From Chitinophaga arvensicola (GTDB lineage: Bacteria > Bacteroidota > Bacteroidia > Chitinophagales > Chitinophagaceae), in assembly GCF_900110835.1 (NCBI RefSeq), contig NZ_FOJG01000001.1, forward strand, positions 941,022-1,005,021: a DNA stretch of 64,000 nt, given 5' to 3'. The notes below the pieces were generated by a model. It had not been told where the DNA came from and searched no databases. It saw only the letters and a list, made by a program, of their open reading frames with translations. Positions within the stretch are counted from its first letter, which is position 1. Every line of letters starts with the position of its first letter. Below, in pieces: positions 1-64,000 of this stretch. The translations under genes and the position numbers were made by a program.

Positions 1-1680
1 ATAAAAACAAAGATCACGCTCGGCGTATTGTTCCTCTACATCATGCTATTGGTGGTGAGTATACTGGGCTATTACTATCTGAACCGCCTGAACGAAAAGG
101 CGAAATTTATCCTGAAGGATAACTATGAATCGCTGGAGTATTCCAAGAATATGCTGGTGGCTTTGGAAGACCTGCCCGCCCACCGTGCAGCGGCGATGCA
201 AACATTTTCCCTTAACCTCAGCAGGCAACAGGCCAACGTAACGGAGCGGGGAGAAAAAGATGCGACTGCAGCAGTAGCCCGCATCTTTGTGTTGTTACAG
301 AAAGATTCTACAGTAGATGTCAGCGCGATTAAAAAGAACATCTATACCATTATGGATCTTAACATGGCAGCGATTGTGGGGAAGAATGAAAAGGTAAAGA
401 AAACGGCAGATAACGCCCTGCTTTATATTGCTATCATCAGCGGACTGTGTTTCGTACTCGGCTTTACCTTTGTGTATAATTTCCCGGGGTATATCGCCAA
501 CCCTATCCATGCGCTCACAGAAGGGATCAAAGGCATTGCCAACAAGCAATACAGCAAACGGTTGTACTTCAAAACCGGTGATGAATTCGGCGATCTGGCT
601 ACAGCTTTTAATACCATGGCACAGCGGCTCGATGAATATGAGCATAGCAACCTGGCGCGGATTATGTTTGAAAAACAACGTGCAGAAGCCGTGATCAGCA
701 GTCTGAAAGATGCTACCATCGGGTTTGACGTCAATAACATTATCCTGTTTGCTAATACCCCTGCTTTGCAGTTGCTCAATATACCCGAAAAAGAACTGAT
801 CGGACAGGCAGCCGGCGATATTTCCAAGCGCAACGACCTGCTGCGTTTCCTGATTAATACCGCCGAAACAGCACCACTCAAAATAGTGGTCGATGGCAAA
901 GAGTGTTTCTTTACCCGTGAAACAACGGATATAAAACATGAAGAAAAGCGTATAGGCTACGTCGTTATTCTGAGAAATATTACCACTTTCAAAGAACAGG
1001 ATATTGCCAAAACACACTTTATCGCCACCATTTCACATGAACTGAAAACGCCGCTGGCCGCATCTGACTTCAGTATCAAGTTACTGGAAGATGAAAGGAC
1101 CGGCACGCTTAGTACCGAGCAAAAAGAATTGGTGGACAGTCTTAAACAGGACAACCGGCGCATGATCAAAATTGTGAGTGAATTGCTGGACCTGTCGCAG
1201 GTAGAAAGCGGAAATATACAGCTGCAGCCACAACCCGTGGCGGCGTTGAATATTGTGCAATACGCCATGGATACCGTACAAAAACAGGCCGCACAACGGG
1301 AAATTAACATCCGCACCCAGGTGTCGGATACCTTACCTAAAGTATTGGCGGATGTGGAGAAGACTGCGTGGGTGCTGGTAAACCTGCTCACCAATGCGAT
1401 CCGTTATTCTGCGCATGGATCAGCCATTGATCTAACGGTAACGCCTACTGGCACAGAGATGCTGTCTTTTGTAGTACAGGATTATGGAAAAGGTATCCCG
1501 GAAGCCTTCCGGGGCAAAATCTTTGAACGTTTTTTCCAGGTACCCGGTATGAAAGGACAGGGAAATGGGCTGGGACTGGCTATTTCAAAGGAATTTATAG
1601 AGGCGCAGGGCGGCATTATCGGTGTGAATAGCGAAGAAGGAAAAGGCAGCCAGTTTTATTTCACATTGCCGGAAGCATAA
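1..1680 (+). CDS. Sensor histidine kinase (TM-HAMP-PAS-HisKA-HATPase), 5' end cut by window edge
   Basis: Membrane sensor kinase of a two-component system; no response regulator gene is adjacent. The frame is open back to base 1 and already reads as the start of a membrane helix, so the true start is probably only a few codons outside the window; TTG 28 and ATG 43 are internal alternatives. Order seen: TM helix, a helical extracytoplasmic stretch of about 110 residues, second TM near residue 135-155, HAMP, PAS (about 215-320), HisKA with the phospho-acceptor His in FIATISHELKTPL, then HATPase with N box NLLTNAIRYS, G1 DYGKGIP and G2 GNGLGLAI. All catalytic boxes look intact. It converges on the next gene with only 4 bp between the stops. 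The ligand cannot be told from sequence. Confidence 0.93.
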   Translation: MKTKITLGVLFLYIMLLVVSILGYYYLNRLNEKAKFILKDNYESLEYSKNMLVALEDLPAHRAAAMQTFSLNLSRQQANVTERGEKDATAAVARIFVLLQKDSTVDVSAIKKNIYTIMDLNMAAIVGKNEKVKKTADNALLYIAIISGLCFVLGFTFVYNFPGYIANPIHALTEGIKGIANKQYSKRLYFKTGDEFGDLATAFNTMAQRLDEYEHSNLARIMFEKQRAEAVISSLKDATIGFDVNNIILFANTPALQLLNIPEKELIGQAAGDISKRNDLLRFLINTAETAPLKIVVDGKECFFTRETTDIKHEEKRIGYVVILRNITTFKEQDIAKTHFIATISHELKTPLAASDFSIKLLEDERTGTLSTEQKELVDSLKQDNRRMIKIVSELLDLSQVESGNIQLQPQPVAALNIVQYAMDTVQKQAAQREINIRTQVSDTLPKVLADVEKTAWVLVNLLTNAIRYSAHGSAIDLTVTPTGTEMLSFVVQDYGKGIPEAFRGKIFERFFQVPGMKGQGNGLGLAISKEFIEAQGGIIGVNSEEGKGSQFYFTLPEA

Positions 1681-1684
1681 TAAA

Positions 1685-4645
1685 TTATTTTTCTCCTTCT
1701 ATTTCGTTGATGTGCGCTTTGATAAGGTGTACATGTTTAAAATAGATATCAGTTATTTCCCTGAGCCTGACGGGAATGGTATCAAGATTTTCTTCCCGCC
1801 GCGTATCCCGCTCAATGGTATGGGCTACGTCGGAGGCATATTGCATCCCTGCCATGTTCAGGTTGAATTTCATCTGGTGAGCCAGCATAAATAATGGTTC
1901 CCAGTTTTTTTCTTCCAGTAACCGTTTCATTTCGGTAAATTTTGCGGGTACACTGTCCAGCAATTCTTCCAGCAGTATTTTCACATGTTCCCGTTCGCCG
2001 GACATCATGCCGTAAACACTTGAAAAATTGAGTTCTGTGAGTGACGAAGTGGGATCTTCTTCCGCAAGAGGAGGATGCAGGACAGGCTGCTCTCCTACTC
2101 CTCTTAGAATTTTATGAAAGAGGTCTGCGCGTTCAAAAGGCTTGGAGACATATTCATTCATCCCCGCCTGCAGGCAGCGTTCTTTTTCTCCTTTAAGGGC
2201 GGAGGCGGTCATGGCGATCATATAGGTTTGTATACCTTTCTGACGGATGGCCTGGGTGGTCTGGTAGCCGTCCATTCCGGGCATTTGTATATCCATGATG
2301 ATGCAGTCGTATGATTTGTAATCCAGCATTTCGAGTGCTGATTTTCCGCTGTTCACGACATCAGTTCTGGCGCCGGCATTGCGGAGTGTATGAAATACAA
2401 CCTGTTGGTTGATATCGTCGTCTTCCACTACCAGTATAGTTTTTCCTTGCAGTGGTTTATCGCTGTGGTGCAGGTGTCCTTTGTCATCGTTACCAGTAAT
2501 AGCCGCGTTGTTGCGTACAAAAGGCAATTCAAAATAGAAGGTGGCACCTTCATTCAGGCGACTGTCTACCCGTATAAAGCCCTGTTGCAGGGTGATCAGT
2601 TCGCGTGTGATGGCAAGTCCCAGTCCGGTACCTCCAAATTTGCGGGTATTGTCGGCATGGGTTTGAGAGAAGCTCTGGAAGATCAGCTCATGTTGCGACG
2701 GATCGATGCCGATACCGGTATCTTTTATTTCGAAACCCAGTTGAAGTGTGGACGTTTCTTTATTTTCCTTTACCAGCGATACTTTCACCGTAATTTTTCC
2801 CGTGGGGGTGAATTTGATCGCATTTTCCACGAGGTTGGTAAGGATCTGGATCAGTCTTGTTTCATCGCCCAGCAGATATGCAGGGATATTGTTGTCGATT
2901 TCATCGAAGAAGGATAAGTCTTTTTGTTGCGCCTGCAGTTTTAGGGGGAACAGGGCGTTGTCTATCAGTTCATAGATATCGAACGGTTCTTGTAGCAGCA
3001 GGAGTTTGCCGGCTTTTATTTTGGAGAAGTCGAGGATTTCGTTGATGATGACCAGTAGCCGGTTGGCGGAAGTTTTGATGGCGCTGGTATATTCGAGTTG
3101 AAGGGATGATAGCTGGCTTTGCTGCATCAGGAGGTTTGTCATGCCGATGATACCGTTCATGGGCGTACGAATTTCGTGGCTCATATTGGCCAGGAACATT
3201 TCCTGTGCATTAATCGCTTCCTGTGCGAGGTTATTGGCATTCTCCACCGCGGTGATGTAATTCGTTTTTTCGGTGAAATCCTGTCCTATTCCGCAGATGC
3301 CGATCATTTCGCCTTCCGCATTGCGCAGGGGGAATTTTGTAATGAGAAAATGATAAACTTTACCGTTTACGGTATAGCTTTCCTCCGATTTCACGCGGGT
3401 ACCGGTAACTGCTACCTGTCGGTCCATTTCGGTGTAACGGTGTACCCAGTCGTAGGGCAGTTCGGCATCTGTTTTACCGATAATATCTTTTTTATCTCCT
3501 TCATGGATGTCGGAGAAGCGGTTATTGATCAGCAGGTATCTGCCGGGCATATCTTTGATAAACATCATCGAAGGCATAAAATCGAGGATAGCGTCGAGGC
3601 GTTTCTGGAGGTATAGTACCTGGTCTTCGCTGCGTTTTTCCTTATCGATATCCCGGACGATGCTTTGAAATTCTTTCACCTGGCCATCTTCACCGTAGAT
3701 CAGGGTGACCATTTGTTCCACCCATTTTTTGGCGCCTGATTTTGTAATAATTTCAAACTCCTGGAAGGTGTAGTCGTCGCGGGTTTTCACCTGGTTGCTG
3801 TAAAATGTATCCAGTCTTTGAAAGGTTTCATCATCGAGGAAGAGCGAGTAATGTTTGCCGATCAGTTCAGTATTCGTGTATCCGGTCATATCGGAAGCGC
3901 GTTTGCTGACAGCCGTGAAAATGCCATCCAGCCGCGATTTATAGAGGATCAGTTCTGTTTCTTCGGCCAGGCGCATGAAAGATTGTTCTCTTTTGTATAG
4001 TTGGTTGGCGCGGCTTTTCAGTTTTTTAAACAGCCGGTAAATGTAGCGTGATTCGCCGAGTAGCAGCACCAGCGTAAAGAGGCTGATGATGATGGTAGTC
4101 CAGAAAGAGTAGAGGGTGTAGGTATTATCTTTCCCGATGCGGGTGGCCAGTTTTGCCTGGTTTTCATGCAGGAAGTCCGTCACGCCTTTGCGGATGCTGT
4201 CTCTTAGCTGGGAGTTGAGGGGAGCGGTAATCATTTGCCTTGCCAGGGCGGGGTTTGCCGGGGCTGTTTCCAGGATCTGCTGTGTATAATTAATTTTTTT
4301 CCGGAGGATGTGATGATAATCGGTCAGTATTTTTTGTGCGGCTGTATCACCGGGCATACTGGCTATTACGGTGGTCAGGAGGTGAAGGATGCTATCCGGT
4401 AGCTGTGCGGTTCCTGCCGGAAGGCCGGATTGATCCATGAGCAGCATATCGCGGATACTGTTGGTATAATTGTTTTCCAGCAGGGCTATCAGTCTGACTT
4501 TATCATTCAGTGCGTTGGTCTGTATAATTGTTTCGGAGGCGCTTTTACTTCTTTTCTGCACCATCCATGCGTAGTAGCTAAACCCAATGAGCGCCATCAA
4601 TACCGCCAGGATTAATGCCAGAACTGTATTTAGGATTTTTTTCAT
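1685..4645 (-). CDS. Hybrid sensor histidine kinase with receiver and Hpt domains
   Basis: A 986-residue phosphorelay protein. Two membrane helices (about 5-27 and 178-198) flank a periplasmic helical sensor segment; then come two PAS/PAC domains, HisKA with NMSHEIRTPMNG, an HATPase domain with GTGLGLAI, a receiver whose phospho-acceptor Asp sits in CIIMDIQMPG, and a C-terminal Hpt-like helical domain. The Hpt motif reads AHQMKFNLNMAG where the family usually has AHxLKG, so the His is present but the following residues are unusual. The phosphate would run His to Asp to His within one chain and leave through an unlinked regulator. The start ATG is followed by a typical hydrophobic signal-anchor. 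Convergent with the preceding kinase. Confidence 0.93.
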   Translation of the reverse strand: MKKILNTVLALILAVLMALIGFSYYAWMVQKRSKSASETIIQTNALNDKVRLIALLENNYTNSIRDMLLMDQSGLPAGTAQLPDSILHLLTTVIASMPGDTAAQKILTDYHHILRKKINYTQQILETAPANPALARQMITAPLNSQLRDSIRKGVTDFLHENQAKLATRIGKDNTYTLYSFWTTIIISLFTLVLLLGESRYIYRLFKKLKSRANQLYKREQSFMRLAEETELILYKSRLDGIFTAVSKRASDMTGYTNTELIGKHYSLFLDDETFQRLDTFYSNQVKTRDDYTFQEFEIITKSGAKKWVEQMVTLIYGEDGQVKEFQSIVRDIDKEKRSEDQVLYLQKRLDAILDFMPSMMFIKDMPGRYLLINNRFSDIHEGDKKDIIGKTDAELPYDWVHRYTEMDRQVAVTGTRVKSEESYTVNGKVYHFLITKFPLRNAEGEMIGICGIGQDFTEKTNYITAVENANNLAQEAINAQEMFLANMSHEIRTPMNGIIGMTNLLMQQSQLSSLQLEYTSAIKTSANRLLVIINEILDFSKIKAGKLLLLQEPFDIYELIDNALFPLKLQAQQKDLSFFDEIDNNIPAYLLGDETRLIQILTNLVENAIKFTPTGKITVKVSLVKENKETSTLQLGFEIKDTGIGIDPSQHELIFQSFSQTHADNTRKFGGTGLGLAITRELITLQQGFIRVDSRLNEGATFYFELPFVRNNAAITGNDDKGHLHHSDKPLQGKTILVVEDDDINQQVVFHTLRNAGARTDVVNSGKSALEMLDYKSYDCIIMDIQMPGMDGYQTTQAIRQKGIQTYMIAMTASALKGEKERCLQAGMNEYVSKPFERADLFHKILRGVGEQPVLHPPLAEEDPTSSLTELNFSSVYGMMSGEREHVKILLEELLDSVPAKFTEMKRLLEEKNWEPLFMLAHQMKFNLNMAGMQYASDVAHTIERDTRREENLDTIPVRLREITDIYFKHVHLIKAHINEIEGEK

Positions 4646-4687
4646 GCGAAGATTTTCAACGACTCATTAAAAGCTTTGGCAGGGGTT

Positions 4688-4864
4688 ATGGCCTTAATGA
4701 TGGATTATTTATTCAAATTAGGATATTTTGCGCCAATATTGTTATTCATCTTGTTCAATATCCGGAGGGGGCATCAGGAAAAGATTATAGTGGTCAATAT
4801 CTGTTTTTCTGTTACTTTCGGCCTGTCGATGTATTATCTGGTGAATGTTTTTGCAATATTTTAA
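4688..4864 (+). CDS. Possible small two-helix membrane protein
   Basis: A 58-codon frame from ATG 4688 (TTG 4676 in the same frame would add four residues) to TAA 4864. The translation begins with a hydrophobic stretch including YFAPILLFILFN, then a basic turn (IRRGHQEK), then a second hydrophobic stretch ending at the stop. It fills the gap between the divergent hybrid kinase and the barrel-protein gene. I do not recognise the family, and a hydrophobic frame of this size can occur by chance in AT-rich DNA, so this is only a candidate. Confidence 0.33.
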   Translation: MALMMDYLFKLGYFAPILLFILFNIRRGHQEKIIVVNICFSVTFGLSMYYLVNVFAIF

Positions 4865-4868
4865 CCAA

Positions 4869-4896
4869 TTGGGTTACAATCATTCCATTATATTTG
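4869..4896 (+). promoter_or_regulatory. Bacteroidota-type promoter for the barrel-protein gene
   Basis: A -7 box TATATTTG at 4889-4896 matches the Bacteroidota consensus TAnnTTTG, with TTG at 4869-4871 in the -33 region (17 bp spacing, slightly short). It lies 33 bp before the ATG at 4930, which fits an independent promoter for that gene. Confidence 0.5.
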
Positions 4897-4929
4897 CCTA
4901 ATATTCTTTTTCCTAAGTATGTATAATAT

Positions 4930-5634
4930 ATGAAGAAAATAATTTTTACCCTTGGTCTGATAGCTGTTTCTATTGGAGTTTTTGCACAGGATGGCGGCTC
5001 ACCGATGAATAAAGCGGTTAATAAAGTTACCCATTCCAATGACTTTTTGATGATACAGTTGTCGTACGATGGCTGGGCAGGTGCGCCTGACAGTATTAAA
5101 AGCGGCCTTAACAGGGGTTTTAATGTTGCCCTGATGTATGACTTCCCGTTCAAGAAATCCAAAATGAGTCTGGCGGCGGGTTTAGGTGTCAGCACCAGTG
5201 GTGTTTATCTGAAAGATCACTATATGGACATACAGGGAAAGCTGAATCCTAACCAGGTATCTTTCCCGACCACGAACGCTAAGAAGAGCAAAGTGGCCAC
5301 TACTTACCTGGAAATTCCTATTGAATTACGGTATCGCAGTGTGCCGGACAATGCCAACAAAGGTTTCAAAGCCGCTATTGGTGTGAAAGTAGGTGCCCTG
5401 GTAGACGCACATACGAAATTGAAATACACCGGCGCCAATGGCAGCAAGGATATTGATAAAGATGCCAACAGGGGATTCTTTAATCCATGGCGCTTTTCTG
5501 CAACAGCCCGTGTAGGTTATGGTAACTTCGCCCTGTTTGGTGCGTATTCCCTGAATCCATTGCTGAAAGACAATAACAGCAATAATCTGGATATCAGACC
5601 TTACTCTATCGGTATTGCTTTAAGCGGATTGTAA
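4930..5634 (+). CDS. Outer-membrane beta-barrel protein (porin/PorT-like family)
   Basis: 234 residues. The N-terminus is a clear Sec signal peptide (MKKIIFTLGLIAVSIGVFAQ) with cleavage after the AQ. The mature part alternates polar and hydrophobic residues with frequent aromatic and glycine positions, as in 8- to 10-strand barrels of the Bacteroidota outer-membrane beta-barrel family, and ends in a short hydrophobic strand. It has its own promoter at 4869-4896 and a strong terminator right after the stop, so it is monocistronic. Substrate and role are unknown; it may be structural or adhesive rather than a channel. Confidence 0.8.
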   Translation: MKKIIFTLGLIAVSIGVFAQDGGSPMNKAVNKVTHSNDFLMIQLSYDGWAGAPDSIKSGLNRGFNVALMYDFPFKKSKMSLAAGLGVSTSGVYLKDHYMDIQGKLNPNQVSFPTTNAKKSKVATTYLEIPIELRYRSVPDNANKGFKAAIGVKVGALVDAHTKLKYTGANGSKDIDKDANRGFFNPWRFSATARVGYGNFALFGAYSLNPLLKDNNSNNLDIRPYSIGIALSGL

Positions 5635-5656
5635 TCGCCTCCGGGCTTTATATAAG

Positions 5657-5690
5657 AAAACGGCCATGGTTTCTACACCATGGCCGTTTT
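5657..5690 (+). terminator. Rho-independent terminator
   Basis: Perfect 13-bp inverted repeat (arms 5657-5669 and 5678-5690, loop of 8) followed by a T-rich stretch, 23 bp after the barrel-protein stop codon. The A-rich left flank means it could also work for the opposite strand. Confidence 0.85.
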
Positions 5691-5715
5691 TATTTTTGTG
5701 AGATGATATTATGAA

Positions 5716-5736
5716 CGGGGCGCCACTGGCGCCCCG
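5716..5736 (-). terminator. GC-rich hairpin after the enoyl-CoA hydratase gene
   Basis: Perfect 9-bp GC-rich inverted repeat (5716-5724 and 5728-5736, loop of 3) that begins 13 bp past the stop of the leftward hydratase gene. The T tract on the minus strand is weak, so termination efficiency is uncertain. Confidence 0.55.
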
Positions 5737-5749
5737 TATTATTTATCGG

Positions 5750-6526
5750 TTATTCGCCCTTGAACACCGGCTTCCTTTTTTCGAGGAAAGCCTGTATCCC
5801 TTCTGCGTTATCGGCCGAGTTGCCGGCAATATCCTGGCAATAGGCTTCATACTCGAGTACTTCATCGAGGTTATCGGTCATGCCTTTGGTCAGCATTTTC
5901 TTCATCAGTGCAATGGCCTTCGTAGGTGCGGCAGCGTAGTAGGCGGCTTCCGTCTGCACGGCGGCATCCAGTTCAGCTGCGGGTACTACTTTGTTGACCA
6001 GTCCCAGTTTCAGTGCTTCCGCCGCAGGAATCTTGCTGGCTTTGGTGGCCAGTTCAAAGGCGCGGTGGTAGCCTACGGTGCGGGGCAGGAAATACGAGGA
6101 GCCCGAATCCAGCACCAGTGCGATATTCACAAATATTTCTATCATGGTGGCTTCTTCGCTGGCAATGATCAGGTCGCAGGCCAGTGCGATGGAGCAGCCC
6201 GCGCCGGCCGCTACGCCATTGAGCCGGCAGATTACCGGTTTAGGCATATTGCGGATGGCGCGTATAATCGGATTATAGCGTTTGCGCAGCGATTCGCTCA
6301 GGTCGCGTTTCCCGGACTCCATAGATGCCTTGAGGTCCTGACCACTGCTGAATGCTTTCCCGGCGCCTGTCAGCACTACCACTCTCACTGCCGGATCTTT
6401 TTCTGCCGTTTTCAATGCGTCCTGCAGTTCATAGCTGAGTGGGTCATTGAAGGCGTTGTATACTTCAGGTCTGTTTAAAGTGATGGTCGCAATGCCATCC
6501 TGGATATCCAATAATAAAGCAGCCAT
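5750..6526 (-). CDS. Enoyl-CoA hydratase/isomerase (crotonase family)
   Basis: 258 residues, the normal crotonase length. The first oxyanion-hole segment appears as GKAFSSGQDLKAS and the second as NGVAAGAGCSIALACDLIIA. The SGQDL version is common in the PaaG/PaaB branch (ring-opened phenylacetyl-CoA isomerase) but also in generic enoyl-CoA hydratases, and no paa genes are nearby, so only the family call is safe. Cytosolic. It follows the S9 peptidase gene in the same direction with about 21 bp between them, so the two may share a transcript. Confidence 0.9.
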   Translation of the reverse strand: MAALLLDIQDGIATITLNRPEVYNAFNDPLSYELQDALKTAEKDPAVRVVVLTGAGKAFSSGQDLKASMESGKRDLSESLRKRYNPIIRAIRNMPKPVICRLNGVAAGAGCSIALACDLIIASEEATMIEIFVNIALVLDSGSSYFLPRTVGYHRAFELATKASKIPAAEALKLGLVNKVVPAAELDAAVQTEAAYYAAAPTKAIALMKKMLTKGMTDNLDEVLEYEAYCQDIAGNSADNAEGIQAFLEKRKPVFKGE

Positions 6527-6547
6527 GGTAATGTGGTTAATAGTGAA

Positions 6548-8575
6548 TTACAGGGTTTCTTTCAGCCAGTTAAAGAACTCACGCTGCCATGCGAGGGCAT
6601 TCTGTGGTTTCAGTACCCAGTGGTTTTCTTCCGGGAAATAGAGCAGTTTGCTTTTGATCCCTTTCAGTTGTGCCAGCTGGAAGGCCTGTAAGCCCTGCTC
6701 GATAGGTACGCGGAAGTCGATACCGCCCTGGATAATGAGGATAGGCGTATTCCATTTATTGGCGTATTCACTTGGATTGAAATGCTTGTAGGCATTGGCA
6801 TTCGCCGGATCCCAGTAAGCGCCGATGTCCCAGTTGGCGAACCACAGTTCTTCGGTGGTACCGTACCAGCTTTTCAGGTCAAACAAGCCATCATGCGCGA
6901 TAAAGCTTTTGAAGCGGTTTTCATGAACGCCGGCCAGCATATACACGGAGTAGCCGCCGTAACTGGCGCCTACCGCCCCGAGGCGGGATTTATCTACATA
7001 ACTTTCTTTGCTCACATCATCAATGGCGCTCAGGTAATCTTTGATCGGCTGACCGCCCCAGTCTTTACTGATGGAAGCGTTCCATTCTACGCCATGACCC
7101 GGCATGCCTCTTCTGTTGGGCGCTACCACGATGTACCCCTGGGAAGCCATCAGCTGGAAGTTCCAGCGGTAGGAATAAAACTGGGAAACAGCCGACTGAG
7201 GGCCGCCCTGGCAGTACAGCAGGGTTGGATATTTTTTAGCAGGATCAAAGTCCGGCGGGAAGATCACCCAGGTGAGCATATCTTTTCCGTCGGTTGTTTT
7301 TACCCAGCGTTTTTCAATTTTGCACATGCCTATTTTATCGTAGCTGGCTTTGTTGACACTGGTAAGCGGTGTTACAGCGCCTTTTTGCAGGTCTACGGTA
7401 AACAGTTCTGCGGCATGATTCATATCCGTGCGGGATACTACGAGGGTATTGCCGGATTGGGCCAGCATATCGTTGATATCAAAATCGCCGGTGGTCACCT
7501 GGCGTATATGCTTCTCCGTTGTTTGTGCGATATTTTTCTGCAGGGAAATTTCCAGCAGCTGTTCGGTACCTTTTATCACAGCGAGGAAGTAGATCTTTTT
7601 GCCGTCGTTGCTGAAGCGGGAAGAAGCGGCGGTGCCATCCCAGCCTTTGGTGAGGTTGGTGATAGTGCCGGTAGCGCGGTCCATGATGATCACATCATTT
7701 TTATCTGCTTCGTAGCCGTCGCGGGCCATGCTTAACCAGGTGAGGTATTTGCCGTCGGGGCTGAAGGTGGGTGATACATCGTAGCCCATCATTCCTTGTG
7801 ACAGGTTGCGGGTGGCTTTGGTATCGAGATTATATTCGTAGATGTCGGTATTGGTGCTGATAGCGTACTCTTTCCCGTATTTCTTTTTACAAACATAGAT
7901 CACGCTCTTTCCGTCCTGGCTCCAGATCATGTCTTCAGGGCCACCGGAGGGCATCTGCGGACAATCATACGGTTCTTCCGCCATGATATCTATGGGAGTG
8001 CCTACTTCGCCATTGTTATACGTGGCATAGAACACATGTGAGAAATTGCCATCTTCCCAGGTATCCCAGTGGCGGTAGTTGAGGTTATCATAGATCTGTA
8101 CGTTGGATTTGGTGAGATCTGGGTAATGATCGCTGCCGGAGATCTTTTTTACTTTTACTTCTTTCGAAAACAGGATATGTTTTCCATCGGGGGAAATGCG
8201 GATATTCTGCATACCGCCGTCTACATTGGTTTTCTGCACCGGATTGGAGCCATCGGTATTCATTTCATACCATTGTCCTTTCAGGGAAAAGCCAATTTTA
8301 TTACCGGGTAAAACGGCTACATCGCCCTCTGCTCCTGGTGTTTGGGTCAGTTGCTTTGGAGTGCCGCCTGCCAGTGGGATCGCGTATAGGTTTTTTTCGC
8401 CTTTATTTTCTGCTATATTGATCTGAGATACGCCATAGATAACGGTTTTGCCGTCAGCACTCAGCGCCTCTCCACTTACCCGACCCAGTTGCCATAGCAA
8501 TTCGGGTGTCATCTTATCCTGGGCTACTGCCATAGTTGATATTAATAGTCCTGTCAGTAAAAAAGGTTTATACAT
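6548..8575 (-). CDS. S9 family peptidase (dipeptidyl/acylaminoacyl peptidase type)
   Basis: 675 residues from the ATG at 8575. The frame extends 104 codons further upstream, but that stretch overlaps the divergent hflX start and lacks domain character, whereas the chosen Met begins a clear signal peptide (MYKPFLLTGLLISTMAVAQ). The middle is a WD40-like beta-propeller with repeats such as ISPDGKHILF and FSPDGKYLTW. The C-terminal alpha/beta hydrolase shows the nucleophile elbow GASYGGYS, the Asp in GGIDFRVP and the His in EENHWVLK, so the catalytic triad is complete. The protein should act in the periplasm and cut short peptides. The 93-bp gap to hflX holds promoters for both directions. Confidence 0.93.
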   Translation of the reverse strand: MYKPFLLTGLLISTMAVAQDKMTPELLWQLGRVSGEALSADGKTVIYGVSQINIAENKGEKNLYAIPLAGGTPKQLTQTPGAEGDVAVLPGNKIGFSLKGQWYEMNTDGSNPVQKTNVDGGMQNIRISPDGKHILFSKEVKVKKISGSDHYPDLTKSNVQIYDNLNYRHWDTWEDGNFSHVFYATYNNGEVGTPIDIMAEEPYDCPQMPSGGPEDMIWSQDGKSVIYVCKKKYGKEYAISTNTDIYEYNLDTKATRNLSQGMMGYDVSPTFSPDGKYLTWLSMARDGYEADKNDVIIMDRATGTITNLTKGWDGTAASSRFSNDGKKIYFLAVIKGTEQLLEISLQKNIAQTTEKHIRQVTTGDFDINDMLAQSGNTLVVSRTDMNHAAELFTVDLQKGAVTPLTSVNKASYDKIGMCKIEKRWVKTTDGKDMLTWVIFPPDFDPAKKYPTLLYCQGGPQSAVSQFYSYRWNFQLMASQGYIVVAPNRRGMPGHGVEWNASISKDWGGQPIKDYLSAIDDVSKESYVDKSRLGAVGASYGGYSVYMLAGVHENRFKSFIAHDGLFDLKSWYGTTEELWFANWDIGAYWDPANANAYKHFNPSEYANKWNTPILIIQGGIDFRVPIEQGLQAFQLAQLKGIKSKLLYFPEENHWVLKPQNALAWQREFFNWLKETL

Positions 8576-8641
8576 GATATCGAAAGGTTGTTTTGGATCG
8601 GGTAAATGTAGGAAGAAATGGCTTAGCGAGTAAATTCTCTG

Positions 8642-8649
8642 TAAATTTG
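8642..8649 (+). promoter_or_regulatory. Promoter -7 box for hflX
   Basis: TAAATTTG matches TAnnTTTG exactly. It lies 20 bp before the proposed TTG start of hflX, which would give a very short leader. A clear TTG -33 box is not seen. Confidence 0.4.
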
Positions 8650-8668
8650 CTCCAAATTCTGAAATAAC

Positions 8669-9859
8669 TTGATTGAGAAGAAACAAGTCGTACAAAAAGA
8701 GGAAAGAGCCGTCATTGTTGGTGTGATCACCAAGGACCAGACAGAGCGCCAGGTAAATGAGTTCCTGGACGAGCTGATGTTCCTGGCAGAAACCGCAGGG
8801 GCTCTGGCCGTTAAGCGCTTTACCCAACGCCTGGCACACCCCGACAGGGCCACTTTTGTAGGTAAAGGTAAGCTGGAAGAAATCCATCAGTATATTGCTG
8901 GCAGGGATATATCACTGGTTATATTTGATGATGAGCTGACCGGCTCACAGATCGCCAATATAGAAAAGGTATTGAAGGTAAAAGTGATTGACCGCAGTGA
9001 CCTGATCCTGGACATATTTGCCCGTCGTGCCCGCACGGCCCAGGCGAGAGTGCAGGTGGAGTTGGCCCAGTATCAATACATCCTGCCACGTTTGCGTGGT
9101 ATGTGGAGTCACCTGGAAAGACAGGGAGGTGGTATTGGTAGCAGGGGACCTGGTGAAACGGAAATTGAAACGGACCGTCGTATCGTAAAGGATAAAATTG
9201 CGCTGCTGCGCAAAAGGCTGGAAGATATCGACCGCCAATCCCTTACCCAGCGCCAGGAACGCGGCGAATTTATCCGGGTAGCCCTGGTAGGATATACCAA
9301 CGTGGGCAAAAGCACTATCATGAACCTGCTCAGCAAAAGTGAGGTGTTTGCAGAAAACAAACTGTTTGCAACTCTGGATACTACCACCCGTAAGGTTGTG
9401 TTTGAGCAGACTCCTTTCCTGCTCAGCGATACCGTAGGATTTATCCGTAAACTGCCGCATCACCTGGTGGAAAGCTTCAAATCCACGCTGGACGAAGTAC
9501 GCGAAAGCGATATCCTGATTCATGTGGTAGATATTTCCCATCCGCAGTATGAAGAGCAGATTGAAGTAGTAAACCGCACCCTGCAGGAGTTGAAAGCGTT
9601 TGAGAAACCCACCATCCTGATCTTTAATAAAATGGATCTGTATGAGGCCAACACTTTTGATAAATGGCTGGAGCCGGAAATTAAAACGGATATTCTGAAT
9701 AACCTGAAACAACACTGGGAAACGAAGTCCCAGGGAAACTGTGTATTCATTTCTGCATTGGAAAAAAGGAATATCGAAGAACTACGTAAAACCATCCTGG
9801 ACAAGGTTTCTCAACTGTATAAGGACCGTTTTCCGTATAAAACCGAATTCTTCTACTAA
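8669..9859 (+). CDS. hflX: GTPase HflX (ribosome-associated)
   Basis: 396-residue GTP-binding protein that in other bacteria binds the large ribosomal subunit and splits stalled or vacant ribosomes. The N-terminal HflX domain is followed by the G domain with G1 GYTNVGKST, G3 DTVGF, G4 NKMD and G5 SALE. No ATG precedes the conserved N-terminus: a stop lies three codons upstream of TTG 8669, so TTG is the likely start. The last base of the stop codon overlaps the ATG of the Rieske gene, suggesting translational coupling. Divergent from the S9 peptidase gene. Confidence 0.95.
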   Translation: MIEKKQVVQKEERAVIVGVITKDQTERQVNEFLDELMFLAETAGALAVKRFTQRLAHPDRATFVGKGKLEEIHQYIAGRDISLVIFDDELTGSQIANIEKVLKVKVIDRSDLILDIFARRARTAQARVQVELAQYQYILPRLRGMWSHLERQGGGIGSRGPGETEIETDRRIVKDKIALLRKRLEDIDRQSLTQRQERGEFIRVALVGYTNVGKSTIMNLLSKSEVFAENKLFATLDTTTRKVVFEQTPFLLSDTVGFIRKLPHHLVESFKSTLDEVRESDILIHVVDISHPQYEEQIEVVNRTLQELKAFEKPTILIFNKMDLYEANTFDKWLEPEIKTDILNNLKQHWETKSQGNCVFISALEKRNIEELRKTILDKVSQLYKDRFPYKTEFFY

Positions 9860-10200
9860 TGGCCAAAGAATACTCCTGGTATAAATTGGAAGAGGGCCGC
9901 TTGCCCTTTGCAGAGAAAGAAATCAGTGTGATAGAAGTGAATGGGAAAAAGATTTGCTGCACCCTGCACCAGGGGCAGCTTTTCGCTTTTGCATATAAGT
10001 GTCCGCATGCCGGTGGCATTATGGCCGATGGGGTAATAGATGCCGCCGGTAATGTGGTATGTCCATTGCACCGGTATAAGTTCAGTTTAAAGAACGGGTA
10101 CAACAGCAGCGGGGAAGGATATTACCTCAAAACCTATCCCATAGATCAGCGTGAAGACGGCCCGTGGCTGGGCATGGAGAAAAGCGGATGGTTCTGGTAA
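9859..10200 (+). CDS. Rieske [2Fe-2S] domain protein
   Basis: 113 residues forming a single Rieske ferredoxin fold. The cluster ligands are visible: C48 and H50 in CPHAG, and C68 and H71 in CPLHRYKF. No signal peptide or extra oxygenase domain is present, so it is probably a cytosolic ferredoxin-type electron carrier, as in NirD-like or biphenyl-dioxygenase-ferredoxin families. It starts inside the hflX stop codon (TAATG overlap). Its partner reductase or oxygenase is not in the window. Confidence 0.88.
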   Translation: MAKEYSWYKLEEGRLPFAEKEISVIEVNGKKICCTLHQGQLFAFAYKCPHAGGIMADGVIDAAGNVVCPLHRYKFSLKNGYNSSGEGYYLKTYPIDQREDGPWLGMEKSGWFW

Positions 10201-10270
10201 CCCAGTTATTTTTCTGTTAAGAGTGACCGTCGTATTTGAAGTAACCGGTATATGCCTGTAACTTTTCATC

Positions 10271-11893
10271 ATGCTGACTACAACTGGAACACGCTCATTT
10301 GTTCTCTCTGAAAAACAAGTATGGCTGCTCATTACCGCTATGGTAGTATTATTGCAGTTCAGTGCCTTGTTCGTACCTATCCTGGAACCCGACGGTGCGC
10401 TTTATGCCGGAATCGCCAAAACGATGGTGCTTAAACATGACTACTGGAACCTCTATGCCGATGGTCATGACTGGCTCGATAAGCCCCATTTCCCTTTCTG
10501 GATGGCTGCCATCAGTTTCCAGCTTTTCGGAATCCATACCTGGTCGTATAAATTGCCCGCCATCCTGTTCCTGTTGATGGGGGCCTGGTATACCTATCGT
10601 TTTGCCCTTGCACTATACGACGAAAAAGTAGCCCGCTGGGCGGTTTGTATTTTACTTACAGCCGAACACCTGGTTATTTCCAATAATGATGTGCGTGCAG
10701 AGCCTTATCTCACCGGGTTGATCATTGCCGCCGTCTATTATTTTTATCGCCGGGGAATCCTCCTGGGAGCCTTTTTTACGGCCTGCGCCATTATGACGAA
10801 GGGTTTGTTTGCATTAGTGCCTGTTTGCGCCGCTATTGGCGGCCATTTGCTGTTTACACGCAACTGGAAGGAAGTGTTGCACCTGCGCTGGTTGCTGGCC
10901 GCCTTATTGATTGCCCTCTTTATTACCCCGGAATTATATTCGCTATATCAGCAGTTTGATGCACATCCGGAGAAAATAGTGTTTGGTACCACCGGCGTAT
11001 CCGGCCTGCGCTTTTTCTTCTGGGACAGCCAGTTTGGACGATTCATGAATACCGGTCCCATTAAAGGTAGTGGTGATCCGTTTTTCTTTTTCCATACGCT
11101 GCTATGGGCGTTTCTGCCCTGGTCTGTAATGTTGTACGCAGCCGTGATCCTTTTTATCCGGAGATGGAAACAGCAAAAGGAGTATTACTGTATCTGCGCC
11201 GCCCTGGCCACTTTTGCCCTGTTTTCGCTTTCCCGGTTCCAGCTCCCCCACTACCTGAATATTATCTTTCCTTTTTTTGCCATCCTGACAGCGCAGTATA
11301 TTTTATCGCTGCAAACGGAAAAGGGATTGAAATTTTTCCGGATCACCCAGTACACCATCATCATACTGGTAGCAGTAGCAGGTGTGGTAATTGATCTTTT
11401 ATACAAGCCAGCCATGCACTACGCCTGGTTATTGCTTGCGGGAGCCCTGCTGCTGCTGTATCTGCTCCTGCACTACTGGCTGGATAAATCCACCAGGCAG
11501 GCCGTATTTTACCGCACCATCGCCATCAGCATCCTGCTGAATTTGTACCTGAATACGATCCTTTATCCTGATATGATGCAGTACCAGAGCGGAAGTACAG
11601 CCGCTGCTTACGCCAATGCCCATCTTCCGGGCAAGCCCATTGGTTTGTACCAGGCAAATTCCTATGCGTTCGATTTTTATCTGCAGGCGCCGGTATTACG
11701 ACCGGATTCCGCCACAGGCCTCATTTTTACCACACCGGAAGCGGTAGCTTCCCTGCAGCAACAGGGATATACCTGTACTGTTATTCAATCTTTTCCTCAT
11801 TTCTATGTGAGTAAACTGGATCTGCCATTTGTCCGAAAAGCGACGCGGGCGGGTGCTTTGGGGGAACGTGAACTGGTGTCAGTAAAAAAGTGA
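10271..11893 (+). CDS. GT39/ArnT-like membrane glycosyltransferase
   Basis: 540 residues with about a dozen hydrophobic helices. The first extracytoplasmic loop carries the acidic motif LEPDGALYAGIAK and, soon after, LDKPHFPFWM, the pattern of dolichyl/undecaprenyl-phosphate-sugar mannosyltransferases of the PMT superfamily (ArnT, GT39, GT83). It would move a sugar from a polyprenyl carrier to lipid A, protein or another envelope acceptor; which one cannot be told. A short unrelated C-terminal soluble tail of about 80 residues follows the last helix. It follows the Rieske gene after 70 bp. Confidence 0.85.
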   Translation: MLTTTGTRSFVLSEKQVWLLITAMVVLLQFSALFVPILEPDGALYAGIAKTMVLKHDYWNLYADGHDWLDKPHFPFWMAAISFQLFGIHTWSYKLPAILFLLMGAWYTYRFALALYDEKVARWAVCILLTAEHLVISNNDVRAEPYLTGLIIAAVYYFYRRGILLGAFFTACAIMTKGLFALVPVCAAIGGHLLFTRNWKEVLHLRWLLAALLIALFITPELYSLYQQFDAHPEKIVFGTTGVSGLRFFFWDSQFGRFMNTGPIKGSGDPFFFFHTLLWAFLPWSVMLYAAVILFIRRWKQQKEYYCICAALATFALFSLSRFQLPHYLNIIFPFFAILTAQYILSLQTEKGLKFFRITQYTIIILVAVAGVVIDLLYKPAMHYAWLLLAGALLLLYLLLHYWLDKSTRQAVFYRTIAISILLNLYLNTILYPDMMQYQSGSTAAAYANAHLPGKPIGLYQANSYAFDFYLQAPVLRPDSATGLIFTTPEAVASLQQQGYTCTVIQSFPHFYVSKLDLPFVRKATRAGALGERELVSVKK

Positions 11894-11965
11894 TTTTTGA
11901 AATGCGCTGTGGTATTGAGTTATAGCCCGTTTTGAAAAGTTTTTTATAAAAAAATGAAATAAGAT

Positions 11966-11995
11966 TTTGCAAAAATGAAAATTTACCTATTTTTG
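11966..11995 (+). promoter_or_regulatory. Promoter of the first tRNA-Asn gene
   Basis: TATTTTTG at 11988-11995 fits TAnnTTTG, with TTTG at 11966-11969 in the -33 region (18 bp spacing). The tRNA begins 35 bp downstream. Confidence 0.55.
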
Positions 11996-12029
11996 CAATC
12001 CCAAATCGCGTAAGCGGCACGGGAAACAC

Positions 12030-12103
12030 TCCTCCTTAGCTCAGTTGGTTAGAGCATCTGACTGTTAATCAGAGGGTCGCTGGTTCAAGTCCAGCAGGGG
12101 GAG
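12030..12103 (+). tRNA. tRNA-Asn (anticodon GTT)
   Basis: 74-nt cloverleaf: acceptor arm TCCTCCT pairs with AGGGGGA (one T-G pair), D arm GCTC/GAGC, anticodon loop CTGTTAA giving GTT, and T arm with TTCAAGT loop. CCA is not encoded. Identical over its full length to the tRNA at 34472-34545. Confidence 0.97.
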
Positions 12104-12110
12104 CGAAAAG

Positions 12111-12142
12111 AAATAGCTTAGCAATTTTGCTAAGCTATTTTT
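12111..12142 (+). terminator. Terminator after tRNA-Asn
   Basis: A 14-bp perfect inverted repeat (12111-12124 and 12127-12140) with T-rich tail, starting 7 bp after the tRNA. Confidence 0.85.
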
Positions 12143-12179
12143 GTTTTTGGAACATGCCAAGCTACTTAAACTATATGCT

Positions 12180-12221
12180 TTTAGATATAGTTGTCGGGAT
12201 ATGCGCTATTCTATATCTAAA
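12180..12221. repeat. 11-bp inverted repeat with 20-nt spacer
   Basis: Arms TTTAGATATAG (12180-12190) and its exact complement (12211-12221). It lies between the tRNA-Asn terminator and the 3' end of the hipT-like gene. No T tail, so a recombination or binding site is as likely as a terminator. Confidence 0.5.
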
Positions 12222-12260
12222 TACATATAAAACCAATTCTCAGTGATAATGGAGAAAAAC

Positions 12261-13298
12261 TCATCGCCCCAATGTTTTCGTCTCCGGATCATACATCAAC
12301 AACCGTTTTCGCTGTGTCAGTATCTCCATATATTTTCCTTTAGCCTCTTTACTTAAAAAGCTACGTTGCACCAAGGCTTGTGCGTCAGGTATTTTGCGGA
12401 CGATTTTATCGATTATCTGCCGGGCGATCGCCTCAGGGATCCCCGCTTTCCGTGCAAACACAATAAAGGATTCTCCGGTATACATGCCCACATCATAATA
12501 GGTGGCCTCGTCATAGTCTCCTTCATAGAGGCCGTTGTGAAGCCCGAGATGATTATCGTCGAGATGCAATTTTGTGCACAACAGGTCGTATGCCGGTGAA
12601 AGGATATAATCACCCTGTTGGGTTTCCATCAGGGAAAAGTTTTTCAGATGAGCGTCTCCGTTAGCAATCAGGTAGTTTACGATTAATAGCTGGAAGAACT
12701 CCATCAGTACAACCGGGACTGCCACTGTATATTGTTTGATCAGATTTGCGATATCGAGATAAGAGGCGTTGTATTTGAAATTGAGACCTTCTCTTTCCGG
12801 TGATTTGCCCATCAGCGTAGCGAAATCTTCCAGCTGGTAGTTGCCTGTGCCATCGGGTTTGTAATCGAAGCGTTTGGTTAAATAGGCAGGTGATCCATCT
12901 TCAAAAAATATCATACCACATGCTGCTGTGTTGATGTTAAATACCTGTTTGGCGATCTGCATACTTAGATGTTCATTGGCAGGCAGATCTTTTAATCTTT
13001 CCAAGCGCTCATTGGGTATAGGTTTCAGGATGTGAGTCCCTCCCCTGTCAGTTAGTATGAGACTGTTTTTTTCCTGGCGTAAACTATATTTTTCCTGTAC
13101 ACCACTGATGCTGATATGTTTTCTTTTCTCGTTGTATTCTCTTGTAAGGATTGCATTTTTTCCCGGAGGGCCAAACGGCAGTATATGTGAAATTTTCCTG
13201 GCGCGGCTGCCAAATAGATTCGCCGCTGCCATCGGACTATAGGTAGTAAATCCAGGCCGGAGCGTTGAAGGGCAAACGTTAATTGCTGGCAGACGCAT
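12261..13298 (-). CDS. HipT-like Ser/Thr kinase toxin (HipA C-terminal core)
   Basis: 345 residues matching the kinase core of HipA but without its N-terminal subdomain 1, which is encoded separately by the upstream gene. Seen: the gly-rich-loop serine pair S63-I64-S65 followed by GVQEKYSL (the SxS autophosphorylation motif described for HipT), the ATP-contact Lys92 in HILKPI, the catalytic loop D215 in NGDAHLKN, and the metal-binding D238 in SPAYDLL. All catalytic residues are present, so it looks active. Known relatives phosphorylate aminoacyl-tRNA synthetases (TrpRS for HipT); the target here is inferred only. The ATG overlaps the end of the preceding gene by 20 nt, indicating coupled translation. 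Confidence 0.88.
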   Translation of the reverse strand: MRLPAINVCPSTLRPGFTTYSPMAAANLFGSRARKISHILPFGPPGKNAILTREYNEKRKHISISGVQEKYSLRQEKNSLILTDRGGTHILKPIPNERLERLKDLPANEHLSMQIAKQVFNINTAACGMIFFEDGSPAYLTKRFDYKPDGTGNYQLEDFATLMGKSPEREGLNFKYNASYLDIANLIKQYTVAVPVVLMEFFQLLIVNYLIANGDAHLKNFSLMETQQGDYILSPAYDLLCTKLHLDDNHLGLHNGLYEGDYDEATYYDVGMYTGESFIVFARKAGIPEAIARQIIDKIVRKIPDAQALVQRSFLSKEAKGKYMEILTQRKRLLMYDPETKTLGR

Positions 13299-13614
13299 GA
13301 TCTTCTTTTATAGTTAATGGACCGATATGATCGCCACCAGCGGTGGCTAACAAAAGTCCGAAGTAGTCGTTTTCATCAACTCTTAACAGCCGGTTTTGTA
13401 TAGCCTTGTTAGCCCCCTCACTTAAGAGGTTTACAAAGACCGGGAAAAGTATATCACTTTCGTAAGGGGGTTCGCGAAGGGGAAGCGTGATACTGACCGG
13501 CCGGCTAGTAGTATCAGCCAGGTATTGTTTATCATACACAAAACGATATCTGTTTTCGTTTTTAGACAGATATCCTGCTAATTTACTATTGTAAAAAACC
13601 TGCACTGTTTTCAT
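13279..13614 (-). CDS. HipS-like small protein (HipA N-terminal subdomain)
   Basis: 111 residues equal to the HipA_N (subdomain 1) fold: it ends just where the kinase protein begins, and contains the typical stretches VSITLPLREPPY and FVNLLSEGANK. In the three-gene hipBST systems the separate HipS acts as the neutralising antitoxin, while HipB mainly represses transcription; the same split is inferred here. It overlaps hipB by 29 nt upstream and hipT by 20 nt downstream, so the three genes are one translationally coupled operon. Confidence 0.85.
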   Translation of the reverse strand: MKTVQVFYNSKLAGYLSKNENRYRFVYDKQYLADTTSRPVSITLPLREPPYESDILFPVFVNLLSEGANKAIQNRLLRVDENDYFGLLLATAGGDHIGPLTIKEDHASASN

Positions 13615-13828
13615 TATCCAGCTGTTTTAATAACAGATCAATATGCAAACCCAATGGATCGGTAAGTTGTACCAGTGTTTGTAAGGAAGGATTACCTTTA
13701 CCCTGCTCCACCAACTGGATTGTACGGGTGCTGACACCCGATAGCGCTGCCAGTTGTGTCTGCAACAGGCCAAGTAATTCGCGGCGTTGCTGTATCTTTT
13801 TCCCCAATTCAATAACCTCGGTGCGCAT
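13586..13828 (-). CDS. HipB-like helix-turn-helix repressor
   Basis: 80-residue Xre-family DNA-binding protein. The HTH lies around residues 12-55 (LGLLQTQLAALSGVSTRTIQ followed by a recognition-helix tail and NPSLQTL). First gene of the hipB-hipS-hipT operon and presumably its autoregulator. In the 130 bp upstream, the element ATAAAAGC recurs on the minus strand (near 13836-13843 and 13896-13903), and there is an AAAAGC-N12-GCTTTT inverted repeat at 13879-13902. These are candidate operator parts, without the TATCC-N8-GGATA sequence known for E. coli HipB. Confidence 0.85.
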   Translation of the reverse strand: MRTEVIELGKKIQQRRELLGLLQTQLAALSGVSTRTIQLVEQGKGNPSLQTLVQLTDPLGLHIDLLLKQLDNENSAGFLQ

Positions 13829-13963
13829 TATCCTTCGCTTTTATGTGAAATTACAGGAAAAGTATCAAAATATCAATAAAAAGCGCAGTATATTTTGCTT
13901 TTATATGATTTAAACGAAAATCGAAGGTTATTTCGTATCGGAAAAGACAAATCTACAGCCAAT

Positions 13964-15292
13964 TCAGGATAACCTCCCCCTGATAATCCCCAATATCCCC
14001 TCATTCTCAATAATCACCATCCCCTGCTTATCCGCCGTAATCCCCTTTGTTAACTGATAAGTATACCTCGGCACATTTCCCTCCATCACCGTAGGCAGGT
14101 ACACAAATTCAAAATTGCCGGTCGTAGCGCGAAGCGCCTCTCCTACTTCTGTGATATGCGTAGAAATCATAAAGAAGCAGGTATCTGTTTCGGAAAAAGC
14201 CTGTGTAATAGAAAGTGTAGCATCGTAGGCATCTTTTACATTCGTGCCTTTAAATAGTTCATCGAAGATGACAAAGATATCTTTGCCGGCAGCTACTTCT
14301 TCGGCTACCTTTTTTACCCGCAGCACTTCTGCATAAAAATGGCTGTAGCCAAGATCAATGTTATCGGGAACGTTGATGGAGGTGTAAAGACCATCTTTCA
14401 CGGAAAAGGTCATGCTGCTGGCGGCAACAGGAAATCCCATGTGTGCGAGATATACGTTGATGCCGAAAGACTTCATCAGCGTAGATTTACCCGCCATATT
14501 AGCACCGGTCAGGAAAATCACATTGCTTTGCTGGCTCATCGATAAATCATTACCCACGGCGTTTTCCAGGGCAGGGTGATAAAGCCCGTTTATATGTAAG
14601 CAGTTTTGTTCTTTGGAAAGAGCGGTGGCATAAGAAAAACCACGTTTAGCCGCTACCTGTGATACTGCGATATACACATCCAGCTGAAATATCGCTTCCA
14701 TTAATTCCTGCATGGCGCTGTGTAGCACATTTTTCAACAGGTAGTCGTATCGGGTCAGTTGGAGGAGGGAAAGCACTTTCACAGACCGTTGCGATAGGAG
14801 CACTTGCAATTGCGGCCGACTGAAAATAGCCATCATCCGTTCCCTGGTTTTGCAGTAGGGATTATTCTCTACAGGTAGTGTTTGAAGGAAATCGTGGAAA
14901 ATGCCCAGCAGGTGAATGGTTTGAATCACCTCTGCCTGCAGCAGTTCTACCTCTTTACTGTTGGCAACAACTTTTAAAATCTTCTTATAAACAATGGATG
15001 TTCCTGTTTCTATAAAATTTTTTTGCTGCGCAGCAGCAAGATAGTTTTCTACGATCGAAAAATTTTCCGGAGAAAAAGGGAAAGCAACGGGATGTGCAGA
15101 AAAATATTGAAGAATACTGCTACGTTCATTGATCAATACGTGATCTGTTAATGGATTTTTGAACAGCTGCTCCATTAACTTCCTTCCACCAGTGGTAACT
15201 ACCTCGTTAAAAAGACGGGCAATCGAATTGTTTTTATATCGATCCAGGAGATTCAGATCTTCCAGGGTCTGTTTATCGGCGTAAAAACTCAT
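13964..15292 (-). CDS. MutS-related ATPase, copy 2 of a tandem pair
   Basis: 442 residues, about half of normal MutS. It keeps the core/lever helical region (domain III-like) and the C-terminal ABC-type ATPase but lacks the N-terminal mismatch-recognition and connector domains, so it is not the mismatch-repair MutS. Walker A is GANMAGKST at residues 263-271 and Walker B is FVIFDELFKGTN. Roles of such short MutS-like proteins are unknown; DNA structure or recombination binding is possible. It overlaps the preceding paralogue by 20 nt and shares its layout throughout (both begin MSF..DKQTL-DLN), indicating tandem duplication. Confidence 0.85.
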   Translation of the reverse strand: MSFYADKQTLEDLNLLDRYKNNSIARLFNEVVTTGGRKLMEQLFKNPLTDHVLINERSSILQYFSAHPVAFPFSPENFSIVENYLAAAQQKNFIETGTSIVYKKILKVVANSKEVELLQAEVIQTIHLLGIFHDFLQTLPVENNPYCKTRERMMAIFSRPQLQVLLSQRSVKVLSLLQLTRYDYLLKNVLHSAMQELMEAIFQLDVYIAVSQVAAKRGFSYATALSKEQNCLHINGLYHPALENAVGNDLSMSQQSNVIFLTGANMAGKSTLMKSFGINVYLAHMGFPVAASSMTFSVKDGLYTSINVPDNIDLGYSHFYAEVLRVKKVAEEVAAGKDIFVIFDELFKGTNVKDAYDATLSITQAFSETDTCFFMISTHITEVGEALRATTGNFEFVYLPTVMEGNVPRYTYQLTKGITADKQGMVIIENEGILGIIRGRLS

Positions 15293-16625
15293 GTGGTAGT
15301 GGTTTTTTTTTTCTGCTCCTGATGATTTCCAGTATGCGTTCGTTGTTGATAATGATCATGCCGTGGCGATCGGCGGTGATGCCAGCTGCCAGCTGGTAGG
15401 TATATTTCGGTGTATTTCCTTCCATGATGGTGGGGAGATACACAAAGTTGATATTAGCGCATCGCTCTTTAAGTACATCTCCGGCTTCAATGATATGCGT
15501 GGAGATCACAAACATGCAGTTCTTTTTTTCTGCGAAAGCCTCCGTAATTGCGATAGTACCTTCATATGCATCTTTCACATTGGTGCCTCTGAAAAGTTCG
15601 TCAAAAATGACAAAGATATTTTTCTCAGCACTCAGTTCTTTCGCTACTTTTTTCACTCTTAATACTTCGGCGTAAAAGTGACTGTTACCGGAACTAAGAT
15701 CATCGGGCAGGTTGATGGTGGTGTAGATGCCATCCCTTACAGCAAATTCCATTTTCTCCGCTGCTACCGGAAAACCGAGATGCGCTACGTAAAGTGCAAT
15801 GCCCAATGATTTCATGAAGGTAGATTTACCCGCCATATTGGCCCCCGTCAGAAAGATGATATTTTGTTCCGGTGTAATCTGAATGTTATTGGCTTTTGCA
15901 TTTTTAACCAGCGGATGATATACCTGTTGCAGGTGTACGGTATGATCATTTTTTGGCAACGCCACAGGAAATACGAACCTGTTTTGTGTGGCTACTTTAG
16001 CAACAGACATGTATACATCCAGCCGATATATATGTCCAAGGATATCGGTGATCCTTTCCCTGATCTGGAACCGGAAAAGCCCGTCCAGTTGCACCGCCCT
16101 TTCATAGGGCATTTTGCCGGAGGTATCCTGCATGGCTTCGTGAAGTGCCTCGTTGTTCAGCAGTTCCGCGATCATTTCCGCTTCTGCATGATAATAGCTA
16201 TCGGAACCGATTTCTTTTAGAAAGCGAAACAGGTCATTGCAGATGTCAAGTATCGCGGCAATACCTTTTGAGATGGATTTATAATCGCCATCGGCAGCAA
16301 TCAGCTGGTTGAATTTTCTTTCCAGGTTGTTGTTATCCATGGTCAGCCGTGTGCGCGGATCGGTCATTCCCATATAGATTTCAGCGCTGCTCAGGTGTTC
16401 CGTTCTGATGGGAAACGGCCGGTTCAACGCGCTGAAATATTGGATGGTGGCACTCCTGTTATTGATGGCGGCAGCATCATACAGCGGGTAGAGAAACATT
16501 TTTTCCAACAGCGCTGCTCCACCACTGGTACTGGTATTATTATAAATACTGAAGATGGATGCTTTGCCAGGCTTACCAAAGATATTCAGGTCATCCAGCG
16601 TTTGCTTATCTGTTTTAAAACTCAT
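15273..16625 (-). CDS. MutS-related ATPase, copy 1 of a tandem pair
   Basis: 450 residues, collinear paralogue of the next gene. It shows the same missing mismatch-recognition domain, Walker A GANMAGKST, Walker B FVIFDELFRGTN and the conserved STH(I) switch motif. The two would be able to form a heterodimer like eukaryotic MutS homologues; that is inference from pairing and overlap. Its last 20 nt overlap the ATG of copy 2. The C-terminus is longer and basic (RSRKKKPLPHEFLRR). Confidence 0.85.
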   Translation of the reverse strand: MSFKTDKQTLDDLNIFGKPGKASIFSIYNNTSTSGGAALLEKMFLYPLYDAAAINNRSATIQYFSALNRPFPIRTEHLSSAEIYMGMTDPRTRLTMDNNNLERKFNQLIAADGDYKSISKGIAAILDICNDLFRFLKEIGSDSYYHAEAEMIAELLNNEALHEAMQDTSGKMPYERAVQLDGLFRFQIRERITDILGHIYRLDVYMSVAKVATQNRFVFPVALPKNDHTVHLQQVYHPLVKNAKANNIQITPEQNIIFLTGANMAGKSTFMKSLGIALYVAHLGFPVAAEKMEFAVRDGIYTTINLPDDLSSGNSHFYAEVLRVKKVAKELSAEKNIFVIFDELFRGTNVKDAYEGTIAITEAFAEKKNCMFVISTHIIEAGDVLKERCANINFVYLPTIMEGNTPKYTYQLAAGITADRHGMIIINNERILEIIRSRKKKPLPHEFLRR

Positions 16626-16653
16626 CTTGGGTAGGAATGATGTGAATCAATGA

Positions 16654-16678
16654 GAGGCTTCCCAAAAAAGGAAGCCTC
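16654..16678 (-). terminator. Hairpin between the Gld-type ABC genes and mutS-like genes
   Basis: Perfect 9-bp inverted repeat (16654-16662 and 16670-16678, A-rich loop on the plus strand). It lies just after the gldG-like stop at 16695 on the minus strand. The T tail is weak. Confidence 0.5.
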
Positions 16679-16694
16679 CGCTAATGGTTGGTAT

Positions 16695-19010
16695 TTAATT
16701 GCTGCGTCTTCTGAACAGCACAATGATGCCTGCCAGCACTATAAGCGCCGGGAGAACGAATTTGACAATAATATTGATCACCGAAATCTGTTCTTTCGAA
16801 ACATTTAAATCGGTATCCTTAGATTCCGGACGATCGTATGGAATCGGGAAGTTGCCATTGGTAAGCCATCTGAACAACAGGTCTACACTGAATTGTCTTT
16901 CGCGCACTGCTTTTGTTTCCTTACTGAATTCCACATTGCTGATATAATCGGCATCGCCGGAAACGATGATGCGTTGTTCTTTGTTATTGATCTTTCTTTT
17001 CATCGTCACAGAAACGGGGAATACACCTTTTTCATCACCCGCAATGTCATTGAATACCAGCGATGCTGCGTTTTCATCAAGTGGAGCTACTTTATTCCAT
17101 CCGTTGGCAGGACTTTGCAACAACGGCTGCACCTCAAACGGACCCGCGTTACTATAGGCCAGGGCGGCGGCGCCATTCAATACCACACTTCTTTTTGCTT
17201 CCTGGATCATGGCTACGTTCTGATCAATGCCGGTGGCCTGTGTGGCGTATACAGATGCAATCTGATCTTTGGCCAGGTCTTTATCCGGATTCACCAGCAT
17301 ACCGGGTTTCACCTGGATATTTAAGGCTGCTAAAACCGGGTTGATGATGGCTTGCCGGCCTGGATTAGTGGTGATCAGCATATTACCCCCTTCGTTGATA
17401 TATTGTTTTAGCTTCTGCAATGCAGTATCGCTAAAAGAAACGGTTGGATCGGCCAATACGAGGATATCCACCTTTGAAGGGATGGCTTGTTGCTCCAGGT
17501 TGATAGTATCTACTGAAAAGCCCTGATTGATCATGGCGCCCCTGCGGGTTCTGGTAGCCAGGATGTCTGTATAGGCACGGTCATTTTTATCAGTGATGCC
17601 GGCTTCATTATTACCAGATACGAATAAAATACGCGGAGCATCGCCGGTTAAGCGCTTTAATGCGGCCATCCATTCACGTTCAAACGGGTATGGACCGTAT
17701 TCATCGTTAGTGTAGAAACGGAGGAAAGTGCTTTTACCATTGTATTCCAGCTTTCTTACCTGGAAATATCCTTCCGGACGCAGATCAATTAATTTATCTA
17801 TCTGTTCAGCTGGCATAAAATCTTTTATATCAAGATCACTTGACAGCGCTACTTTTTCTGCCAGTTCATGGATGTTTTTGATGCCCTGGAAATTCGGATT
17901 CCATTTGGTAACGGATAAATTGGAGTCGGTTACTTCATGATAATAATATACGTATTCATTTTCTATACCTGGAATAAAACGGCGGTACATACTCTGAGAT
18001 TCCAGATCCCCATTGCGGAATACCGGTAACAATGCGTACGGATTGGGTGCCAGTATATTCACATAGGTCGTTATTTTCAGCTTGCCGTTTATCTTTTTAG
18101 CAATTTCCTGGCTGGGCTCAGAAATAGTCATCTGCTTTCCGGCAGACAAATCCAGGTAACCGGTGAGTGATGGACGGGAGGTAAGATAGCCTGCAATCAA
18201 CACAACAACGATCAATGCAATATAGCGCCCAGTCTTTACCTTCCAGGTTTTCAGCTCACGCTGATTTTTCAGATAGAGTACACTCAGCGATAAAAATAAA
18301 CTGATGATGATGATATAGTAGGCAACATCTTTAGAAGAAATTAGTCCTGTAATCATGCTGTCTGTTCTTCCGGAGATGGAAAGGAAATAAGTCAGGTCAC
18401 GTATAAAATCGGTGCCCTGTCCCACTGAACCTATAAACCGTAACGCAGAGAATACAGCCAGTGTTGCAATAGCTGCTACAATCTGATAATTTGTGAGGCA
18501 GGACATGAACAGGCCGATGGCGGCATAAGTGCAGATCAGCAGGAATAACCCGAATAATCCGGAGGTAAGCATCCCGGCATCTGCATCTTTAATGGAGTAC
18601 ACGCCTAGCGCTGCAAACAACCCCAGGATAGCCATGAAGGCCAGTCCCAGTGCTACCATAGCCAGGTATTTACCCAGGATGATCTGCCTTAGTTTTACCG
18701 GCGACGACAACAGCAATTTAATGGAACCACTGCTGGTTTCCCGGCTCATAATGCCCATCGTTAAAATAGGTAGGTATAGATATAATGTTTGCTGTATGCT
18801 CACAAATAATCCCGCCGGCATGCCGAATATATTCCGGGTAATTTCACCAGCGGAGCCTGGTCTGAGCGACAGCGCATTCCGGTAGCCTTGCAGTGCCTCA
18901 ATAAAGTTCATGCTGCACAGCACCAGGAATATAGGCAGTACTAACCATACTACCGGGGAGTAAATCAGAATGCTCAGCTCTAGTTTGGCAATTTTAAATA
19001 TCTTTCTCAT
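16695..19010 (-). CDS. ABC transporter permease fused to GldG-type auxiliary domain
   Basis: 771 residues. The N-terminal ~250 residues hold six hydrophobic helices of an ABC-2 type permease (GldF-like). The rest is a large extracytoplasmic GldG-type domain (ABC_transp_aux), anchored at the very C-terminus by another helix ending in RRR. In gliding Bacteroidota GldA, GldF and GldG form one transporter; here F and G are one chain, a common arrangement. The ATPase gene lies 8 bp upstream in the same operon. Role in gliding cannot be shown from this locus alone, as no other gld genes are visible. Confidence 0.87.
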   Translation of the reverse strand: MRKIFKIAKLELSILIYSPVVWLVLPIFLVLCSMNFIEALQGYRNALSLRPGSAGEITRNIFGMPAGLFVSIQQTLYLYLPILTMGIMSRETSSGSIKLLLSSPVKLRQIILGKYLAMVALGLAFMAILGLFAALGVYSIKDADAGMLTSGLFGLFLLICTYAAIGLFMSCLTNYQIVAAIATLAVFSALRFIGSVGQGTDFIRDLTYFLSISGRTDSMITGLISSKDVAYYIIIISLFLSLSVLYLKNQRELKTWKVKTGRYIALIVVVLIAGYLTSRPSLTGYLDLSAGKQMTISEPSQEIAKKINGKLKITTYVNILAPNPYALLPVFRNGDLESQSMYRRFIPGIENEYVYYYHEVTDSNLSVTKWNPNFQGIKNIHELAEKVALSSDLDIKDFMPAEQIDKLIDLRPEGYFQVRKLEYNGKSTFLRFYTNDEYGPYPFEREWMAALKRLTGDAPRILFVSGNNEAGITDKNDRAYTDILATRTRRGAMINQGFSVDTINLEQQAIPSKVDILVLADPTVSFSDTALQKLKQYINEGGNMLITTNPGRQAIINPVLAALNIQVKPGMLVNPDKDLAKDQIASVYATQATGIDQNVAMIQEAKRSVVLNGAAALAYSNAGPFEVQPLLQSPANGWNKVAPLDENAASLVFNDIAGDEKGVFPVSVTMKRKINNKEQRIIVSGDADYISNVEFSKETKAVRERQFSVDLLFRWLTNGNFPIPYDRPESKDTDLNVSKEQISVINIIVKFVLPALIVLAGIIVLFRRRSN

Positions 19011-19018
19011 TGCGTGCT

Positions 19019-19948
19019 TTATCGTTTTGATTTGTTGGATAATTGCGCGAAAACTTCATCCAGTGAAGTTCTCTCCTGTATCAGTTCCGTTAATTCCCAC
19101 CCGCGTTGTACAGCAGCAGTGATGAGGCGTTTGGGCACATCCTTGTCGGTAGCGAATTGTAAGCGGATGCTTCTGTCGCTCAGGAATTCCACACGGTTGA
19201 TACCCGGGAAGGCCATCAGTTCTTCTTCACCAGGCGGATTATCCATCATTACCAGCATGGTATCCGGCATCACGTAGTTGTTGAAAGCCTCCATAGTGTC
19301 GGCAAATACCATCTGGCCGCTTTCTATCATTTTGATGTCTTTACAGATGGCCTGTACTTCTGAAAGTATGTGTGTAGAGAAGATAACGGCCCGTTCTTCT
19401 CCTATTTCCCGGATCAGTTTCCGTACCTCCAGTATCTGGTTGGGATCGAGGCCATTGGTGGGTTCATCGAGTACCACCAGTTTCGGTTTGTGTATGATGG
19501 CCTGGGCAATACCGGCACGCTGGCGGTAACCACCGGACAGGTTTCTTAATAGCCTGTTGGAGAAGTGCGTCAGACCACATTTTTCCATCACTTCTTTCAC
19601 CGCATTTTTTACCTGTGACGGCGCAATATCCCGGATGCTGGCGCAATAGGTAAGATATTCCTCTACGGTCAGTTCCAGGTGAAGCGGTGCATTCTGGGGC
19701 AGGAAGCCGAGCCGTTTTTTGGCTTCTTCCGGTTTTTCCCTGAGATTGATGCCATCAATGTAAACATTGCCTTCTGTTTGGTTCAGTACCCCGCAAAGGA
19801 TGTTCATCGTGGTGGATTTGCCGGCTCCGTTGGAGCCCAGTAATCCGAGTATGCCCACTTTGTCGATCTCAAAACTTATATCACGTATGGCCCAGTCGCG
19901 GGTGTACCGGTGTGACAGATTTTCAATTTTTACAATGTTCTGCTTCAT
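19019..19948 (-). CDS. ABC transporter ATP-binding protein (GldA-like)
   Basis: 309 residues. Walker A GSNGAGKST, signature LSGGYRQR, Walker B LVVLDEPTNG and the switch His in FSTHIL are all intact. The C-terminal ~90 residues form the extension typical of GldA/CcmA-type ATPases. First gene of a two-gene operon with the GldFG-like permease. Confidence 0.9.
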   Translation of the reverse strand: MKQNIVKIENLSHRYTRDWAIRDISFEIDKVGILGLLGSNGAGKSTTMNILCGVLNQTEGNVYIDGINLREKPEEAKKRLGFLPQNAPLHLELTVEEYLTYCASIRDIAPSQVKNAVKEVMEKCGLTHFSNRLLRNLSGGYRQRAGIAQAIIHKPKLVVLDEPTNGLDPNQILEVRKLIREIGEERAVIFSTHILSEVQAICKDIKMIESGQMVFADTMEAFNNYVMPDTMLVMMDNPPGEEELMAFPGINRVEFLSDRSIRLQFATDKDVPKRLITAAVQRGWELTELIQERTSLDEVFAQLSNKSKR

Positions 19949-19972
19949 GATGATAGTATATAACTTGTCCTG

Positions 19973-19999
19973 TGGGAATAGCCGTTATAGCTATTCCCA
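19973..19999 (-). terminator. Hairpin downstream of the first susCD operon
   Basis: Perfect 10-bp inverted repeat (19973-19982 and 19990-19999), 31 bp past the susD stop on the minus strand. No U-tract follows, so it may stabilise the 3' end rather than terminate. Confidence 0.45.
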
Positions 20000-20029
20000 T
20001 AGGTATTAGTCAGAAAAACAGGTGAGTGA

Positions 20030-21541
20030 TCAGGGATTGTCTACCATGTCGGGGTGTGCCGACAGATAAGTTCCCGGTAATTTTAATGTAAGTCGTTCTG
20101 GTGTGAGTGTAAACGTTTTGCTAACGGCACCGTCTACACCGTAAAGAATATGTTTCGGTGCAGGCTGACCTGCAAATACCGGATCGGCCGACAGGCGGCG
20201 CATATCAAACCAGCGGTAGCCTTCTCCTGCAAATTCACGGATACGTTCTTCGATAATGAATTTTATCAATGCGGTACGGTCGCTGGCGATGTTCGCCGGA
20301 ACGGATGCATCTGCGGCCGGCATCCTGTTGTTACGTAATACTTCCACATCGGATTTTGCGCCGGTGAGGTCGTTGGCCCTGGCGCGGGATTCCGCCCTGA
20401 GCAGATATAACTCTCCGAGTTGCATACCGATACGGGAAAAAGTAACGCCATACTTTCTTAACCGCTCCTGCTGGCCCGGCGCCACCGGTATCGGGTTTTG
20501 ATTTTTTTGCAGGTTGGTAAAGAAAAGAAGGCGCAGGTCAGATGATTTATATAAGGCAACGGTTTGCGGCGTGATGGTCATAAAGTCATTCGCATAGCCA
20601 TTTCCGTTATAACCTCCTGCGTAAGACATCTTTGCTACCACTGATTCTGTTAAGTCAGTGATACTGTTGAATGGCAGGCTGGGGCCGGATTGTGGGTTGA
20701 TTGGCAGGAAAGCACCACCAGCAGCGAGCGTCTGGTTATAATCGTATAACTTCGGAGTCTTGCTCATCCGGGCAATATCACTAAAGGCATCGTTGAACAT
20801 TTTCAGCGCTTCGTCGTTTTTACCCATGAACAGGTACACTTTGCCAAGCAGGGCTTCTGCAGCGGCTTTCGACATACGGGTAGCAAGAGGTGGCTGAATA
20901 CTCAGGTTCGGAATCGCGGTTGTGAGGTCGTTGATAATCGCATCGTACGACTGCTGTACCGTGCCGCGTTTAAAATCGGTATTAGTGGCATCCGGTACGG
21001 TGATTACCGGGAAGCCCGGATCAGAGGCGGCGGTTCCGGCATTGTATGGTTTGGTGAAATAATTCACCAGCTGGAAATTCACAAAGGCGCGGGTAGCTTT
21101 GGCCTGTGATTGTATATCCAGTTTTTGTGCAGTAGTCCCACCGGTTGCATTATTAACGTTGTTAATAATGAGATTCAGACTATACAGATCGCTCAATGCG
21201 CTGGATAAAAAGACAGGCTTATCACTGCTGCTGCCCATTTGTGTAGATGGCAGGAATATATTGGCTTCCCATTGGAAAAATAACTGCCCCTGTTGCATAC
21301 TGCTGCCATTATAGGCGGTACCTTCTGCGGATATTTCATCTCCCATGAGCATGGCGGGTTGCCATATGCCTGTCTGGTAATAATAGTATCCTGAATAATT
21401 CATCAGCTGATCATAATCCTCGTAAGTGGTAGGAATCAGAAATCCCTTTGGTGTTACATCAAGAAAGCTCTTCTTGCAGGATACCACCGCTGCTGAAAGC
21501 AGCAGGATTAAGATGACTTTAACGTGAATAAATTTTCGCAT
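20030..21541 (-). CDS. RagB/SusD family nutrient-uptake lipoprotein (locus 1)
   Basis: 503 residues. Lipoprotein signal with lipobox AAVVSC and the following KKSFLDVTP, the usual SusD start. SusD-type TPR helices include the ADE-like stretch around LLGKVYLFMGKNDEAL and the C-terminal EERIREFAGEGYRWFDMRR, a signature of the family. Surface-exposed partner that lids the SusC barrel. It lies 23 bp after susC on the same strand and closes the operon sigma-FecR-SusC-SusD. Substrate unknown; no glycoside hydrolase or peptidase is attached to the locus. Confidence 0.93.
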   Translation of the reverse strand: MRKFIHVKVILILLLSAAVVSCKKSFLDVTPKGFLIPTTYEDYDQLMNYSGYYYYQTGIWQPAMLMGDEISAEGTAYNGSSMQQGQLFFQWEANIFLPSTQMGSSSDKPVFLSSALSDLYSLNLIINNVNNATGGTTAQKLDIQSQAKATRAFVNFQLVNYFTKPYNAGTAASDPGFPVITVPDATNTDFKRGTVQQSYDAIINDLTTAIPNLSIQPPLATRMSKAAAEALLGKVYLFMGKNDEALKMFNDAFSDIARMSKTPKLYDYNQTLAAGGAFLPINPQSGPSLPFNSITDLTESVVAKMSYAGGYNGNGYANDFMTITPQTVALYKSSDLRLLFFTNLQKNQNPIPVAPGQQERLRKYGVTFSRIGMQLGELYLLRAESRARANDLTGAKSDVEVLRNNRMPAADASVPANIASDRTALIKFIIEERIREFAGEGYRWFDMRRLSADPVFAGQPAPKHILYGVDGAVSKTFTLTPERLTLKLPGTYLSAHPDMVDNP

Positions 21542-21564
21542 GTCTAGTATGATTTATTACGTTT

Positions 21565-24500
21565 TTAAAAGTTAATATTTGCCCCTACTGCAAAGGCATG
21601 TTCTCCTACCCTGATATTACGGTAGCCGGTTTTATAGGTGTAATACTCCGGATCAATGCCAGCATTGTTGTTTTTCCAGAGCATTACATTATTTACCTGT
21701 ACTCTCAGGCTGGCGCTCTGAATTTTCAGCCAGTTCATGAGAACGGAAGGCAGGTCATAGCTGAGTGTCGCCTCTCTTAATTTGAGATAAGAGGCACTCA
21801 GGATATTGATATCTGACTGGGTATAGAAATTGGTGTTTCTATCAGTATAGTTGTAATTAATATCCGGTGTGTAGGAAGGGATATTGGTGATTTTTTCATC
21901 ACCTGGTTTTTTCCAGCGGTTCATAAAATCAGGTGAATCGTTGTGGGCATTCAGCAGACCGGTGTAAAAGCCATTCACATCACGGCGCATCACGGCGCCC
22001 AGGCTGTATACCATGTTCAGCGACAGCGTGAACTGTTTGTACGAAAAGGTATTGGTAATACCGCCGTTAAATTTTGGAACTACAGAACCCATGTATACCA
22101 GGTCTTCTGCCATAGGCGCCTGTGGGTCTTTGGTAATTTTACCATTCGCCAGTTTAATCTGTGGATCTCCTACGTTATCAAGACCGGCGTATTTAAAGGC
22201 AAATACCGGTTCCATAGAATATCCCACCACATAATTCGCGATGGCCCTGAAATAAGCCTGGCTTTCGTAACTCTGGGGAGCAGTATAACTAAGCAGTTTA
22301 TTTTTGTTAAAGGCAAATACCACGGAAGTATTCCAGGTGAAATTTCTTGATTTGACATTAACGCTGTTGATATTGATATTTATACCCTGATTGGCCAGGT
22401 CGCCTATATTGGCGGTAATAGTGCTAAGTCCGGTGAAAAGGTCGGTAGGCACAGATCCAATGAGATTGCTCGTTTTCTTATTGTAGTACTCGATACTTCC
22501 TGACAAGCGACCATCGAGTACGCCGAAGTCCAATCCAAAGTTTAATGTTTTACTGGTTTCCCATACCAGTTTGTTGTTGGCCGGACTGTTTAATCGATAG
22601 CTTGGACCACCTATCTGTGGATAAGACAGGTATTGTTCAGGAGCGATCACATCATAGCTGGTGGCAGAGCCGATATAAGGAGAGTTACCTGTTACGCCAT
22701 AGGTGGCTCTGATGGCCAGTTGATCAATCCAGGAAACGGATTTAAGGAAATCTTCATTATTGATGCGCCATTTACCACCGATGCTGTACACCGGTTTATT
22801 CTGCGCAGAAATATCACTGCCGAAAAGATTGCTGTGATCAACGCGCCAGCTGGCGTCTACACTGTATTTGTGATCTAACTGGTAGCTGGCGAGTGCAAAG
22901 TAAGAATTGAACCGGGACCGTACTTCATTGGAAACATAAGGTCTGCCGTTAAAGAATCCACTTCCGGTAACTGTATTGAATACACCTTCTGAGAGTTTTT
23001 TATAGTCTACATAGGGAGCCGTTTGCAGTTGCCTGTCCCAGCCGAGTACGGTGGTTTCTATACTGGTGGTCAGCGACTCATTGGCCTCATGCCCTACCTG
23101 AAGGTTAACCAGGTCTTTTCCATCCCTGCCGGAGTAATTATAGAGTAACTGGTTACGGACAGTCCAGTTTCTCTGGTTGGCATTATTGGTGATCAATGTG
23201 CCACCGGTGAGCGGAAGATACGAAGGCGATCCATCCAGAGGAATGAACCGGATAGAGTTGTTACGCTGGTTATAGGTAGTGTGATCTTCGTAATACTGCA
23301 TCGTTCTTGGCGAGGTAGAATAGCCATAAGTGCCTTTAAAGCTGATACCTTTCCACAGTTTCACACCAATATCCCCTACCAGGTTGGCCATCAGGATATT
23401 GGTGGTTGAATTGGCATAATTAAATTCATCCAGCGGGATATAGGTCTGAAGATCTACACCGCTCAGGTCCTGGTAAATCTGGCGCTGTTCTCCGGAATAA
23501 TAGGATACCATGTAAGGCATACTGAGATTATTCCCGTTTGCACCCCTGAAAAGCTGGTAAGGCACCATATCCGAATTGTAGTTGAAATTATTTTTACTAC
23601 TTCCTTTTGTATTGGATAATTGTGCATTTACGGAAATGGATAACCGGTCGTTGGGCGTATAACTCTGGTTTAATCCCAGCCGGAAAACGTCGTTCTTTTC
23701 GCCTGGTAAGCCACCGGTCGTTCCGGTATAACCCAGTGAAGAATAGAAGCTATAGGCGCCACTACCGCCTGATGCGGAGATATTATGATTGGTAGTAACG
23801 GTATTGCTGAAAAGCAGGGATTTTATCTGGGAGGTATTGTCAAGATTAGCAAGACTATCCAGGCTGGCATTTGCCTGTGCAGCGCTTATTTTCCCGAGGT
23901 ACTGGTCGTACATGATCTGTGTATGTGGCGCCACCTGGTCGAAGCTGAGATAATCGTAAGGGTTAGCCACAGGGTCGAATGTTTCCCTGGCTGCCTGGAT
24001 AAACTGTTTGCTGTTCATGAAGTTCCGGTAACCCATGTCAGGCCTGCCTTTCACCTCAGTGAAACCATTATAGGAAAACTTTACTTTCTGGTTCTTCTTA
24101 CCGGATTTGGTGACTACTACTATTACGCCGTTAGATGCCTGTGCGCCCCAGATGGCTGCTGCAGCAGCATCTTTCAGCACAGTGATATCTTCCACATCGT
24201 CCATGTTTACCAGGCTGAAATCTTTAATTACCACGCCATTCAACACATACAGCGGTTCGGTAGACAGGCTTACGCTGCCGGTACCACGAACAAGTGCTTT
24301 CTGCGTGGAGGCTTTGGTAAAGGCATCTGTGTTAAAATCCCGTCTTACGGTTAATCCCGGTATCTGTCCGTCTAACCGGCCGATCAGGTCCATAGAACTG
24401 CTGCGCTGTGAGAATACTTTCATATCCGGTTTGGAGAAGGAGCCGGTGGCTCTTTCTTTTGACAGCGTCTGATAACCTGTTTGAACAATCTCCACGTTGT

Positions 24501-25179
24501 CCAGCCGGATAACGGATGGTTGCAAGCCCACTACGAGTTTGTTGGAAGCAGCCAGCATTTCACCTGTAATCACGATGCTACGGGTTTCATATCCTACAAA
24601 AGATACCATCAATACATCGCCTTCCTGTAGTTCCGTATCGAAAATCCCGTCGCTGTCTGTTACGCCGGAAATTGACCGGGTATTGTTTTTTACGGCTACA
24701 GAGGCGCCGGCCAGCGGTTTTGATTGATGTCCTATCACTTGTATTTTCAAACGGCGTTCCTGGCCTACGGTATAGAAGTCCGGTTGTTTGAGCGGCGCAA
24801 CAGGAGCTTTGCCGGAGAGAATAATGGTTTTATCCTGGATCACATAATCCAGGGATTGGTTTTTAAGCGCCAGATCCAGTAAGGTGCGCAATGGCATATC
24901 CTGCGCGGTTAATGTAACCGGTTTAGCATCGGTAAGCAGTGCTTTTTTACTGAAAACAACATACCCTGTTTGCTTTTTAATGGCAGAGAATACTTCCTTC
25001 AACGTAAGATCTTTGCCGGTAAGCGTCACATTTTGTGCAACGGCATTGGCTTTGACCTGGAGAAAAGCGACTGTTAATAAAATGGCGGTTAATCTCATAA
25101 CCTTCATGATTTTGGTTAGGCTCCGGTGTCCAGCCGGACAGACGGGTGGGCAATAGCATTTTTTTTGCATAGATTGCAA
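21565..25179 (-). CDS. SusC/RagA TonB-linked outer-membrane protein with STN domain (locus 1)
   Basis: 1204 residues. Signal peptide in the first ~50 residues (the ATG chosen gives a long n-region; ATGs at 25107 and 25098 are alternatives). STN signalling domain follows (TLKEVFSAIKKQTGYVVFSK to about residue 127), then a carboxypeptidase-regulatory-like beta domain (150-225), plug with VLKDAAAAAIWGAQASNGVI, and the 22-strand barrel ending in GANINF. STN domains contact FecR anti-sigma factors, matching the fecR/sigma pair directly upstream. The phrase LSKERATGSF before the plug is typical of this SusC subgroup. Imports an unknown ligand with SusD using TonB energy. Confidence 0.95.
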   Translation of the reverse strand: MQSMQKKCYCPPVCPAGHRSLTKIMKVMRLTAILLTVAFLQVKANAVAQNVTLTGKDLTLKEVFSAIKKQTGYVVFSKKALLTDAKPVTLTAQDMPLRTLLDLALKNQSLDYVIQDKTIILSGKAPVAPLKQPDFYTVGQERRLKIQVIGHQSKPLAGASVAVKNNTRSISGVTDSDGIFDTELQEGDVLMVSFVGYETRSIVITGEMLAASNKLVVGLQPSVIRLDNVEIVQTGYQTLSKERATGSFSKPDMKVFSQRSSSMDLIGRLDGQIPGLTVRRDFNTDAFTKASTQKALVRGTGSVSLSTEPLYVLNGVVIKDFSLVNMDDVEDITVLKDAAAAAIWGAQASNGVIVVVTKSGKKNQKVKFSYNGFTEVKGRPDMGYRNFMNSKQFIQAARETFDPVANPYDYLSFDQVAPHTQIMYDQYLGKISAAQANASLDSLANLDNTSQIKSLLFSNTVTTNHNISASGGSGAYSFYSSLGYTGTTGGLPGEKNDVFRLGLNQSYTPNDRLSISVNAQLSNTKGSSKNNFNYNSDMVPYQLFRGANGNNLSMPYMVSYYSGEQRQIYQDLSGVDLQTYIPLDEFNYANSTTNILMANLVGDIGVKLWKGISFKGTYGYSTSPRTMQYYEDHTTYNQRNNSIRFIPLDGSPSYLPLTGGTLITNNANQRNWTVRNQLLYNYSGRDGKDLVNLQVGHEANESLTTSIETTVLGWDRQLQTAPYVDYKKLSEGVFNTVTGSGFFNGRPYVSNEVRSRFNSYFALASYQLDHKYSVDASWRVDHSNLFGSDISAQNKPVYSIGGKWRINNEDFLKSVSWIDQLAIRATYGVTGNSPYIGSATSYDVIAPEQYLSYPQIGGPSYRLNSPANNKLVWETSKTLNFGLDFGVLDGRLSGSIEYYNKKTSNLIGSVPTDLFTGLSTITANIGDLANQGINININSVNVKSRNFTWNTSVVFAFNKNKLLSYTAPQSYESQAYFRAIANYVVGYSMEPVFAFKYAGLDNVGDPQIKLANGKITKDPQAPMAEDLVYMGSVVPKFNGGITNTFSYKQFTLSLNMVYSLGAVMRRDVNGFYTGLLNAHNDSPDFMNRWKKPGDEKITNIPSYTPDINYNYTDRNTNFYTQSDINILSASYLKLREATLSYDLPSVLMNWLKIQSASLRVQVNNVMLWKNNNAGIDPEYYTYKTGYRNIRVGEHAFAVGANINF

Positions 25180-25238
25180 GTGATTTGGTTGTTAAAAAAG
25201 TGGTTGCGAGACCGTTTTTCCTCAACTGATTCTATTAG

Positions 25239-25270
25239 CCGCCACGGGTCCGAACCGGGGCGGTTTTTTT
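25239..25270 (+). terminator. Terminator-like hairpin in the fecR-susC gap, plus-strand orientation
   Basis: Stem of 5 bp plus 3 bp around a mismatch (25239-25243 with 25259-25263; 25245-25247 with 25255-25257) followed by seven T on the plus strand. The genes here run on the minus strand, so the T tract faces the wrong way for them. It may end an antisense RNA to the susC 5' region. Confidence 0.45.
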
Positions 25271-25421
25271 ATGAAAAAGTTGATCTGATTGGCATGTGCA
25301 GGCTGATCAAAAGAACAACCTGGAATAATGTGAAAGGTTCATTCTGTATAGGCAATACCTTCCCCTTCCGGCGCTTTGGCCGTTGCTGTTTTTTTATGAT
25401 GAATAAATGTTGAGTGTCCGT

Positions 25422-26600
25422 TTATGGCAGCACTATCAGTTTCCTGCCTTCCAGTCTGAAGTGCACATCCGATTTTTCCAATGCAATCAATACCCCCTTC
25501 AGGGAAATGCCTTTTGTCATTTCACCGGTAAATTCAATGTTGGGGATACCTTTCTCATATACCACTTCTATGTCGTACCACCGTTCCAGCTGTCGCATTA
25601 TTTCCTCCAGGGAGGAACCTTCAAAATTGAATACGCCATTTTTCCAGGCCATTACTTTCTCTGTATCGGCATGATTGGTGACCGTAATATCTTTGCCGGG
25701 GTTAATCTGTGCCTGTTGGCCGGGTTGTAATACCTTGCTCTGCGCCGCTTTCCGCACTTTCACACTTCCTTCCAGCAGGGTTGTTTTTATATTGACTTCA
25801 TTGTCGTACGCATTCACATTAAAATGAGTGCCCAGTACTTCTATGGTGGCTTTGTTATTCACATTTACTTTGAATGGCATGGACGGGTTCTTTGTTACTT
25901 CAAAGTAGGCTTCCCCGGTAACTTCGACTTCGCGCTCTTTGCCTGTAAAAGCAGTAGGGTAACGTAATGAACTGGCCGCATTGAGCCATACGTTGCTTCC
26001 GTCTGGTAAGGTAAGCTGAAACTGCCTGCCCTTGGGAATCCGGATGGTATTATACGCCACGGCTTCGCCGGATGTGCCGGTAGGGTCATAGCTGAGTTGT
26101 CCGCTTTTCAGCACCACCTGTGTGCCGTTCTGGGTAGTCACCAGGCCGTTGCCAAGACTATCCAGCACTACCTGTGATCCGTCTGCCAGCGTGAGTACGG
26201 CTCCTTCTTTACCAGGCGCAATATCATTGCTCACCGCTACTCCGGGCGCCGGGGTATTTTTTTTATTAGCATTCAGGAGATAGATACCTATACCGAGTAC
26301 AAGGATGACGGAAGCGGCTGCCCAGCCCCATTTGTAAAGGGGACGTACCTTTGTATCCGCTGTCTTTACCGGTGTTTCATGGTGAATTTGCTGACTGATA
26401 TGTTGCCATACTTTCTGCTCCCGCTCCTCTCCTGCATTGGCATCTGCCTTAAAATCCTGCAATTCCCGGGAAAGCTTATCTGTTATCAATGACTCAAAGG
26501 AAGGATCAGCTGCGGCATCCAGAAAAGCATGTAGTTCGCCGGCAGATAACTGCTGGCGATGGTACTTCTCTAATAAGGCAATAAATTGATCTTTTGTCAT
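25422..26600 (-). CDS. FecR-type anti-sigma factor (locus 1)
   Basis: 392 residues. N-terminal cytoplasmic helical segment of ~95 residues that binds the sigma factor, one membrane helix (WGWAAASVILVLGIGIYLL), then the periplasmic FecR domain with LTLADGSQVVLDS, LPDGSNVWLNAASSLRYP and the C-terminal STN-like DUF4974 region (VMAWKNGVFNFEGSSLEEIM onward). It passes the signal from the SusC STN domain to the sigma factor. It sits 81 bp after sigma and 242 bp before susC. Confidence 0.94.
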   Translation of the reverse strand: MTKDQFIALLEKYHRQQLSAGELHAFLDAAADPSFESLITDKLSRELQDFKADANAGEEREQKVWQHISQQIHHETPVKTADTKVRPLYKWGWAAASVILVLGIGIYLLNANKKNTPAPGVAVSNDIAPGKEGAVLTLADGSQVVLDSLGNGLVTTQNGTQVVLKSGQLSYDPTGTSGEAVAYNTIRIPKGRQFQLTLPDGSNVWLNAASSLRYPTAFTGKEREVEVTGEAYFEVTKNPSMPFKVNVNNKATIEVLGTHFNVNAYDNEVNIKTTLLEGSVKVRKAAQSKVLQPGQQAQINPGKDITVTNHADTEKVMAWKNGVFNFEGSSLEEIMRQLERWYDIEVVYEKGIPNIEFTGEMTKGISLKGVLIALEKSDVHFRLEGRKLIVLP

Positions 26601-26681
26601 AGCAAATACTGGTAAGCTCCTTCCTTTTTATGACGGCCCTATAATAAGGATGCGCGAAAAAAGAAAAAGGAGGACATCGGT

Positions 26682-27308
26682 TTAAAATAAATTTCGCAAC
26701 AGGAGCATCAGTAGCAAAAACTCCTGGCTGTGATCAAGGATAAATGTGCGTATCGACTTTAGCGCCCGGGACATGTGTTCTTTTACGGTAGTGGGTTCCA
26801 GCCCCATTTTTCCGGCGATTTCGGCATAGGTTAATCCTTCTTCCCGGCTCAGCAGGTAAGCCTGTTGCTGTTTGGGCGATAGCCCATCCAGCGCTTTTTT
26901 CAGAATGGCCTGTTGCTGTTTGGAAATCAATAGTTCTTCCGGAGATCCATACTCTTCCTCAAATACTTCCGTCAGGTATTGCCGGTACTGGTCAGATACC
27001 CTCGACTTACGGAAGCGTATCCGGAATTCGTTGATAGCAACAGTAAAGAGCCATTTATCCAGTCTTTCGATGCCCACCAGCAAATGCCGTTTCTCCCATA
27101 CGTTCACAAAAGCCTGCTGAACGATGTCTTCCGCATCGCTGTGCCGGTTGGTATATTTCAGCATCAACTGGTATATATGATGGAAGTATTGTTTGAACAC
27201 CATCGCAAATGCCTGTTCATCCCCCTCCGCGATGCGTAAAAGCAATTCCTTTTCGTTGTATGGCTGGTTGATCGACAATCTGTATTTTCTTTTTAACCCT
27301 GACTGCAA
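26682..27308 (-). CDS. ECF RNA polymerase sigma factor (locus 1)
   Basis: 208 residues. Region 2 (YTNRHSDAEDIVQQAFVNVW) and region 4 with HTH (EGLTYAEIAGKMGLEPTTVK) are clear, with the short hydrophobic tail common in Bacteroidota FecI-like sigmas. Expected to be held by the adjacent FecR and to activate the susC operon. It is divergent from the second sigma gene, with 167 bp between starts. Confidence 0.93.
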   Translation of the reverse strand: MQSGLKRKYRLSINQPYNEKELLLRIAEGDEQAFAMVFKQYFHHIYQLMLKYTNRHSDAEDIVQQAFVNVWEKRHLLVGIERLDKWLFTVAINEFRIRFRKSRVSDQYRQYLTEVFEEEYGSPEELLISKQQQAILKKALDGLSPKQQQAYLLSREEGLTYAEIAGKMGLEPTTVKEHMSRALKSIRTFILDHSQEFLLLMLLLRNLF

Positions 27309-27475
27309 ACTATAGCAAAATTCTATAAGAAGGTAGTGTTGATATTAAACTATTGATAATGAATTTTTTATAAGATTGTTTGAAAGACATTTTTTTGCTA
27401 TTGACAATCTGCAACAGCAGCTGTTCCTTTATTTTATTGTAGCTTGCGTAAGAGACCAAATCTATTCCATACTCA

Positions 27476-28057
27476 TTGTCTGCCGGGTACACATATAACG
27501 AAAAAGACCTGCTCATGCTTGTGGCAGCCGGAGACAGGCAGGCATTTTCTCTGGCCTATAAGCTTACTTATACACGACTTTACTACCTCGCCAAACGCTT
27601 CGTAAACGAAGAAGCCGCCCGCGATATTGTAGCCGAAACTTATGCCCGGCTGTGGAAACAGCCAAAGTCATTCGACAATATGGGGCATATGGCGGGTTAT
27701 CTGTCCAGCATGACCCGCAACGCCTGTATCGATTTACTCAAGCGGGAAAACAGGGATAAAGCCCTGCAGGAGGATTTACACTACCTGTCCGATTCCACTA
27801 CTGATGAGCAGGATGAAATCAGGGCCGCTCTCTATAAGATGGTTCTGGATGAAATAGAGAAGCTTTCTCCCCTCGTAAAATCCATTTTTAAACTCAGCTA
27901 CCTTGAAGGCAAATCCAACGCAGAAATCTGTGCTATCCTTGGACTGAAGGATAAGACCGTGCGTAATAAAAAGGCCGAAGCCCTCAAGGCTATCCGCATC
28001 GGGTTGGGCCGTTTCAGCTTTCTGTTGGGTATTCTAAAAAATTTCTCAGGATTTTAG
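27476..28057 (+). CDS. ECF RNA polymerase sigma factor (locus 2)
   Basis: 193 residues from TTG 27476; no ATG precedes the conserved N-terminus (the next ATG, 27515, would remove the first helix), and the frame is open back to 27452. Region 2 (NEEAARDIVAETYARLWKQP) and region 4 (LEGKSNAEICAILGLKDKTV) are complete. The two divergent sigmas are only distantly similar. Starts the rightward sigma-FecR-SusC-SusD operon. Confidence 0.92.
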   Translation: MSAGYTYNEKDLLMLVAAGDRQAFSLAYKLTYTRLYYLAKRFVNEEAARDIVAETYARLWKQPKSFDNMGHMAGYLSSMTRNACIDLLKRENRDKALQEDLHYLSDSTTDEQDEIRAALYKMVLDEIEKLSPLVKSIFKLSYLEGKSNAEICAILGLKDKTVRNKKAEALKAIRIGLGRFSFLLGILKNFSGF

Positions 28058-28093
28058 GGGACAAACAGCGCTTCCCGCAGTATATATATTATC

Positions 28094-29239
28094 ATGGAGA
28101 ATACATTTGACCGTGAACGCATCGCAGCGTTGATGTTTAAGTCGCTCAACCAAACGCTATCCCCCGAAGAGGAGCAAACGCTGGAGGCATGGAAAAGCCT
28201 GCAGCCGGAGAACCGTGCGCTGTTTGATGAGCTGACAGATCCGGAACGGCTGCGCCATGAGCTGCAGCAACTGGCTGCAGTAGAAGCAGCGATCGAAGCT
28301 AAGCTGGGATGGCACGAAGCACATCTCCCCGAAAAAAAGATAAGAAAATTATATACCCGGTGGAGCTGGGCCGCCGCTATCCTATTGTTGTTATCAGTAG
28401 GCGCCTATGTATGGCTGAAACCCGCGAAGCAGCAGGTAGCGGAAGTGATACACCCGGGAGGCAACAAGGCGGTGCTAACATTGGCCGATGGCTCCCTTGT
28501 AACGCTCGACAGTGCCGGTAACCAGGTGATTGCGCAGGGAAAGGCCTCCATTCATCAGCAGGGAGGGCAGCTTACTTATGAGGGAGCCGGCAGCGGCGAT
28601 AATGCGGGTTTCAATAAATTAAGTACTCCCGCAGGCGGACAATTTAAAGTGCAGCTTCCCGATGGTAGCACCGCCTGGCTGAACGCTGCTTCATCTATCC
28701 GCTACCCGGTTGTCTTCTCCGGAAAAGAACGACAGGTAGAAGTAACCGGTGAGGTATTCTTCGACGTAGCACAGCAGGCAGACAAACCCTTTAAAGTAAT
28801 TGTTAATAAGGGGGTAGAGATAAACGTGCTGGGCACACAATTTAATATCAATGCCTACAACGACCGCCCTTTTGTAAGCACTACCCTGATCCAGGGTAAG
28901 GTGAGCGTATCGAAGAATGGCCATCCGGCTATATTGCAGCCGGGAGAACAGGCACTAACAGACAAGGATACACGCGTAATTAAAAATATAGATGTTGATA
29001 AAGTGATGGCATGGAAGAATGGTATGTTCAACTTTGAGGATGTAAGCCTTCAGGAAGCAATGGGGGAAATAGAACGATGGTATGATGTAAAAGTTATTTA
29101 TGAAAATGGTGTACCTGATATTCCTTTTTCAGGAAAAATCAGCCGCGATACCAACCTGAATGATCTGCTGAAAGTACTCGGGGAAACAGCACTGAAATTT
29201 CGCCTGGAACCAGGCCGCAGACTAGTTATTACAAAATAA
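28094..29239 (+). CDS. FecR-type anti-sigma factor (locus 2)
   Basis: 381 residues. Cytoplasmic helical segment, one membrane helix around residues 95-113 (WSWAAAILLLLSVGAYVWL), FecR core with LTLADGSLVTLDSAG and LPDGSTAWLNAASSIRYP, and the C-terminal DUF4974 region (VMAWKNGMFNFEDVSLQEAM). Clearly paralogous to the locus 1 FecR in all parts. It follows the sigma gene after 36 bp. Confidence 0.94.
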   Translation: MENTFDRERIAALMFKSLNQTLSPEEEQTLEAWKSLQPENRALFDELTDPERLRHELQQLAAVEAAIEAKLGWHEAHLPEKKIRKLYTRWSWAAAILLLLSVGAYVWLKPAKQQVAEVIHPGGNKAVLTLADGSLVTLDSAGNQVIAQGKASIHQQGGQLTYEGAGSGDNAGFNKLSTPAGGQFKVQLPDGSTAWLNAASSIRYPVVFSGKERQVEVTGEVFFDVAQQADKPFKVIVNKGVEINVLGTQFNINAYNDRPFVSTTLIQGKVSVSKNGHPAILQPGEQALTDKDTRVIKNIDVDKVMAWKNGMFNFEDVSLQEAMGEIERWYDVKVIYENGVPDIPFSGKISRDTNLNDLLKVLGETALKFRLEPGRRLVITK

Positions 29240-29266
29240 AGGAACAGCTGTAAAGTAAATAACAAA

Positions 29267-29291
29267 CCGGAAGTGCGACTAACACTTCCGG
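29267..29291 (+). promoter_or_regulatory. Strong hairpin in the susC leader (locus 2)
   Basis: Perfect 9-bp GC-rich inverted repeat (29267-29275 and 29283-29291, loop of 7) between fecR and susC, 58 bp before the susC ATG and without a T tail. It could reduce read-through from sigma/FecR or stabilise the susC transcript. Confidence 0.5.
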
Positions 29292-29348
29292 CGATGTTCA
29301 GCTGATCTGAAGCGACACGGATATATCCCTTTTTTATCAACCAAACCA

Positions 29349-32300
29349 ATGCAATTTATGCAAAAAACTGCGTATTGTTTCGGTGCAGGAGTCTTTATGC
29401 CTAAACGCAGCCCTGCCCGGTATTCAACCATTATCAAAATTCTTCTGGTCATGAAACTGGCGCTTCTGATTGTCATTACTACGCTATGCCAGGCATTTGC
29501 CTCCGTTGAGGCGCAATCAGTTACTTTTTCAGGGAAGGATGTCGCCCTGAAACAGGTGCTTACCACGGTGGAGCAACAAACCGGCTTTGCGGTTTTTTAC
29601 AGTAACAAATCGATACTGAATGCGTCGAAGCCGGTTACGGTAACAGCACATGCAGAGCCACTCACTGATTTCCTGGAGGGGGTATTAAAGAACCAGGCTA
29701 TCACGTATAAGATCACCGGTAAAACAATTGTGTTGTCAGAACGGGTGGCAACGCCCGCCCATATTGCTCCCGCTGCTGCAGATGCCAATCCTCCTTTGAA
29801 CGGCCGGGTAGTAGACTCTATGGGCGTGCCACTGAGTGGTATTAACGTCAGGATAAAAGGACAGAAAAAAGGCACGGTTACAGATGCCCAGGGTGCATTT
29901 ACCATCGATGTTTTATCATCGGAAGAGGTACTTGTTTTTTCCTGTATTGGTTTTGAAACAGTGGAGATGACAGCCGGAAAACTGGCTACCGGCGCTACCA
30001 TCACGCTTAAGCTGGTCAATAAAGGATTGAAGGAAGTGGTAGTGAGTAAAGGTTATTACAATACTACCCAACGTCTCAATACCGGTAATGTGAGTAAAGT
30101 AACGTCGGCCATCATTGAAAAGCAGCCGGTGAGTAATCCGCTGGCCGCCCTTACCGGCCGCGTAGCCGGCCTGGATATCGTACAGCAAAGCGGTCTTCCC
30201 GGTACGGGGTTTACCATTCGTCTGCGTGGCTTAAATAGCGTAAGACCGGAGGCCAATTCACCGCTGATTATCGTGGATGGTTCGGCCTATCCTTCCGGTT
30301 CTTTCAATACAGTAGGCAATCGTGGCCCGCTGGGCTATGTGGATATTAGTCCGCTGAACAGCCTGAATCCGAATGATATTGAAAGCATTGAAGTATTGAA
30401 AGATGCAGATGCTACCTCTATCTATGGAAGTCGTGGTGCAAACGGAGTCCTGCTGATCACCACTAAAAAAGGGCATTCCGGCAGAACGATGGTGGATATT
30501 AATATTTCCTCCGGCTTTGCCAATATGGTACGTAAGCAACGGGTACTCAACCGGCGCGAATACCTTGATATGCGGTATGAAGCCATCCGCAACGATGGAC
30601 AAACGATCGCCACGGCGCCGGCCAGCAGTGTATATGATCTCACGAAGTGGGATACTACGCGCAGTACCGACTGGCAGGATGTATTACTCGGAAACACCGC
30701 GCGCTACGATCGCGCACAGGTATCGCTTTCCGGCGGTAATGCCAATACTTCTTTCGGATTTAATGGAAGTTATTCACGCGAAACGACCATCATGCCTATT
30801 GATCTGGCAGATGTGAAATACAGCGGACGACTGAGTGTGAATCATGTTTCCAACAATAAAAAGTTCGTTGTACAATTAGGCGTTACCTATGGGATGGATA
30901 ACAACCGGCTTCCCGGATGGAGCATCGCCAGTTTTACACTGTCGCTGCCGCCTATTGCACCACCCTTATATGATTCTTTAGGAAAGCTGAACTGGGGCCC
31001 CAGCGATGCCTCTTATCAGAACCCGATCGCCAGGCTGAAGGAAATTTATAATGGGAAACTGAGCAGCCTTGTGAGCAATGCTACCATCAGTTATGAACTG
31101 GTGAAAGGATTACGGCTTAAAACCAACCTTGGATACAATGTGGTACAAAATACCACTTCATCACGCCGGGGCCAGGATTTCTTCAATCCTACCGAATGGT
31201 TGGCGAGGGGTCAGTACCTGCGTCAAACCATGGATATGAACCTGGTGAGCACCACCTGGAACGTAGAGCCACAGGTAGAATGGGAGCATTTCGTGGGCCC
31301 TGGTAAAATGAATGTGATTGTGGGTACTACTTTCCAGCAAACGCAAAGCAACGGCACATTCCTTTCCGTGCAAGGCTATGCCGACGATGGACTGATGGGG
31401 AATCCTGCATTTGGTACTATCCGTGATCCATATGCCCAGAAAACGAATTACCTGTATAACGCGGTATTTGGACGTATCAACTATAATCTCAACGAGAAAT
31501 ATCTTCTGAACCTCACTGCCCGCCGCGATGGCTCCAGTCGCTTCGCTCCGGGTAACCGTTTCGGGAACTTCGGCGCCATAGGTGCTGCCTGGATATTTTC
31601 TGATGAAAGATGGATAAAGAATTTCCTGCCTGCATTGAGCTTCGGTAAACTGAGAGCCAGCTATGGTACCAGTGGGAATGACGTGATACCGGAGTATGGT
31701 TATATGTCGTTGTACACTGCTTCTACTACTAACTTTGCGGGCGCTATTGGTCTCGCGCCTTCGGGTCTTGCCAACAGTAAATACAGCTGGGAGACCACAA
31801 AGAAGGCGGAAGTAGCATTGGAACTGGGTTTTCTGCAAGACCGCCTTTCCTTTACCACCAGCTACTATCATAACAGTTCCTCCAATCAGTTAGTAAATTA
31901 TCCGCTTCCTGCATTCGTAGGTTTTACCGGTGTACAGGTAAATCTTCCTGCAATAGTGCGTAATACGGGGCTGGAGCTGGAACTCAGCAGCACCAATATC
32001 CAACGGAAAAATTTCCGGTGGACAACCTCCTTCAATATTTCTTTTCCACGGAACACGCTGGTCCGCTATGATAATCTCGCAGGATCTTCTTTTGCCAACG
32101 ACTATATCGTGGGCAAGCCGCTGAATATTCAGAAAGCATTTGATCTGGTAAGGGTAGACCCGCAAACAGGTTTGAACGTATGGCGTACAGCCGGTGGAAA
32201 AGATACCACTAATGCCACCGTGCTTTCTTATGCTGATCTGACCGTACCAATAGATCTTTCGAAGAATTACTTTGGCGGTATCAATAACAGCTTTTCCTAC

Positions 32301-32744
32301 AAAGGGTTTCAGCTGGATGTCTTCTTCAACTTCGCCAAACAGACAGGCCCATTTGCTTATTTTCCGGCGAATACGATGAGAGGGGGCATTGCCAATATGC
32401 CGCTGGATCTTTATGAACGCCGCTGGAAGCAACCCGGCGATGTGACCGATATGCCTAAACTGTTTAACAATCCATCTTCGCCCATTGGTAATACTTATGT
32501 GGGTTCAGGTTATAGCAGAAACTATTACACAACGATCTCGTTTATCCGTTTGAAAAACATATCGCTCTCTTATTCGCTGCCGGCCAAACTGATGAAACGC
32601 TGGAATGTACAGGGCATAAGGGTATATGGGCAAGCACAGAACCTGTTTACCATTACAGGATACAAAGGATGGGATCCTGAAAACGTGTCCGGCAATATTC
32701 CTCTGTTACGGGTAGTTACAGGAGGTATTCAACTCACTTTATAA
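29349..32744 (+). CDS. SusC/RagA TonB-linked outer-membrane protein with STN domain (locus 2)
   Basis: 1131 residues. Signal segment around residues 30-57, STN domain (VALKQVLTTVEQQTGFAVFY to about 133), carboxypeptidase-regulatory-like domain (GRVVDSMGVPLSGINVRIKG), plug with VLKDADATSIYGSRGANGVL, and barrel to the C-terminal strand GGIQLTL. Complete length for the family. The plug motif YGSRGANGV differs from the WGAQASNGV of locus 1, so the two systems probably take up different ligands. Confidence 0.95.
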   Translation: MQFMQKTAYCFGAGVFMPKRSPARYSTIIKILLVMKLALLIVITTLCQAFASVEAQSVTFSGKDVALKQVLTTVEQQTGFAVFYSNKSILNASKPVTVTAHAEPLTDFLEGVLKNQAITYKITGKTIVLSERVATPAHIAPAAADANPPLNGRVVDSMGVPLSGINVRIKGQKKGTVTDAQGAFTIDVLSSEEVLVFSCIGFETVEMTAGKLATGATITLKLVNKGLKEVVVSKGYYNTTQRLNTGNVSKVTSAIIEKQPVSNPLAALTGRVAGLDIVQQSGLPGTGFTIRLRGLNSVRPEANSPLIIVDGSAYPSGSFNTVGNRGPLGYVDISPLNSLNPNDIESIEVLKDADATSIYGSRGANGVLLITTKKGHSGRTMVDINISSGFANMVRKQRVLNRREYLDMRYEAIRNDGQTIATAPASSVYDLTKWDTTRSTDWQDVLLGNTARYDRAQVSLSGGNANTSFGFNGSYSRETTIMPIDLADVKYSGRLSVNHVSNNKKFVVQLGVTYGMDNNRLPGWSIASFTLSLPPIAPPLYDSLGKLNWGPSDASYQNPIARLKEIYNGKLSSLVSNATISYELVKGLRLKTNLGYNVVQNTTSSRRGQDFFNPTEWLARGQYLRQTMDMNLVSTTWNVEPQVEWEHFVGPGKMNVIVGTTFQQTQSNGTFLSVQGYADDGLMGNPAFGTIRDPYAQKTNYLYNAVFGRINYNLNEKYLLNLTARRDGSSRFAPGNRFGNFGAIGAAWIFSDERWIKNFLPALSFGKLRASYGTSGNDVIPEYGYMSLYTASTTNFAGAIGLAPSGLANSKYSWETTKKAEVALELGFLQDRLSFTTSYYHNSSSNQLVNYPLPAFVGFTGVQVNLPAIVRNTGLELELSSTNIQRKNFRWTTSFNISFPRNTLVRYDNLAGSSFANDYIVGKPLNIQKAFDLVRVDPQTGLNVWRTAGGKDTTNATVLSYADLTVPIDLSKNYFGGINNSFSYKGFQLDVFFNFAKQTGPFAYFPANTMRGGIANMPLDLYERRWKQPGDVTDMPKLFNNPSSPIGNTYVGSGYSRNYYTTISFIRLKNISLSYSLPAKLMKRWNVQGIRVYGQAQNLFTITGYKGWDPENVSGNIPLLRVVTGGIQLTL

Positions 32745-32753
32745 AACAGCCAT

Positions 32754-34223
32754 ATGTCAAAATATATCATCGCATTTTTTATACTCTGCACCGCCGCTTC
32801 CTGCGAGCGATTTGTAGAACTTACGCCACCGGATACTTCCTTAGAGGCTGAAAAGGTTTACCAGTCCGATATTTCGGCTACATCTGCGGTAACCTCTATT
32901 TTAGGGGAACTGGGTACTTACTCCGCTTTTTCACAAGGATATGGAGGGATCAGTATTGTTTCCGGTCTTACGGCTGATGAGTTGAACACCGTTTCCCAGC
33001 AGCTTTCCTATCAGCAGGTATATACAAATACCTTACTGTCTAACAATGCCATCACCGGTGATCTGTGGACCAGGGCTTACAAACATATCTATGCTGCAAA
33101 TGCCATCATTGAAGGCGCTACTAAATCCACTTCGTTATCGGATAAGGCGAGGAACCAGGTATTGGGCGAGGCTTATTTCCTGCGCGCCTTTATGTACTTC
33201 CAGCTGGTGAATTTGTTTGGGGAGTTGCCCTTAATTACTGGTACTGATTACCAACAAAACCTGGTGGCCAGCCGTCAGCCGGCGAATAAGATCTTTCAAC
33301 AGATGGAGGAGGATCTGAAACAGTCGCAATCCATGCTCACAGCAACTTATTCCAATAACACCAATCTGCCTACCACTGCCAGGATACGGCCTAATAAATG
33401 GGCTGCCACTGCGTTGCTGGCAAGGGTATATTTGTATGAACAAAAGTGGCAGGATGCGGAAACACAGGCTACCGCCGTAATTGCTCAGAATGCTACTTAT
33501 GTGCTTGATCCGAATCTGAATAATGTATTTAAACCCTCTTCCCCGGAGGCCATCTGGCATTTACCTCCGGGCGTATCCAACTCCGTACAGTATACGTATA
33601 CCGGTGATGGATACAGCTTTTCTGTGACCTACATCAAAAGCTTTGGTTTGGGGCCGCAATCGTTCGGATTTGATCTGAGCAACTATCTGAGCAACGACCT
33701 GGTGGCGCTTTTTGAGCCGGGAGATAAACGGAGAACCAGCTGGATAGATTCGCTGAGTGATGGAACGAAGAAATACTACGAGCCTTTTAAATACAAAAAC
33801 GGCGCTGATGGCGGCGGTACCCTGGAATACCTGATGGTATTGCGATTGGCAGAGCAATACATGATCCGGGCAGAAGCGCGGCTGAAACAGAATAATTATG
33901 GCGGTGCTATCCAGGATATTGATGCCGTGCGCGCCCGTGCAGGACTACTGGGCACTACAGCTACCACGCCAACGGAAATCATGGCGGCCATTGAAAAAGA
34001 AAGACGGCTGGAACTATTCCTGGAATGGGGCCAGCGCTGGATGGACCTCAAACGCTGGCCTGGGATCAACAATCCCGGTGTTTCCAGGGCAGAAGAAGTA
34101 ATGGCCGTAGTGACGCCTAAAAAAGGCGGAGTGTGGAGCAAGAACTGGCTGAAATTTCCGATCCCGGTCAATGAGATCCGGAATGGGTCTAATATGAAGC
34201 AGAATGATGGGTATGCACAATAA
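32754..34223 (+). CDS. RagB/SusD family lipoprotein (locus 2)
   Basis: 489 residues. Lipobox TAASC followed by ERFVELTPPDTSL; TPR-type SusD helices with the family phrase GEAYFLRAFMYFQLVNLFGE, and C-terminal KERRLELFLEWGQRWMDLKR. Starts 9 bp after the susC stop; a strong terminator follows. Pairs with the locus 2 SusC as its surface lid. Confidence 0.94.
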   Translation: MSKYIIAFFILCTAASCERFVELTPPDTSLEAEKVYQSDISATSAVTSILGELGTYSAFSQGYGGISIVSGLTADELNTVSQQLSYQQVYTNTLLSNNAITGDLWTRAYKHIYAANAIIEGATKSTSLSDKARNQVLGEAYFLRAFMYFQLVNLFGELPLITGTDYQQNLVASRQPANKIFQQMEEDLKQSQSMLTATYSNNTNLPTTARIRPNKWAATALLARVYLYEQKWQDAETQATAVIAQNATYVLDPNLNNVFKPSSPEAIWHLPPGVSNSVQYTYTGDGYSFSVTYIKSFGLGPQSFGFDLSNYLSNDLVALFEPGDKRRTSWIDSLSDGTKKYYEPFKYKNGADGGGTLEYLMVLRLAEQYMIRAEARLKQNNYGGAIQDIDAVRARAGLLGTTATTPTEIMAAIEKERRLELFLEWGQRWMDLKRWPGINNPGVSRAEEVMAVVTPKKGGVWSKNWLKFPIPVNEIRNGSNMKQNDGYAQ

Positions 34224-34283
34224 AATAACATGTAACACGTACAAGCCGGAACCGGTCCGGTACAAAACAACTAAAAAACAGAT

Positions 34284-34312
34284 AGCGCCTGAATCATCAG
34301 GCGCTTTTTTTT
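34284..34312 (+). terminator. Rho-independent terminator after locus 2
   Basis: 9-bp GC-rich stem (34284-34292 and 34297-34305, loop ATCA) followed by eight T, 60 bp after the susD stop. Ends the sigma-FecR-SusC-SusD transcript. Confidence 0.9.
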
Positions 34313-34396
34313 CGGGTGTTTATCATTGAAGGGGACCTGTCTATACATTCCGCAATAAAAATCTATACAATGCGCACGTTTTATCAAATATTTTAC

Positions 34397-34404
34397 TAGA
34401 TTTG
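34397..34404 (+). promoter_or_regulatory. Possible promoter -7 box for the second tRNA-Asn
   Basis: TAGATTTG fits TAnnTTTG and lies 67 bp before the tRNA. No clear -33 TTG is seen. Confidence 0.35.
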
Positions 34405-34471
34405 CCGCCGATGTTCACAAAAAGGTGCGCATTTATAAGACATCCTTATCTGAATGGGCTTATAGTCATAT

Positions 34472-34545
34472 TCCTCCTTAGCTCAGTTGGTTAGAGCATC
34501 TGACTGTTAATCAGAGGGTCGCTGGTTCAAGTCCAGCAGGGGGAG
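34472..34545 (+). tRNA. tRNA-Asn (anticodon GTT), integration target of the element
   Basis: Same 74 nt as the copy at 12030-12103, with intact cloverleaf and GTT anticodon. The integrase gene starts 221 bp after its 3' end, the usual layout when an element integrates into the 3' part of a tRNA and rebuilds it. The matching right-end repeat is not in the window. Confidence 0.97.
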
Positions 34546-34578
34546 CAGAAAAGACCACTAACGGTCACTAATGGTACT

Positions 34579-34603
34579 AAAACCCGCACACAGTGCGGGT
34601 TTT
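34579..34603 (+). terminator. Terminator after the second tRNA-Asn
   Basis: 10-bp stem (34579-34588 and 34594-34603) with T-rich 3' side, 33 bp after the tRNA and therefore inside the element. It differs in sequence from the terminator of the first tRNA-Asn, as expected if the native one was displaced by integration. Confidence 0.75.
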
Positions 34604-34766
34604 GTCATTTTATCAATTAGGCTTAATACCATTAAAAACCGGTAAAAACCGATAAAAGTGTTACACTTCATGTTTCAGGTCATGTTACACTTTTTGTTGG
34701 CCTACATAGATCTATTCCCGTAATTGCAAGCACCAGGATGCGCGTAAAAAATAAAAACGCAAGTCT

Positions 34767-36008
34767 ATGGGTACTACTGTAACGCCTCTTCACAACTGGC
34801 GCAATAAGAAGAACAAAAGCGGATGCTACAAAATTCACCTCCGTGTATACATTGATGGCCTCCGGGATTATTATGAAGTAAAGTCCCCCAGGAAAATTCC
34901 CGAAGCCGATTGGGCGGACAAGTCCGGAATGTGGGTGAAAAACACCAATCCTTTCGCTTATGAAGTCAACCAGGAAATCAGACGGATGATCGGGGTAATT
35001 GAAGAGCTGGAGCGGCGCCTGTTACAACAGGGTAGAAAACTTACCTTCTTCCACCTTGATAAGGAGTTTGGCTTTAAGGGCAACCGCGAGATATTCAACG
35101 ATTATTTTAAAAACTACATGAAAAAACCACCTCCCACCGCCGTACTAACCGACGTCACCTGGGAGAAGTATTCCGGCTTTGTCTACCACCTTGATCAGTT
35201 CAACCCTGCTATTCGGTTCGATGAGATCGACTGGGAAATGGTGGCCAGGATTCGCAATTTTATGGTAGCCCAGCGTAACGATAAGGGCAACCTATTGGCA
35301 CCCTCTACCGTAAAGTCCTACTTCGATAAATTTAAAGTAGTCCTGGAACATGCTGCAAAAAAGGATGGGTACCTCGACATCAAATTAGTGGAAAGTTACT
35401 TTGAGGAAGTAAAGGTAATCGTGCCAGAGCGAAAGGAGGGGCGACATTTGGAGATTACCGAATTGTTGCTGTTTAAGGACGTAGAAACCGATCCACGTTA
35501 TCCGACGCAAGATCGGGATCGAAAAATTTTTATGTTACAATGTTATACCGGATTTTATTATACCGACATGAAAAAACTCTTAAAGACGGATGTTCGCCTC
35601 GACTTTGAGTATGGCTACTATATCTTAGGGGAACGTTATAAAAATGGAAAGGCCAATATTATACCACTATGGAAGTTTCCCTCCGCAATTGATTATATGA
35701 ACGAGTTTAAAGACAATGACCACGCAAGTCCTTACTTTTTCCGCCGAGATATATTCGTCCATGAACAAACCTATAATAAAACACTTAAAGCCTTGGCAAC
35801 TGCCGCAGGAATCGTACGTGAGGTGTCAAACCGGGTTGCCCGTCATACCAATATCCAGATGTGGATACGGTTGGGCGCTGACAAACCTGTAGTCAAGAAA
35901 ATGGCCGGGCACTCCAGTGAATCCACTACCGAAAATTATTATCGGGTACAAATCGCGGAAGTAATTGAGGGCACCAACCGGGTAGATTTTAAGAAAATTG
36001 GCTTTTAA
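34767..36008 (+). CDS. Tyrosine-type site-specific integrase
   Basis: 413 residues. N-terminal arm-binding domain (1-90), SAM-like core-binding domain (about 105-205) and C-terminal catalytic domain. The nucleophile Tyr lies in TTENYYRV, the second Arg in VARHT, and His in AGHSS. The first catalytic Arg is replaced: the usual TGLRxxD segment reads TGFYYTDMKKL, and the His of HxxR is Arg (RVAR). IntDOT of CTnDOT also lacks the first Arg, so this is compatible with activity in this group. Expected to integrate and excise the element at tRNA-Asn. First element gene, reading inward. Confidence 0.93.
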   Translation: MGTTVTPLHNWRNKKNKSGCYKIHLRVYIDGLRDYYEVKSPRKIPEADWADKSGMWVKNTNPFAYEVNQEIRRMIGVIEELERRLLQQGRKLTFFHLDKEFGFKGNREIFNDYFKNYMKKPPPTAVLTDVTWEKYSGFVYHLDQFNPAIRFDEIDWEMVARIRNFMVAQRNDKGNLLAPSTVKSYFDKFKVVLEHAAKKDGYLDIKLVESYFEEVKVIVPERKEGRHLEITELLLFKDVETDPRYPTQDRDRKIFMLQCYTGFYYTDMKKLLKTDVRLDFEYGYYILGERYKNGKANIIPLWKFPSAIDYMNEFKDNDHASPYFFRRDIFVHEQTYNKTLKALATAAGIVREVSNRVARHTNIQMWIRLGADKPVVKKMAGHSSESTTENYYRVQIAEVIEGTNRVDFKKIGF

Positions 36009-36234
36009 GAGGGTGTTGTCCATCTTTGTTTGATTTCAAAGACCACAAATACTACAAAACCTACGTTGATCAATGCTGGGAACTGCAAAGTTTTGATGTT
36101 ATTGCCGATTTATAAAAGTGGAGCTGGGTGCAGTGAAAAATTTAATTTCTTATTAAAATTATATGTCACCCGATATAAACTGACAGTTTTGTTAACAGGT
36201 GTTTGGGAAGTTTGCTGTAGAAAACTATGGCAAC

Positions 36235-36534
36235 ATGAACACCGAAAAATGCACAACATTTGTCATCCTGCCGGAGAGCGATCTAATTTCGCTTAGGAAG
36301 CTAATGGAAGATGTGAGGGCAAAAATTGATACGACATTTACCAGCAATATCTCACCCAGCAGAGAACCGGACTACATTTTGAAAGCCGAATTTATGGCCG
36401 CCACTGGTATGAAGCGATCCAAATTTCAGGAGTTAATTAACAGCTCTGCCATCAAAACGGTTAAAAAAAAACGCAAGGTCTATGTGCTGGCTTCCGAAAT
36501 TAACCGCTATTTTACCGATCCTTCCATCCAATAA
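36235..36534 (+). CDS. Excisionase-like helix-turn-helix protein
   Basis: 99 residues from ATG 36235 (an upstream start at 36199 adds 12 residues that do not look conserved). The C-terminal half reads YILKAEFMAATGMKRSKFQE then a basic KTVKKKRKVYVLASEINRY, the MerR-like winged-HTH pattern of element-borne excisionases and DNA-binding accessory proteins of Bacteroidota. The position after the integrase supports a role in excision. Confidence 0.68.
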   Translation: MNTEKCTTFVILPESDLISLRKLMEDVRAKIDTTFTSNISPSREPDYILKAEFMAATGMKRSKFQELINSSAIKTVKKKRKVYVLASEINRYFTDPSIQ

Positions 36535-36575
36535 TTATGTTTCACTGATCCGTATTTACCTCAAATTATTAGGAT

Positions 36576-36965
36576 ATGAAACTGTTCAATACTTTAATTA
36601 AGGAACACCTAAGCATTCTTCTGCGACTGGGGTTTGATGAGAAAAATCTCCAAAGTCCTTACAGGGAGGGCTGGTTGGCCCAGGAATTTAAGCTCCATCT
36701 TGAAAAGGCCATCCGCAATATGCACTATGATCGGTCTTGCTCCGATTTTGTGCTGTACCCAGTGGCCGGCCAGGATGTAAAAAGCCGTATTAAATTTGAT
36801 CTTCACTACCATTTCGATCCAATTGCAAAGCATTTGATTTTGGTAAATGCCGGTGCTCAATCTGGACAATCCAGAATTTCCGTTCAGCTTCATCCTACCG
36901 CTATCATTCCCACAGCCCTCCAGCTTGCTCAATTTTTAAAAATGAGTGCCCAACTTATTGATTGA
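36576..36965 (+). CDS. Hypothetical element protein
   Basis: 129 residues, soluble, family not recognised. It starts with an amphipathic helix (FNTLIKEHLSILLRLGF) and is rich in His and aromatic residues in the middle (FDLHYHFDPIAKH). No signal peptide or membrane segment. It lies 41 bp after the excisionase-like gene on the same strand and may be cotranscribed with it. Confidence 0.6.
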   Translation: MKLFNTLIKEHLSILLRLGFDEKNLQSPYREGWLAQEFKLHLEKAIRNMHYDRSCSDFVLYPVAGQDVKSRIKFDLHYHFDPIAKHLILVNAGAQSGQSRISVQLHPTAIIPTALQLAQFLKMSAQLID

Positions 36966-37062
36966 GGATTTCCATTTTTGGTGTTAACTGAAATAATAAC
37001 CAATATTAGTAAGCCAGCCAATAGCCGGGTAGCTATAGCCACATTTCAATGAGCTATGATTA

Positions 37063-37755
37063 TTATAACGCCTTCCCCTTTGTATTGACCAGGTACAGGG
37101 AAAACTCGCTTCGGGAGGAAGAAACATTCATATACAAAAAGGAAGGGAGGAAATAGGTAAGAGCGAGCAAAGAACACCTATGCTCTTTGAGATTTTGCTC
37201 CCACTCAGGACGAATAACTAATCTTAAATTGTTGTGAGAGCAACTTTGCCGCAGGTCGAAATGCTGAAGGTAATTGGGTGCGCCGTACATCACCCGGTCA
37301 AGCCGTAGGTTTTCGCCTTGATATATCGGATAGTTTATGCTATCGAGTATATACTTCATAGTCTTATAATCATAGGTCACGTCAAAGAATAAACCCTCAT
37401 TGCCTTTCGCAGATATTCTGAAATGAAAGCCCATTCCTTCCGGTAATCCAGATCGGAAAGCGTACTCCCCAATAATTACAGCAAAATTTGGTAAATAGCT
37501 AACAGCTTGTTTGTATTCCTTATTGGGCCATTCAACGGCTGTGAATAGACCATTATCAATAATCTGGAACCTGCAACCTTCGCAAATGGCTCTTTTAATT
37601 TCATCCAGTTTTATCATTGCTGTTGTGGTGTCCATCCAGGGATCTTCGTTAGCATTTGCTAAGTAGGTGGATGCGGAGATTGTAAACTTTGTGGATACTT
37701 TTTGCTTACACCCTAATGCCAAAAGGCTGACAATTATAAAAAGTAGGCGTTTCAT
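37063..37755 (-). CDS. Hypothetical lipoprotein
   Basis: 230 residues with a clear lipoprotein signal (MKRLLFIIVSLLALGC, lipobox LALGC then KQK). The rest is mixed alpha/beta with several aromatic-rich strands; no family is recognised. Outer or inner membrane-anchored by its lipid. It stands alone, facing the opposite way to the integrase module. Confidence 0.65.
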   Translation of the reverse strand: MKRLLFIIVSLLALGCKQKVSTKFTISASTYLANANEDPWMDTTTAMIKLDEIKRAICEGCRFQIIDNGLFTAVEWPNKEYKQAVSYLPNFAVIIGEYAFRSGLPEGMGFHFRISAKGNEGLFFDVTYDYKTMKYILDSINYPIYQGENLRLDRVMYGAPNYLQHFDLRQSCSHNNLRLVIRPEWEQNLKEHRCSLLALTYFLPSFLYMNVSSSRSEFSLYLVNTKGKAL

Positions 37756-37984
37756 AGTGGATCAATTTCGGGTTAATTTTTAAGTGGGGCGGCGGGATAC
37801 AATAAAGCTAAACATAATAACTCGCTCGTCCTAAACTTCACCGGCTCTGACTTTTACTACTGATAAAATAGTTCATACTTCTTTGCCTGTAATAATTCTA
37901 AGCAGTAAACAACTATCAAGTGCGATTTTTAATAAGAGTGCCATTTAATTCTTAAAGGCCGACTTATTGGCTCGTTCGTTTACC

Positions 37985-38515
37985 TTATCTACTTAGGACG
38001 ATCCGGTGCCTTCCCAAAAGGGGGATAAATTCGGTTGTCCGTATTATATGTCCCACCTCACTAATCCCTACTTTGGTAGCGTCGTTGATCAGGGCCTTGC
38101 TGATGATCCAGTTTAATTCATGCTCTTTTTTATATACTGGATCGTTTTTGGGAGCATAAAACCTTACTTCAACATGCCGGTATTGGAGATAACAAATCAG
38201 TAAAATCAATGGCCCTGTATCCGTATGTGATAGAAGATATTCGGCGGTTTCATATTTTTGATTACCCACTGTTTCCAGTTCGTAGAACATTCCTTTGTGA
38301 CCTGGGGCCTGATAATTGAACAAACTGCCTGCCCACTCTCGGCGGATGCTTGCCGTGATCATACTACCTCCCATAAAAATAGTTGGTAGTAAATCCTCAT
38401 AACTGGCGTCAGGAGCCAGCCTTTTTCTTAAAGTAAACTCACTTCGCACTGCCAGTTCAACCCCAACAAGGTCGGCTACCATATGTAGGTCCTTAAATTT
38501 TCTTGCTGCTGACAT
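37985..38515 (-). CDS. Hypothetical protein
   Basis: 176 residues, no signal peptide, one hydrophobic stretch (GPLILLICYLQYRHVEV) that looks like a buried strand/helix rather than a membrane span. Family not recognised. The same orientation as its two hypothetical neighbours on either side suggests a small accessory cluster within the element. Confidence 0.55.
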   Translation of the reverse strand: MSAARKFKDLHMVADLVGVELAVRSEFTLRKRLAPDASYEDLLPTIFMGGSMITASIRREWAGSLFNYQAPGHKGMFYELETVGNQKYETAEYLLSHTDTGPLILLICYLQYRHVEVRFYAPKNDPVYKKEHELNWIISKALINDATKVGISEVGHIIRTTEFIPLLGRHRIVLSR

Positions 38516-38843
38516 ACCCTAAATTTCGGGTAAAATGCTCCCTTTTTACAGGTAAGTCCAGTATTTTTTTTCCCCAAATGGACATTTTTGTTGTATACAG
38601 ATTTTAAAGGGGTAATCGTATACATCAATGGCTGAGAGAGAATTGCTTTAATGGTATTGGAGAGCCTCTTTTTAATATTAAACTGGACTTCGTTCTATTA
38701 AAAGCGCTTTTTGCGGCCATCTATGGCTATCTGTTTCAAAAATCACTGCCGGAATACTTGCAAATAAAAACCTCGTTACTATACGATACTGTTTTAAGCC
38801 TACACTATAGAGGGCATTCTCCCACCTACTACCATCCTCATAT
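38516..38843. other. Gene-poor gap with possible gene remnants on both strands
   Basis: No complete gene. A plus-strand frame without start is open from about 38598 to its stop near 38848 and reads protein-like (NIKLDFVLLKALFAAIYGYL). A minus-strand startless frame over the same bases also reads protein-like (YRIVTRFLFASIPAVIFETD). At most one can be real; decay of a former gene is the simplest view. Confidence 0.35.
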
Positions 38844-39155
38844 TTAGCCTTTGATTAAATACGGTTCCAACTCCTGACCCAATCGGTCATAAAGTATCAC
38901 CCAAACATATTCGACAATCTCTCCTCCCACCCCGTCGTCAGTGTTAATCTTTTTGCCGGTATAAGATTCGTAATACAAAAATTTGGTATGTAGAAGACTC
39001 GGAAAGGGTTTTCGATAGCTACGCCGGTAATGCTCTAGGGTTTTACCGATTTCAAATACAGGCGAGTCATAGCCCGACATTTCCACTATGGTTGCCGGTC
39101 TATCATATATCAGTAACATATCCAAGTCCATTATTTCTATAACGATAGAATCCAA
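38844..39155 (-). CDS. Hypothetical protein
   Basis: 103 residues from ATG 39155; ATG 39131 is an alternative that would remove eight residues. Acidic N-terminal half and a C-terminal strand (EIVEYVWVILYDRLGQEL). No recognised family. The C-terminus may be truncated, since a startless frame continues just after its stop. Confidence 0.5.
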   Translation of the reverse strand: MDSIVIEIMDLDMLLIYDRPATIVEMSGYDSPVFEIGKTLEHYRRSYRKPFPSLLHTKFLYYESYTGKKINTDDGVGGEIVEYVWVILYDRLGQELEPYLIKG

Positions 39156-39301
39156 CAGTATTTTCCAGTACGGGCAGAAAATTCACCAAATTTCTGCCGG
39201 CTATTAGCTTCAATGAGAATTTTTTTTTATCTCCTGACTATTTCTGTCATATACCTGCTATTGTTGTGCGCATTTTTGTACAGTGTTAGAAATTATGGTC
39301 C

Positions 39302-39610
39302 ATGAAAAAGGATAGTGCAAAGATTTTTGGATACCTGGAGTATCAGCTCTGTCTTACCGGTGGCGACCCGGTAATGGCGATTCCTGTTCCAGTGTCCTCT
39401 AAGGAAGAAGCGGATAAGATGCGCAAAATTAAGATCAAACAGAACACAAAAACAATTTCTCACTCTGGTTTTAGGGTATTATCACCCGACAAAAGGAAGG
39501 TGCTGCATGACTACGAAGGTACCCAAGAGCTAACCTTACCCACTGGTAAGAAGCCGCAAAGAACTGTGGTAAGAGGTGAAAAGAACCGCAAACAAAGGCC
39601 ATCAATTTGA
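39302..39610 (+). CDS. Hypothetical basic protein
   Basis: 102 residues, strongly basic C-terminal half (KKPQRTVVRGEKNRKQR), which would suit nucleic-acid binding. Family not recognised. First of two small plus-strand genes before the mobilisation genes. Confidence 0.5.
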   Translation: MKKDSAKIFGYLEYQLCLTGGDPVMAIPVPVSSKEEADKMRKIKIKQNTKTISHSGFRVLSPDKRKVLHDYEGTQELTLPTGKKPQRTVVRGEKNRKQRPSI

Positions 39611-39665
39611 TCCTTCTCGCAAAAAACTTAAAAAACTCACATCATTAAACAGTAAAAATTAGACG

Positions 39666-39992
39666 ATGGCTATCTACAATTTAAAGAAAAGACTGCTGGT
39701 CTTTGATAGTGGCAGGGAAGCTAAAATCACTGGATTGTGTATTGGGGTTACACCAGATTTACAACTCGGTGAGATATATTCTCCCAACATTATTGACTAC
39801 TCCGAAAACGGCGCCTCAAAAAAGGATGAGGACAAAATTGTTAATCCTCTTAGACTCTCCTACGAAGAACTGGATGAGCTTATTGATTTGCAGATACGAT
39901 TATGCCTGGATGCTAAGAAAAAGTTGAAATCTTTTTTCAAGGCTGAAGGGGCTGGCCGTAATGAGAAAAGGCCACAAATTAGTCAGCCATAG
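39666..39992 (+). CDS. Hypothetical protein
   Basis: 108 residues. N-terminal beta-like segment (YNLKKRLLVFDSGREAKI) and a charged C-terminal helix (YEELDELIDLQIRLCLDAKK). Not recognised. It lies 55 bp after the previous gene, 209 bp before mobC. Confidence 0.5.
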   Translation: MAIYNLKKRLLVFDSGREAKITGLCIGVTPDLQLGEIYSPNIIDYSENGASKKDEDKIVNPLRLSYEELDELIDLQIRLCLDAKKKLKSFFKAEGAGRNEKRPQISQP

Positions 39993-40150
39993 CCATGCCA
40001 ATATGGCAATGTCCTTCTCTTACTTTGTATTCCCTCTTTTATCGGTGGTCTACGCTAAGGGCTATGGGTTAGGAGTCGTACTATTAGACGACTCCCGCAA
40101 GATTTATTGTTGTGCTCAACAATGTTTTCTCAGCCTCCAGTGTCGGCTTC

Positions 40151-40164
40151 GGTGGCAGGCCACC
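40151..40164 (+). other. Candidate oriT inverted repeat
   Basis: Perfect 6-bp inverted repeat GGTGGC-AG-GCCACC, 37 bp before the mobC-like gene in a gene-free stretch. Relaxases of this type usually nick close to an inverted repeat upstream of their mob operon, so the position fits. No nic site can be identified by eye. Confidence 0.3.
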
Positions 40165-40201
40165 AGTAATGTAATTATGTCATAGCGCATGTATTATAAT
40201 T

Positions 40202-40606
40202 ATGGGAAGGAAGAAATTAAATGAGGTTGACGGCCTGTTATATGATGTAAAAACACGCATTAACCAGCAGCATTTTGATCGGCTTAATAAGCAGCTTGCA
40301 AGTTCTCCGTACCGGAAAATGAGTGAATTGTTGCGGGATATAATTTGTAACCGGCCCATTACGGTGTATACCGTTGATAATTCTTTGCCGCAGGTGATGG
40401 AAGAACTTACCCGTATTCGTAAGGAATTAAATTCAATTGGGCGAAATGTTAACCAGGTTACCCGCGAGTTTCATACGGCGGCTGGGCGAGCGGAACGGGT
40501 AAGTTCGGTGTTCCAACTGTTGGAGTATTCCAAGAAGGTGGACCAAAGGCTAGAGATTATTTTTCCTATCATATCCCAACTTTCTGAAAAATGGTTACGC
40601 GGGTAA
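40202..40606 (+). CDS. MobC-like relaxosome accessory protein
   Basis: 134 residues. N-terminal ribbon-helix-helix-like segment (KTRINQQHFDRLNKQLA, YRKMSELLRDII) and then the MobC signature LNSIGRNVNQVTREFH. Such proteins bind oriT and help the relaxase nick. The gene ends 16 nt inside the relaxase gene, so the two are translationally coupled. In Bacteroides nomenclature the equivalent is often called MobA. Confidence 0.85.
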   Translation: MGRKKLNEVDGLLYDVKTRINQQHFDRLNKQLASSPYRKMSELLRDIICNRPITVYTVDNSLPQVMEELTRIRKELNSIGRNVNQVTREFHTAAGRAERVSSVFQLLEYSKKVDQRLEIIFPIISQLSEKWLRG

Positions 40607-42096
40607 AGTTCCGGAGGGATATGTACGATGCCATTTATTATAATGAGGACAAGGTGGCATTGGGAGAAGCCAGGTGTATAGATGCCATAGGATTTGGGAA
40701 GGAAGCCGCAGATCTTACTATCCGAGAAAAGAACAACCGGTTTAAGGCATTGACGGAAAAAAACAAGATAACAGAAGTTAATACCCTGCATGTATCGCTG
40801 AGTTTTCATCCGGGCGAAGATATTTCCGACCAGCTCATGCGCGATATTGCCGACGATTATATGCAGCAGGTTGGCTATGGTGATCAACCATATTTATTAT
40901 ACCGGCATACCGATACCGGCAATGATCACATGCACATTGTCACCACTAATATACAGCCTAATGGTGACCGTATCGAAAGTCATCGCTTCGTTGAAGACCA
41001 ATCCGAACCGGCAAGAAAGAAAATTGAACTTGATTATGGAATCGTTCAGGCAGAAGGACATCACCTAAAAAATGGTGAACATCTTTCCAGGATAAATATT
41101 GAGGGGAAAGATCCCAATAACCGGCGCCAGGTAAAGCGTGACATAACCAACGTAGTGCGAGAGGTATTCAACTCTTATAAATATGGTTCGTTGGCGGAAT
41201 ACAGTGCTATTCTTTCTCACTTTGGAGTTATGCTTGATAATGGAAAGGAAGGCTCTGTACTAAACACCACTGGCGGTTTGTTGTACAGTATTATAGATGA
41301 AACGGACAGCAAATGGAGTATGCCGATTAAAGGAAGTAAGCTGGCGGATAAGCCAATTCTAAAAAGACTGGAGGAAAGATATGATAGTAATCGTGAGAAC
41401 CGTAAGCGTTACCGCGCCAGGATCATCAGGGTGATTGAGGATTCTCTAAAGACAAATTGCAGCCGGCAAGAGTTTGAAAAATTGCTGGAAAAGGATAACA
41501 TAGCAATTATCTACCGCAAGAATGAGAACGACTTCACCTATGGTGTAACCTTTGTAGACACCCTCACTAAGGTTGCCTACAATGGCCGTGATCTCGGAAA
41601 AGGCTACAGCGCCGGCGCACTTTTACAGCGCATTGAGGCTGGGCGAAACCCCGAACTGCATTACAACCAGATATTGATAGCGGATATTCTGGCAGGTGTT
41701 GATTATCGCCGGCGCCCACAAACTATCCTCCGTTATCTGGATAAACATAATATCGGTATAGAGATTTCCGGCACTAGTAAAGGCAAGGTATTTTACCGGC
41801 TCGGCCACCGGGGCACTTCCCCAGATGCGTACGTTAATGCGCCTTCGTCATTTAATAATTGGTTAAATACAGCCGACTTTGGCGCGGTTAACAATCAGTC
41901 CGAAACCTTACTGGAGAAATTATTGAGCCGTACAGCCCACGACCTGGCCGAAAGTATAGATCAGCATTTATACGATGATAGTCTACATTATTTTGAAAAA
42001 GTGGCGGATGATATTTTAGGTTACACCTACACATCTAGCTATGTTCCTGGTCATTATAAAAGAAAGAAAGGGCAGAAGAATGGCCCACGGCGATAA
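40591..42096 (+). CDS. MobP-type relaxase
   Basis: 501 residues. The HUH metal-binding triad is H106, H113 and H115 in RHTDTGNDHMHIV. The probable catalytic Tyr is Y17 in YYNEDKV near the N-terminus, as in Bacteroidota MobB-type relaxases. It nicks oriT, stays covalently attached to the 5' end and leads the strand into the recipient. GTG/ATG choice: the start chosen lies inside mobC, matching the family N-terminus. Motifs are intact, unlike the coupling protein next to it. Confidence 0.92.
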   Translation: MVTRVKFRRDMYDAIYYNEDKVALGEARCIDAIGFGKEAADLTIREKNNRFKALTEKNKITEVNTLHVSLSFHPGEDISDQLMRDIADDYMQQVGYGDQPYLLYRHTDTGNDHMHIVTTNIQPNGDRIESHRFVEDQSEPARKKIELDYGIVQAEGHHLKNGEHLSRINIEGKDPNNRRQVKRDITNVVREVFNSYKYGSLAEYSAILSHFGVMLDNGKEGSVLNTTGGLLYSIIDETDSKWSMPIKGSKLADKPILKRLEERYDSNRENRKRYRARIIRVIEDSLKTNCSRQEFEKLLEKDNIAIIYRKNENDFTYGVTFVDTLTKVAYNGRDLGKGYSAGALLQRIEAGRNPELHYNQILIADILAGVDYRRRPQTILRYLDKHNIGIEISGTSKGKVFYRLGHRGTSPDAYVNAPSSFNNWLNTADFGAVNNQSETLLEKLLSRTAHDLAESIDQHLYDDSLHYFEKVADDILGYTYTSSYVPGHYKRKKGQKNGPRR

Positions 42097-42243
42097 CTAA
42101 GTTGCCCTCTCTACTAATTGTTCCCTCCAACTATTACTGGGCCACTCCCTCTGCGGCCTAAACACTGAGCTTTTCCCTCCTAGCTCAGATCAATGGTTTG
42201 CCGCAACGGCAAGCCAGATTTTATCACGTTAAAATTCGAATTT

Positions 42244-42912
42244 ATGAGCACAGGAGAAAACGAGCAGGGCCTACGGGTCCTTATCGACCTTATCCGAAAG
42301 TGCAGCATCGTTTTGCTGGGCCTGCACTTCTACTATTTCTGTTATGCAGTCTTTGAACATTGGGGGCTTACCATACCATTTGTTAAAACAATGCTTTTAG
42401 GATTTGCCCGGATGGGGATTTTCAATAACATTTTCCTTTCAAAATTATATGTGCTGCTTACTCTGGCAGTTTCCCTGATTGGGGCATTGGGAAAAAAAGA
42501 CGAAAAGATTGCCAAAGGGATGGTTGCCGGTCTAATTGGAGCAGGGCTGCTGTTGTTTTGGGGTAGTAATCTTTTACTTTATATGGCGATGGCTCCGGAG
42601 GCCGCCGTCATCGCCTATATGATCATTACTTCTCTGGGCTTTCTCTGTTGCCTGGCAGGTGGTACAAGATTATCCCGGCTCATTCGCCTGCAGCTGCGAA
42701 AAGACATATGGAACTCTGCGAACGAGACTTTCCCACAAGATGAGGTGCTGCGCCTCAACGAACATAGCGTCAACTTCAAGGCGATATACAAATTTGGCAA
42801 TAAGGTCCGTCGCTCATTTGTGAATATAATAAATCCATACCGGGCATGTCTACTTGTTGGGCTGCCCGGTTCGAGTTGGGGAAAAGTTATTACCTGGTTC
42901 GCGAAGTCATAA
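42244..42912 (+). CDS. Coupling protein (VirD4/TraG type), N-terminal fragment
   Basis: 222 residues from ATG 42244. It contains the YWFCY-type N-terminal membrane domain (LHFYYFCYAVFEHWG) with several helices, then a cytoplasmic stretch leading to NPYRACLLVGLPGS, the first half of the P-loop. Directly after this Ser codon the frame is lost and the protein ends 12 residues later. The continuation GKSYYLVREVIK lies in another frame from base 42879. Together the two pieces equal one conjugal coupling protein of about 660 residues that would link the relaxase-DNA complex to the transfer pore and power DNA transport. Confidence 0.85.
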   Translation: MSTGENEQGLRVLIDLIRKCSIVLLGLHFYYFCYAVFEHWGLTIPFVKTMLLGFARMGIFNNIFLSKLYVLLTLAVSLIGALGKKDEKIAKGMVAGLIGAGLLLFWGSNLLLYMAMAPEAAVIAYMIITSLGFLCCLAGGTRLSRLIRLQLRKDIWNSANETFPQDEVLRLNEHSVNFKAIYKFGNKVRRSFVNIINPYRACLLVGLPGSSWGKVITWFAKS

Positions 42913-44237
42913 AGCAAAATTGTCAGAAGGGTTTCAGCGTCTTCGTTTATGATTTCAAGTACGACGACCTTACCAAGATTGTATATAATGAACTGTTAAG
43001 GAATAAGAAGGCGTATAAAGTTCCGCCGAAATTTTGTGTGATCAACTTTGATGATCTGTCGTATTCGCACAGGTGCAATCCGTTAGATCCTCAGATGATG
43101 ACCGACATTACTGATGCCGCAGAGTCAAGTAGGTCACTACTTTTAGGGTTAAACCGAAGCTGGGTTGCGCGTGGTGGGGATTTCTTCGTGGAGTCCCCAA
43201 TAAATTTTATCACTGCGGTAATTTGGTTTTTACGGCGGTATAAAAATGGGAGATTTTGCACATTGCCCCACGTGATAGAGATAATTTCTCTAGGCTATGA
43301 ATCACTCTTTCCTATGCTCGGGGTTTTCGATGAACTGACCTCGTTAGTCGATCCGTTCATCCAAGCCTATTGTAATAATGCCCGAGAGCAACTTGAAGGT
43401 CAGATAGCATCTGCAAAAATTGCGCTGGCACGACTATCCTCACCGCAGCTTTACTATGTCTTATCGGGCGACGACTTCAGCCTGGATATTAACAATCCAG
43501 ATGAACCAAAGGTGTTTTGCGCGGGCAATAACCCATTAAAAATTCAGACTTACGGCGCTGTGCTCTCCCTGTACACAAACAGGATGCTGAAGTTGGTAAA
43601 CCGCAAAGGACAGTTAAAATGTTCACTGATCTTCGATGAGTACCCTACGATTTATTGTCCACTACACGTAACCGTTAGTACCGGCAGGTCGAATTTGATA
43701 CAAACCTGGATTGCAGTTCAAAGTATCGAGCAGGTACGTATGGATTATAGCAAGGAACAGGCAGAAGTTCTATTTAGTGTTTGCGGAAACATTATCAGCG
43801 GCCAAAGTGTTGGGGATTCCGCTAAAATTGTAAGTGAACGTATCGGTAAAATCGTACAGGAGCGCGAAAGTGTTAGCATCAACAGAACAGATACTTCCGT
43901 GAGCCGAAATACCAACCTGGAATATGCCGTACCGCAATCCAAAATCTCGAATCTTACTGCCGGTGAATTTTGCGGCGTGGTGGCTGACAATCCCACAGAG
44001 CCGATTGAACTGAAAGCCTTCAATGCGCAGTTCGTCAATGATCATAAAGCGATCAAGGATGAGCAGGATAGCTACGTTCCGTTACCGAAAATTCGAGATG
44101 TAACAGAGGAAGAAGTGATGGAAAACTATAACCAGATAAAGGCAGATATTATCGAGATGGAACAGGATGTAATGGCAATGATAAAAGGAGATCCGAATCT
44201 AGCTCACCTATTATTTGTCCATCCGGATAATAAGTAA
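42846..44237 (+). CDS. Coupling protein (VirD4/TraG type), C-terminal ATPase fragment
   Basis: 463 residues if started at ATG 42846, although true homology begins near 42879 with GKSYYLVREV. It holds the rest of the RecA-like ATPase: VFVYDFKYDDL after the P-loop, Walker B-like LKCSLIFDEYPT, and the C-terminal all-alpha part. Without the preceding frame it lacks membrane anchor and an intact Walker A. A five-base surplus (42874-42878) is enough to explain the break. In the present sequence the element probably cannot be transferred by its own coupling protein unless this is a sequencing error or is suppressed. Confidence 0.85.
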   Translation: MSTCWAARFELGKSYYLVREVIKQNCQKGFSVFVYDFKYDDLTKIVYNELLRNKKAYKVPPKFCVINFDDLSYSHRCNPLDPQMMTDITDAAESSRSLLLGLNRSWVARGGDFFVESPINFITAVIWFLRRYKNGRFCTLPHVIEIISLGYESLFPMLGVFDELTSLVDPFIQAYCNNAREQLEGQIASAKIALARLSSPQLYYVLSGDDFSLDINNPDEPKVFCAGNNPLKIQTYGAVLSLYTNRMLKLVNRKGQLKCSLIFDEYPTIYCPLHVTVSTGRSNLIQTWIAVQSIEQVRMDYSKEQAEVLFSVCGNIISGQSVGDSAKIVSERIGKIVQERESVSINRTDTSVSRNTNLEYAVPQSKISNLTAGEFCGVVADNPTEPIELKAFNAQFVNDHKAIKDEQDSYVPLPKIRDVTEEEVMENYNQIKADIIEMEQDVMAMIKGDPNLAHLLFVHPDNK

Positions 44238-44243
44238 CAGTAA

Positions 44244-45044
44244 TTACGGTGTGTCGTTGATCTGGCCAGTATTGGTCGCATAATTCCATAATAGTAGCTG
44301 ATTTCGGTGAATAATACCGACTTGCTTGAACTTTCTTTTTGAACAGTAATAAAGCAGGCTGCACACATCGGCAGGGCTGATCGGAGAGATTTCATCGCAT
44401 TTGTATGCCAGAGCCGAATCGGTGTAGAGCTTGCCGGGGGGAGTTGAACTTGTGTGTAGTGGTCGCATGTAAGTTACGGAGTCCGGGGTGGTGAACTGAT
44501 ATTGAATATCATTTTCTACGTTCAGTTCTTCATCTTCCGGCGCAAGAGCGAGGCTGTAGCCATACAGGCTGGCGCCCTTTTTCATTGGGATTATATAGGT
44601 GTCAGCATTGTTACGAAGGTTGCGGCGTAGCAAAGTTTGACCAGCATGAAGGATGGCCTGCTGCATCCTAAGTAAAGTGTCCTCAGATAAACTGGGGACA
44701 CTTTTTCTTATATACACGAAAGGGGTTAAAGACGTATTATAAATATTATGTACCTCTACGGTCAACACAATTCGATTTTGAAAATGGCTGCTGAACCCGA
44801 CTGCCCGGTAGCAGGTGTCATTTATTTTATAGGGTAGGATATTATCAACCGGTCCAAAGAGATTTTGGGAGGTATCGGCAGCCTGCTGGGCTATTTGATA
44901 AACCTGTACCAAGTTATAAAGCTCACTCCCCGTTTTAAGTATTTCCTGTACTGTATCCTGGTGGCAAGATGAATCAGAGATGATTATCCGTGTGCAGTGA
45001 TTGTTGTAAAGGAATGCAGGAATGATCAATAAGGCATATCTCAT
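44244..45044 (-). CDS. Hypothetical exported protein
   Basis: 266 residues. A short hydrophobic N-terminus (YALLIIPAFLY) could be a signal peptide, without a lipobox. Five Cys are spread through the chain. No family is recognised. It converges on the coupling-protein gene with 6 bp between the stops and is separated from the next gene upstream by 196 bp. Confidence 0.6.
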   Translation of the reverse strand: MRYALLIIPAFLYNNHCTRIIISDSSCHQDTVQEILKTGSELYNLVQVYQIAQQAADTSQNLFGPVDNILPYKINDTCYRAVGFSSHFQNRIVLTVEVHNIYNTSLTPFVYIRKSVPSLSEDTLLRMQQAILHAGQTLLRRNLRNNADTYIIPMKKGASLYGYSLALAPEDEELNVENDIQYQFTTPDSVTYMRPLHTSSTPPGKLYTDSALAYKCDEISPISPADVCSLLYYCSKRKFKQVGIIHRNQLLLWNYATNTGQINDTP

Positions 45045-45240
45045 CAGAAAAGGTTTTTAAAATTGCCAGGAGGGCAATACCTCCCGGCCTGCTGAAACCA
45101 CCCCTTTAATAACCTAAATAACCTAAAGGGTCATAAGCTTTCACCCGATATAGTATTGGGTGGAAAAAAATCACCGCCCAGTAGACACCGGGCGGTAGTG
45201 AAATTCTATAAATGGTTAAACCACCAAATAAAATCCCACA

Positions 45241-46071
45241 CTAAAAGAACATACACGGCGCGGTCGGCGCAGTCTTTAAATATAGTTTCGGAACACTGAC
45301 CATTTCTTTCCGTAACAGATAGCCTGCACCCTCCAATTGCGACTTTAATTCTTCCAGGTTTTTTGCTACTGTAAGTAGTTTTATGATAAGGTCCGGTATA
45401 TCTGAAAATAGGGCAAACGGTAGTTGTTTTTCTTCTGGCAGGTGTTTACTTAACTCTACTATCCTGGCCCTAAGTAAGAGTATCCTGGGATCATGGAACC
45501 TTTGTGCAGGGGATTCCAATTCAGAACTGTTCAAAGTCGGTTTTGCTCGTAAAACAAGGTGTTGTTTCGGTATGTTTAAGATATTACCCGATACCTTGTA
45601 TTTAACGCCGAAGTAGTTGTTAATGTCCTGCCAAAACATCCTGGTCAATAGCGGTTTGTAAAGACTGGTAACGGCGAGTTGGTAACAATAACAGTGCTGC
45701 ATTCGCCATTCCTTCACCAAAGATGCTTTTGTTCTGTTACCAGGAAACCGGAAGTCTGGTTGCCGAAGTTGGTCGATTATTTCAGGTTTGAGTTCGTAGG
45801 CTATTTCAGGTTCCATTCCGTATACCAGATTGAAGGCGTGTCGAAAGAAATCTTCGGCACTGCCGTTCAGTATTTGCACACCCGACCCGATCTGCACTAT
45901 TTCCAATTTGTAATCGTTTGTCTCATGGCTTACCGTAAAAAAATGACTGCCGGTAGCGCATACCGCATCACGGTTTGGAATTATCACATTATTATCCACC
46001 ACCAGGGAAACTGGTATTTGCTCTGTATCCTCTTCAACGATATGTTGCTTTACTCGCTTCTCCCCCTTCAT
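45241..46071 (-). CDS. Hypothetical protein
   Basis: 276 residues, cytosolic by composition. The C-terminal half is helical and rich in Leu (RILLLRARIVELSKHL, LIIKLLTVAKNLEELKSQL), giving a likely coiled coil. No known family is recognised. Its orientation opposes the mobilisation genes. Confidence 0.6.
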   Translation of the reverse strand: MKGEKRVKQHIVEEDTEQIPVSLVVDNNVIIPNRDAVCATGSHFFTVSHETNDYKLEIVQIGSGVQILNGSAEDFFRHAFNLVYGMEPEIAYELKPEIIDQLRQPDFRFPGNRTKASLVKEWRMQHCYCYQLAVTSLYKPLLTRMFWQDINNYFGVKYKVSGNILNIPKQHLVLRAKPTLNSSELESPAQRFHDPRILLLRARIVELSKHLPEEKQLPFALFSDIPDLIIKLLTVAKNLEELKSQLEGAGYLLRKEMVSVPKLYLKTAPTAPCMFF

Positions 46072-46979
46072 AATATCAATAGTTTGATGTTTTCAGTGTT
46101 CCTTCTGCAACTCCAATGCGTAATGACAACAGGTTAGGTTGTCGCTACCGCAAAGCGCTGCCAGTAGCCCCCCCGAGGGCAATTGTAATGTTAACGTATT
46201 GATGGATTTTTATAACCCTCCGCTACCAGAAGTAAGGCATTAGACGCCAAACTCCAATGACGGGAATTACGCAAAAGCGGTAGCTGTAAGTGCTTTAAAC
46301 CTACATAGTTTGATCTTTGGTTGGGTGATTGCTACGGCTAATGCCCAATTGTGGCGTCGGTTGCCACTTCAGGCAACTGACCTCGATCTTTTAGTGTGGG
46401 ACTGAATAGAATTTTCTTATGTATGCAATATATGGTTATGAAGATATTCCACCAATAGTGATTTCCTGTTTTTTTACTGATTCGCAAAAAAAAGCGGAGA
46501 ATGGCAGGTTTGCTTAATGTTTGGGAGGTTTTTTTGAAAAAAATTCAATTAAGATCACCCGCTACCCAAACCGTTGTAGGGCAGCAGGCGTGATTCTTCA
46601 TGAAAATTTTAAACGGTAGGCCGAACAGTTCGTATTTATGCAGTCAACCTATGATAAATCATTACAATTTATTGATAGGCAATATTTAAGACACCCATTG
46701 CTGAGAATGATTTTTTTTCTATTTTGCGCGTGTAAAATGTTGCTACTACACAGAGGAATGGTAATTTCCCAAATTATACCACACCGGCATATTAATGGCG
46801 CCGGCATATGAAGAGATTGGAATCACGCTTTCACCGTTAAACTTGTATCCACCATCCAGAATCCCAGTAAATGTTTTGAGGTTTTCGGTTTTCGACGACT
46901 AAGCAACTGGCATTGTCCTGTCCATAACTGTACTTGAACATTTGGGTTACGTAGCACTTATTTAAACCGGTCGGCTTAC
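46072..46979. other. Long gap without a recognisable gene
   Basis: About 900 bp without a convincing coding frame on either strand. It contains several A/T runs and an imperfect inverted repeat (GCTACCC at 46561-46567 with GGGCAGC at 46579-46585). The rightmost part must carry the promoter of the sigma gene at 46980. It marks the border between the mobilisation module and the cargo. Confidence 0.5.
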
Positions 46980-47573
46980 ATGGAAATTACTACTAAAATA
47001 GTAGCTGGAATCAACGAACAGGACGATACTGCCTTTACTGCAGTTTTCGGCGCGTTCAATAGAGAGTTGCATTTGTTTGCGTTTCGCTTTACTAACAGCC
47101 AGAAGCGGGCCGAAGATTTTGTACAAGACACTTTTATTGAACTGTGGAATTACCGCAGCTTTACCAGCCCGGATCATATTCGTGCCTTTCTTTATGCAGT
47201 TCTGAGAAATCGTTGTTACAATTACATCACTAAACAAAAGATCGAAGAAAAGGCTAGGGCTGTACTTCTGAGCCGCCTGCAAGACCAACAGGACAGAGGA
47301 CTTGAGCATGATCAGCTCACCCTTTCCTTCTTTGAGGAATTTGAAAAAGACCTGGAGAAATTATCAGAAAAACACCGCCAGGTGTATCGCCTTCATCACA
47401 AAGAAGGTTTTACGCTAAAGGAAGTAGCTGAGATCCTGAAGCTGAGAATAAGGACGATATATAACTACAACAACGAAATCACCACATTTTTAAGAAATCT
47501 CTATAAGCACCGTACTACCTCATCATGGTTGATTACTATTGTGTCAATAAGCAATTTATTATCAATGCTTTAA
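46980..47573 (+). CDS. ECF RNA polymerase sigma factor (element cargo)
   Basis: 197 residues. Region 2 (FTNSQKRAEDFVQDTFIELW) and region 4 (KEGFTLKEVAEILKLRIRTI) are present, with a hydrophobic C-terminal tail. First gene of the third sigma-FecR-SusC-SusD set; expected to be controlled by the next gene. The ATG at 46980 is the only sensible start. Confidence 0.92.
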   Translation: MEITTKIVAGINEQDDTAFTAVFGAFNRELHLFAFRFTNSQKRAEDFVQDTFIELWNYRSFTSPDHIRAFLYAVLRNRCYNYITKQKIEEKARAVLLSRLQDQQDRGLEHDQLTLSFFEEFEKDLEKLSEKHRQVYRLHHKEGFTLKEVAEILKLRIRTIYNYNNEITTFLRNLYKHRTTSSWLITIVSISNLLSML

Positions 47574-47747
47574 GCCTATACTCAAAAAAACGCTAAACTT
47601 TTCCTAAACTTTTTTTCAAATCTTCAGTAAAAACAGGGGTGGGAGTTTGTTGTATTTGTATGGGGAACTTGACGAGGTGAAAGCGTCCTCCCTATACCTG
47701 GTGGTTAAGTAGTAGCGCATTTTTTCGAATTAAAAGTTTAACTGCCA

Positions 47748-48926
47748 ATGGATCAAGAAAGCCTTGCAGGTATTTTTTCCATTCTTAAAAAGAAAAGGGA
47801 AAATCCTGACAACGACGAAGCCCTAACTCCTGAAGAACAGGTTGCTCTTTCGGTTTGGCTTGAAGATGTTCATAACCTTCAATGGTATGAAGAATACATC
47901 TTAAATAAAGAGGGAGCTATGAATGCTCTTTTTCTCCAAACCCTTGACGCCGAAGAGAACACCAGAAAGCGGTTGAAGGGGTTTACAAGATCACGTAAAA
48001 GTAGCATGATCCGAAGATTATCTTATGCTGCAGCAGCAGCCGTGGTTGCAGGACTGGTTTTCGTTTCGATTTTAAACAGGCAGTCAGTTAGAGATAAGTA
48101 TACATCATTGCCGGCATCCGGCGCCATGCAGCCTGGCAAAGATCGGGCATATCTCACACTGGCTGACGGCTCCATCGTTGATTTAGATACGGCTACTGGC
48201 GCAGCAATAGCCCGACAAAAAGGCGCTGTTATCTCTAATCGTGGTGGAGAGGTTACATACAACGGTACGGGTATTCATGAGAACGAGTTTAATTCTATTT
48301 CAATTCCGAACGGCGGTCAGTACCGCCTGCAGCTCCAGGATGGGAGCAAGATTTGGCTCAATGCCGCCACTACTCTACGGTTTCCGGTGCAATTCGGCGA
48401 AGTAGAGCGGTCAGTAGAACTGGATGGCGAGGCGTACTTCGAAATCACCAAAGATCGGCGGCCATTTCGTGTAAAGTATCAGAGTCAAAATGGACGCAAT
48501 TTTACAGTAAATGTCCTGGGTACACATTTCGTAGTATCTGCCTACAAAGACAATACTACAGCCGCTACGACGCTGGTTGAAGGACGCGTCAGCCTGGGGA
48601 TCGCGGGTAAGGATGTGTTGCTGTCCCCAGGCCAGCAGGCGACAACTGTTAGCGGGTCCGATAGGATTGACTTAAAAACAGTGGACACGGATGCTGCTAA
48701 GGGATGGGTAACTGGTAGCTTCTATTTTATAGACAGCGATCTACGGACAATTCTAAGCAGTATTGGTAGGTGGTACAATGTTCCAGTCCTTTACGAGAAG
48801 GACTACGCCGGGGAACTTTTTTCCTGCAAACTAAGCCGATCAGCACCGTTAGATAGCGTCCTGGTCAGCTTGCGACAGTTTGATGTTAAAGCGGACGTAA
48901 TTAATAATAAGATAGTAATCAGATAG
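47748..48926 (+). CDS. FecR-type anti-sigma factor (element cargo)
   Basis: 392 residues. Cytoplasmic N-terminal helices, one membrane helix (about 88-107, LSYAAAAAVVAGLVFVSIL), FecR core with LTLADGSIVDLDTATG and LQDGSKIWLNAATTLRFP, and C-terminal DUF4974 region (GSFYFIDSDLRTILSSIG). More diverged from the two chromosomal FecR proteins than these are from each other: the usual AWKNG.F.F reads GWVTGSFYF. 174 bp separate it from the sigma gene. Confidence 0.93.
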   Translation: MDQESLAGIFSILKKKRENPDNDEALTPEEQVALSVWLEDVHNLQWYEEYILNKEGAMNALFLQTLDAEENTRKRLKGFTRSRKSSMIRRLSYAAAAAVVAGLVFVSILNRQSVRDKYTSLPASGAMQPGKDRAYLTLADGSIVDLDTATGAAIARQKGAVISNRGGEVTYNGTGIHENEFNSISIPNGGQYRLQLQDGSKIWLNAATTLRFPVQFGEVERSVELDGEAYFEITKDRRPFRVKYQSQNGRNFTVNVLGTHFVVSAYKDNTTAATTLVEGRVSLGIAGKDVLLSPGQQATTVSGSDRIDLKTVDTDAAKGWVTGSFYFIDSDLRTILSSIGRWYNVPVLYEKDYAGELFSCKLSRSAPLDSVLVSLRQFDVKADVINNKIVIR

Positions 48927-49598
48927 TTGTTGAAATTTAAGAATCAATTTTCTATTTCGTTGAATAAGTAACCTTGCGCTGTTTTTACCGCACAAGCCGT
49001 TTTTCGTCAATAAGCAAATAGATGGTCTATCAAAAGGAGGTGGGTTCGTCCTTCCTCCGACCATAAGGGCAATAGATTTTGAGGGAAACGTAGCATGAAG
49101 AATAGTTTTATTAGTAGTCATAAAATATAACTAAGAAAATAGGCGCAGGTTAAATATACTGCCAGGCGCCAGAACGGAAAGCCGCAGTCATCTTTTGGTG
49201 GGTGGCCACCATGAGAGCGCTTTCCCTTTCATCTAATGTAAAGTTAAGCACGTAAAATAAAGTCCTTCACCACACTAAAAGAACCAAGAAACACAGAAAG
49301 AAGAAGGCTTTTCGAGTGTCCTTTATATAAAGGTCCCGTTCCTTTTACGGTTGTTGCAGCCGACGCTTTTGCGTATAAAGGACCCTCGATGGCCTGAAGG
49401 GTACGTGTGGATACATTCAACTCCGTTACTGTACGTGACCAGTTTGCTTTATCCTATCACCTATCGTTGATTCCTTGTCCATATGAGTGTTAGCCCCAAA
49501 AATGTTGGTGCAGTAGCCTCTTCGCGCATCCATGTGTGAAGAGCTATTGATCAACATCGCCGTCTCCTATTATCACTAATTAAAACTCAATTCGGGTC
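48927..49598 (+). other. Long susC leader region without a gene
   Basis: 672 bp between fecR and susC, far longer than in the two chromosomal sets (109 and 242 bp). It contains several inverted repeats (GGTGGCCACC palindrome near 49199-49208, and the 49318-49383 pair). A 90-codon minus-strand frame here has no recognisable features and I do not call it. It may hold a separate promoter and a structured leader for susC. Confidence 0.45.
49318..49383. repeat. 10-bp inverted repeat with 46-nt spacer in the susC leader
   Basis: GTCCTTTATA at 49318-49327 and its exact complement at 49374-49383. The enclosed 46 nt could fold as a structured leader, or the arms may be binding sites. Confidence 0.5.
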
Positions 49599-52500
49599 AT
49601 GGAAAGATCTCTAAAGCGAACTGAAGGCCATCAACTTACCTACCGCCTTACTGCTATGCTCTTCATCTGTCTGCTGCTATCTGCGCCAGGGATAGCCAAA
49701 GGGTATGCCCAGGTAATTACCCTCAAATACAGTAGAGCACCGATTGCTCTTGTATTCAAAGATTTCGTTAAACAGAGTGGATATGATTTCACTTATAAAT
49801 CGGAGTGGCTCAAAAGCGCCAATCCGGTAACAGTGGATGTATCTAGTTCCGATATAGTAAAAGTCCTGGACCTGATCTTTAGCGGACAACCCCTTTCCTA
49901 TACTATCGCTGGAAAAACGATTGCTGTTTCCCCTGCTAAAATCCGCACACAGGAATCGCCCTTGGCCGACACTGGACGTAAACAACTCACCGGCATTATT
50001 ACTGACACCCTCGGCAGACCATTGCCGGGCGTTTCTGTGCTTGTTTCCCCTGGCAAACTGATGGCACAGACCGATGATAATGGCCGTTTTGTGGTGAACA
50101 ACGCTCCTGCTGGCGGCCGTATCACCTTCTCTATGATCGGTTATGCTCCTGCTGATATTCGATATCAAGACCAGGTATTTTTCAAAACCGATCTAAGACA
50201 ACAAGCTACCGCTCTGGGGAGTGTTCAAATCAATTATAGTAGCGGTTTCAGCCGCATCTCTAAGGAGAGGGCGCCAGGATCATACGCTTTCATAAGCAAC
50301 AAGATATTAGAGAGAAATGTCAACTCTAACATATTGGCTAAGTTGGACGGCGTTACACTAGGAACATATTTTAATCCAGATGCGACATCAAATTCTAAAA
50401 CTGGTATAACAGTACGCGGACAAAGCACTTTTAGTCCAAACGTAAGCAAGGACCCCTTAATTGTATTGGACAACTTTGCGTATGAGGGAGATATAAATAA
50501 TATTAACCCAAATGATATTGAAAGCATTACACTACTAAAGGATGCGGCAGCTTCTTCTATTTGGGGAGCCAGGGCTGCAAATGGGGTCCTTGTAATTATC
50601 ACTAAAAGAGGTTCGGCAAATCAACCTATAAGAGTTTCGCTTAATTCTAATGTAACAATTTCCAACAAACCCAATTTGATAAGGGACAATAGATTTATTC
50701 CTGGGGTAGAATTTGCGAAAATTGAAAAAATGGCGTTCGATAGTGGTTATTTTAATTTTACCTTAAATGATAGAGTAAGTTTTCCAGCAATTTCGCCTGT
50801 AGTTTCATTACTTGATATGGCTGCAAAAGGCAGTATTTCCAGAAGTTTTGCCGATTCTGCAATAACCGAAATATCCCAACATGACTATAGGGTGGACATG
50901 ATGGAAAATGTCTACCAAAATCCAGTAACCCAACGCCATTTTTTAAGTCTAAATGGAGGTAGCTCTAACTTCTTCTACTATTTAGGGCTTGGATATGATA
51001 ACTCCAAAGATCAGTTAAGAAGGAACGGGGCTGAACGGTTATCAATTACTTCTACAAATGTCTATACACCAAAACAATTCCTTGAGTTAACGACTACAAT
51101 GATTTATTCAAGACGGGACGTTCGAGCGAATAATTCGATAGGGTATGGATCTATTACATCTCCTTATTCACAGTTATATCCATATGCCAGCTTAGTTGAC
51201 AATGACGGTGGCCCAGGAGTCATAGCGAGAGAACACTCAGGTTATTTCAATGATAGTTTGAGGCACCTGGGATTCATGGATTGGAATTATCGACCACTTC
51301 AAGAGTTGGACTTAGCTGATAATAGCCAACAATCAAATAATATATTATTGAAGTTTGGAGCACGGGTTAAAATCACAAAGGGACTTGCGTTGGACTTGCT
51401 GTATCAGAATGAAAGAGAATCAAACGAAAGGCGAATATTTCAAGACCCTAAGAGCTATATAGTACGATCGCTTGTAAATAGCTATGCTCAATATAATGCC
51501 AGTACTAAAACTTTCAATTATCCATTCCCCAATGGAGGAATATTAAGGTCAAGTTATGGAACATTGATGGCCACCAATGCCAGGGGTCAGATCAATTATG
51601 GGAGGGATTTTGGGAAAAGCAACTTCACGGGAATTGCTGGTATTGAATTGAGGGAGACTGTTGCAAAGGCGAACGATCAAGTTTCTTATGGCTATAGTAA
51701 TGATTTCGGCACCTCTGTTTCAATCATTGATTTTCTAACTTACTTTCCTCTAAATGGCGGTGGCTCTTCAACGATACCGCCATATCCATCAGGTAGAACT
51801 GAACAGACACAGAGATTTCTATCCTATTATTCAAACCTAAGCTATTCCTATGACGATAAATATACCATTACAGTAAGTGGCAGAAAAGACGGCGCCAATC
51901 TATTTGGCGTGAAGACAAATGATAAGATCACTCCCTTGTGGTCAATTGGTACTCTTTGGAATATAACCAAAGAAAAGTTCTTTAATATCAATGGAATTGA
52001 TTATTTGTCTCTACGCTCTACATATGGATCAAATGGCAATATTTATAATGGCGGTGCGTACCTTACCTCGACTTATACTTATATCAGTGGCTATACAAAT
52101 TTACCGTTTGGCACGATAGGTCAGCCTCCAAATCCATCTTTACGATGGGAAAAAGTTAATACTTTTAATTTAGGTCTTGACTACAAATTATTTAAGAATC
52201 ATTTGAGTGGGAGTGTTGAGTATTTTGTTAAGAAAGGCAATGATCTTATTCAAGATATTTTATTACCCCCTTCAAATGGTTTTCAATCTTTTAAAGGAAA
52301 TGCTGCCAGATTTAGGAGCAGTGGTTTTGAGGTAACGGCATCTTCGAATCTTAAAATCGGACCAGGTTCATGGTCTCCAACAATTATTTTTAATACCCTT
52401 AAAGAAAAAGTATTAGAGTATTCTACAAATTACACGGCCCTTGACCTCGCACAAGCGAGATCGGGAACACCCGTTCTTGGGGGACCAACTGACGGTATTT

Positions 52501-53129
52501 ATAGCTATCAATATCTTGGAATTGATCGCGTAGGTGATCCAATTGGAGTTATAGGTAAATCCGCTTCAAAGGACTACTCCCAAATAATTAACACGACAAG
52601 TACAGATAGTCTTATTCTAAACGGGACTTCCAGACCGCGCTTTTACGGATCGTTAAGGAATAGTTTTGTATTTGGAAGGTTCGCCTTTTCCTTTATTATT
52701 CAATACAAATTCAAATATGTATTTCGGCGACCAACAACGACATTAAACCTTCAGGACTATCTCATTTCCACATCCTCGGTGAGTGGCCCCCATGAGGATT
52801 ATTTCAAATCCTGGAAAAATGCCGGAGACGAAAATTTTACAGATGTTCCCAAAATAAATTATGTGACGGACATAAATAGGAACCTTCTGTATCAATTCTC
52901 AAGCACTTTAATAGAGCCCGGAGATAACATTAGGCTTCAAGATATTTCAGTGAGTTATGATCTTCCATTGGGTAAAAATCGAAATATCAATACTTTGCAG
53001 ATATATGGTTATGCCTCAAATCTTGCAATTTTATGGCGAGCAAATAATCGCCGAATTGACCCAGACAACTATGGAACTCAAATACCGCTCGTCCGTTCAT
53101 TTTCATTAGGTATTAAAGCAAATTTTTAA
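49599..53129 (+). CDS. SusC/RagA TonB-linked outer-membrane protein, mosaic (element cargo)
   Basis: 1176 residues. Signal segment (about 17-38), STN domain (APIALVFKDFVKQSGYDFTY to about 112), carboxypeptidase-regulatory-like domain (GIITDTLGRPLPGVSVLV), then plug with LLKDAAASSIWGARAANGVL and barrel to the terminal strand SLGIKANF. Complete by family standards. Base composition changes sharply near 50230: the first ~630 bp resemble the GC-richer sigma/fecR genes, while the plug, barrel and following genes are clearly AT-rich. This points to a swapped-in ligand-specific part behind a conserved signalling front. Confidence 0.94.
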   Translation: MERSLKRTEGHQLTYRLTAMLFICLLLSAPGIAKGYAQVITLKYSRAPIALVFKDFVKQSGYDFTYKSEWLKSANPVTVDVSSSDIVKVLDLIFSGQPLSYTIAGKTIAVSPAKIRTQESPLADTGRKQLTGIITDTLGRPLPGVSVLVSPGKLMAQTDDNGRFVVNNAPAGGRITFSMIGYAPADIRYQDQVFFKTDLRQQATALGSVQINYSSGFSRISKERAPGSYAFISNKILERNVNSNILAKLDGVTLGTYFNPDATSNSKTGITVRGQSTFSPNVSKDPLIVLDNFAYEGDINNINPNDIESITLLKDAAASSIWGARAANGVLVIITKRGSANQPIRVSLNSNVTISNKPNLIRDNRFIPGVEFAKIEKMAFDSGYFNFTLNDRVSFPAISPVVSLLDMAAKGSISRSFADSAITEISQHDYRVDMMENVYQNPVTQRHFLSLNGGSSNFFYYLGLGYDNSKDQLRRNGAERLSITSTNVYTPKQFLELTTTMIYSRRDVRANNSIGYGSITSPYSQLYPYASLVDNDGGPGVIAREHSGYFNDSLRHLGFMDWNYRPLQELDLADNSQQSNNILLKFGARVKITKGLALDLLYQNERESNERRIFQDPKSYIVRSLVNSYAQYNASTKTFNYPFPNGGILRSSYGTLMATNARGQINYGRDFGKSNFTGIAGIELRETVAKANDQVSYGYSNDFGTSVSIIDFLTYFPLNGGGSSTIPPYPSGRTEQTQRFLSYYSNLSYSYDDKYTITVSGRKDGANLFGVKTNDKITPLWSIGTLWNITKEKFFNINGIDYLSLRSTYGSNGNIYNGGAYLTSTYTYISGYTNLPFGTIGQPPNPSLRWEKVNTFNLGLDYKLFKNHLSGSVEYFVKKGNDLIQDILLPPSNGFQSFKGNAARFRSSGFEVTASSNLKIGPGSWSPTIIFNTLKEKVLEYSTNYTALDLAQARSGTPVLGGPTDGIYSYQYLGIDRVGDPIGVIGKSASKDYSQIINTTSTDSLILNGTSRPRFYGSLRNSFVFGRFAFSFIIQYKFKYVFRRPTTTLNLQDYLISTSSVSGPHEDYFKSWKNAGDENFTDVPKINYVTDINRNLLYQFSSTLIEPGDNIRLQDISVSYDLPLGKNRNINTLQIYGYASNLAILWRANNRRIDPDNYGTQIPLVRSFSLGIKANF

Positions 53130-53132
53130 AGC

Positions 53133-54506
53133 ATGAAGAAGATAGCTTATACGATCGCTGCTCTCATAATCATTTCTGGATGTAAAAAGCAGGACGAATT
53201 TCTTGACAAGAAATATAACCTCGGTGACGTAGTACCCAAAACTTTAGAAGATTTTCAAGGATTACTAAATAATGATGGCGTCTTTAATGCCACTTATTCT
53301 TCACTTGGAAATATTTCATCAGATTTCTATTTTTTAAATGATGCTGACTACTCAACCTTACAACCAACAGAGCGTAATTTATATGCCTGGAAAAAAGAAA
53401 TATTTGAGGATGGCTATAATGGTGATTGGAATGCCGCATATAAACGAATTTTCTATTCTAATGTAATTCTTGAAAAATTAAACGATGTTGTAAAAAGTCA
53501 AGATAATGATATTCAGTATAATCAAATAAAAGGAACCGCTCTATTTATGCGTGCATATTCGCACTATCAACTTGTCCAGTGTTTTTCAATACCCTATGCG
53601 AATGCAACCGATGAAAGTCTCGGAATACCATATAAAATTTCATCTGATGTCAATATAAAAAACGGAAGAATGCCAGCTAAAGAGGTATACAATAATATCT
53701 TAAAAGACCTTAAACTTGCGGTCAATTTGTTACCTTTTCGAGCTTCGTTTAAAACTCAACCAGACAAAAATTCCAGCAGAGCACTATTGGCTAAAATCTA
53801 TCATGCAATCGGTGATTATAATAGTTCATATTATTATTCAGATACGGTGATCCTTGACAACCCGATGTTAATTGATTATTCTACTATAAATACCGCTCCC
53901 TTTTTCCCGTTTTCAAGCCTTATAAAGACGAATCCAGAGATATTGTTTTATGCTTCAAATTCTTCATATCGTATTCTTGGCCCTTTTGGGCCTGCCCAGG
54001 TTGACTCAAATTTATACAGGTCGTTTTCGAATGATGATTTGAGAAAAACACTATACTATATGAATAATGCAATTACGAATAATCGTATAGTGTATCGGGG
54101 AAGTTATGCAGGCGGAGCACAATTTGGAGGGTTGCTCACTTCGGAAATGTATTTTATTAAAGCAGAGGCTTCCATAAGAAAAGGTAGGGTAGAAGAAGGA
54201 ATAAGCTTGTTAAACAAGCTATTGCTGACGAGGTTTAAACCTGGCAGGTTTACTCCATACGGAATATTAAGTAGTGCAGAGGCATTGAAGATTCTTTTTC
54301 GTGAAAAAGGGTTGGAGCTATCATTTGTAGGACAAGTTCGATGGGAGGATCTACGAAGATTGAATACCGAACCAACCTATTCAAGTATACTTAGACGCCG
54401 TATCTCTAATGTGGATTATGAATTGGCCCCTAATAGCCCTCGCTATGCGCTGCCTATACCTAATTCAGAGTTGCAAATAAATAATCTTCCACAGAATCCA
54501 AGATAA
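53133..54506 (+). CDS. RagB/SusD family lipoprotein (element cargo)
   Basis: 457 residues. Lipobox IISGC followed by KKQDEFLDKK, then SusD-type helices (IKGTALFMRAYSHYQLVQCF) and the C-terminal REKGLELSFVGQVRWEDLRR. 3 bp after susC. AT-rich like the barrel part of its partner. Substrate unknown; a peptide or modified peptide is an inference from the neighbouring genes. Confidence 0.93.
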   Translation: MKKIAYTIAALIIISGCKKQDEFLDKKYNLGDVVPKTLEDFQGLLNNDGVFNATYSSLGNISSDFYFLNDADYSTLQPTERNLYAWKKEIFEDGYNGDWNAAYKRIFYSNVILEKLNDVVKSQDNDIQYNQIKGTALFMRAYSHYQLVQCFSIPYANATDESLGIPYKISSDVNIKNGRMPAKEVYNNILKDLKLAVNLLPFRASFKTQPDKNSSRALLAKIYHAIGDYNSSYYYSDTVILDNPMLIDYSTINTAPFFPFSSLIKTNPEILFYASNSSYRILGPFGPAQVDSNLYRSFSNDDLRKTLYYMNNAITNNRIVYRGSYAGGAQFGGLLTSEMYFIKAEASIRKGRVEEGISLLNKLLLTRFKPGRFTPYGILSSAEALKILFREKGLELSFVGQVRWEDLRRLNTEPTYSSILRRRISNVDYELAPNSPRYALPIPNSELQINNLPQNPR

Positions 54507-54512
54507 AAAAAA

Positions 54513-56033
54513 ATGATAGTATTCGTATTTAATAGGCCAAGTGTTAGGATTCAGAACTCATTCAGGTTCTCCTTATTTATATTTTTGGTTTCAGTGACTG
54601 TTATATTCTCAGCCGGGAACATAAGTACCGAACATGGTTCAATGCTATTTAAGGACGCGAGGATTGCTATCGAGATCGACTCCGCATTAACTTACGATTC
54701 CTTAGAGTTAAAAGTATCCTCTACTTTATTCGGACAGGCAGGTCTTGATGATGCTTTTTCGGATAGATATGTTTTGTCATCAGCCTCCAATATATACAAC
54801 TTCGATTTCAAGTTATTAAATGACATCTCATATTTTTCTGTTTATGGGTACAAAATTGATAAATCAGGTTCGCATAAAGTATTGCTTGCAGAAAACTATC
54901 TTATCGAGTCCGGAGATAGTATGAGGGCGGTTATCTTATCAAAGGGGTATAAAAATGAAAACTATTTCCCCTTAATCTTTAAAGGCCTAGGTGCCGAAAA
55001 GAATAATTGCCTTAAGGTGATAAACCGAATCAGATACTTTGGATTAGGAAACAATAAAATTAATCAATACTCAAAGGAGTTTGGATTCATAAACAACCCT
55101 CTACTCGCGGCTATGTTAAACACTGTCAATGACTATAGAGGAAGTATGTCAGGTCGCTCTTATGATAAGATTCTGCTTGACTGCCTAGCATGGGAAGCAA
55201 GTATAAAATCTACAGTTTTCAATCAACGATGGATAAAGGGGGACAAAAACACACGGGATTCACTTAGGAGTCAAGATGTCAAATATTTAGTCGATGATTT
55301 TAATGGATCGGACTCATCAATTTTGTACGAATCTTTATACTACTATCAATACCTAATTTATAGAAGTTTAAATCGCTTACTAGTCGAAAATCAAACTACC
55401 AATATTGATTCGCTGTATTTTACAGCCGTTAACGATTATGATGGAATTATGCAACAAAAGATTGCTATAACCCTGCTTCGAAAAAGTTTCTCTATATTCT
55501 ATAATCCTGATTCAATTCTCAGATACTCTGATCATATTTTTGTTGATCCGTTGTATCGTAGAGAGTTTATACGACTTCAAGCCGCAAACTCTCCTACCAT
55601 TGCTAAGGACTTCGTGCTCCCTGATTCTGAGGATAGCTTGATTGCATTATCCAGTTTTAAAAATAAAATCATTGTTTTAGATTTTTGGTTTACAGGTTGT
55701 AAACCATGTAGATCGTTTTATCAGGAACACTTAAAATTGGTCGAGGATAAATACAAGAATGATTCTAATGTAAAATTTATCACTATCTCAGTTGATAGAG
55801 ATTCACTTGTTTGGAAAAAAAGTTTGACCCAGGGAATATATACATCTAATCAATCTATAAATTTATTCACAAATGGGAAAGGTGAACGACATGAGGTAGT
55901 TTTCGATTACAATGTATATGCTTATCCCAAAATAATTGTTATCGGAAGGAATGGACTAGCTTGGAATGATCGTCGAAACATTTCGTTACGAAGCAGTGCC
56001 GGTTTAATAAATTTGATTGAGTCGCTCAAATGA
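54513..56033 (+). CDS. TlpA-like protein with C-terminal thioredoxin domain
   Basis: 506 residues. An N-terminal hydrophobic segment (FRFSLFIFLVSVTVIFSAG) acts as signal or anchor, a long helical middle has no recognised family, and the last ~150 residues are a TlpA/ResA-type thioredoxin fold with active site FTGCKPCRSF and the cis-Pro segment AYPKI. Expected in the periplasm as a thiol-disulfide oxidoreductase. It is cotranscribed with susCD (6 bp gap). Large TlpA proteins behind susCD are common in Bacteroidota; here it also faces the Cys-pair proteins and the MauE-type protein encoded on the other strand, which may be its redox partners. Confidence 0.88.
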   Translation: MIVFVFNRPSVRIQNSFRFSLFIFLVSVTVIFSAGNISTEHGSMLFKDARIAIEIDSALTYDSLELKVSSTLFGQAGLDDAFSDRYVLSSASNIYNFDFKLLNDISYFSVYGYKIDKSGSHKVLLAENYLIESGDSMRAVILSKGYKNENYFPLIFKGLGAEKNNCLKVINRIRYFGLGNNKINQYSKEFGFINNPLLAAMLNTVNDYRGSMSGRSYDKILLDCLAWEASIKSTVFNQRWIKGDKNTRDSLRSQDVKYLVDDFNGSDSSILYESLYYYQYLIYRSLNRLLVENQTTNIDSLYFTAVNDYDGIMQQKIAITLLRKSFSIFYNPDSILRYSDHIFVDPLYRREFIRLQAANSPTIAKDFVLPDSEDSLIALSSFKNKIIVLDFWFTGCKPCRSFYQEHLKLVEDKYKNDSNVKFITISVDRDSLVWKKSLTQGIYTSNQSINLFTNGKGERHEVVFDYNVYAYPKIIVIGRNGLAWNDRRNISLRSSAGLINLIESLK

Positions 56034-56040
56034 AGTATAA

Positions 56041-56346
56041 TTAGTACGCAGGATTAAGATCGACAAAGTTTCCGAATTTTATTGCAATGGCGTCCTCAAT
56101 ACGAATTCTGCCTTGATAATCCGGGAGGGCATATGATGTAATTACACAGCTTTCATTTTCTTGCACTATGCAGAGATAATCAACTCCCTCTAAGTCTGAG
56201 GTGATAGATTCGCTCAAGTGATAATATACCGAATCATTATAATCAACTGCCCAGGCATAATAATCAACATTATGATGAGTTACCAGTGCTATCGTTGCCG
56301 ATGCAATAATTGTAAATAGCCCTTTAAATTTATATGTATTAAGCAT
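56041..56346 (-). CDS. DUF6520-like secreted small protein, divergent paralogue C
   Basis: 101 residues from ATG 56346. A longer frame to 56433 exists but overlaps paralogue A and its hairpin, while the chosen Met starts a signal-like segment (LFTIIASATIALV). Shares with its two paralogues the order W-x-V-D, DSVYYHLSE, YLCIVQENESC and the ending FVDLNP. The pair Cys-x7-Cys is kept, but the GGGDE block is lost. Convergent with the TlpA-like gene (7 bp). Most diverged of the three. Confidence 0.68.
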   Translation of the reverse strand: MLNTYKFKGLFTIIASATIALVTHHNVDYYAWAVDYNDSVYYHLSESITSDLEGVDYLCIVQENESCVITSYALPDYQGRIRIEDAIAIKFGNFVDLNPAY

Positions 56347-56375
56347 GCGATAGAACGGCTTAAATAGACTGTATA

Positions 56376-56406
56376 GAAGAGCGTAGCCTATTTGGCTACG
56401 CTCTTC
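56376..56406 (-). terminator. Hairpin between paralogues A and C
   Basis: Perfect 13-bp inverted repeat (56376-56388 and 56394-56406, loop of 5), 7 bp after the stop of gene A and 29 bp before the start of gene C on the minus strand. U-tract weak. Likely a partial terminator or mRNA stabiliser that favours expression of A over C; in the plus direction it could end the susCD-tlpA transcript. Confidence 0.7.
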
Positions 56407-56413
56407 GTAATTT

Positions 56414-56767
56414 TTACTTAGTTGGGTCGGCATCTACAAACTTGGCGCCGGCAACCAGAACGTCACCAGTGGCAATATTTGATTTAGCATAACGTTTCCT
56501 CAGCGTAACAGGTTCAATTGTGATTAGAGCTGGGTCAATGTTAATGGTACAGGTTGTGTTTGATTGCAAATTGCAAAAGTACTGTTGATTCAGGACTTCG
56601 TCACCTCCTCCTACTTCTTCTGCCAGATAGTAGTAGTTGGCGTCACTTGTGTCTACTCCCCACGGTTCTTTTGGTAATAACTCGTTGGGGGTAGCTTTAA
56701 AGGCAAATGCTGCGGCTAGTGCTAATACACATGCCAGCATCGTAAAAAGGCTTTTCGCACTTTTCAT
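56414..56767 (-). CDS. DUF6520-like secreted small protein, paralogue A
   Basis: 117 residues with a strong Sec signal peptide (KSLFTMLACVLALAAAFAF). Mature part: WGVDTSDANYYYLAEEVGGG then YFCNLQSNTTCTI, with exactly two mature cysteines spaced Cys-x7-Cys, and the ending KFVDADPTK. The block DANYYYLAEEVGGGDE is identical in paralogue B. The Pfam-type call (DUF6520, small secreted Bacteroidota proteins) is from memory of the motif and should be checked. Lies 76 bp after the LanKC-like gene, same strand. Could be a substrate peptide of that kinase or of the redox proteins. Confidence 0.75.
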   Translation of the reverse strand: MKSAKSLFTMLACVLALAAAFAFKATPNELLPKEPWGVDTSDANYYYLAEEVGGGDEVLNQQYFCNLQSNTTCTINIDPALITIEPVTLRKRYAKSNIATGDVLVAGAKFVDADPTK

Positions 56768-56843
56768 AAATTGATAGTTTAATAATTAATAGAATTTGTT
56801 TGACTAACTAACCATTACACGCGCATGTAATATCTTATTTCCC

Positions 56844-57629
56844 CTAAAGGAATTTTTTACAGTATAAAATTAATTGCTCTGACATATCCCTAGGTGACGG
56901 ACGATTTAGTGGATTGGGGTCAATGCAGGCTAATGCCAAATCGCACAACGTAGCATTAGCGCAAATAGCCAATAGATTCTTTTGGGTAACCGAAAATTTC
57001 TTCATGTCGATTATCTTACCTGGGTGCTCGCCTGTTAATAATTTAATGGTTATGCAGCCAAGTGAGTAAACGTCCTCAGTTTTCTCCGGCTTTGCATACT
57101 TTAACTGTTCAGGCGCCACGTATCCATGTGTTCCGGAAACGAAAGGCGGGAACGGGGCCAAGTTCAAAATGTCATGCGACATTTCGAGGTCGATTAAACT
57201 GACAATTCCCTTTTTCCCAAATAGTATGTTTGAAGGAGTCAGATCACGGTGTACAATATTTAAGTTGTGTAATTCTTCTACGGCCTTTATCGTTTTAACT
57301 AATAGATCAATGATGTATCGTTGATCATCTTTGGACAAACTTGTAAATGGCCTGTCTTTTGTAGTTGTATATAATATTTGCGCAAGACTTTTCCCTTTTA
57401 TTTTTTTTGTAATTAAGTACGTGTAGTCACCTTCTTTTATTATACTAATAAGTTTTGGAACAGATATCTTGCCTTCTAACTGCAAAAATATTTTAGATAG
57501 CCATATGAGCCGATCTTCTGTGGTCCTGCCAATGGGATCAATGCTACTATTTGGCATAGCCTCTTTAATGATTATACTTTTTGGAAGCAGCCATTTAAAG
57601 TATAATCCCGAATATATTCCACCACGCAC
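56844..57629 (-). CDS. LanKC-like protein, kinase part (frameshifted gene)
   Basis: 261 residues from GTG 57629, but the frame is open without a stop to 57869 and the upstream ~80 residues belong to the same protein (they include IPKKEKPPFL and the kinase beta1 strand KYIVKRPISRSVRGG). Seen: ATP-site K22 in IIIKEAMP, catalytic loop H127-R128-D129 with N134 (HRDLTPSNILFG), D147 in LIDLE and GTHGYVAPEQ. The phrases KEAMP and IDLE instead of the usual DFG match the kinase of class III/IV lanthionine synthetases (KEARP, IDFE). No LanC cyclase domain follows; the protein ends after the kinase. Role inferred: phosphorylation of Ser/Thr in a peptide. Confidence 0.78.
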   Translation of the reverse strand: MRGGIYSGLYFKWLLPKSIIIKEAMPNSSIDPIGRTTEDRLIWLSKIFLQLEGKISVPKLISIIKEGDYTYLITKKIKGKSLAQILYTTTKDRPFTSLSKDDQRYIIDLLVKTIKAVEELHNLNIVHRDLTPSNILFGKKGIVSLIDLEMSHDILNLAPFPPFVSGTHGYVAPEQLKYAKPEKTEDVYSLGCITIKLLTGEHPGKIIDMKKFSVTQKNLLAICANATLCDLALACIDPNPLNRPSPRDMSEQLILYCKKFL

Positions 57630-57823
57630 TGAGCGTGAAATTGGCCGCTTTACAATGTATTTCCCACCGACAACCTTCGGGACTTGATAGCAGTTATAAG
57701 TGAAACCAGGGCCTAGGAATGGGGGCTTTTCCTTTTTAGGTATGGCGTACTGTTTTATTTCCTGTTTTATTCCGCCAACTGCAATTTCTTTTACTCTACA
57801 GTATGCGGTGAATACTGGACCTA

Positions 57824-58315
57824 TTAAATGGATGGCGTTTTCACAGTGGGGGCCTTTATCGGTAGAAGGTTATTCAGATGATCCTTTAGCAACAAATTCA
57901 ATTGTTCATCTGTAAGAAGCATTGATATCGTCTTGCCAACTTCACCAAGAGAAAATTCACCACCGTTCTGCCGATAATTGTAGTAGCCATTTTCAACAAT
58001 ACGAAACGAAATGTTATGATTTTTTAAGAATTTTATGATTGTTTTGAGGACGGAAAGAGTATCCTGGGTGTTGCACGAAATAAATGTCACCCATTTGTGG
58101 TGATAATTTGTAGTCCCCACATAAAGAAACCTGCCCACCCTCTGGTATTCAATCCCATTTCCCTCCAAAATCTCGCTGTAATCTTTTATATCCAAAGCCT
58201 CAATGAACTCCCGATAGGGATTTCCCGGTTGAAGCCTATATGTATCGTTTCGGAAGACCGTTTTGACCTCCTTCTGATTGTTATTAGATCCTGGTATCAA
58301 TAATTTTCCACGCAT
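57824..58315 (-). CDS. LanKC-like protein, N-terminal lyase-like part (frameshifted gene)
   Basis: 163 residues; the last ~10 are out of frame. It matches the N-terminal region of LanKC/RamC proteins in order: KWVTFISCNTQDTLSVLKTI (family: GWKxHVSATxxNA), NISFRIVEN (VxFKFxxD), EVGKTISMLLTDEQ (SSGKFITxYPxDE), and then, in the kinase frame, GPHCENA...GPVFTAYCRV (GPYILSD...RYGGF). One extra base in the G5 run at 57848-57852 (plus strand) would join both frames into one protein of about 490 residues. In known class III enzymes this part eliminates phosphate from phospho-Ser/Thr to make dehydro residues. Confidence 0.72.
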   Translation of the reverse strand: MRGKLLIPGSNNNQKEVKTVFRNDTYRLQPGNPYREFIEALDIKDYSEILEGNGIEYQRVGRFLYVGTTNYHHKWVTFISCNTQDTLSVLKTIIKFLKNHNISFRIVENGYYNYRQNGGEFSLGEVGKTISMLLTDEQLNLLLKDHLNNLLPIKAPTVKTPSI

Positions 58316-58332
58316 TGCGGCAGGATTAATTG

Positions 58333-58812
58333 TTAGATAGAATACTTTTCCTTCACGGAAACGAGGATTGTGTTATCTTCATTATCATCATGCTTCAACT
58401 TTTTACAAAGCACGTATCCCCAAAATGAAATTGCAGTAAAAGCTATATTAATAAATAAGTGGGGCCCCCAGCCGATTTGAGGAAATACACCTCCGCATGA
58501 GCAAGGGACACGGCTATATACTGCCTTACTCAGAATAACTCCAACATAAACTGTAAACACAAACATCATTATGGTTGACATGAGGAAGGCAAATTTCCTA
58601 GTTGGCCGAAAGAAAAGTAGAATCGAGGCAATGTATTCAGCAGCAGGTATTAGTATCACAAGCAGGGGTGTCCATCTATTATCCATCGGCTGATTATTCA
58701 TCGCGCCAACAAAGCCTTTGAAATCCAAAATCTTCGATGTTGCTGTATAGACAAACAACAAGGTGATAAGTATGGAAAAGATTTCTACAACTACGAAGTT
58801 TTTCCTGCTCAT
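58333..58812 (-). CDS. MauE/DoxX-type redox-associated membrane protein
   Basis: 159 residues with four membrane helices. After helix 3 comes the paired-cysteine motif VPCSCGGVF, as in Bacteroidota MauE-like proteins. MauE is needed for disulfide-rich protein maturation in methylamine dehydrogenase systems, and family members probably move electrons across the membrane to periplasmic thioredoxins. 17 bp upstream of the LanKC-like gene on the same strand, so cotranscribed. Partner of the TlpA-like protein by inference. Confidence 0.82.
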   Translation of the reverse strand: MSRKNFVVVEIFSILITLLFVYTATSKILDFKGFVGAMNNQPMDNRWTPLLVILIPAAEYIASILLFFRPTRKFAFLMSTIMMFVFTVYVGVILSKAVYSRVPCSCGGVFPQIGWGPHLFINIAFTAISFWGYVLCKKLKHDDNEDNTILVSVKEKYSI

Positions 58813-58885
58813 AATATATAGGATAAAAATTTCGAATAGGATTACATAAACTTAATAAGTTTTACATTGGTAGTTTTCTGAATCA

Positions 58886-59180
58886 CTAATGTTTAGTGAG
58901 GCTGAATTTCCCTGGCGCATATCTCACAATTTGAATGGCTTCAGCTACTACAGTGAAAATTCTATTAACCTGTGCTATGCTCATATAATCTACGTCAATT
59001 GTCCATCCGTTTATATTAACCTTCAAATAATAATAGACCACATCTTCAAATTCCATCTCAATATTCCTGTGTTCTTACATCAGAGATAATTGGAATGTAT
59101 TTCAACACAGACATTACCGCAAGTACGGCTGATCAGCCAATGATTGCTGCGGCTAATGATAATGTGAGTTTTCTAGGCAT
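58886..59180 (-). pseudogene. Possible decayed fourth copy of the small secreted protein
   Basis: On the minus strand a signal-like start at 59180 (MPRKLTLSLAAAIIG) is cut by a TGA after 15 codons, then resumes as SAVLAVMSVLKYIP. A second frame, ATG 59056 to TAG 58886 (56 codons), includes EDVVYYYLKV, reminiscent of the DANYYYLAE block of the paralogues, but has no Cys pair. It fits a broken paralogue, yet the similarity is short; the 56-codon frame may also be an independent small gene. Confidence 0.3.
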
Positions 59181-59207
59181 AAGATATTCACTACCTGAAA
59201 GGGATTG

Positions 59208-59549
59208 TTATTTTGTTGGATTGAGATCAACAAACTTTCTATTAAGAAAGATTACAAATATTACTCCACTCTTTAGTATTCTTAACTTTCCGGTAATAGG
59301 GTCGACGGTAATGTTAACCACATCTATCTGTATAGTACATGTAGTATTTGACTGCACATTACATAAGTAATCTATTCCTTCAATTTCATCACCACCACCA
59401 ACTTCCTCTGCTAAATAATAGTAGTTTGCATCACTGGATTCTACGGCCCAAGGTTCAGTAGATTTCAACGGCTTCTTCACTGAACTAAATGCGCATAAGA
59501 TAGCAACACATGTAGGCAGAAGCGCCCTAAAGACAGCAGGTAGTTTCAT
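59208..59549 (-). CDS. DUF6520-like secreted small protein, paralogue B
   Basis: 113 residues with a signal-type N-terminus (FRALLPTCVAILCAFSSV). Contains WAVESSDANYYYLAEEVGGG and YLCNVQSNTTCTI, and ends KFVDLNPTK. Sequence between the Trp and the second Cys is nearly the same as in paralogue A, while the signal peptides and the region after the Cys pair differ strongly, so selection appears to act on the YYYL and Cys-loop part. First gene of the leftward cargo group (B, remnant, MauE, LanKC-like, A, C). Confidence 0.75.
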   Translation of the reverse strand: MKLPAVFRALLPTCVAILCAFSSVKKPLKSTEPWAVESSDANYYYLAEEVGGGDEIEGIDYLCNVQSNTTCTIQIDVVNITVDPITGKLRILKSGVIFVIFLNRKFVDLNPTK

Positions 59550-59782
59550 GTTTCTGATTTAAAGTGATGAAATAGTGCCAATCCTACGAACAGTCCAGAC
59601 TATTTTCATCCCTGCTAACTGTCCGAAGGTTATTGGCTTTCGTATTTCTCAGATCATGCTTTGCTTATCGGAACTTGTCAAAACGTTTCTTGATCTATCG
59701 GAGGTGCTTCACAAAAATACTATGGCAGATTGTTGATTCAATCAAAATAGCTGATCTTTCGCCTCGCATATTTGTCGAACTT

Positions 59783-60745
59783 TTATTCTTTTTTTCGCAA
59801 ACCACGCGTGTATTCCTGTATTGTACAACCGAAGTAATCAGAAAAGGTACGGCGAAGTTGGCTTTCGCTATATCCGACCTGGCTGGCAATCACTACGACT
59901 TTCTCTCCTTTATTCAGCAGCTCCACTGCGCGACGGATTTTTGTTTCAATACGATAATCACTGATTGACATTCCGTATACAAGCGAAAACCAAGTACGGA
60001 GCTGATAATGGTTAAGGTCCGTGGCCTTCGAAAGCTCTTCCGTTGTATGTGTGACCTTTAAATCAGAAGTGATAATCTCCCTTATTTGATATACTCTACC
60101 GATTTCATCATCGCTCAATTTGTTTTTGGGTGTACTATTTTTAAGCAATGTCATTTCTATTGCGTAATCCGCTGCCTCTGCCTGCCAGTCGATGTCTCCC
60201 CCACCCTCCAGTGCGTTCCCCAGCATCATAAGCAAATTATAGTCAGCAATAAGGCGATGCTTCGACAGTTTGGTGGGTTCGTTCTCCCTCATCCGCCATA
60301 GTACTTCCTTTGCACGCTCAAAGCGAAAGCTATGCTTATGGAATACATCTGGCGCCATACAAAGGAGAATACTGCGACTTGTATTGTCCGTTATGTGAAT
60401 CTTCGCCAGCCATACAGGGGCGTAATATATGGTGTAGGATCGCTCATGTAGTACAATGGGAGAAAGACCCTGTACCTGGTAACGGATCGTCCCCTGCAGG
60501 CTAAGGTGTAAAACCACCACCCCTTGAAGGTAGCTGGCATTAAGGTGGTCAGGTTGACTGCCGGAAAGAAGGGAATGGTAAATACTAAAGGGTCCGGATT
60601 GCCTACATTGTAAAACCAGGGAGTTTTTGGCCCACGACGCAGATCTCAACTGTGTTCCGGGTATGGCTAAATGAGCGTACTGATCTGGCATCACGTTAGA
60701 CAATGGCAGTTCCCCGAACCTGGAACTGCTTAGTTTTAGGTCCAT
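59783..60745 (-). CDS. AraC family transcriptional regulator
   Basis: 320 residues. The C-terminal ~100 residues hold the two AraC HTH motifs (TTEELSKATDLNHYQLRTWF and KVVVIASQVGYSESQLRRTF). The N-terminal ~200 residues are a beta-rich sensor part of unknown ligand. Base composition returns to the higher GC level here, so it likely belongs to the element backbone rather than to the AT-rich cargo. Same strand as the cargo genes, 233 bp upstream of paralogue B; it may control them. Confidence 0.88.
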   Translation of the reverse strand: MDLKLSSSRFGELPLSNVMPDQYAHLAIPGTQLRSASWAKNSLVLQCRQSGPFSIYHSLLSGSQPDHLNASYLQGVVVLHLSLQGTIRYQVQGLSPIVLHERSYTIYYAPVWLAKIHITDNTSRSILLCMAPDVFHKHSFRFERAKEVLWRMRENEPTKLSKHRLIADYNLLMMLGNALEGGGDIDWQAEAADYAIEMTLLKNSTPKNKLSDDEIGRVYQIREIITSDLKVTHTTEELSKATDLNHYQLRTWFSLVYGMSISDYRIETKIRRAVELLNKGEKVVVIASQVGYSESQLRRTFSDYFGCTIQEYTRGLRKKE

Positions 60746-61237
60746 ACGATAAGGTTAAAACCACGGGGAATGTGGTGCTCGATTTGGCCACCGGTGAGGG
60801 TGAAATGCAAATTGCTCAATCCCCCTATGATTGCAAAATATTATTAACCTTTTATGATATGCAAACGGAAGTATTTTCAGGGCGACAATTTAGATACTAT
60901 ACTTGCGGACATTGCTGACCGCGAGAAACATTAAAATTTATCTGATAACGTAAAGGTTTCCCCTTACCCAGTCAAATTATCCTTTATTCTGATGGATTTT
61001 TACTGTAGAATTGTATGGACAAATTTTTTATCAAACCGCCACGGGGCGGTGCTCGACAATGCCTCTTTTAACAACCTGTAGCACTCTCCCTGATCACCCC
61101 CCCTTTGAAAATTTACGCGACATTTGGTTAAGGTTCCATCCCTGCCGGGACATGGCTATGTCAGGTTAGGTGCATTATGCACCTAACCTGGCATCCTATC
61201 CGTGGCCATTTTTGCACTGAAACGACAAAGAGCAATT
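60746..61237. other. Gene-free stretch with a long palindrome
   Basis: 492 bp between the divergent AraC gene and the next rightward gene. No convincing coding frame. It must carry the promoters for both directions; its main visible feature is the perfect palindrome at 61162-61190. Confidence 0.5.
61162..61190. repeat. Perfect 29-bp palindrome (14-bp arms, 1-nt centre)
   Basis: Arms 61162-61175 and 61177-61190 around T 61176. It ends 47 bp before the ATG at 61238. No T tract follows, and no plus-strand gene precedes it, so an operator or a recombination-type site is more likely than a terminator. Confidence 0.75.
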
Positions 61238-61834
61238 ATGAATAACCTTACTATGAAGCCTCCACCGCTGTTACACCTTTGTCAGCCTGTAGATCCTTTT
61301 GCACCAGTGATCTTCAATATCAAATTTGCGCGGCATATAACTTATGAACTGCGCACAGTCGATGTTGCCCGTGATCTGGCCGAGGTGCTGGGCTGGATGG
61401 GAAAAGGAAGTATTTCTGAGCATCAGGATGCCGACCTGGCCGCTGATACCTTCTACCAGTCCTATATGATAGTGGCGAAAGATGATAATTCCCAAGCCCT
61501 TGTTGTAACATTGGACGGGGTGCCTGCCATCCAGATTGACGTGCGTACCGGGCCTAAAACCCTAGCCGAAATCATTGGTGGCAAGCAGTGTTACGTTCTT
61601 AGCCTCAAAGCCAACCAACAGCTTAGGCTAAAGACAATACAACATGGAATAATGTTTGCATTTTCTTCTATGTTCGAGGTTACACAACATCCAATATTAT
61701 GTGTTCAGGTAGACCAGGATCAAACCTACTGGCATGTGGTCTGTACTCAATTAAAGGGTGATGTGATCCAGCGAATAACGACCAGTACACAGGCGCAGAC
61801 AATATACCGATTTGATAGAAGTCAATTTTTGTAA
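61238..61834 (+). CDS. Hypothetical element protein
   Basis: 198 residues from ATG 61238 (GTG 61202 would add 12 residues lacking typical features). Mixed alpha/beta with the stretch DTFYQSYMIVAKDDNSQALV then GVPAIQIDV, vaguely like an acyl/acetyl-transferase fold (Asp-rich beta strands), but no diagnostic motif is present. Not recognised. First of two plus-strand genes before rteC. Confidence 0.6.
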   Translation: MNNLTMKPPPLLHLCQPVDPFAPVIFNIKFARHITYELRTVDVARDLAEVLGWMGKGSISEHQDADLAADTFYQSYMIVAKDDNSQALVVTLDGVPAIQIDVRTGPKTLAEIIGGKQCYVLSLKANQQLRLKTIQHGIMFAFSSMFEVTQHPILCVQVDQDQTYWHVVCTQLKGDVIQRITTSTQAQTIYRFDRSQFL

Positions 61835-61930
61835 ATAATAGCACCAACCAACAGTTGCCTCCTTTTCCCCACTGATGGCCACTCCTGACAACAGGCCCTC
61901 TGCCGTTTTGCACGATATTAAACCACAACT

Positions 61931-63076
61931 ATGAAATACGAACTTGTTGAGTTGGAACAGTATATACACGATCGGTTACCTCCGGAGATACTACCTGTCG
62001 ATGAAAAGTTACGCGAAAAGGTGGCTGTCCACAGCCATTACCTATCCTTGCAGGTACAACGGCTGCGAACCATCTTTAAAGAGGACCTTGCCGCTATGAA
62101 GGACCTGGAAAGGGCCAGAATATATGTGCCGGTACACGCTCTTTCGATTCTGGATATATGCGGCCAACTTGCCAACTGGTTTCAGGCGGCAAAAGAAAAA
62201 GGCCAGAACCAGCTCATGGAATTTTACAGCCGGATAGATAGGCTGCTTAGTGACCTGCTCCAAATCCTACAAAAAACATTGCCGGCGGCATTCGATACCT
62301 CTCTACCTATCCCATTTACCATCTACAATGATCATCTGCCGCATATCCGGCAACTAATTGACGGAATTTCCGATCTTAAACCGCTGCTGGATCATCATAA
62401 CCAGCCGGTAATAGATCTTGTGCAAACGGAGATTACCAGTATTTGGGCAAGCCCACGCGAGGTAACTTATCATCTGCTGGAGTACACTACCCGGTTGCTC
62501 ACGGCATTAAGCGAAATTAAAGACCGTACTGTGCCGAATTATAGTCACTACCTGCATACCGCCGTGCTTATCCGGCTCAACTACAACTCCCCCAAATATA
62601 TAGAACGGTGTATTTTTAAACTCATCGAGAAGATGGATGAAATGAATAACCTGGAGAAACTGATCACCATTGACTTTTACGTCGATGAACTCTCTAAAAT
62701 AGTGCCCCTTAAAAGCGACTGTTTGATAAGCGATGAACACTCAGCACTCGATCAGCTCAAAGCATGGACATTCCAGGAGAAAAAAAAGTTGGAAAAGCCT
62801 TTGCTGGCCACTCAACAGCAAAAGGAATTAGAAAAGCTATTCCTCGATTTAAGTGTCGATGAGCTGGCTGCCCTGACTTATGGCGCACAAAAAGCCGGCT
62901 TTACTAGAAAGGATGATAAGCTGAATTTGTTCCGTCAGATAATTGCCTTTATCCGCACAATTGGCACCGATAATATTGCCATCGACAGCTTTGCCAACAA
63001 AACCTATAAACCAAAAGAGGCTGCTAAAGTCAGTATGCGGGCAAAACTAAGGTTGCTTGACGATGCACTGCGGTGA
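61931..63076 (+). CDS. Hypothetical element protein, RteC-like C-terminus
   Basis: 381 residues, mostly alpha-helical. Near the C-terminus LFLDLSVDELAALTYGAQKAG, with LFRQIIAFIRTIGTDNIAI further on, faintly resembles the ELVELIYGLNEMG / FGNIFQIDLSNIY layout of the neighbouring RteC protein, suggesting a distant relative, but I would not call it on this alone. Converges on rteC with 13 bp between the stops. Role unknown. Confidence 0.6.
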   Translation: MKYELVELEQYIHDRLPPEILPVDEKLREKVAVHSHYLSLQVQRLRTIFKEDLAAMKDLERARIYVPVHALSILDICGQLANWFQAAKEKGQNQLMEFYSRIDRLLSDLLQILQKTLPAAFDTSLPIPFTIYNDHLPHIRQLIDGISDLKPLLDHHNQPVIDLVQTEITSIWASPREVTYHLLEYTTRLLTALSEIKDRTVPNYSHYLHTAVLIRLNYNSPKYIERCIFKLIEKMDEMNNLEKLITIDFYVDELSKIVPLKSDCLISDEHSALDQLKAWTFQEKKKLEKPLLATQQQKELEKLFLDLSVDELAALTYGAQKAGFTRKDDKLNLFRQIIAFIRTIGTDNIAIDSFANKTYKPKEAAKVSMRAKLRLLDDALR

Positions 63077-63089
63077 CAATGCGTTCGTA

Positions 63090-63950
63090 TTACTTCGAAA
63101 ATTCATCATCATACTCATAACGACGTAAAAGGGAAAGTTTTATGCTGTCAAAAAACGGGGTGCGGGATTTTTTCTTCAGCCGATTATTTTCATACATTTT
63201 GTAAATATTGGAGAGATCAATCTGAAAGATGTTTCCAAAAAAGGTGGCCAAAGAAGAAATGGACTCTTTTTTGCCGTTCAATACCCCCATCTCGTTGAGG
63301 CCATAGATCAATTCTACAAGTTCTGCCTTATTACCGGTCCACGATATCGGGCTTAACGGCTGGCCCCCTGCAGGTGTAGCAGACGATAACCTATGTTCGA
63401 GGTATTCCTGGAGAAACGTAGCGGAAACGAGTTGGGCATACAAGTAACTCCACGGGGTATAATATCGCTTGTCCAGGAATGGTAACAAGGAGGCCCGATC
63501 ATCCCTGAGTAAAAAATTTAGCGTATCATTTTGAATCGTTGGAGGATAACGCAGAAAATAAGTCTGGTCATTGTAGGTAAAACCCAATGACAAGTAAAGC
63601 TGGTCATCTTGATGGTGAAGCAGGAAAGAACGGGTGCTGTCCAACCGCTTACGATAATACTGCTCGATGGCCTGCTGGTCTTTCTTTGGCGCAGATTGTT
63701 CGAGCTTTAGAAGGTCAGTGAAAAAGTAAGCTCTGCCATCAAACTCTGGCTTTACATACTTGAAAAAATTTATCTCTTCTTCCTCGTCATTAAAAGTGTG
63801 CCGATCAATATGAGCGTGTAACTCGGCGATAATACCTGTTACTGCCCGTAAGCATTTAGCCAAATAACTGGTGGTAACGGAGAATAATTCTAAAGATTCG
63901 TTTTGGGCGCGAACTTCTGCGAGAAGTTGGGAATACCAATGTTCTGTCAT
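63090..63950 (-). CDS. rteC: RteC-type regulator of element excision
   Basis: 286 residues. The C-terminal third has the RteC signature: WTGNKAELVELIYGLNEMG, LATFFGNIFQIDLSNIY and a basic RLKKKSRTPF near the end. In CTnDOT, RteC activates the excision genes in response to tetracycline through RteA/RteB. Neither rteA, rteB nor a tetracycline-resistance gene is in the window, and many non-tetracycline elements carry rteC alone, so the inducing signal here is unknown. It reads leftward from the right edge. Confidence 0.9.
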   Translation of the reverse strand: MTEHWYSQLLAEVRAQNESLELFSVTTSYLAKCLRAVTGIIAELHAHIDRHTFNDEEEEINFFKYVKPEFDGRAYFFTDLLKLEQSAPKKDQQAIEQYYRKRLDSTRSFLLHHQDDQLYLSLGFTYNDQTYFLRYPPTIQNDTLNFLLRDDRASLLPFLDKRYYTPWSYLYAQLVSATFLQEYLEHRLSSATPAGGQPLSPISWTGNKAELVELIYGLNEMGVLNGKKESISSLATFFGNIFQIDLSNIYKMYENNRLKKKSRTPFFDSIKLSLLRRYEYDDEFSK

Positions 63951-64000
63951 ACCATACTTTTTTTGCCTGGGAGGCAGGTGAACGATTTGGTATAGTGGAA

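Follow-up and report, generated by a model that had tools for sequence, protein, structure and literature searches.

A split and probably broken member of a family of cyclase-less class III/IV lanthionine synthetase relatives in Chitinophagaceae, beside small signal-peptide proteins with paired cysteines

Introduction

Lanthionine synthetases are dehydratase-cyclases. In ThurKC, a class III enzyme (LanKC), the lyase residues have been defined by mutagenesis (PMC10604976). As reported there, the R191A variant yields phosphorylated intermediates and the H67A variant a mixture of dehydrated and phosphorylated ones. K65A and R163A give no turnover, K94A leaves unmodified peptide only, and D152A still makes up to five dehydro residues (PMC10604976). 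Phosphorylated lantibiotics have been published as a class (PMC13219514). Modified precursors that carry export signals are also described: bufferins are Sec-exported, with a signal peptide that is, according to preliminary data, part of the recognition sequence (PMC12452194), and the modified precursor DybA bears a lipoprotein signal (PMC12636315).

The locus analyzed here lies in a 64,000-nucleotide stretch of Chitinophaga arvensicola DNA, called the window below, which covers positions 941022-1005021 of an 8.3-Mb genome. It contains a split and probably broken gene that belongs to a Chitinophagaceae family related to class III/IV lanthionine synthetases but lacking the cyclase. This gene and its relatives are referred to as LanK.

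The split LanK gene and its surroundings

The original prediction read two adjoining minus-strand frames as the lyase-like and kinase domains of a class III lanthionine synthetase that lacks its cyclase, and the coordinates and the domain matches agree with this reading. The N-terminal frame is an ORF of 163 aa (57824-58315, minus strand). The C-terminal frame is the ORF 56844-57629 (minus strand), which is open from 57869 and then gives 341 aa. The frames 58315-57824 and 57869-56844 are the halves of one RamC_N/kinase protein and are mutually out of frame. Pkinase matches the C part at 1.6e-25, as do the NCBIfam models LanL (8e-37) and LanKC (1e-27), both far under the model cut-offs. RamC_N (PF25816) gives the N piece alone 16.9 bits (E 0.0045), a weak match below the cut-off of 27, and it is above the cut-off in intact relatives, including L050 (8e-11) and L121. 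No LanC follows the window kinase: the frame stops at 56844, and the next gene starts at 56767, 76 bp downstream. The features around the gene are as follows.

46980..48926, plus strand: ECF sigma factor, FecR anti-sigma factor; both precede SusC
49599..53129, plus strand: SusC TonB-dependent receptor (Plug and barrel; STN below cut-off)
53133..54506, plus strand: SusD (SusD-like_3, 9e-32)
54513..56033, plus strand: TlpA-like thioredoxin protein with CKPC, convergent (Thioredoxin_8, 4e-13)
56041..56433, minus strand: small signal-peptide protein 3, NESC loop; true start probably the Met at about 56346
56414..56767, minus strand: small signal-peptide protein 2, DUF6520 (PF20130, 27.1 bits, cut-off 25.4)
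56844..57869, minus strand: LanK C-terminal half, last part of the lyase-like domain followed by the Ser/Thr kinase, no cyclase (Pkinase and LanL matches)
57824..57869, minus strand: overlap of both LanK frames, site of the frame change (one frame in 36 relatives)
57824..58315, minus strand: LanK N-terminal half, RamC_N-like pseudo-lyase in a separate frame (weak PF25816 match)
58333..58812, minus strand: MauE, a DoxX-like membrane protein containing CSCGG (PF07291, 2e-28, 99.5 bits against a cut-off of 27)
58889..59056, minus strand: probable relic of a further small peptide, both Cys absent, upstream frame broken (by eye)
59208..59549, minus strand: small signal-peptide protein 1, SNTTC loop, C-x7-C (ORF and Cys-pair alignment)
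59783..60745, minus strand: AraC-family regulator, upstream of the peptide, MauE and LanK genes (HTH_18, 7e-12)

On the minus strand, the order from 5' to 3' is AraC, a small signal-peptide protein, the peptide relic, MauE, the split kinase and two small signal-peptide proteins; ECF sigma factor, FecR, SusC, SusD and the TlpA-like protein converge on these genes from the plus strand. The neighbors that had been named, namely MauE, the TlpA-like protein, SusC, SusD and three Cys-pair proteins, are thus all present, and only the product of 56414-56767 passes the DUF6520 cut-off. MauE carries a C-x-C and TlpA a C-x-x-C thiol motif. The peptide relic extends over 58889-59205 (minus strand), with its C-terminal part in one frame and a signal-like stretch in another. 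The window also holds mobilization genes (integrase at 34767, relaxase at 40591, coupling protein at 42846 and RteC at 63090). They fall in the regions 34767-44237 and 61931-63950, and the relaxase is of the MobA type. The LanK locus may lie on a conjugative element, as first suggested, or outside it. A 381-aa protein at 61931-63076 has no Pfam name, and its cluster (c25) also occurs near the loci L049 and L082.

The split is either a broken gene or a sequence error, because all 36 full-length relatives are read in one frame. A programmed frameshift was rejected on the same observation. With its two halves in different frames, the window copy is probably inactive. A contig search with the window kinase part (62 pattern matches) gave no close relative with which the frame break could be tested, the full alignment of the cyclase-less proteins offered no sufficiently conserved stretch for such a search, and among the 42 listed matches of the N part in the genus Chitinophaga, the best has about 29% identity. 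A role in anti-phage defense was considered and rejected: the PADLOC matches cover the kinase domain only, and the N piece has none.

Extent of the cyclase-less family

Thirty-six full-length cyclase-less relatives were found. Their frames end after the kinase, and a C-terminal LanC-like cyclase is absent from all of them. They form 17 clusters at 50% identity, and counts over the 36 are not all independent. A search with the cyclase-less alignment gave 33 of these proteins in 27 of 79 Chitinophaga genomes. The other three belong to two other genera of Chitinophagaceae and came from a search in which 12 of 294 genomes had any RamC_N match. In a sample of the phylum, matches at 1e-40 were obtained in at least 2 of 395 genomes, namely that of the window and another from the same family; no more than four candidates were scored in each genome, and counts outside the family are a lower bound. 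Named relatives occur in Chitinophaga varians, C. eiseniae, C. fulva and C. qingshengii. The N-part matches in the genus fall into two sizes, 436-490 aa (24 of 42) and 854-917 aa (17 of 42), and the remaining match is the window itself. The window genome has a second, intact cyclase-less copy of 471 aa followed by MauE, as well as a cyclase-bearing copy, a frame of 917 aa with MauE and a thioredoxin-like gene ahead of it. The cyclase-less branch is real and conserved, and a limited literature search found no description of cyclase-less lanthipeptide enzymes.

For comparison, 13 cyclase-bearing proteins were picked by hand, not at random, from a longer list. A kinase without the lyase domain (L066_1454) was left out of the residue and neighborhood counts.

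A complementary type, in which a kinase and a LanC cyclase occur without the lyase domain, was seen at loci L066 (3031-5310), L119 (10039-12225), L135, L136 and L137. Twenty-two matches with frames of 698-786 aa cover the kinase part only, and Pfam LANC_like was confirmed for two of them. At L066 and L119, the kinase-LanC protein lies near a cyclase-less lyase-kinase protein. LanC matches number one to eight per genome in 25 of 26 genomes, many of them in frames of about 400 aa or about 620-660 aa, and the LanC frames of these 26 genomes form a large lanthipeptide-like repertoire.

Replaced lyase residues and retained kinase residues

The N-terminal domain and the LanKC lyase are homologous. 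Profile-profile comparison of the cyclase-less and cyclase-bearing families by hhalign gave a probability of 100. The AlphaFold model of the intact copy (pLDDT 87.5, pTM 0.82) has CuvL as its best fold match, with a Z score of 29.4 over model residues 7-451 and 419 residues aligned. CuvL is the sole listed match over the lyase-like domain; the others listed beside it span the kinase part alone, and ThurKC, SalKC and PneKC are among the first 15 Foldseek rows. The predicted fold is therefore that of LanKC minus the cyclase, and the placement of the N-terminal part within the LanKC lyase family, on which the original prediction depended, holds.

The lyase residues were placed on the relatives through an alignment with ThurKC and are given in ThurKC numbering. 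In the cyclase-less proteins, K65, D152 and R163 are each found in 0 of 36, H67 in two, K94 in three (22 have Arg) and R191 in three (19 gaps). An equivalent of K117 is retained in 34 of 36 (25 Lys and 9 Arg). The sampled cyclase-bearing relatives keep D152 (12/13), R163 (13/13), H67 (10/13) and K94 (9/13); they too mostly lack K65 (1/13) and R191 (1/13). The kinase residues K257, N369 and D382 are present in 36/36 cyclase-less proteins and D364 in 35/36, and these positions together with E384 are kept almost throughout in the cyclase-less and cyclase-bearing sets alike. The window halves follow the cyclase-less pattern: V, F and R stand at the positions of K65, H67 and K94, K117 is retained, and the C half has the equivalents of K257, D364, N369, D382 and E384. 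The D152 and R163 positions appear to be Ala, in a fragment alignment that is uncertain near the frame change.

Judged from the aligned residues, the lyase center is lost in the cyclase-less proteins. Because the lyase residues are lost and the kinase is intact, the enzyme probably phosphorylates without elimination or cyclization; residues and predicted fold together make phosphorylation the likely surviving chemistry. By analogy with the K65A, R163A, K94A and D152A variants of ThurKC, an enzyme that has lost lyase residues may lack a working kinase step as well, and the loss by itself is no proof of phosphopeptide release. Likewise, elimination may persist when D152 alone is lost.

The continued production of dehydrated or thioether peptides, with the lyase-like domain working through other residues or with a lyase and LanC acting in trans, has to be weighed at this point. 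It would fit the close kinship to the cyclase-bearing proteins, the Lys or Arg at K117 in 34/36, the LanC-containing genes in 25/26 genomes and the partial dehydration by ThurKC D152A (PMC10604976). The equivalents of D152 and R163 are, however, missing in 36/36, and LanC lies within about 8 kb of the cyclase-less gene at only 2 of 32 loci in 26 genomes (L066 and L119), where it belongs to the lyase-less kinase-LanC proteins. The cysteine parity of the peptides and the same Cys loop at loci without LanK, described below, also speak against it. Dehydration by the cyclase-less proteins thus appears unlikely from their sequences, and this explanation as a whole is improbable. The working lyase, and hence dehydration, that had been suggested at first is not borne out, the catalytic residues being replaced.

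Alternatively, LanK could be a dead passenger, a decaying lanthionine synthetase in a working disulfide-peptide locus with neither the lyase nor the kinase active. The split window copy with a peptide relic alongside and the loss of the lyase residues and the cyclase would be expected in that case. Against this explanation stand 36 full-length frames from 17 clusters with nearly invariant kinase residues, and it is very improbable.

In the tree of the full lyase-kinase region, the cyclase-less proteins occupy two positions: 33 group with the window, and those of L120, L121 and L124 fall among the cyclase-bearing proteins. This tree needs at least two changes. The kinase-only tree, built without K_L087 and the window N piece, does not reject a single origin (p-AU 0.366). 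Two independent losses of the cyclase and the lyase site are therefore not claimed. The window kinase groups with that of L049 (support 88/90 in the full tree and 95/91 in the kinase-only tree) on a long end branch, and the L049 locus has the same peptide type as the window (cluster c11).

Conserved neighborhood of the kinase

That the kinase and the small proteins form a neighborhood conserved in other genomes was confirmed. A small signal-peptide protein lies on the same strand within 4.5 kb at 33 of 36 cyclase-less loci. MauE lies within 2.5 kb at 28 of 36 by script and at 32 of 36 when L064, L068, L120 and L121 are counted, where PF07291 matches adjoin the kinase. A convergent SusD is present at 27/36, a convergent TlpA at 17/36 and an AraC gene within 6 kb at 22/36. 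At the level of clusters (50% identity), MauE adjoins the gene in 13 of 17. The genomes contain 4-16 copies of MauE (26 genomes) and 66 to at least 119 copies of SusD_RagB (6 genomes; PF07980 alone, the figure for the window genome being taken from 119 scored candidates). The corresponding chance rates are about 0.6% for MauE and up to 17% for SusD on either side in the densest genome. Four loci (L066, L067, L074 and L119) have no MauE in view and no convergent SusD, and five (L054, L058, L065, L069 and L070) have MauE without a convergent SusD. This layout is less common at the cyclase-bearing loci: among 13, a peptide was found at 10 (9 without two unlikely ORFs of L085), SusD at 9, TlpA at 7 and MauE at 6.

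The small cysteine-pair proteins

Signal peptides were called by a simple in-house rule. Loci without LanK are those with none within the 8-16 kb viewed, and their peptide set was chosen by eye (34 kept, 33 distinct). Eight ORFs were dropped from the comparison, seven unlike the family and one (L082_5367) whose signal was misplaced.

The three window peptides align around the Cys pair. Cys numbers are even in 49 of 54 distinct peptides at cyclase-less loci, 31 of 33 at loci without LanK and 17 of 19 at cyclase-bearing loci, where one peptide is odd and one has none. Where a peptide has two Cys, six or seven residues lie between them in 34/38 at cyclase-less, 9/15 at cyclase-bearing and 14/14 at loci without LanK. 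The Cys loop is therefore a trait of the peptide family, independent of LanK. The Ser/Thr-Cys loop had been taken as a mark of the modification site; with the same C-x6/7-C loop in 14/14 two-Cys peptides of loci without LanK, a thioether loop of this kind was rejected as diagnostic. Because the pair and MauE recur in sister loci without LanK, the Cys pair (C-x6/7-C) is more likely a disulfide than a thioether site. Even Cys counts are also what disulfides would produce. The predicted structure of the peptide family has low confidence (pLDDT 64, pTM 0.46).

The Sec signals of the candidate substrates had been flagged as unusual for cytosolic modification. The caution is fair, but Sec-exported RiPP precursors exist, as described for bufferins (PMC12452194). 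The conserved signal peptide was rejected as evidence of leader recognition, similar signals being seen by eye at loci without LanK.

DUF6520 gave 80 matches in 39 of 79 Chitinophaga genomes. The expected co-occurrence with the kinase is seen for 8 of the 80, which adjoin a RamC_N-kinase gene, and the remaining 72 lie elsewhere. The other two window peptides do not match PF20130 at its cut-off, and the three peptides of L050 and L060 score none, 19.6 and 15.8 bits (cut-off 25.4). The link of the LanK-locus peptides to DUF6520 is thus a likeness. A literature search found no papers under the names DUF6520 or NVEALA. In 31 loci viewed, which include three kinase-LanC loci chosen for another reason, DUF6520 proteins often lie beside MauE, a protein of about 350 aa, or TlpA/SusD/SusC, without LanK.

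Several of these loci have features of their own. L129 (G316:C2:2411651-2427866) holds a series of small signal-peptide proteins, about ten in all, most of which have four to six Cys; four TlpA-like genes, MauE and the ~350-aa protein are interspersed among them, and no LanK was seen there. MauE lies beside the ~350-aa family (cluster c23) at L128, L132, L134, L138, L151, L156, L157, L159, L161 and L164, usually with a small Cys peptide. The c23 family also occurs in some cyclase-bearing loci, and its member at L077 (11577-12617) has no Pfam or NCBIfam match. A DUF6520 subtype ending in GKI-F-R (L148, L149, L154, L155, L158 and L165) shares a setting beside genes for ~280-340 aa and ~155-200 aa, with no MauE or SusCD in view.

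The Ser+Thr share of the peptides is 0.192 at cyclase-less loci versus 0.177 at loci without LanK (p 0.32, no enrichment), and it is raised to 0.22 at cyclase-bearing loci (p 0.006 versus 0.177). The claim that these peptides are substrates of the cyclase-less enzyme is weakest on this point. The absent enrichment would suit a regulatory Ser/Thr kinase, whose target would be AraC, MauE, FecR or another protein and whose pseudo-lyase would be a sensing or docking domain. The otherwise complete peptide loci without LanK and the AraC gene near 22/36 also favor such a kinase. On the other hand, the kinase derives from a peptide-modifying enzyme, and the cyclase-bearing relatives also lie near small signal-peptide proteins (10/13, or 9 after ORFs were dropped) whose Ser+Thr share is the raised one. 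A regulatory role is unlikely, yet has a real chance.

Proposed function

The conserved block of the LanK kinase and small secreted two-cysteine proteins suggests an uncharacterized peptide-phosphorylating system, as far as sequences can indicate. In the proposed order of events, the pseudo-lyase would act in the cytosol as a docking domain for the signal-bearing small proteins of its own operon, and the kinase would phosphorylate Ser/Thr of the peptide before Sec export. In the envelope, the Cys pair would be oxidized to a disulfide with the help of MauE. The convergent SusCD receptor, governed in the window by the sigma/FecR pair, may recognize or take up the product, which its TlpA-like partner could reduce. 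Taken jointly, phosphorylation by a pseudo-lyase kinase before export, a MauE-aided disulfide, reception by SusCD-TlpA and a broken window copy make up a tentative reading with somewhat less than an even chance. The occurrence of like peptides with MauE and SusCD-TlpA without any LanK stands against it, as do the LanC genes elsewhere in 25 of 26 genomes, which may act in trans. The more specific claim, that dedicated peptide kinases have arisen from lanthionine synthetases by discarding the cyclase and keeping the dead lyase for docking, and make stably phosphorylated, Sec-exported, disulfide-bonded DUF6520-like peptides which a partner SusCD-TlpA system recognizes, is possible but doubtful.

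A branch with the kinase kept and the cyclase and lyase site gone would show an enzyme turning into a plain peptide kinase. If the proposal is true, it would provide a phosphopeptide branch of lanthipeptide enzymes in Bacteroidota and the first testable function around DUF6520-like/MauE/SusCD loci, and would place a kinase among the modifying enzymes of Sec-exported peptides.

Comparison with known systems

Related settings are the DUF6520/MauE/TlpA-SusD-SusC loci without LanK in the same genus. They have similar C-x6/7-C or four-Cys proteins and MauE, often with convergent SusD-SusC or TlpA, as at LanK loci. They differ in that a relative of lanthionine synthetases is absent, and a ~350-aa protein of no known family is often found instead.

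Class III LanKC enzymes (ThurKC, CuvL, SalKC and PneKC) share the lyase-like fold and the kinase in one chain and in the same order, whereas the cyclase-less proteins have no LanC and their lyase catalytic residues are replaced. L050 scores 125 bits against the NCBIfam LanKC model (cut-off 575). Class IV LanL is the best NCBIfam match, with 166 bits for L050 and 127 bits for the window kinase part; both are far under the cut-off of 650, and the cyclase is absent and the lyase residues are lost. The cyclase-bearing protein of L077 also falls short of these cut-offs, with 211 (LanKC) and 302 bits (LanL).

Class V LanK/LanY resembles the present family in that the kinase is not fused to a cyclase, as described in PMC10604976. 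Class V combines a PF01636 (APH) kinase with a separate HopA1-type lyase, whereas here a LanKC-type kinase is fused to a degenerate lyase. Bufferins and related MNIO RiPPs are alike in their Sec-signal, Cys-containing precursors that are modified and in the DoxX genes of many clusters; according to the same report (PMC12452194), their modifying enzyme is an iron-dependent oxidative enzyme, whereas that of the cyclase-less family would be a kinase.
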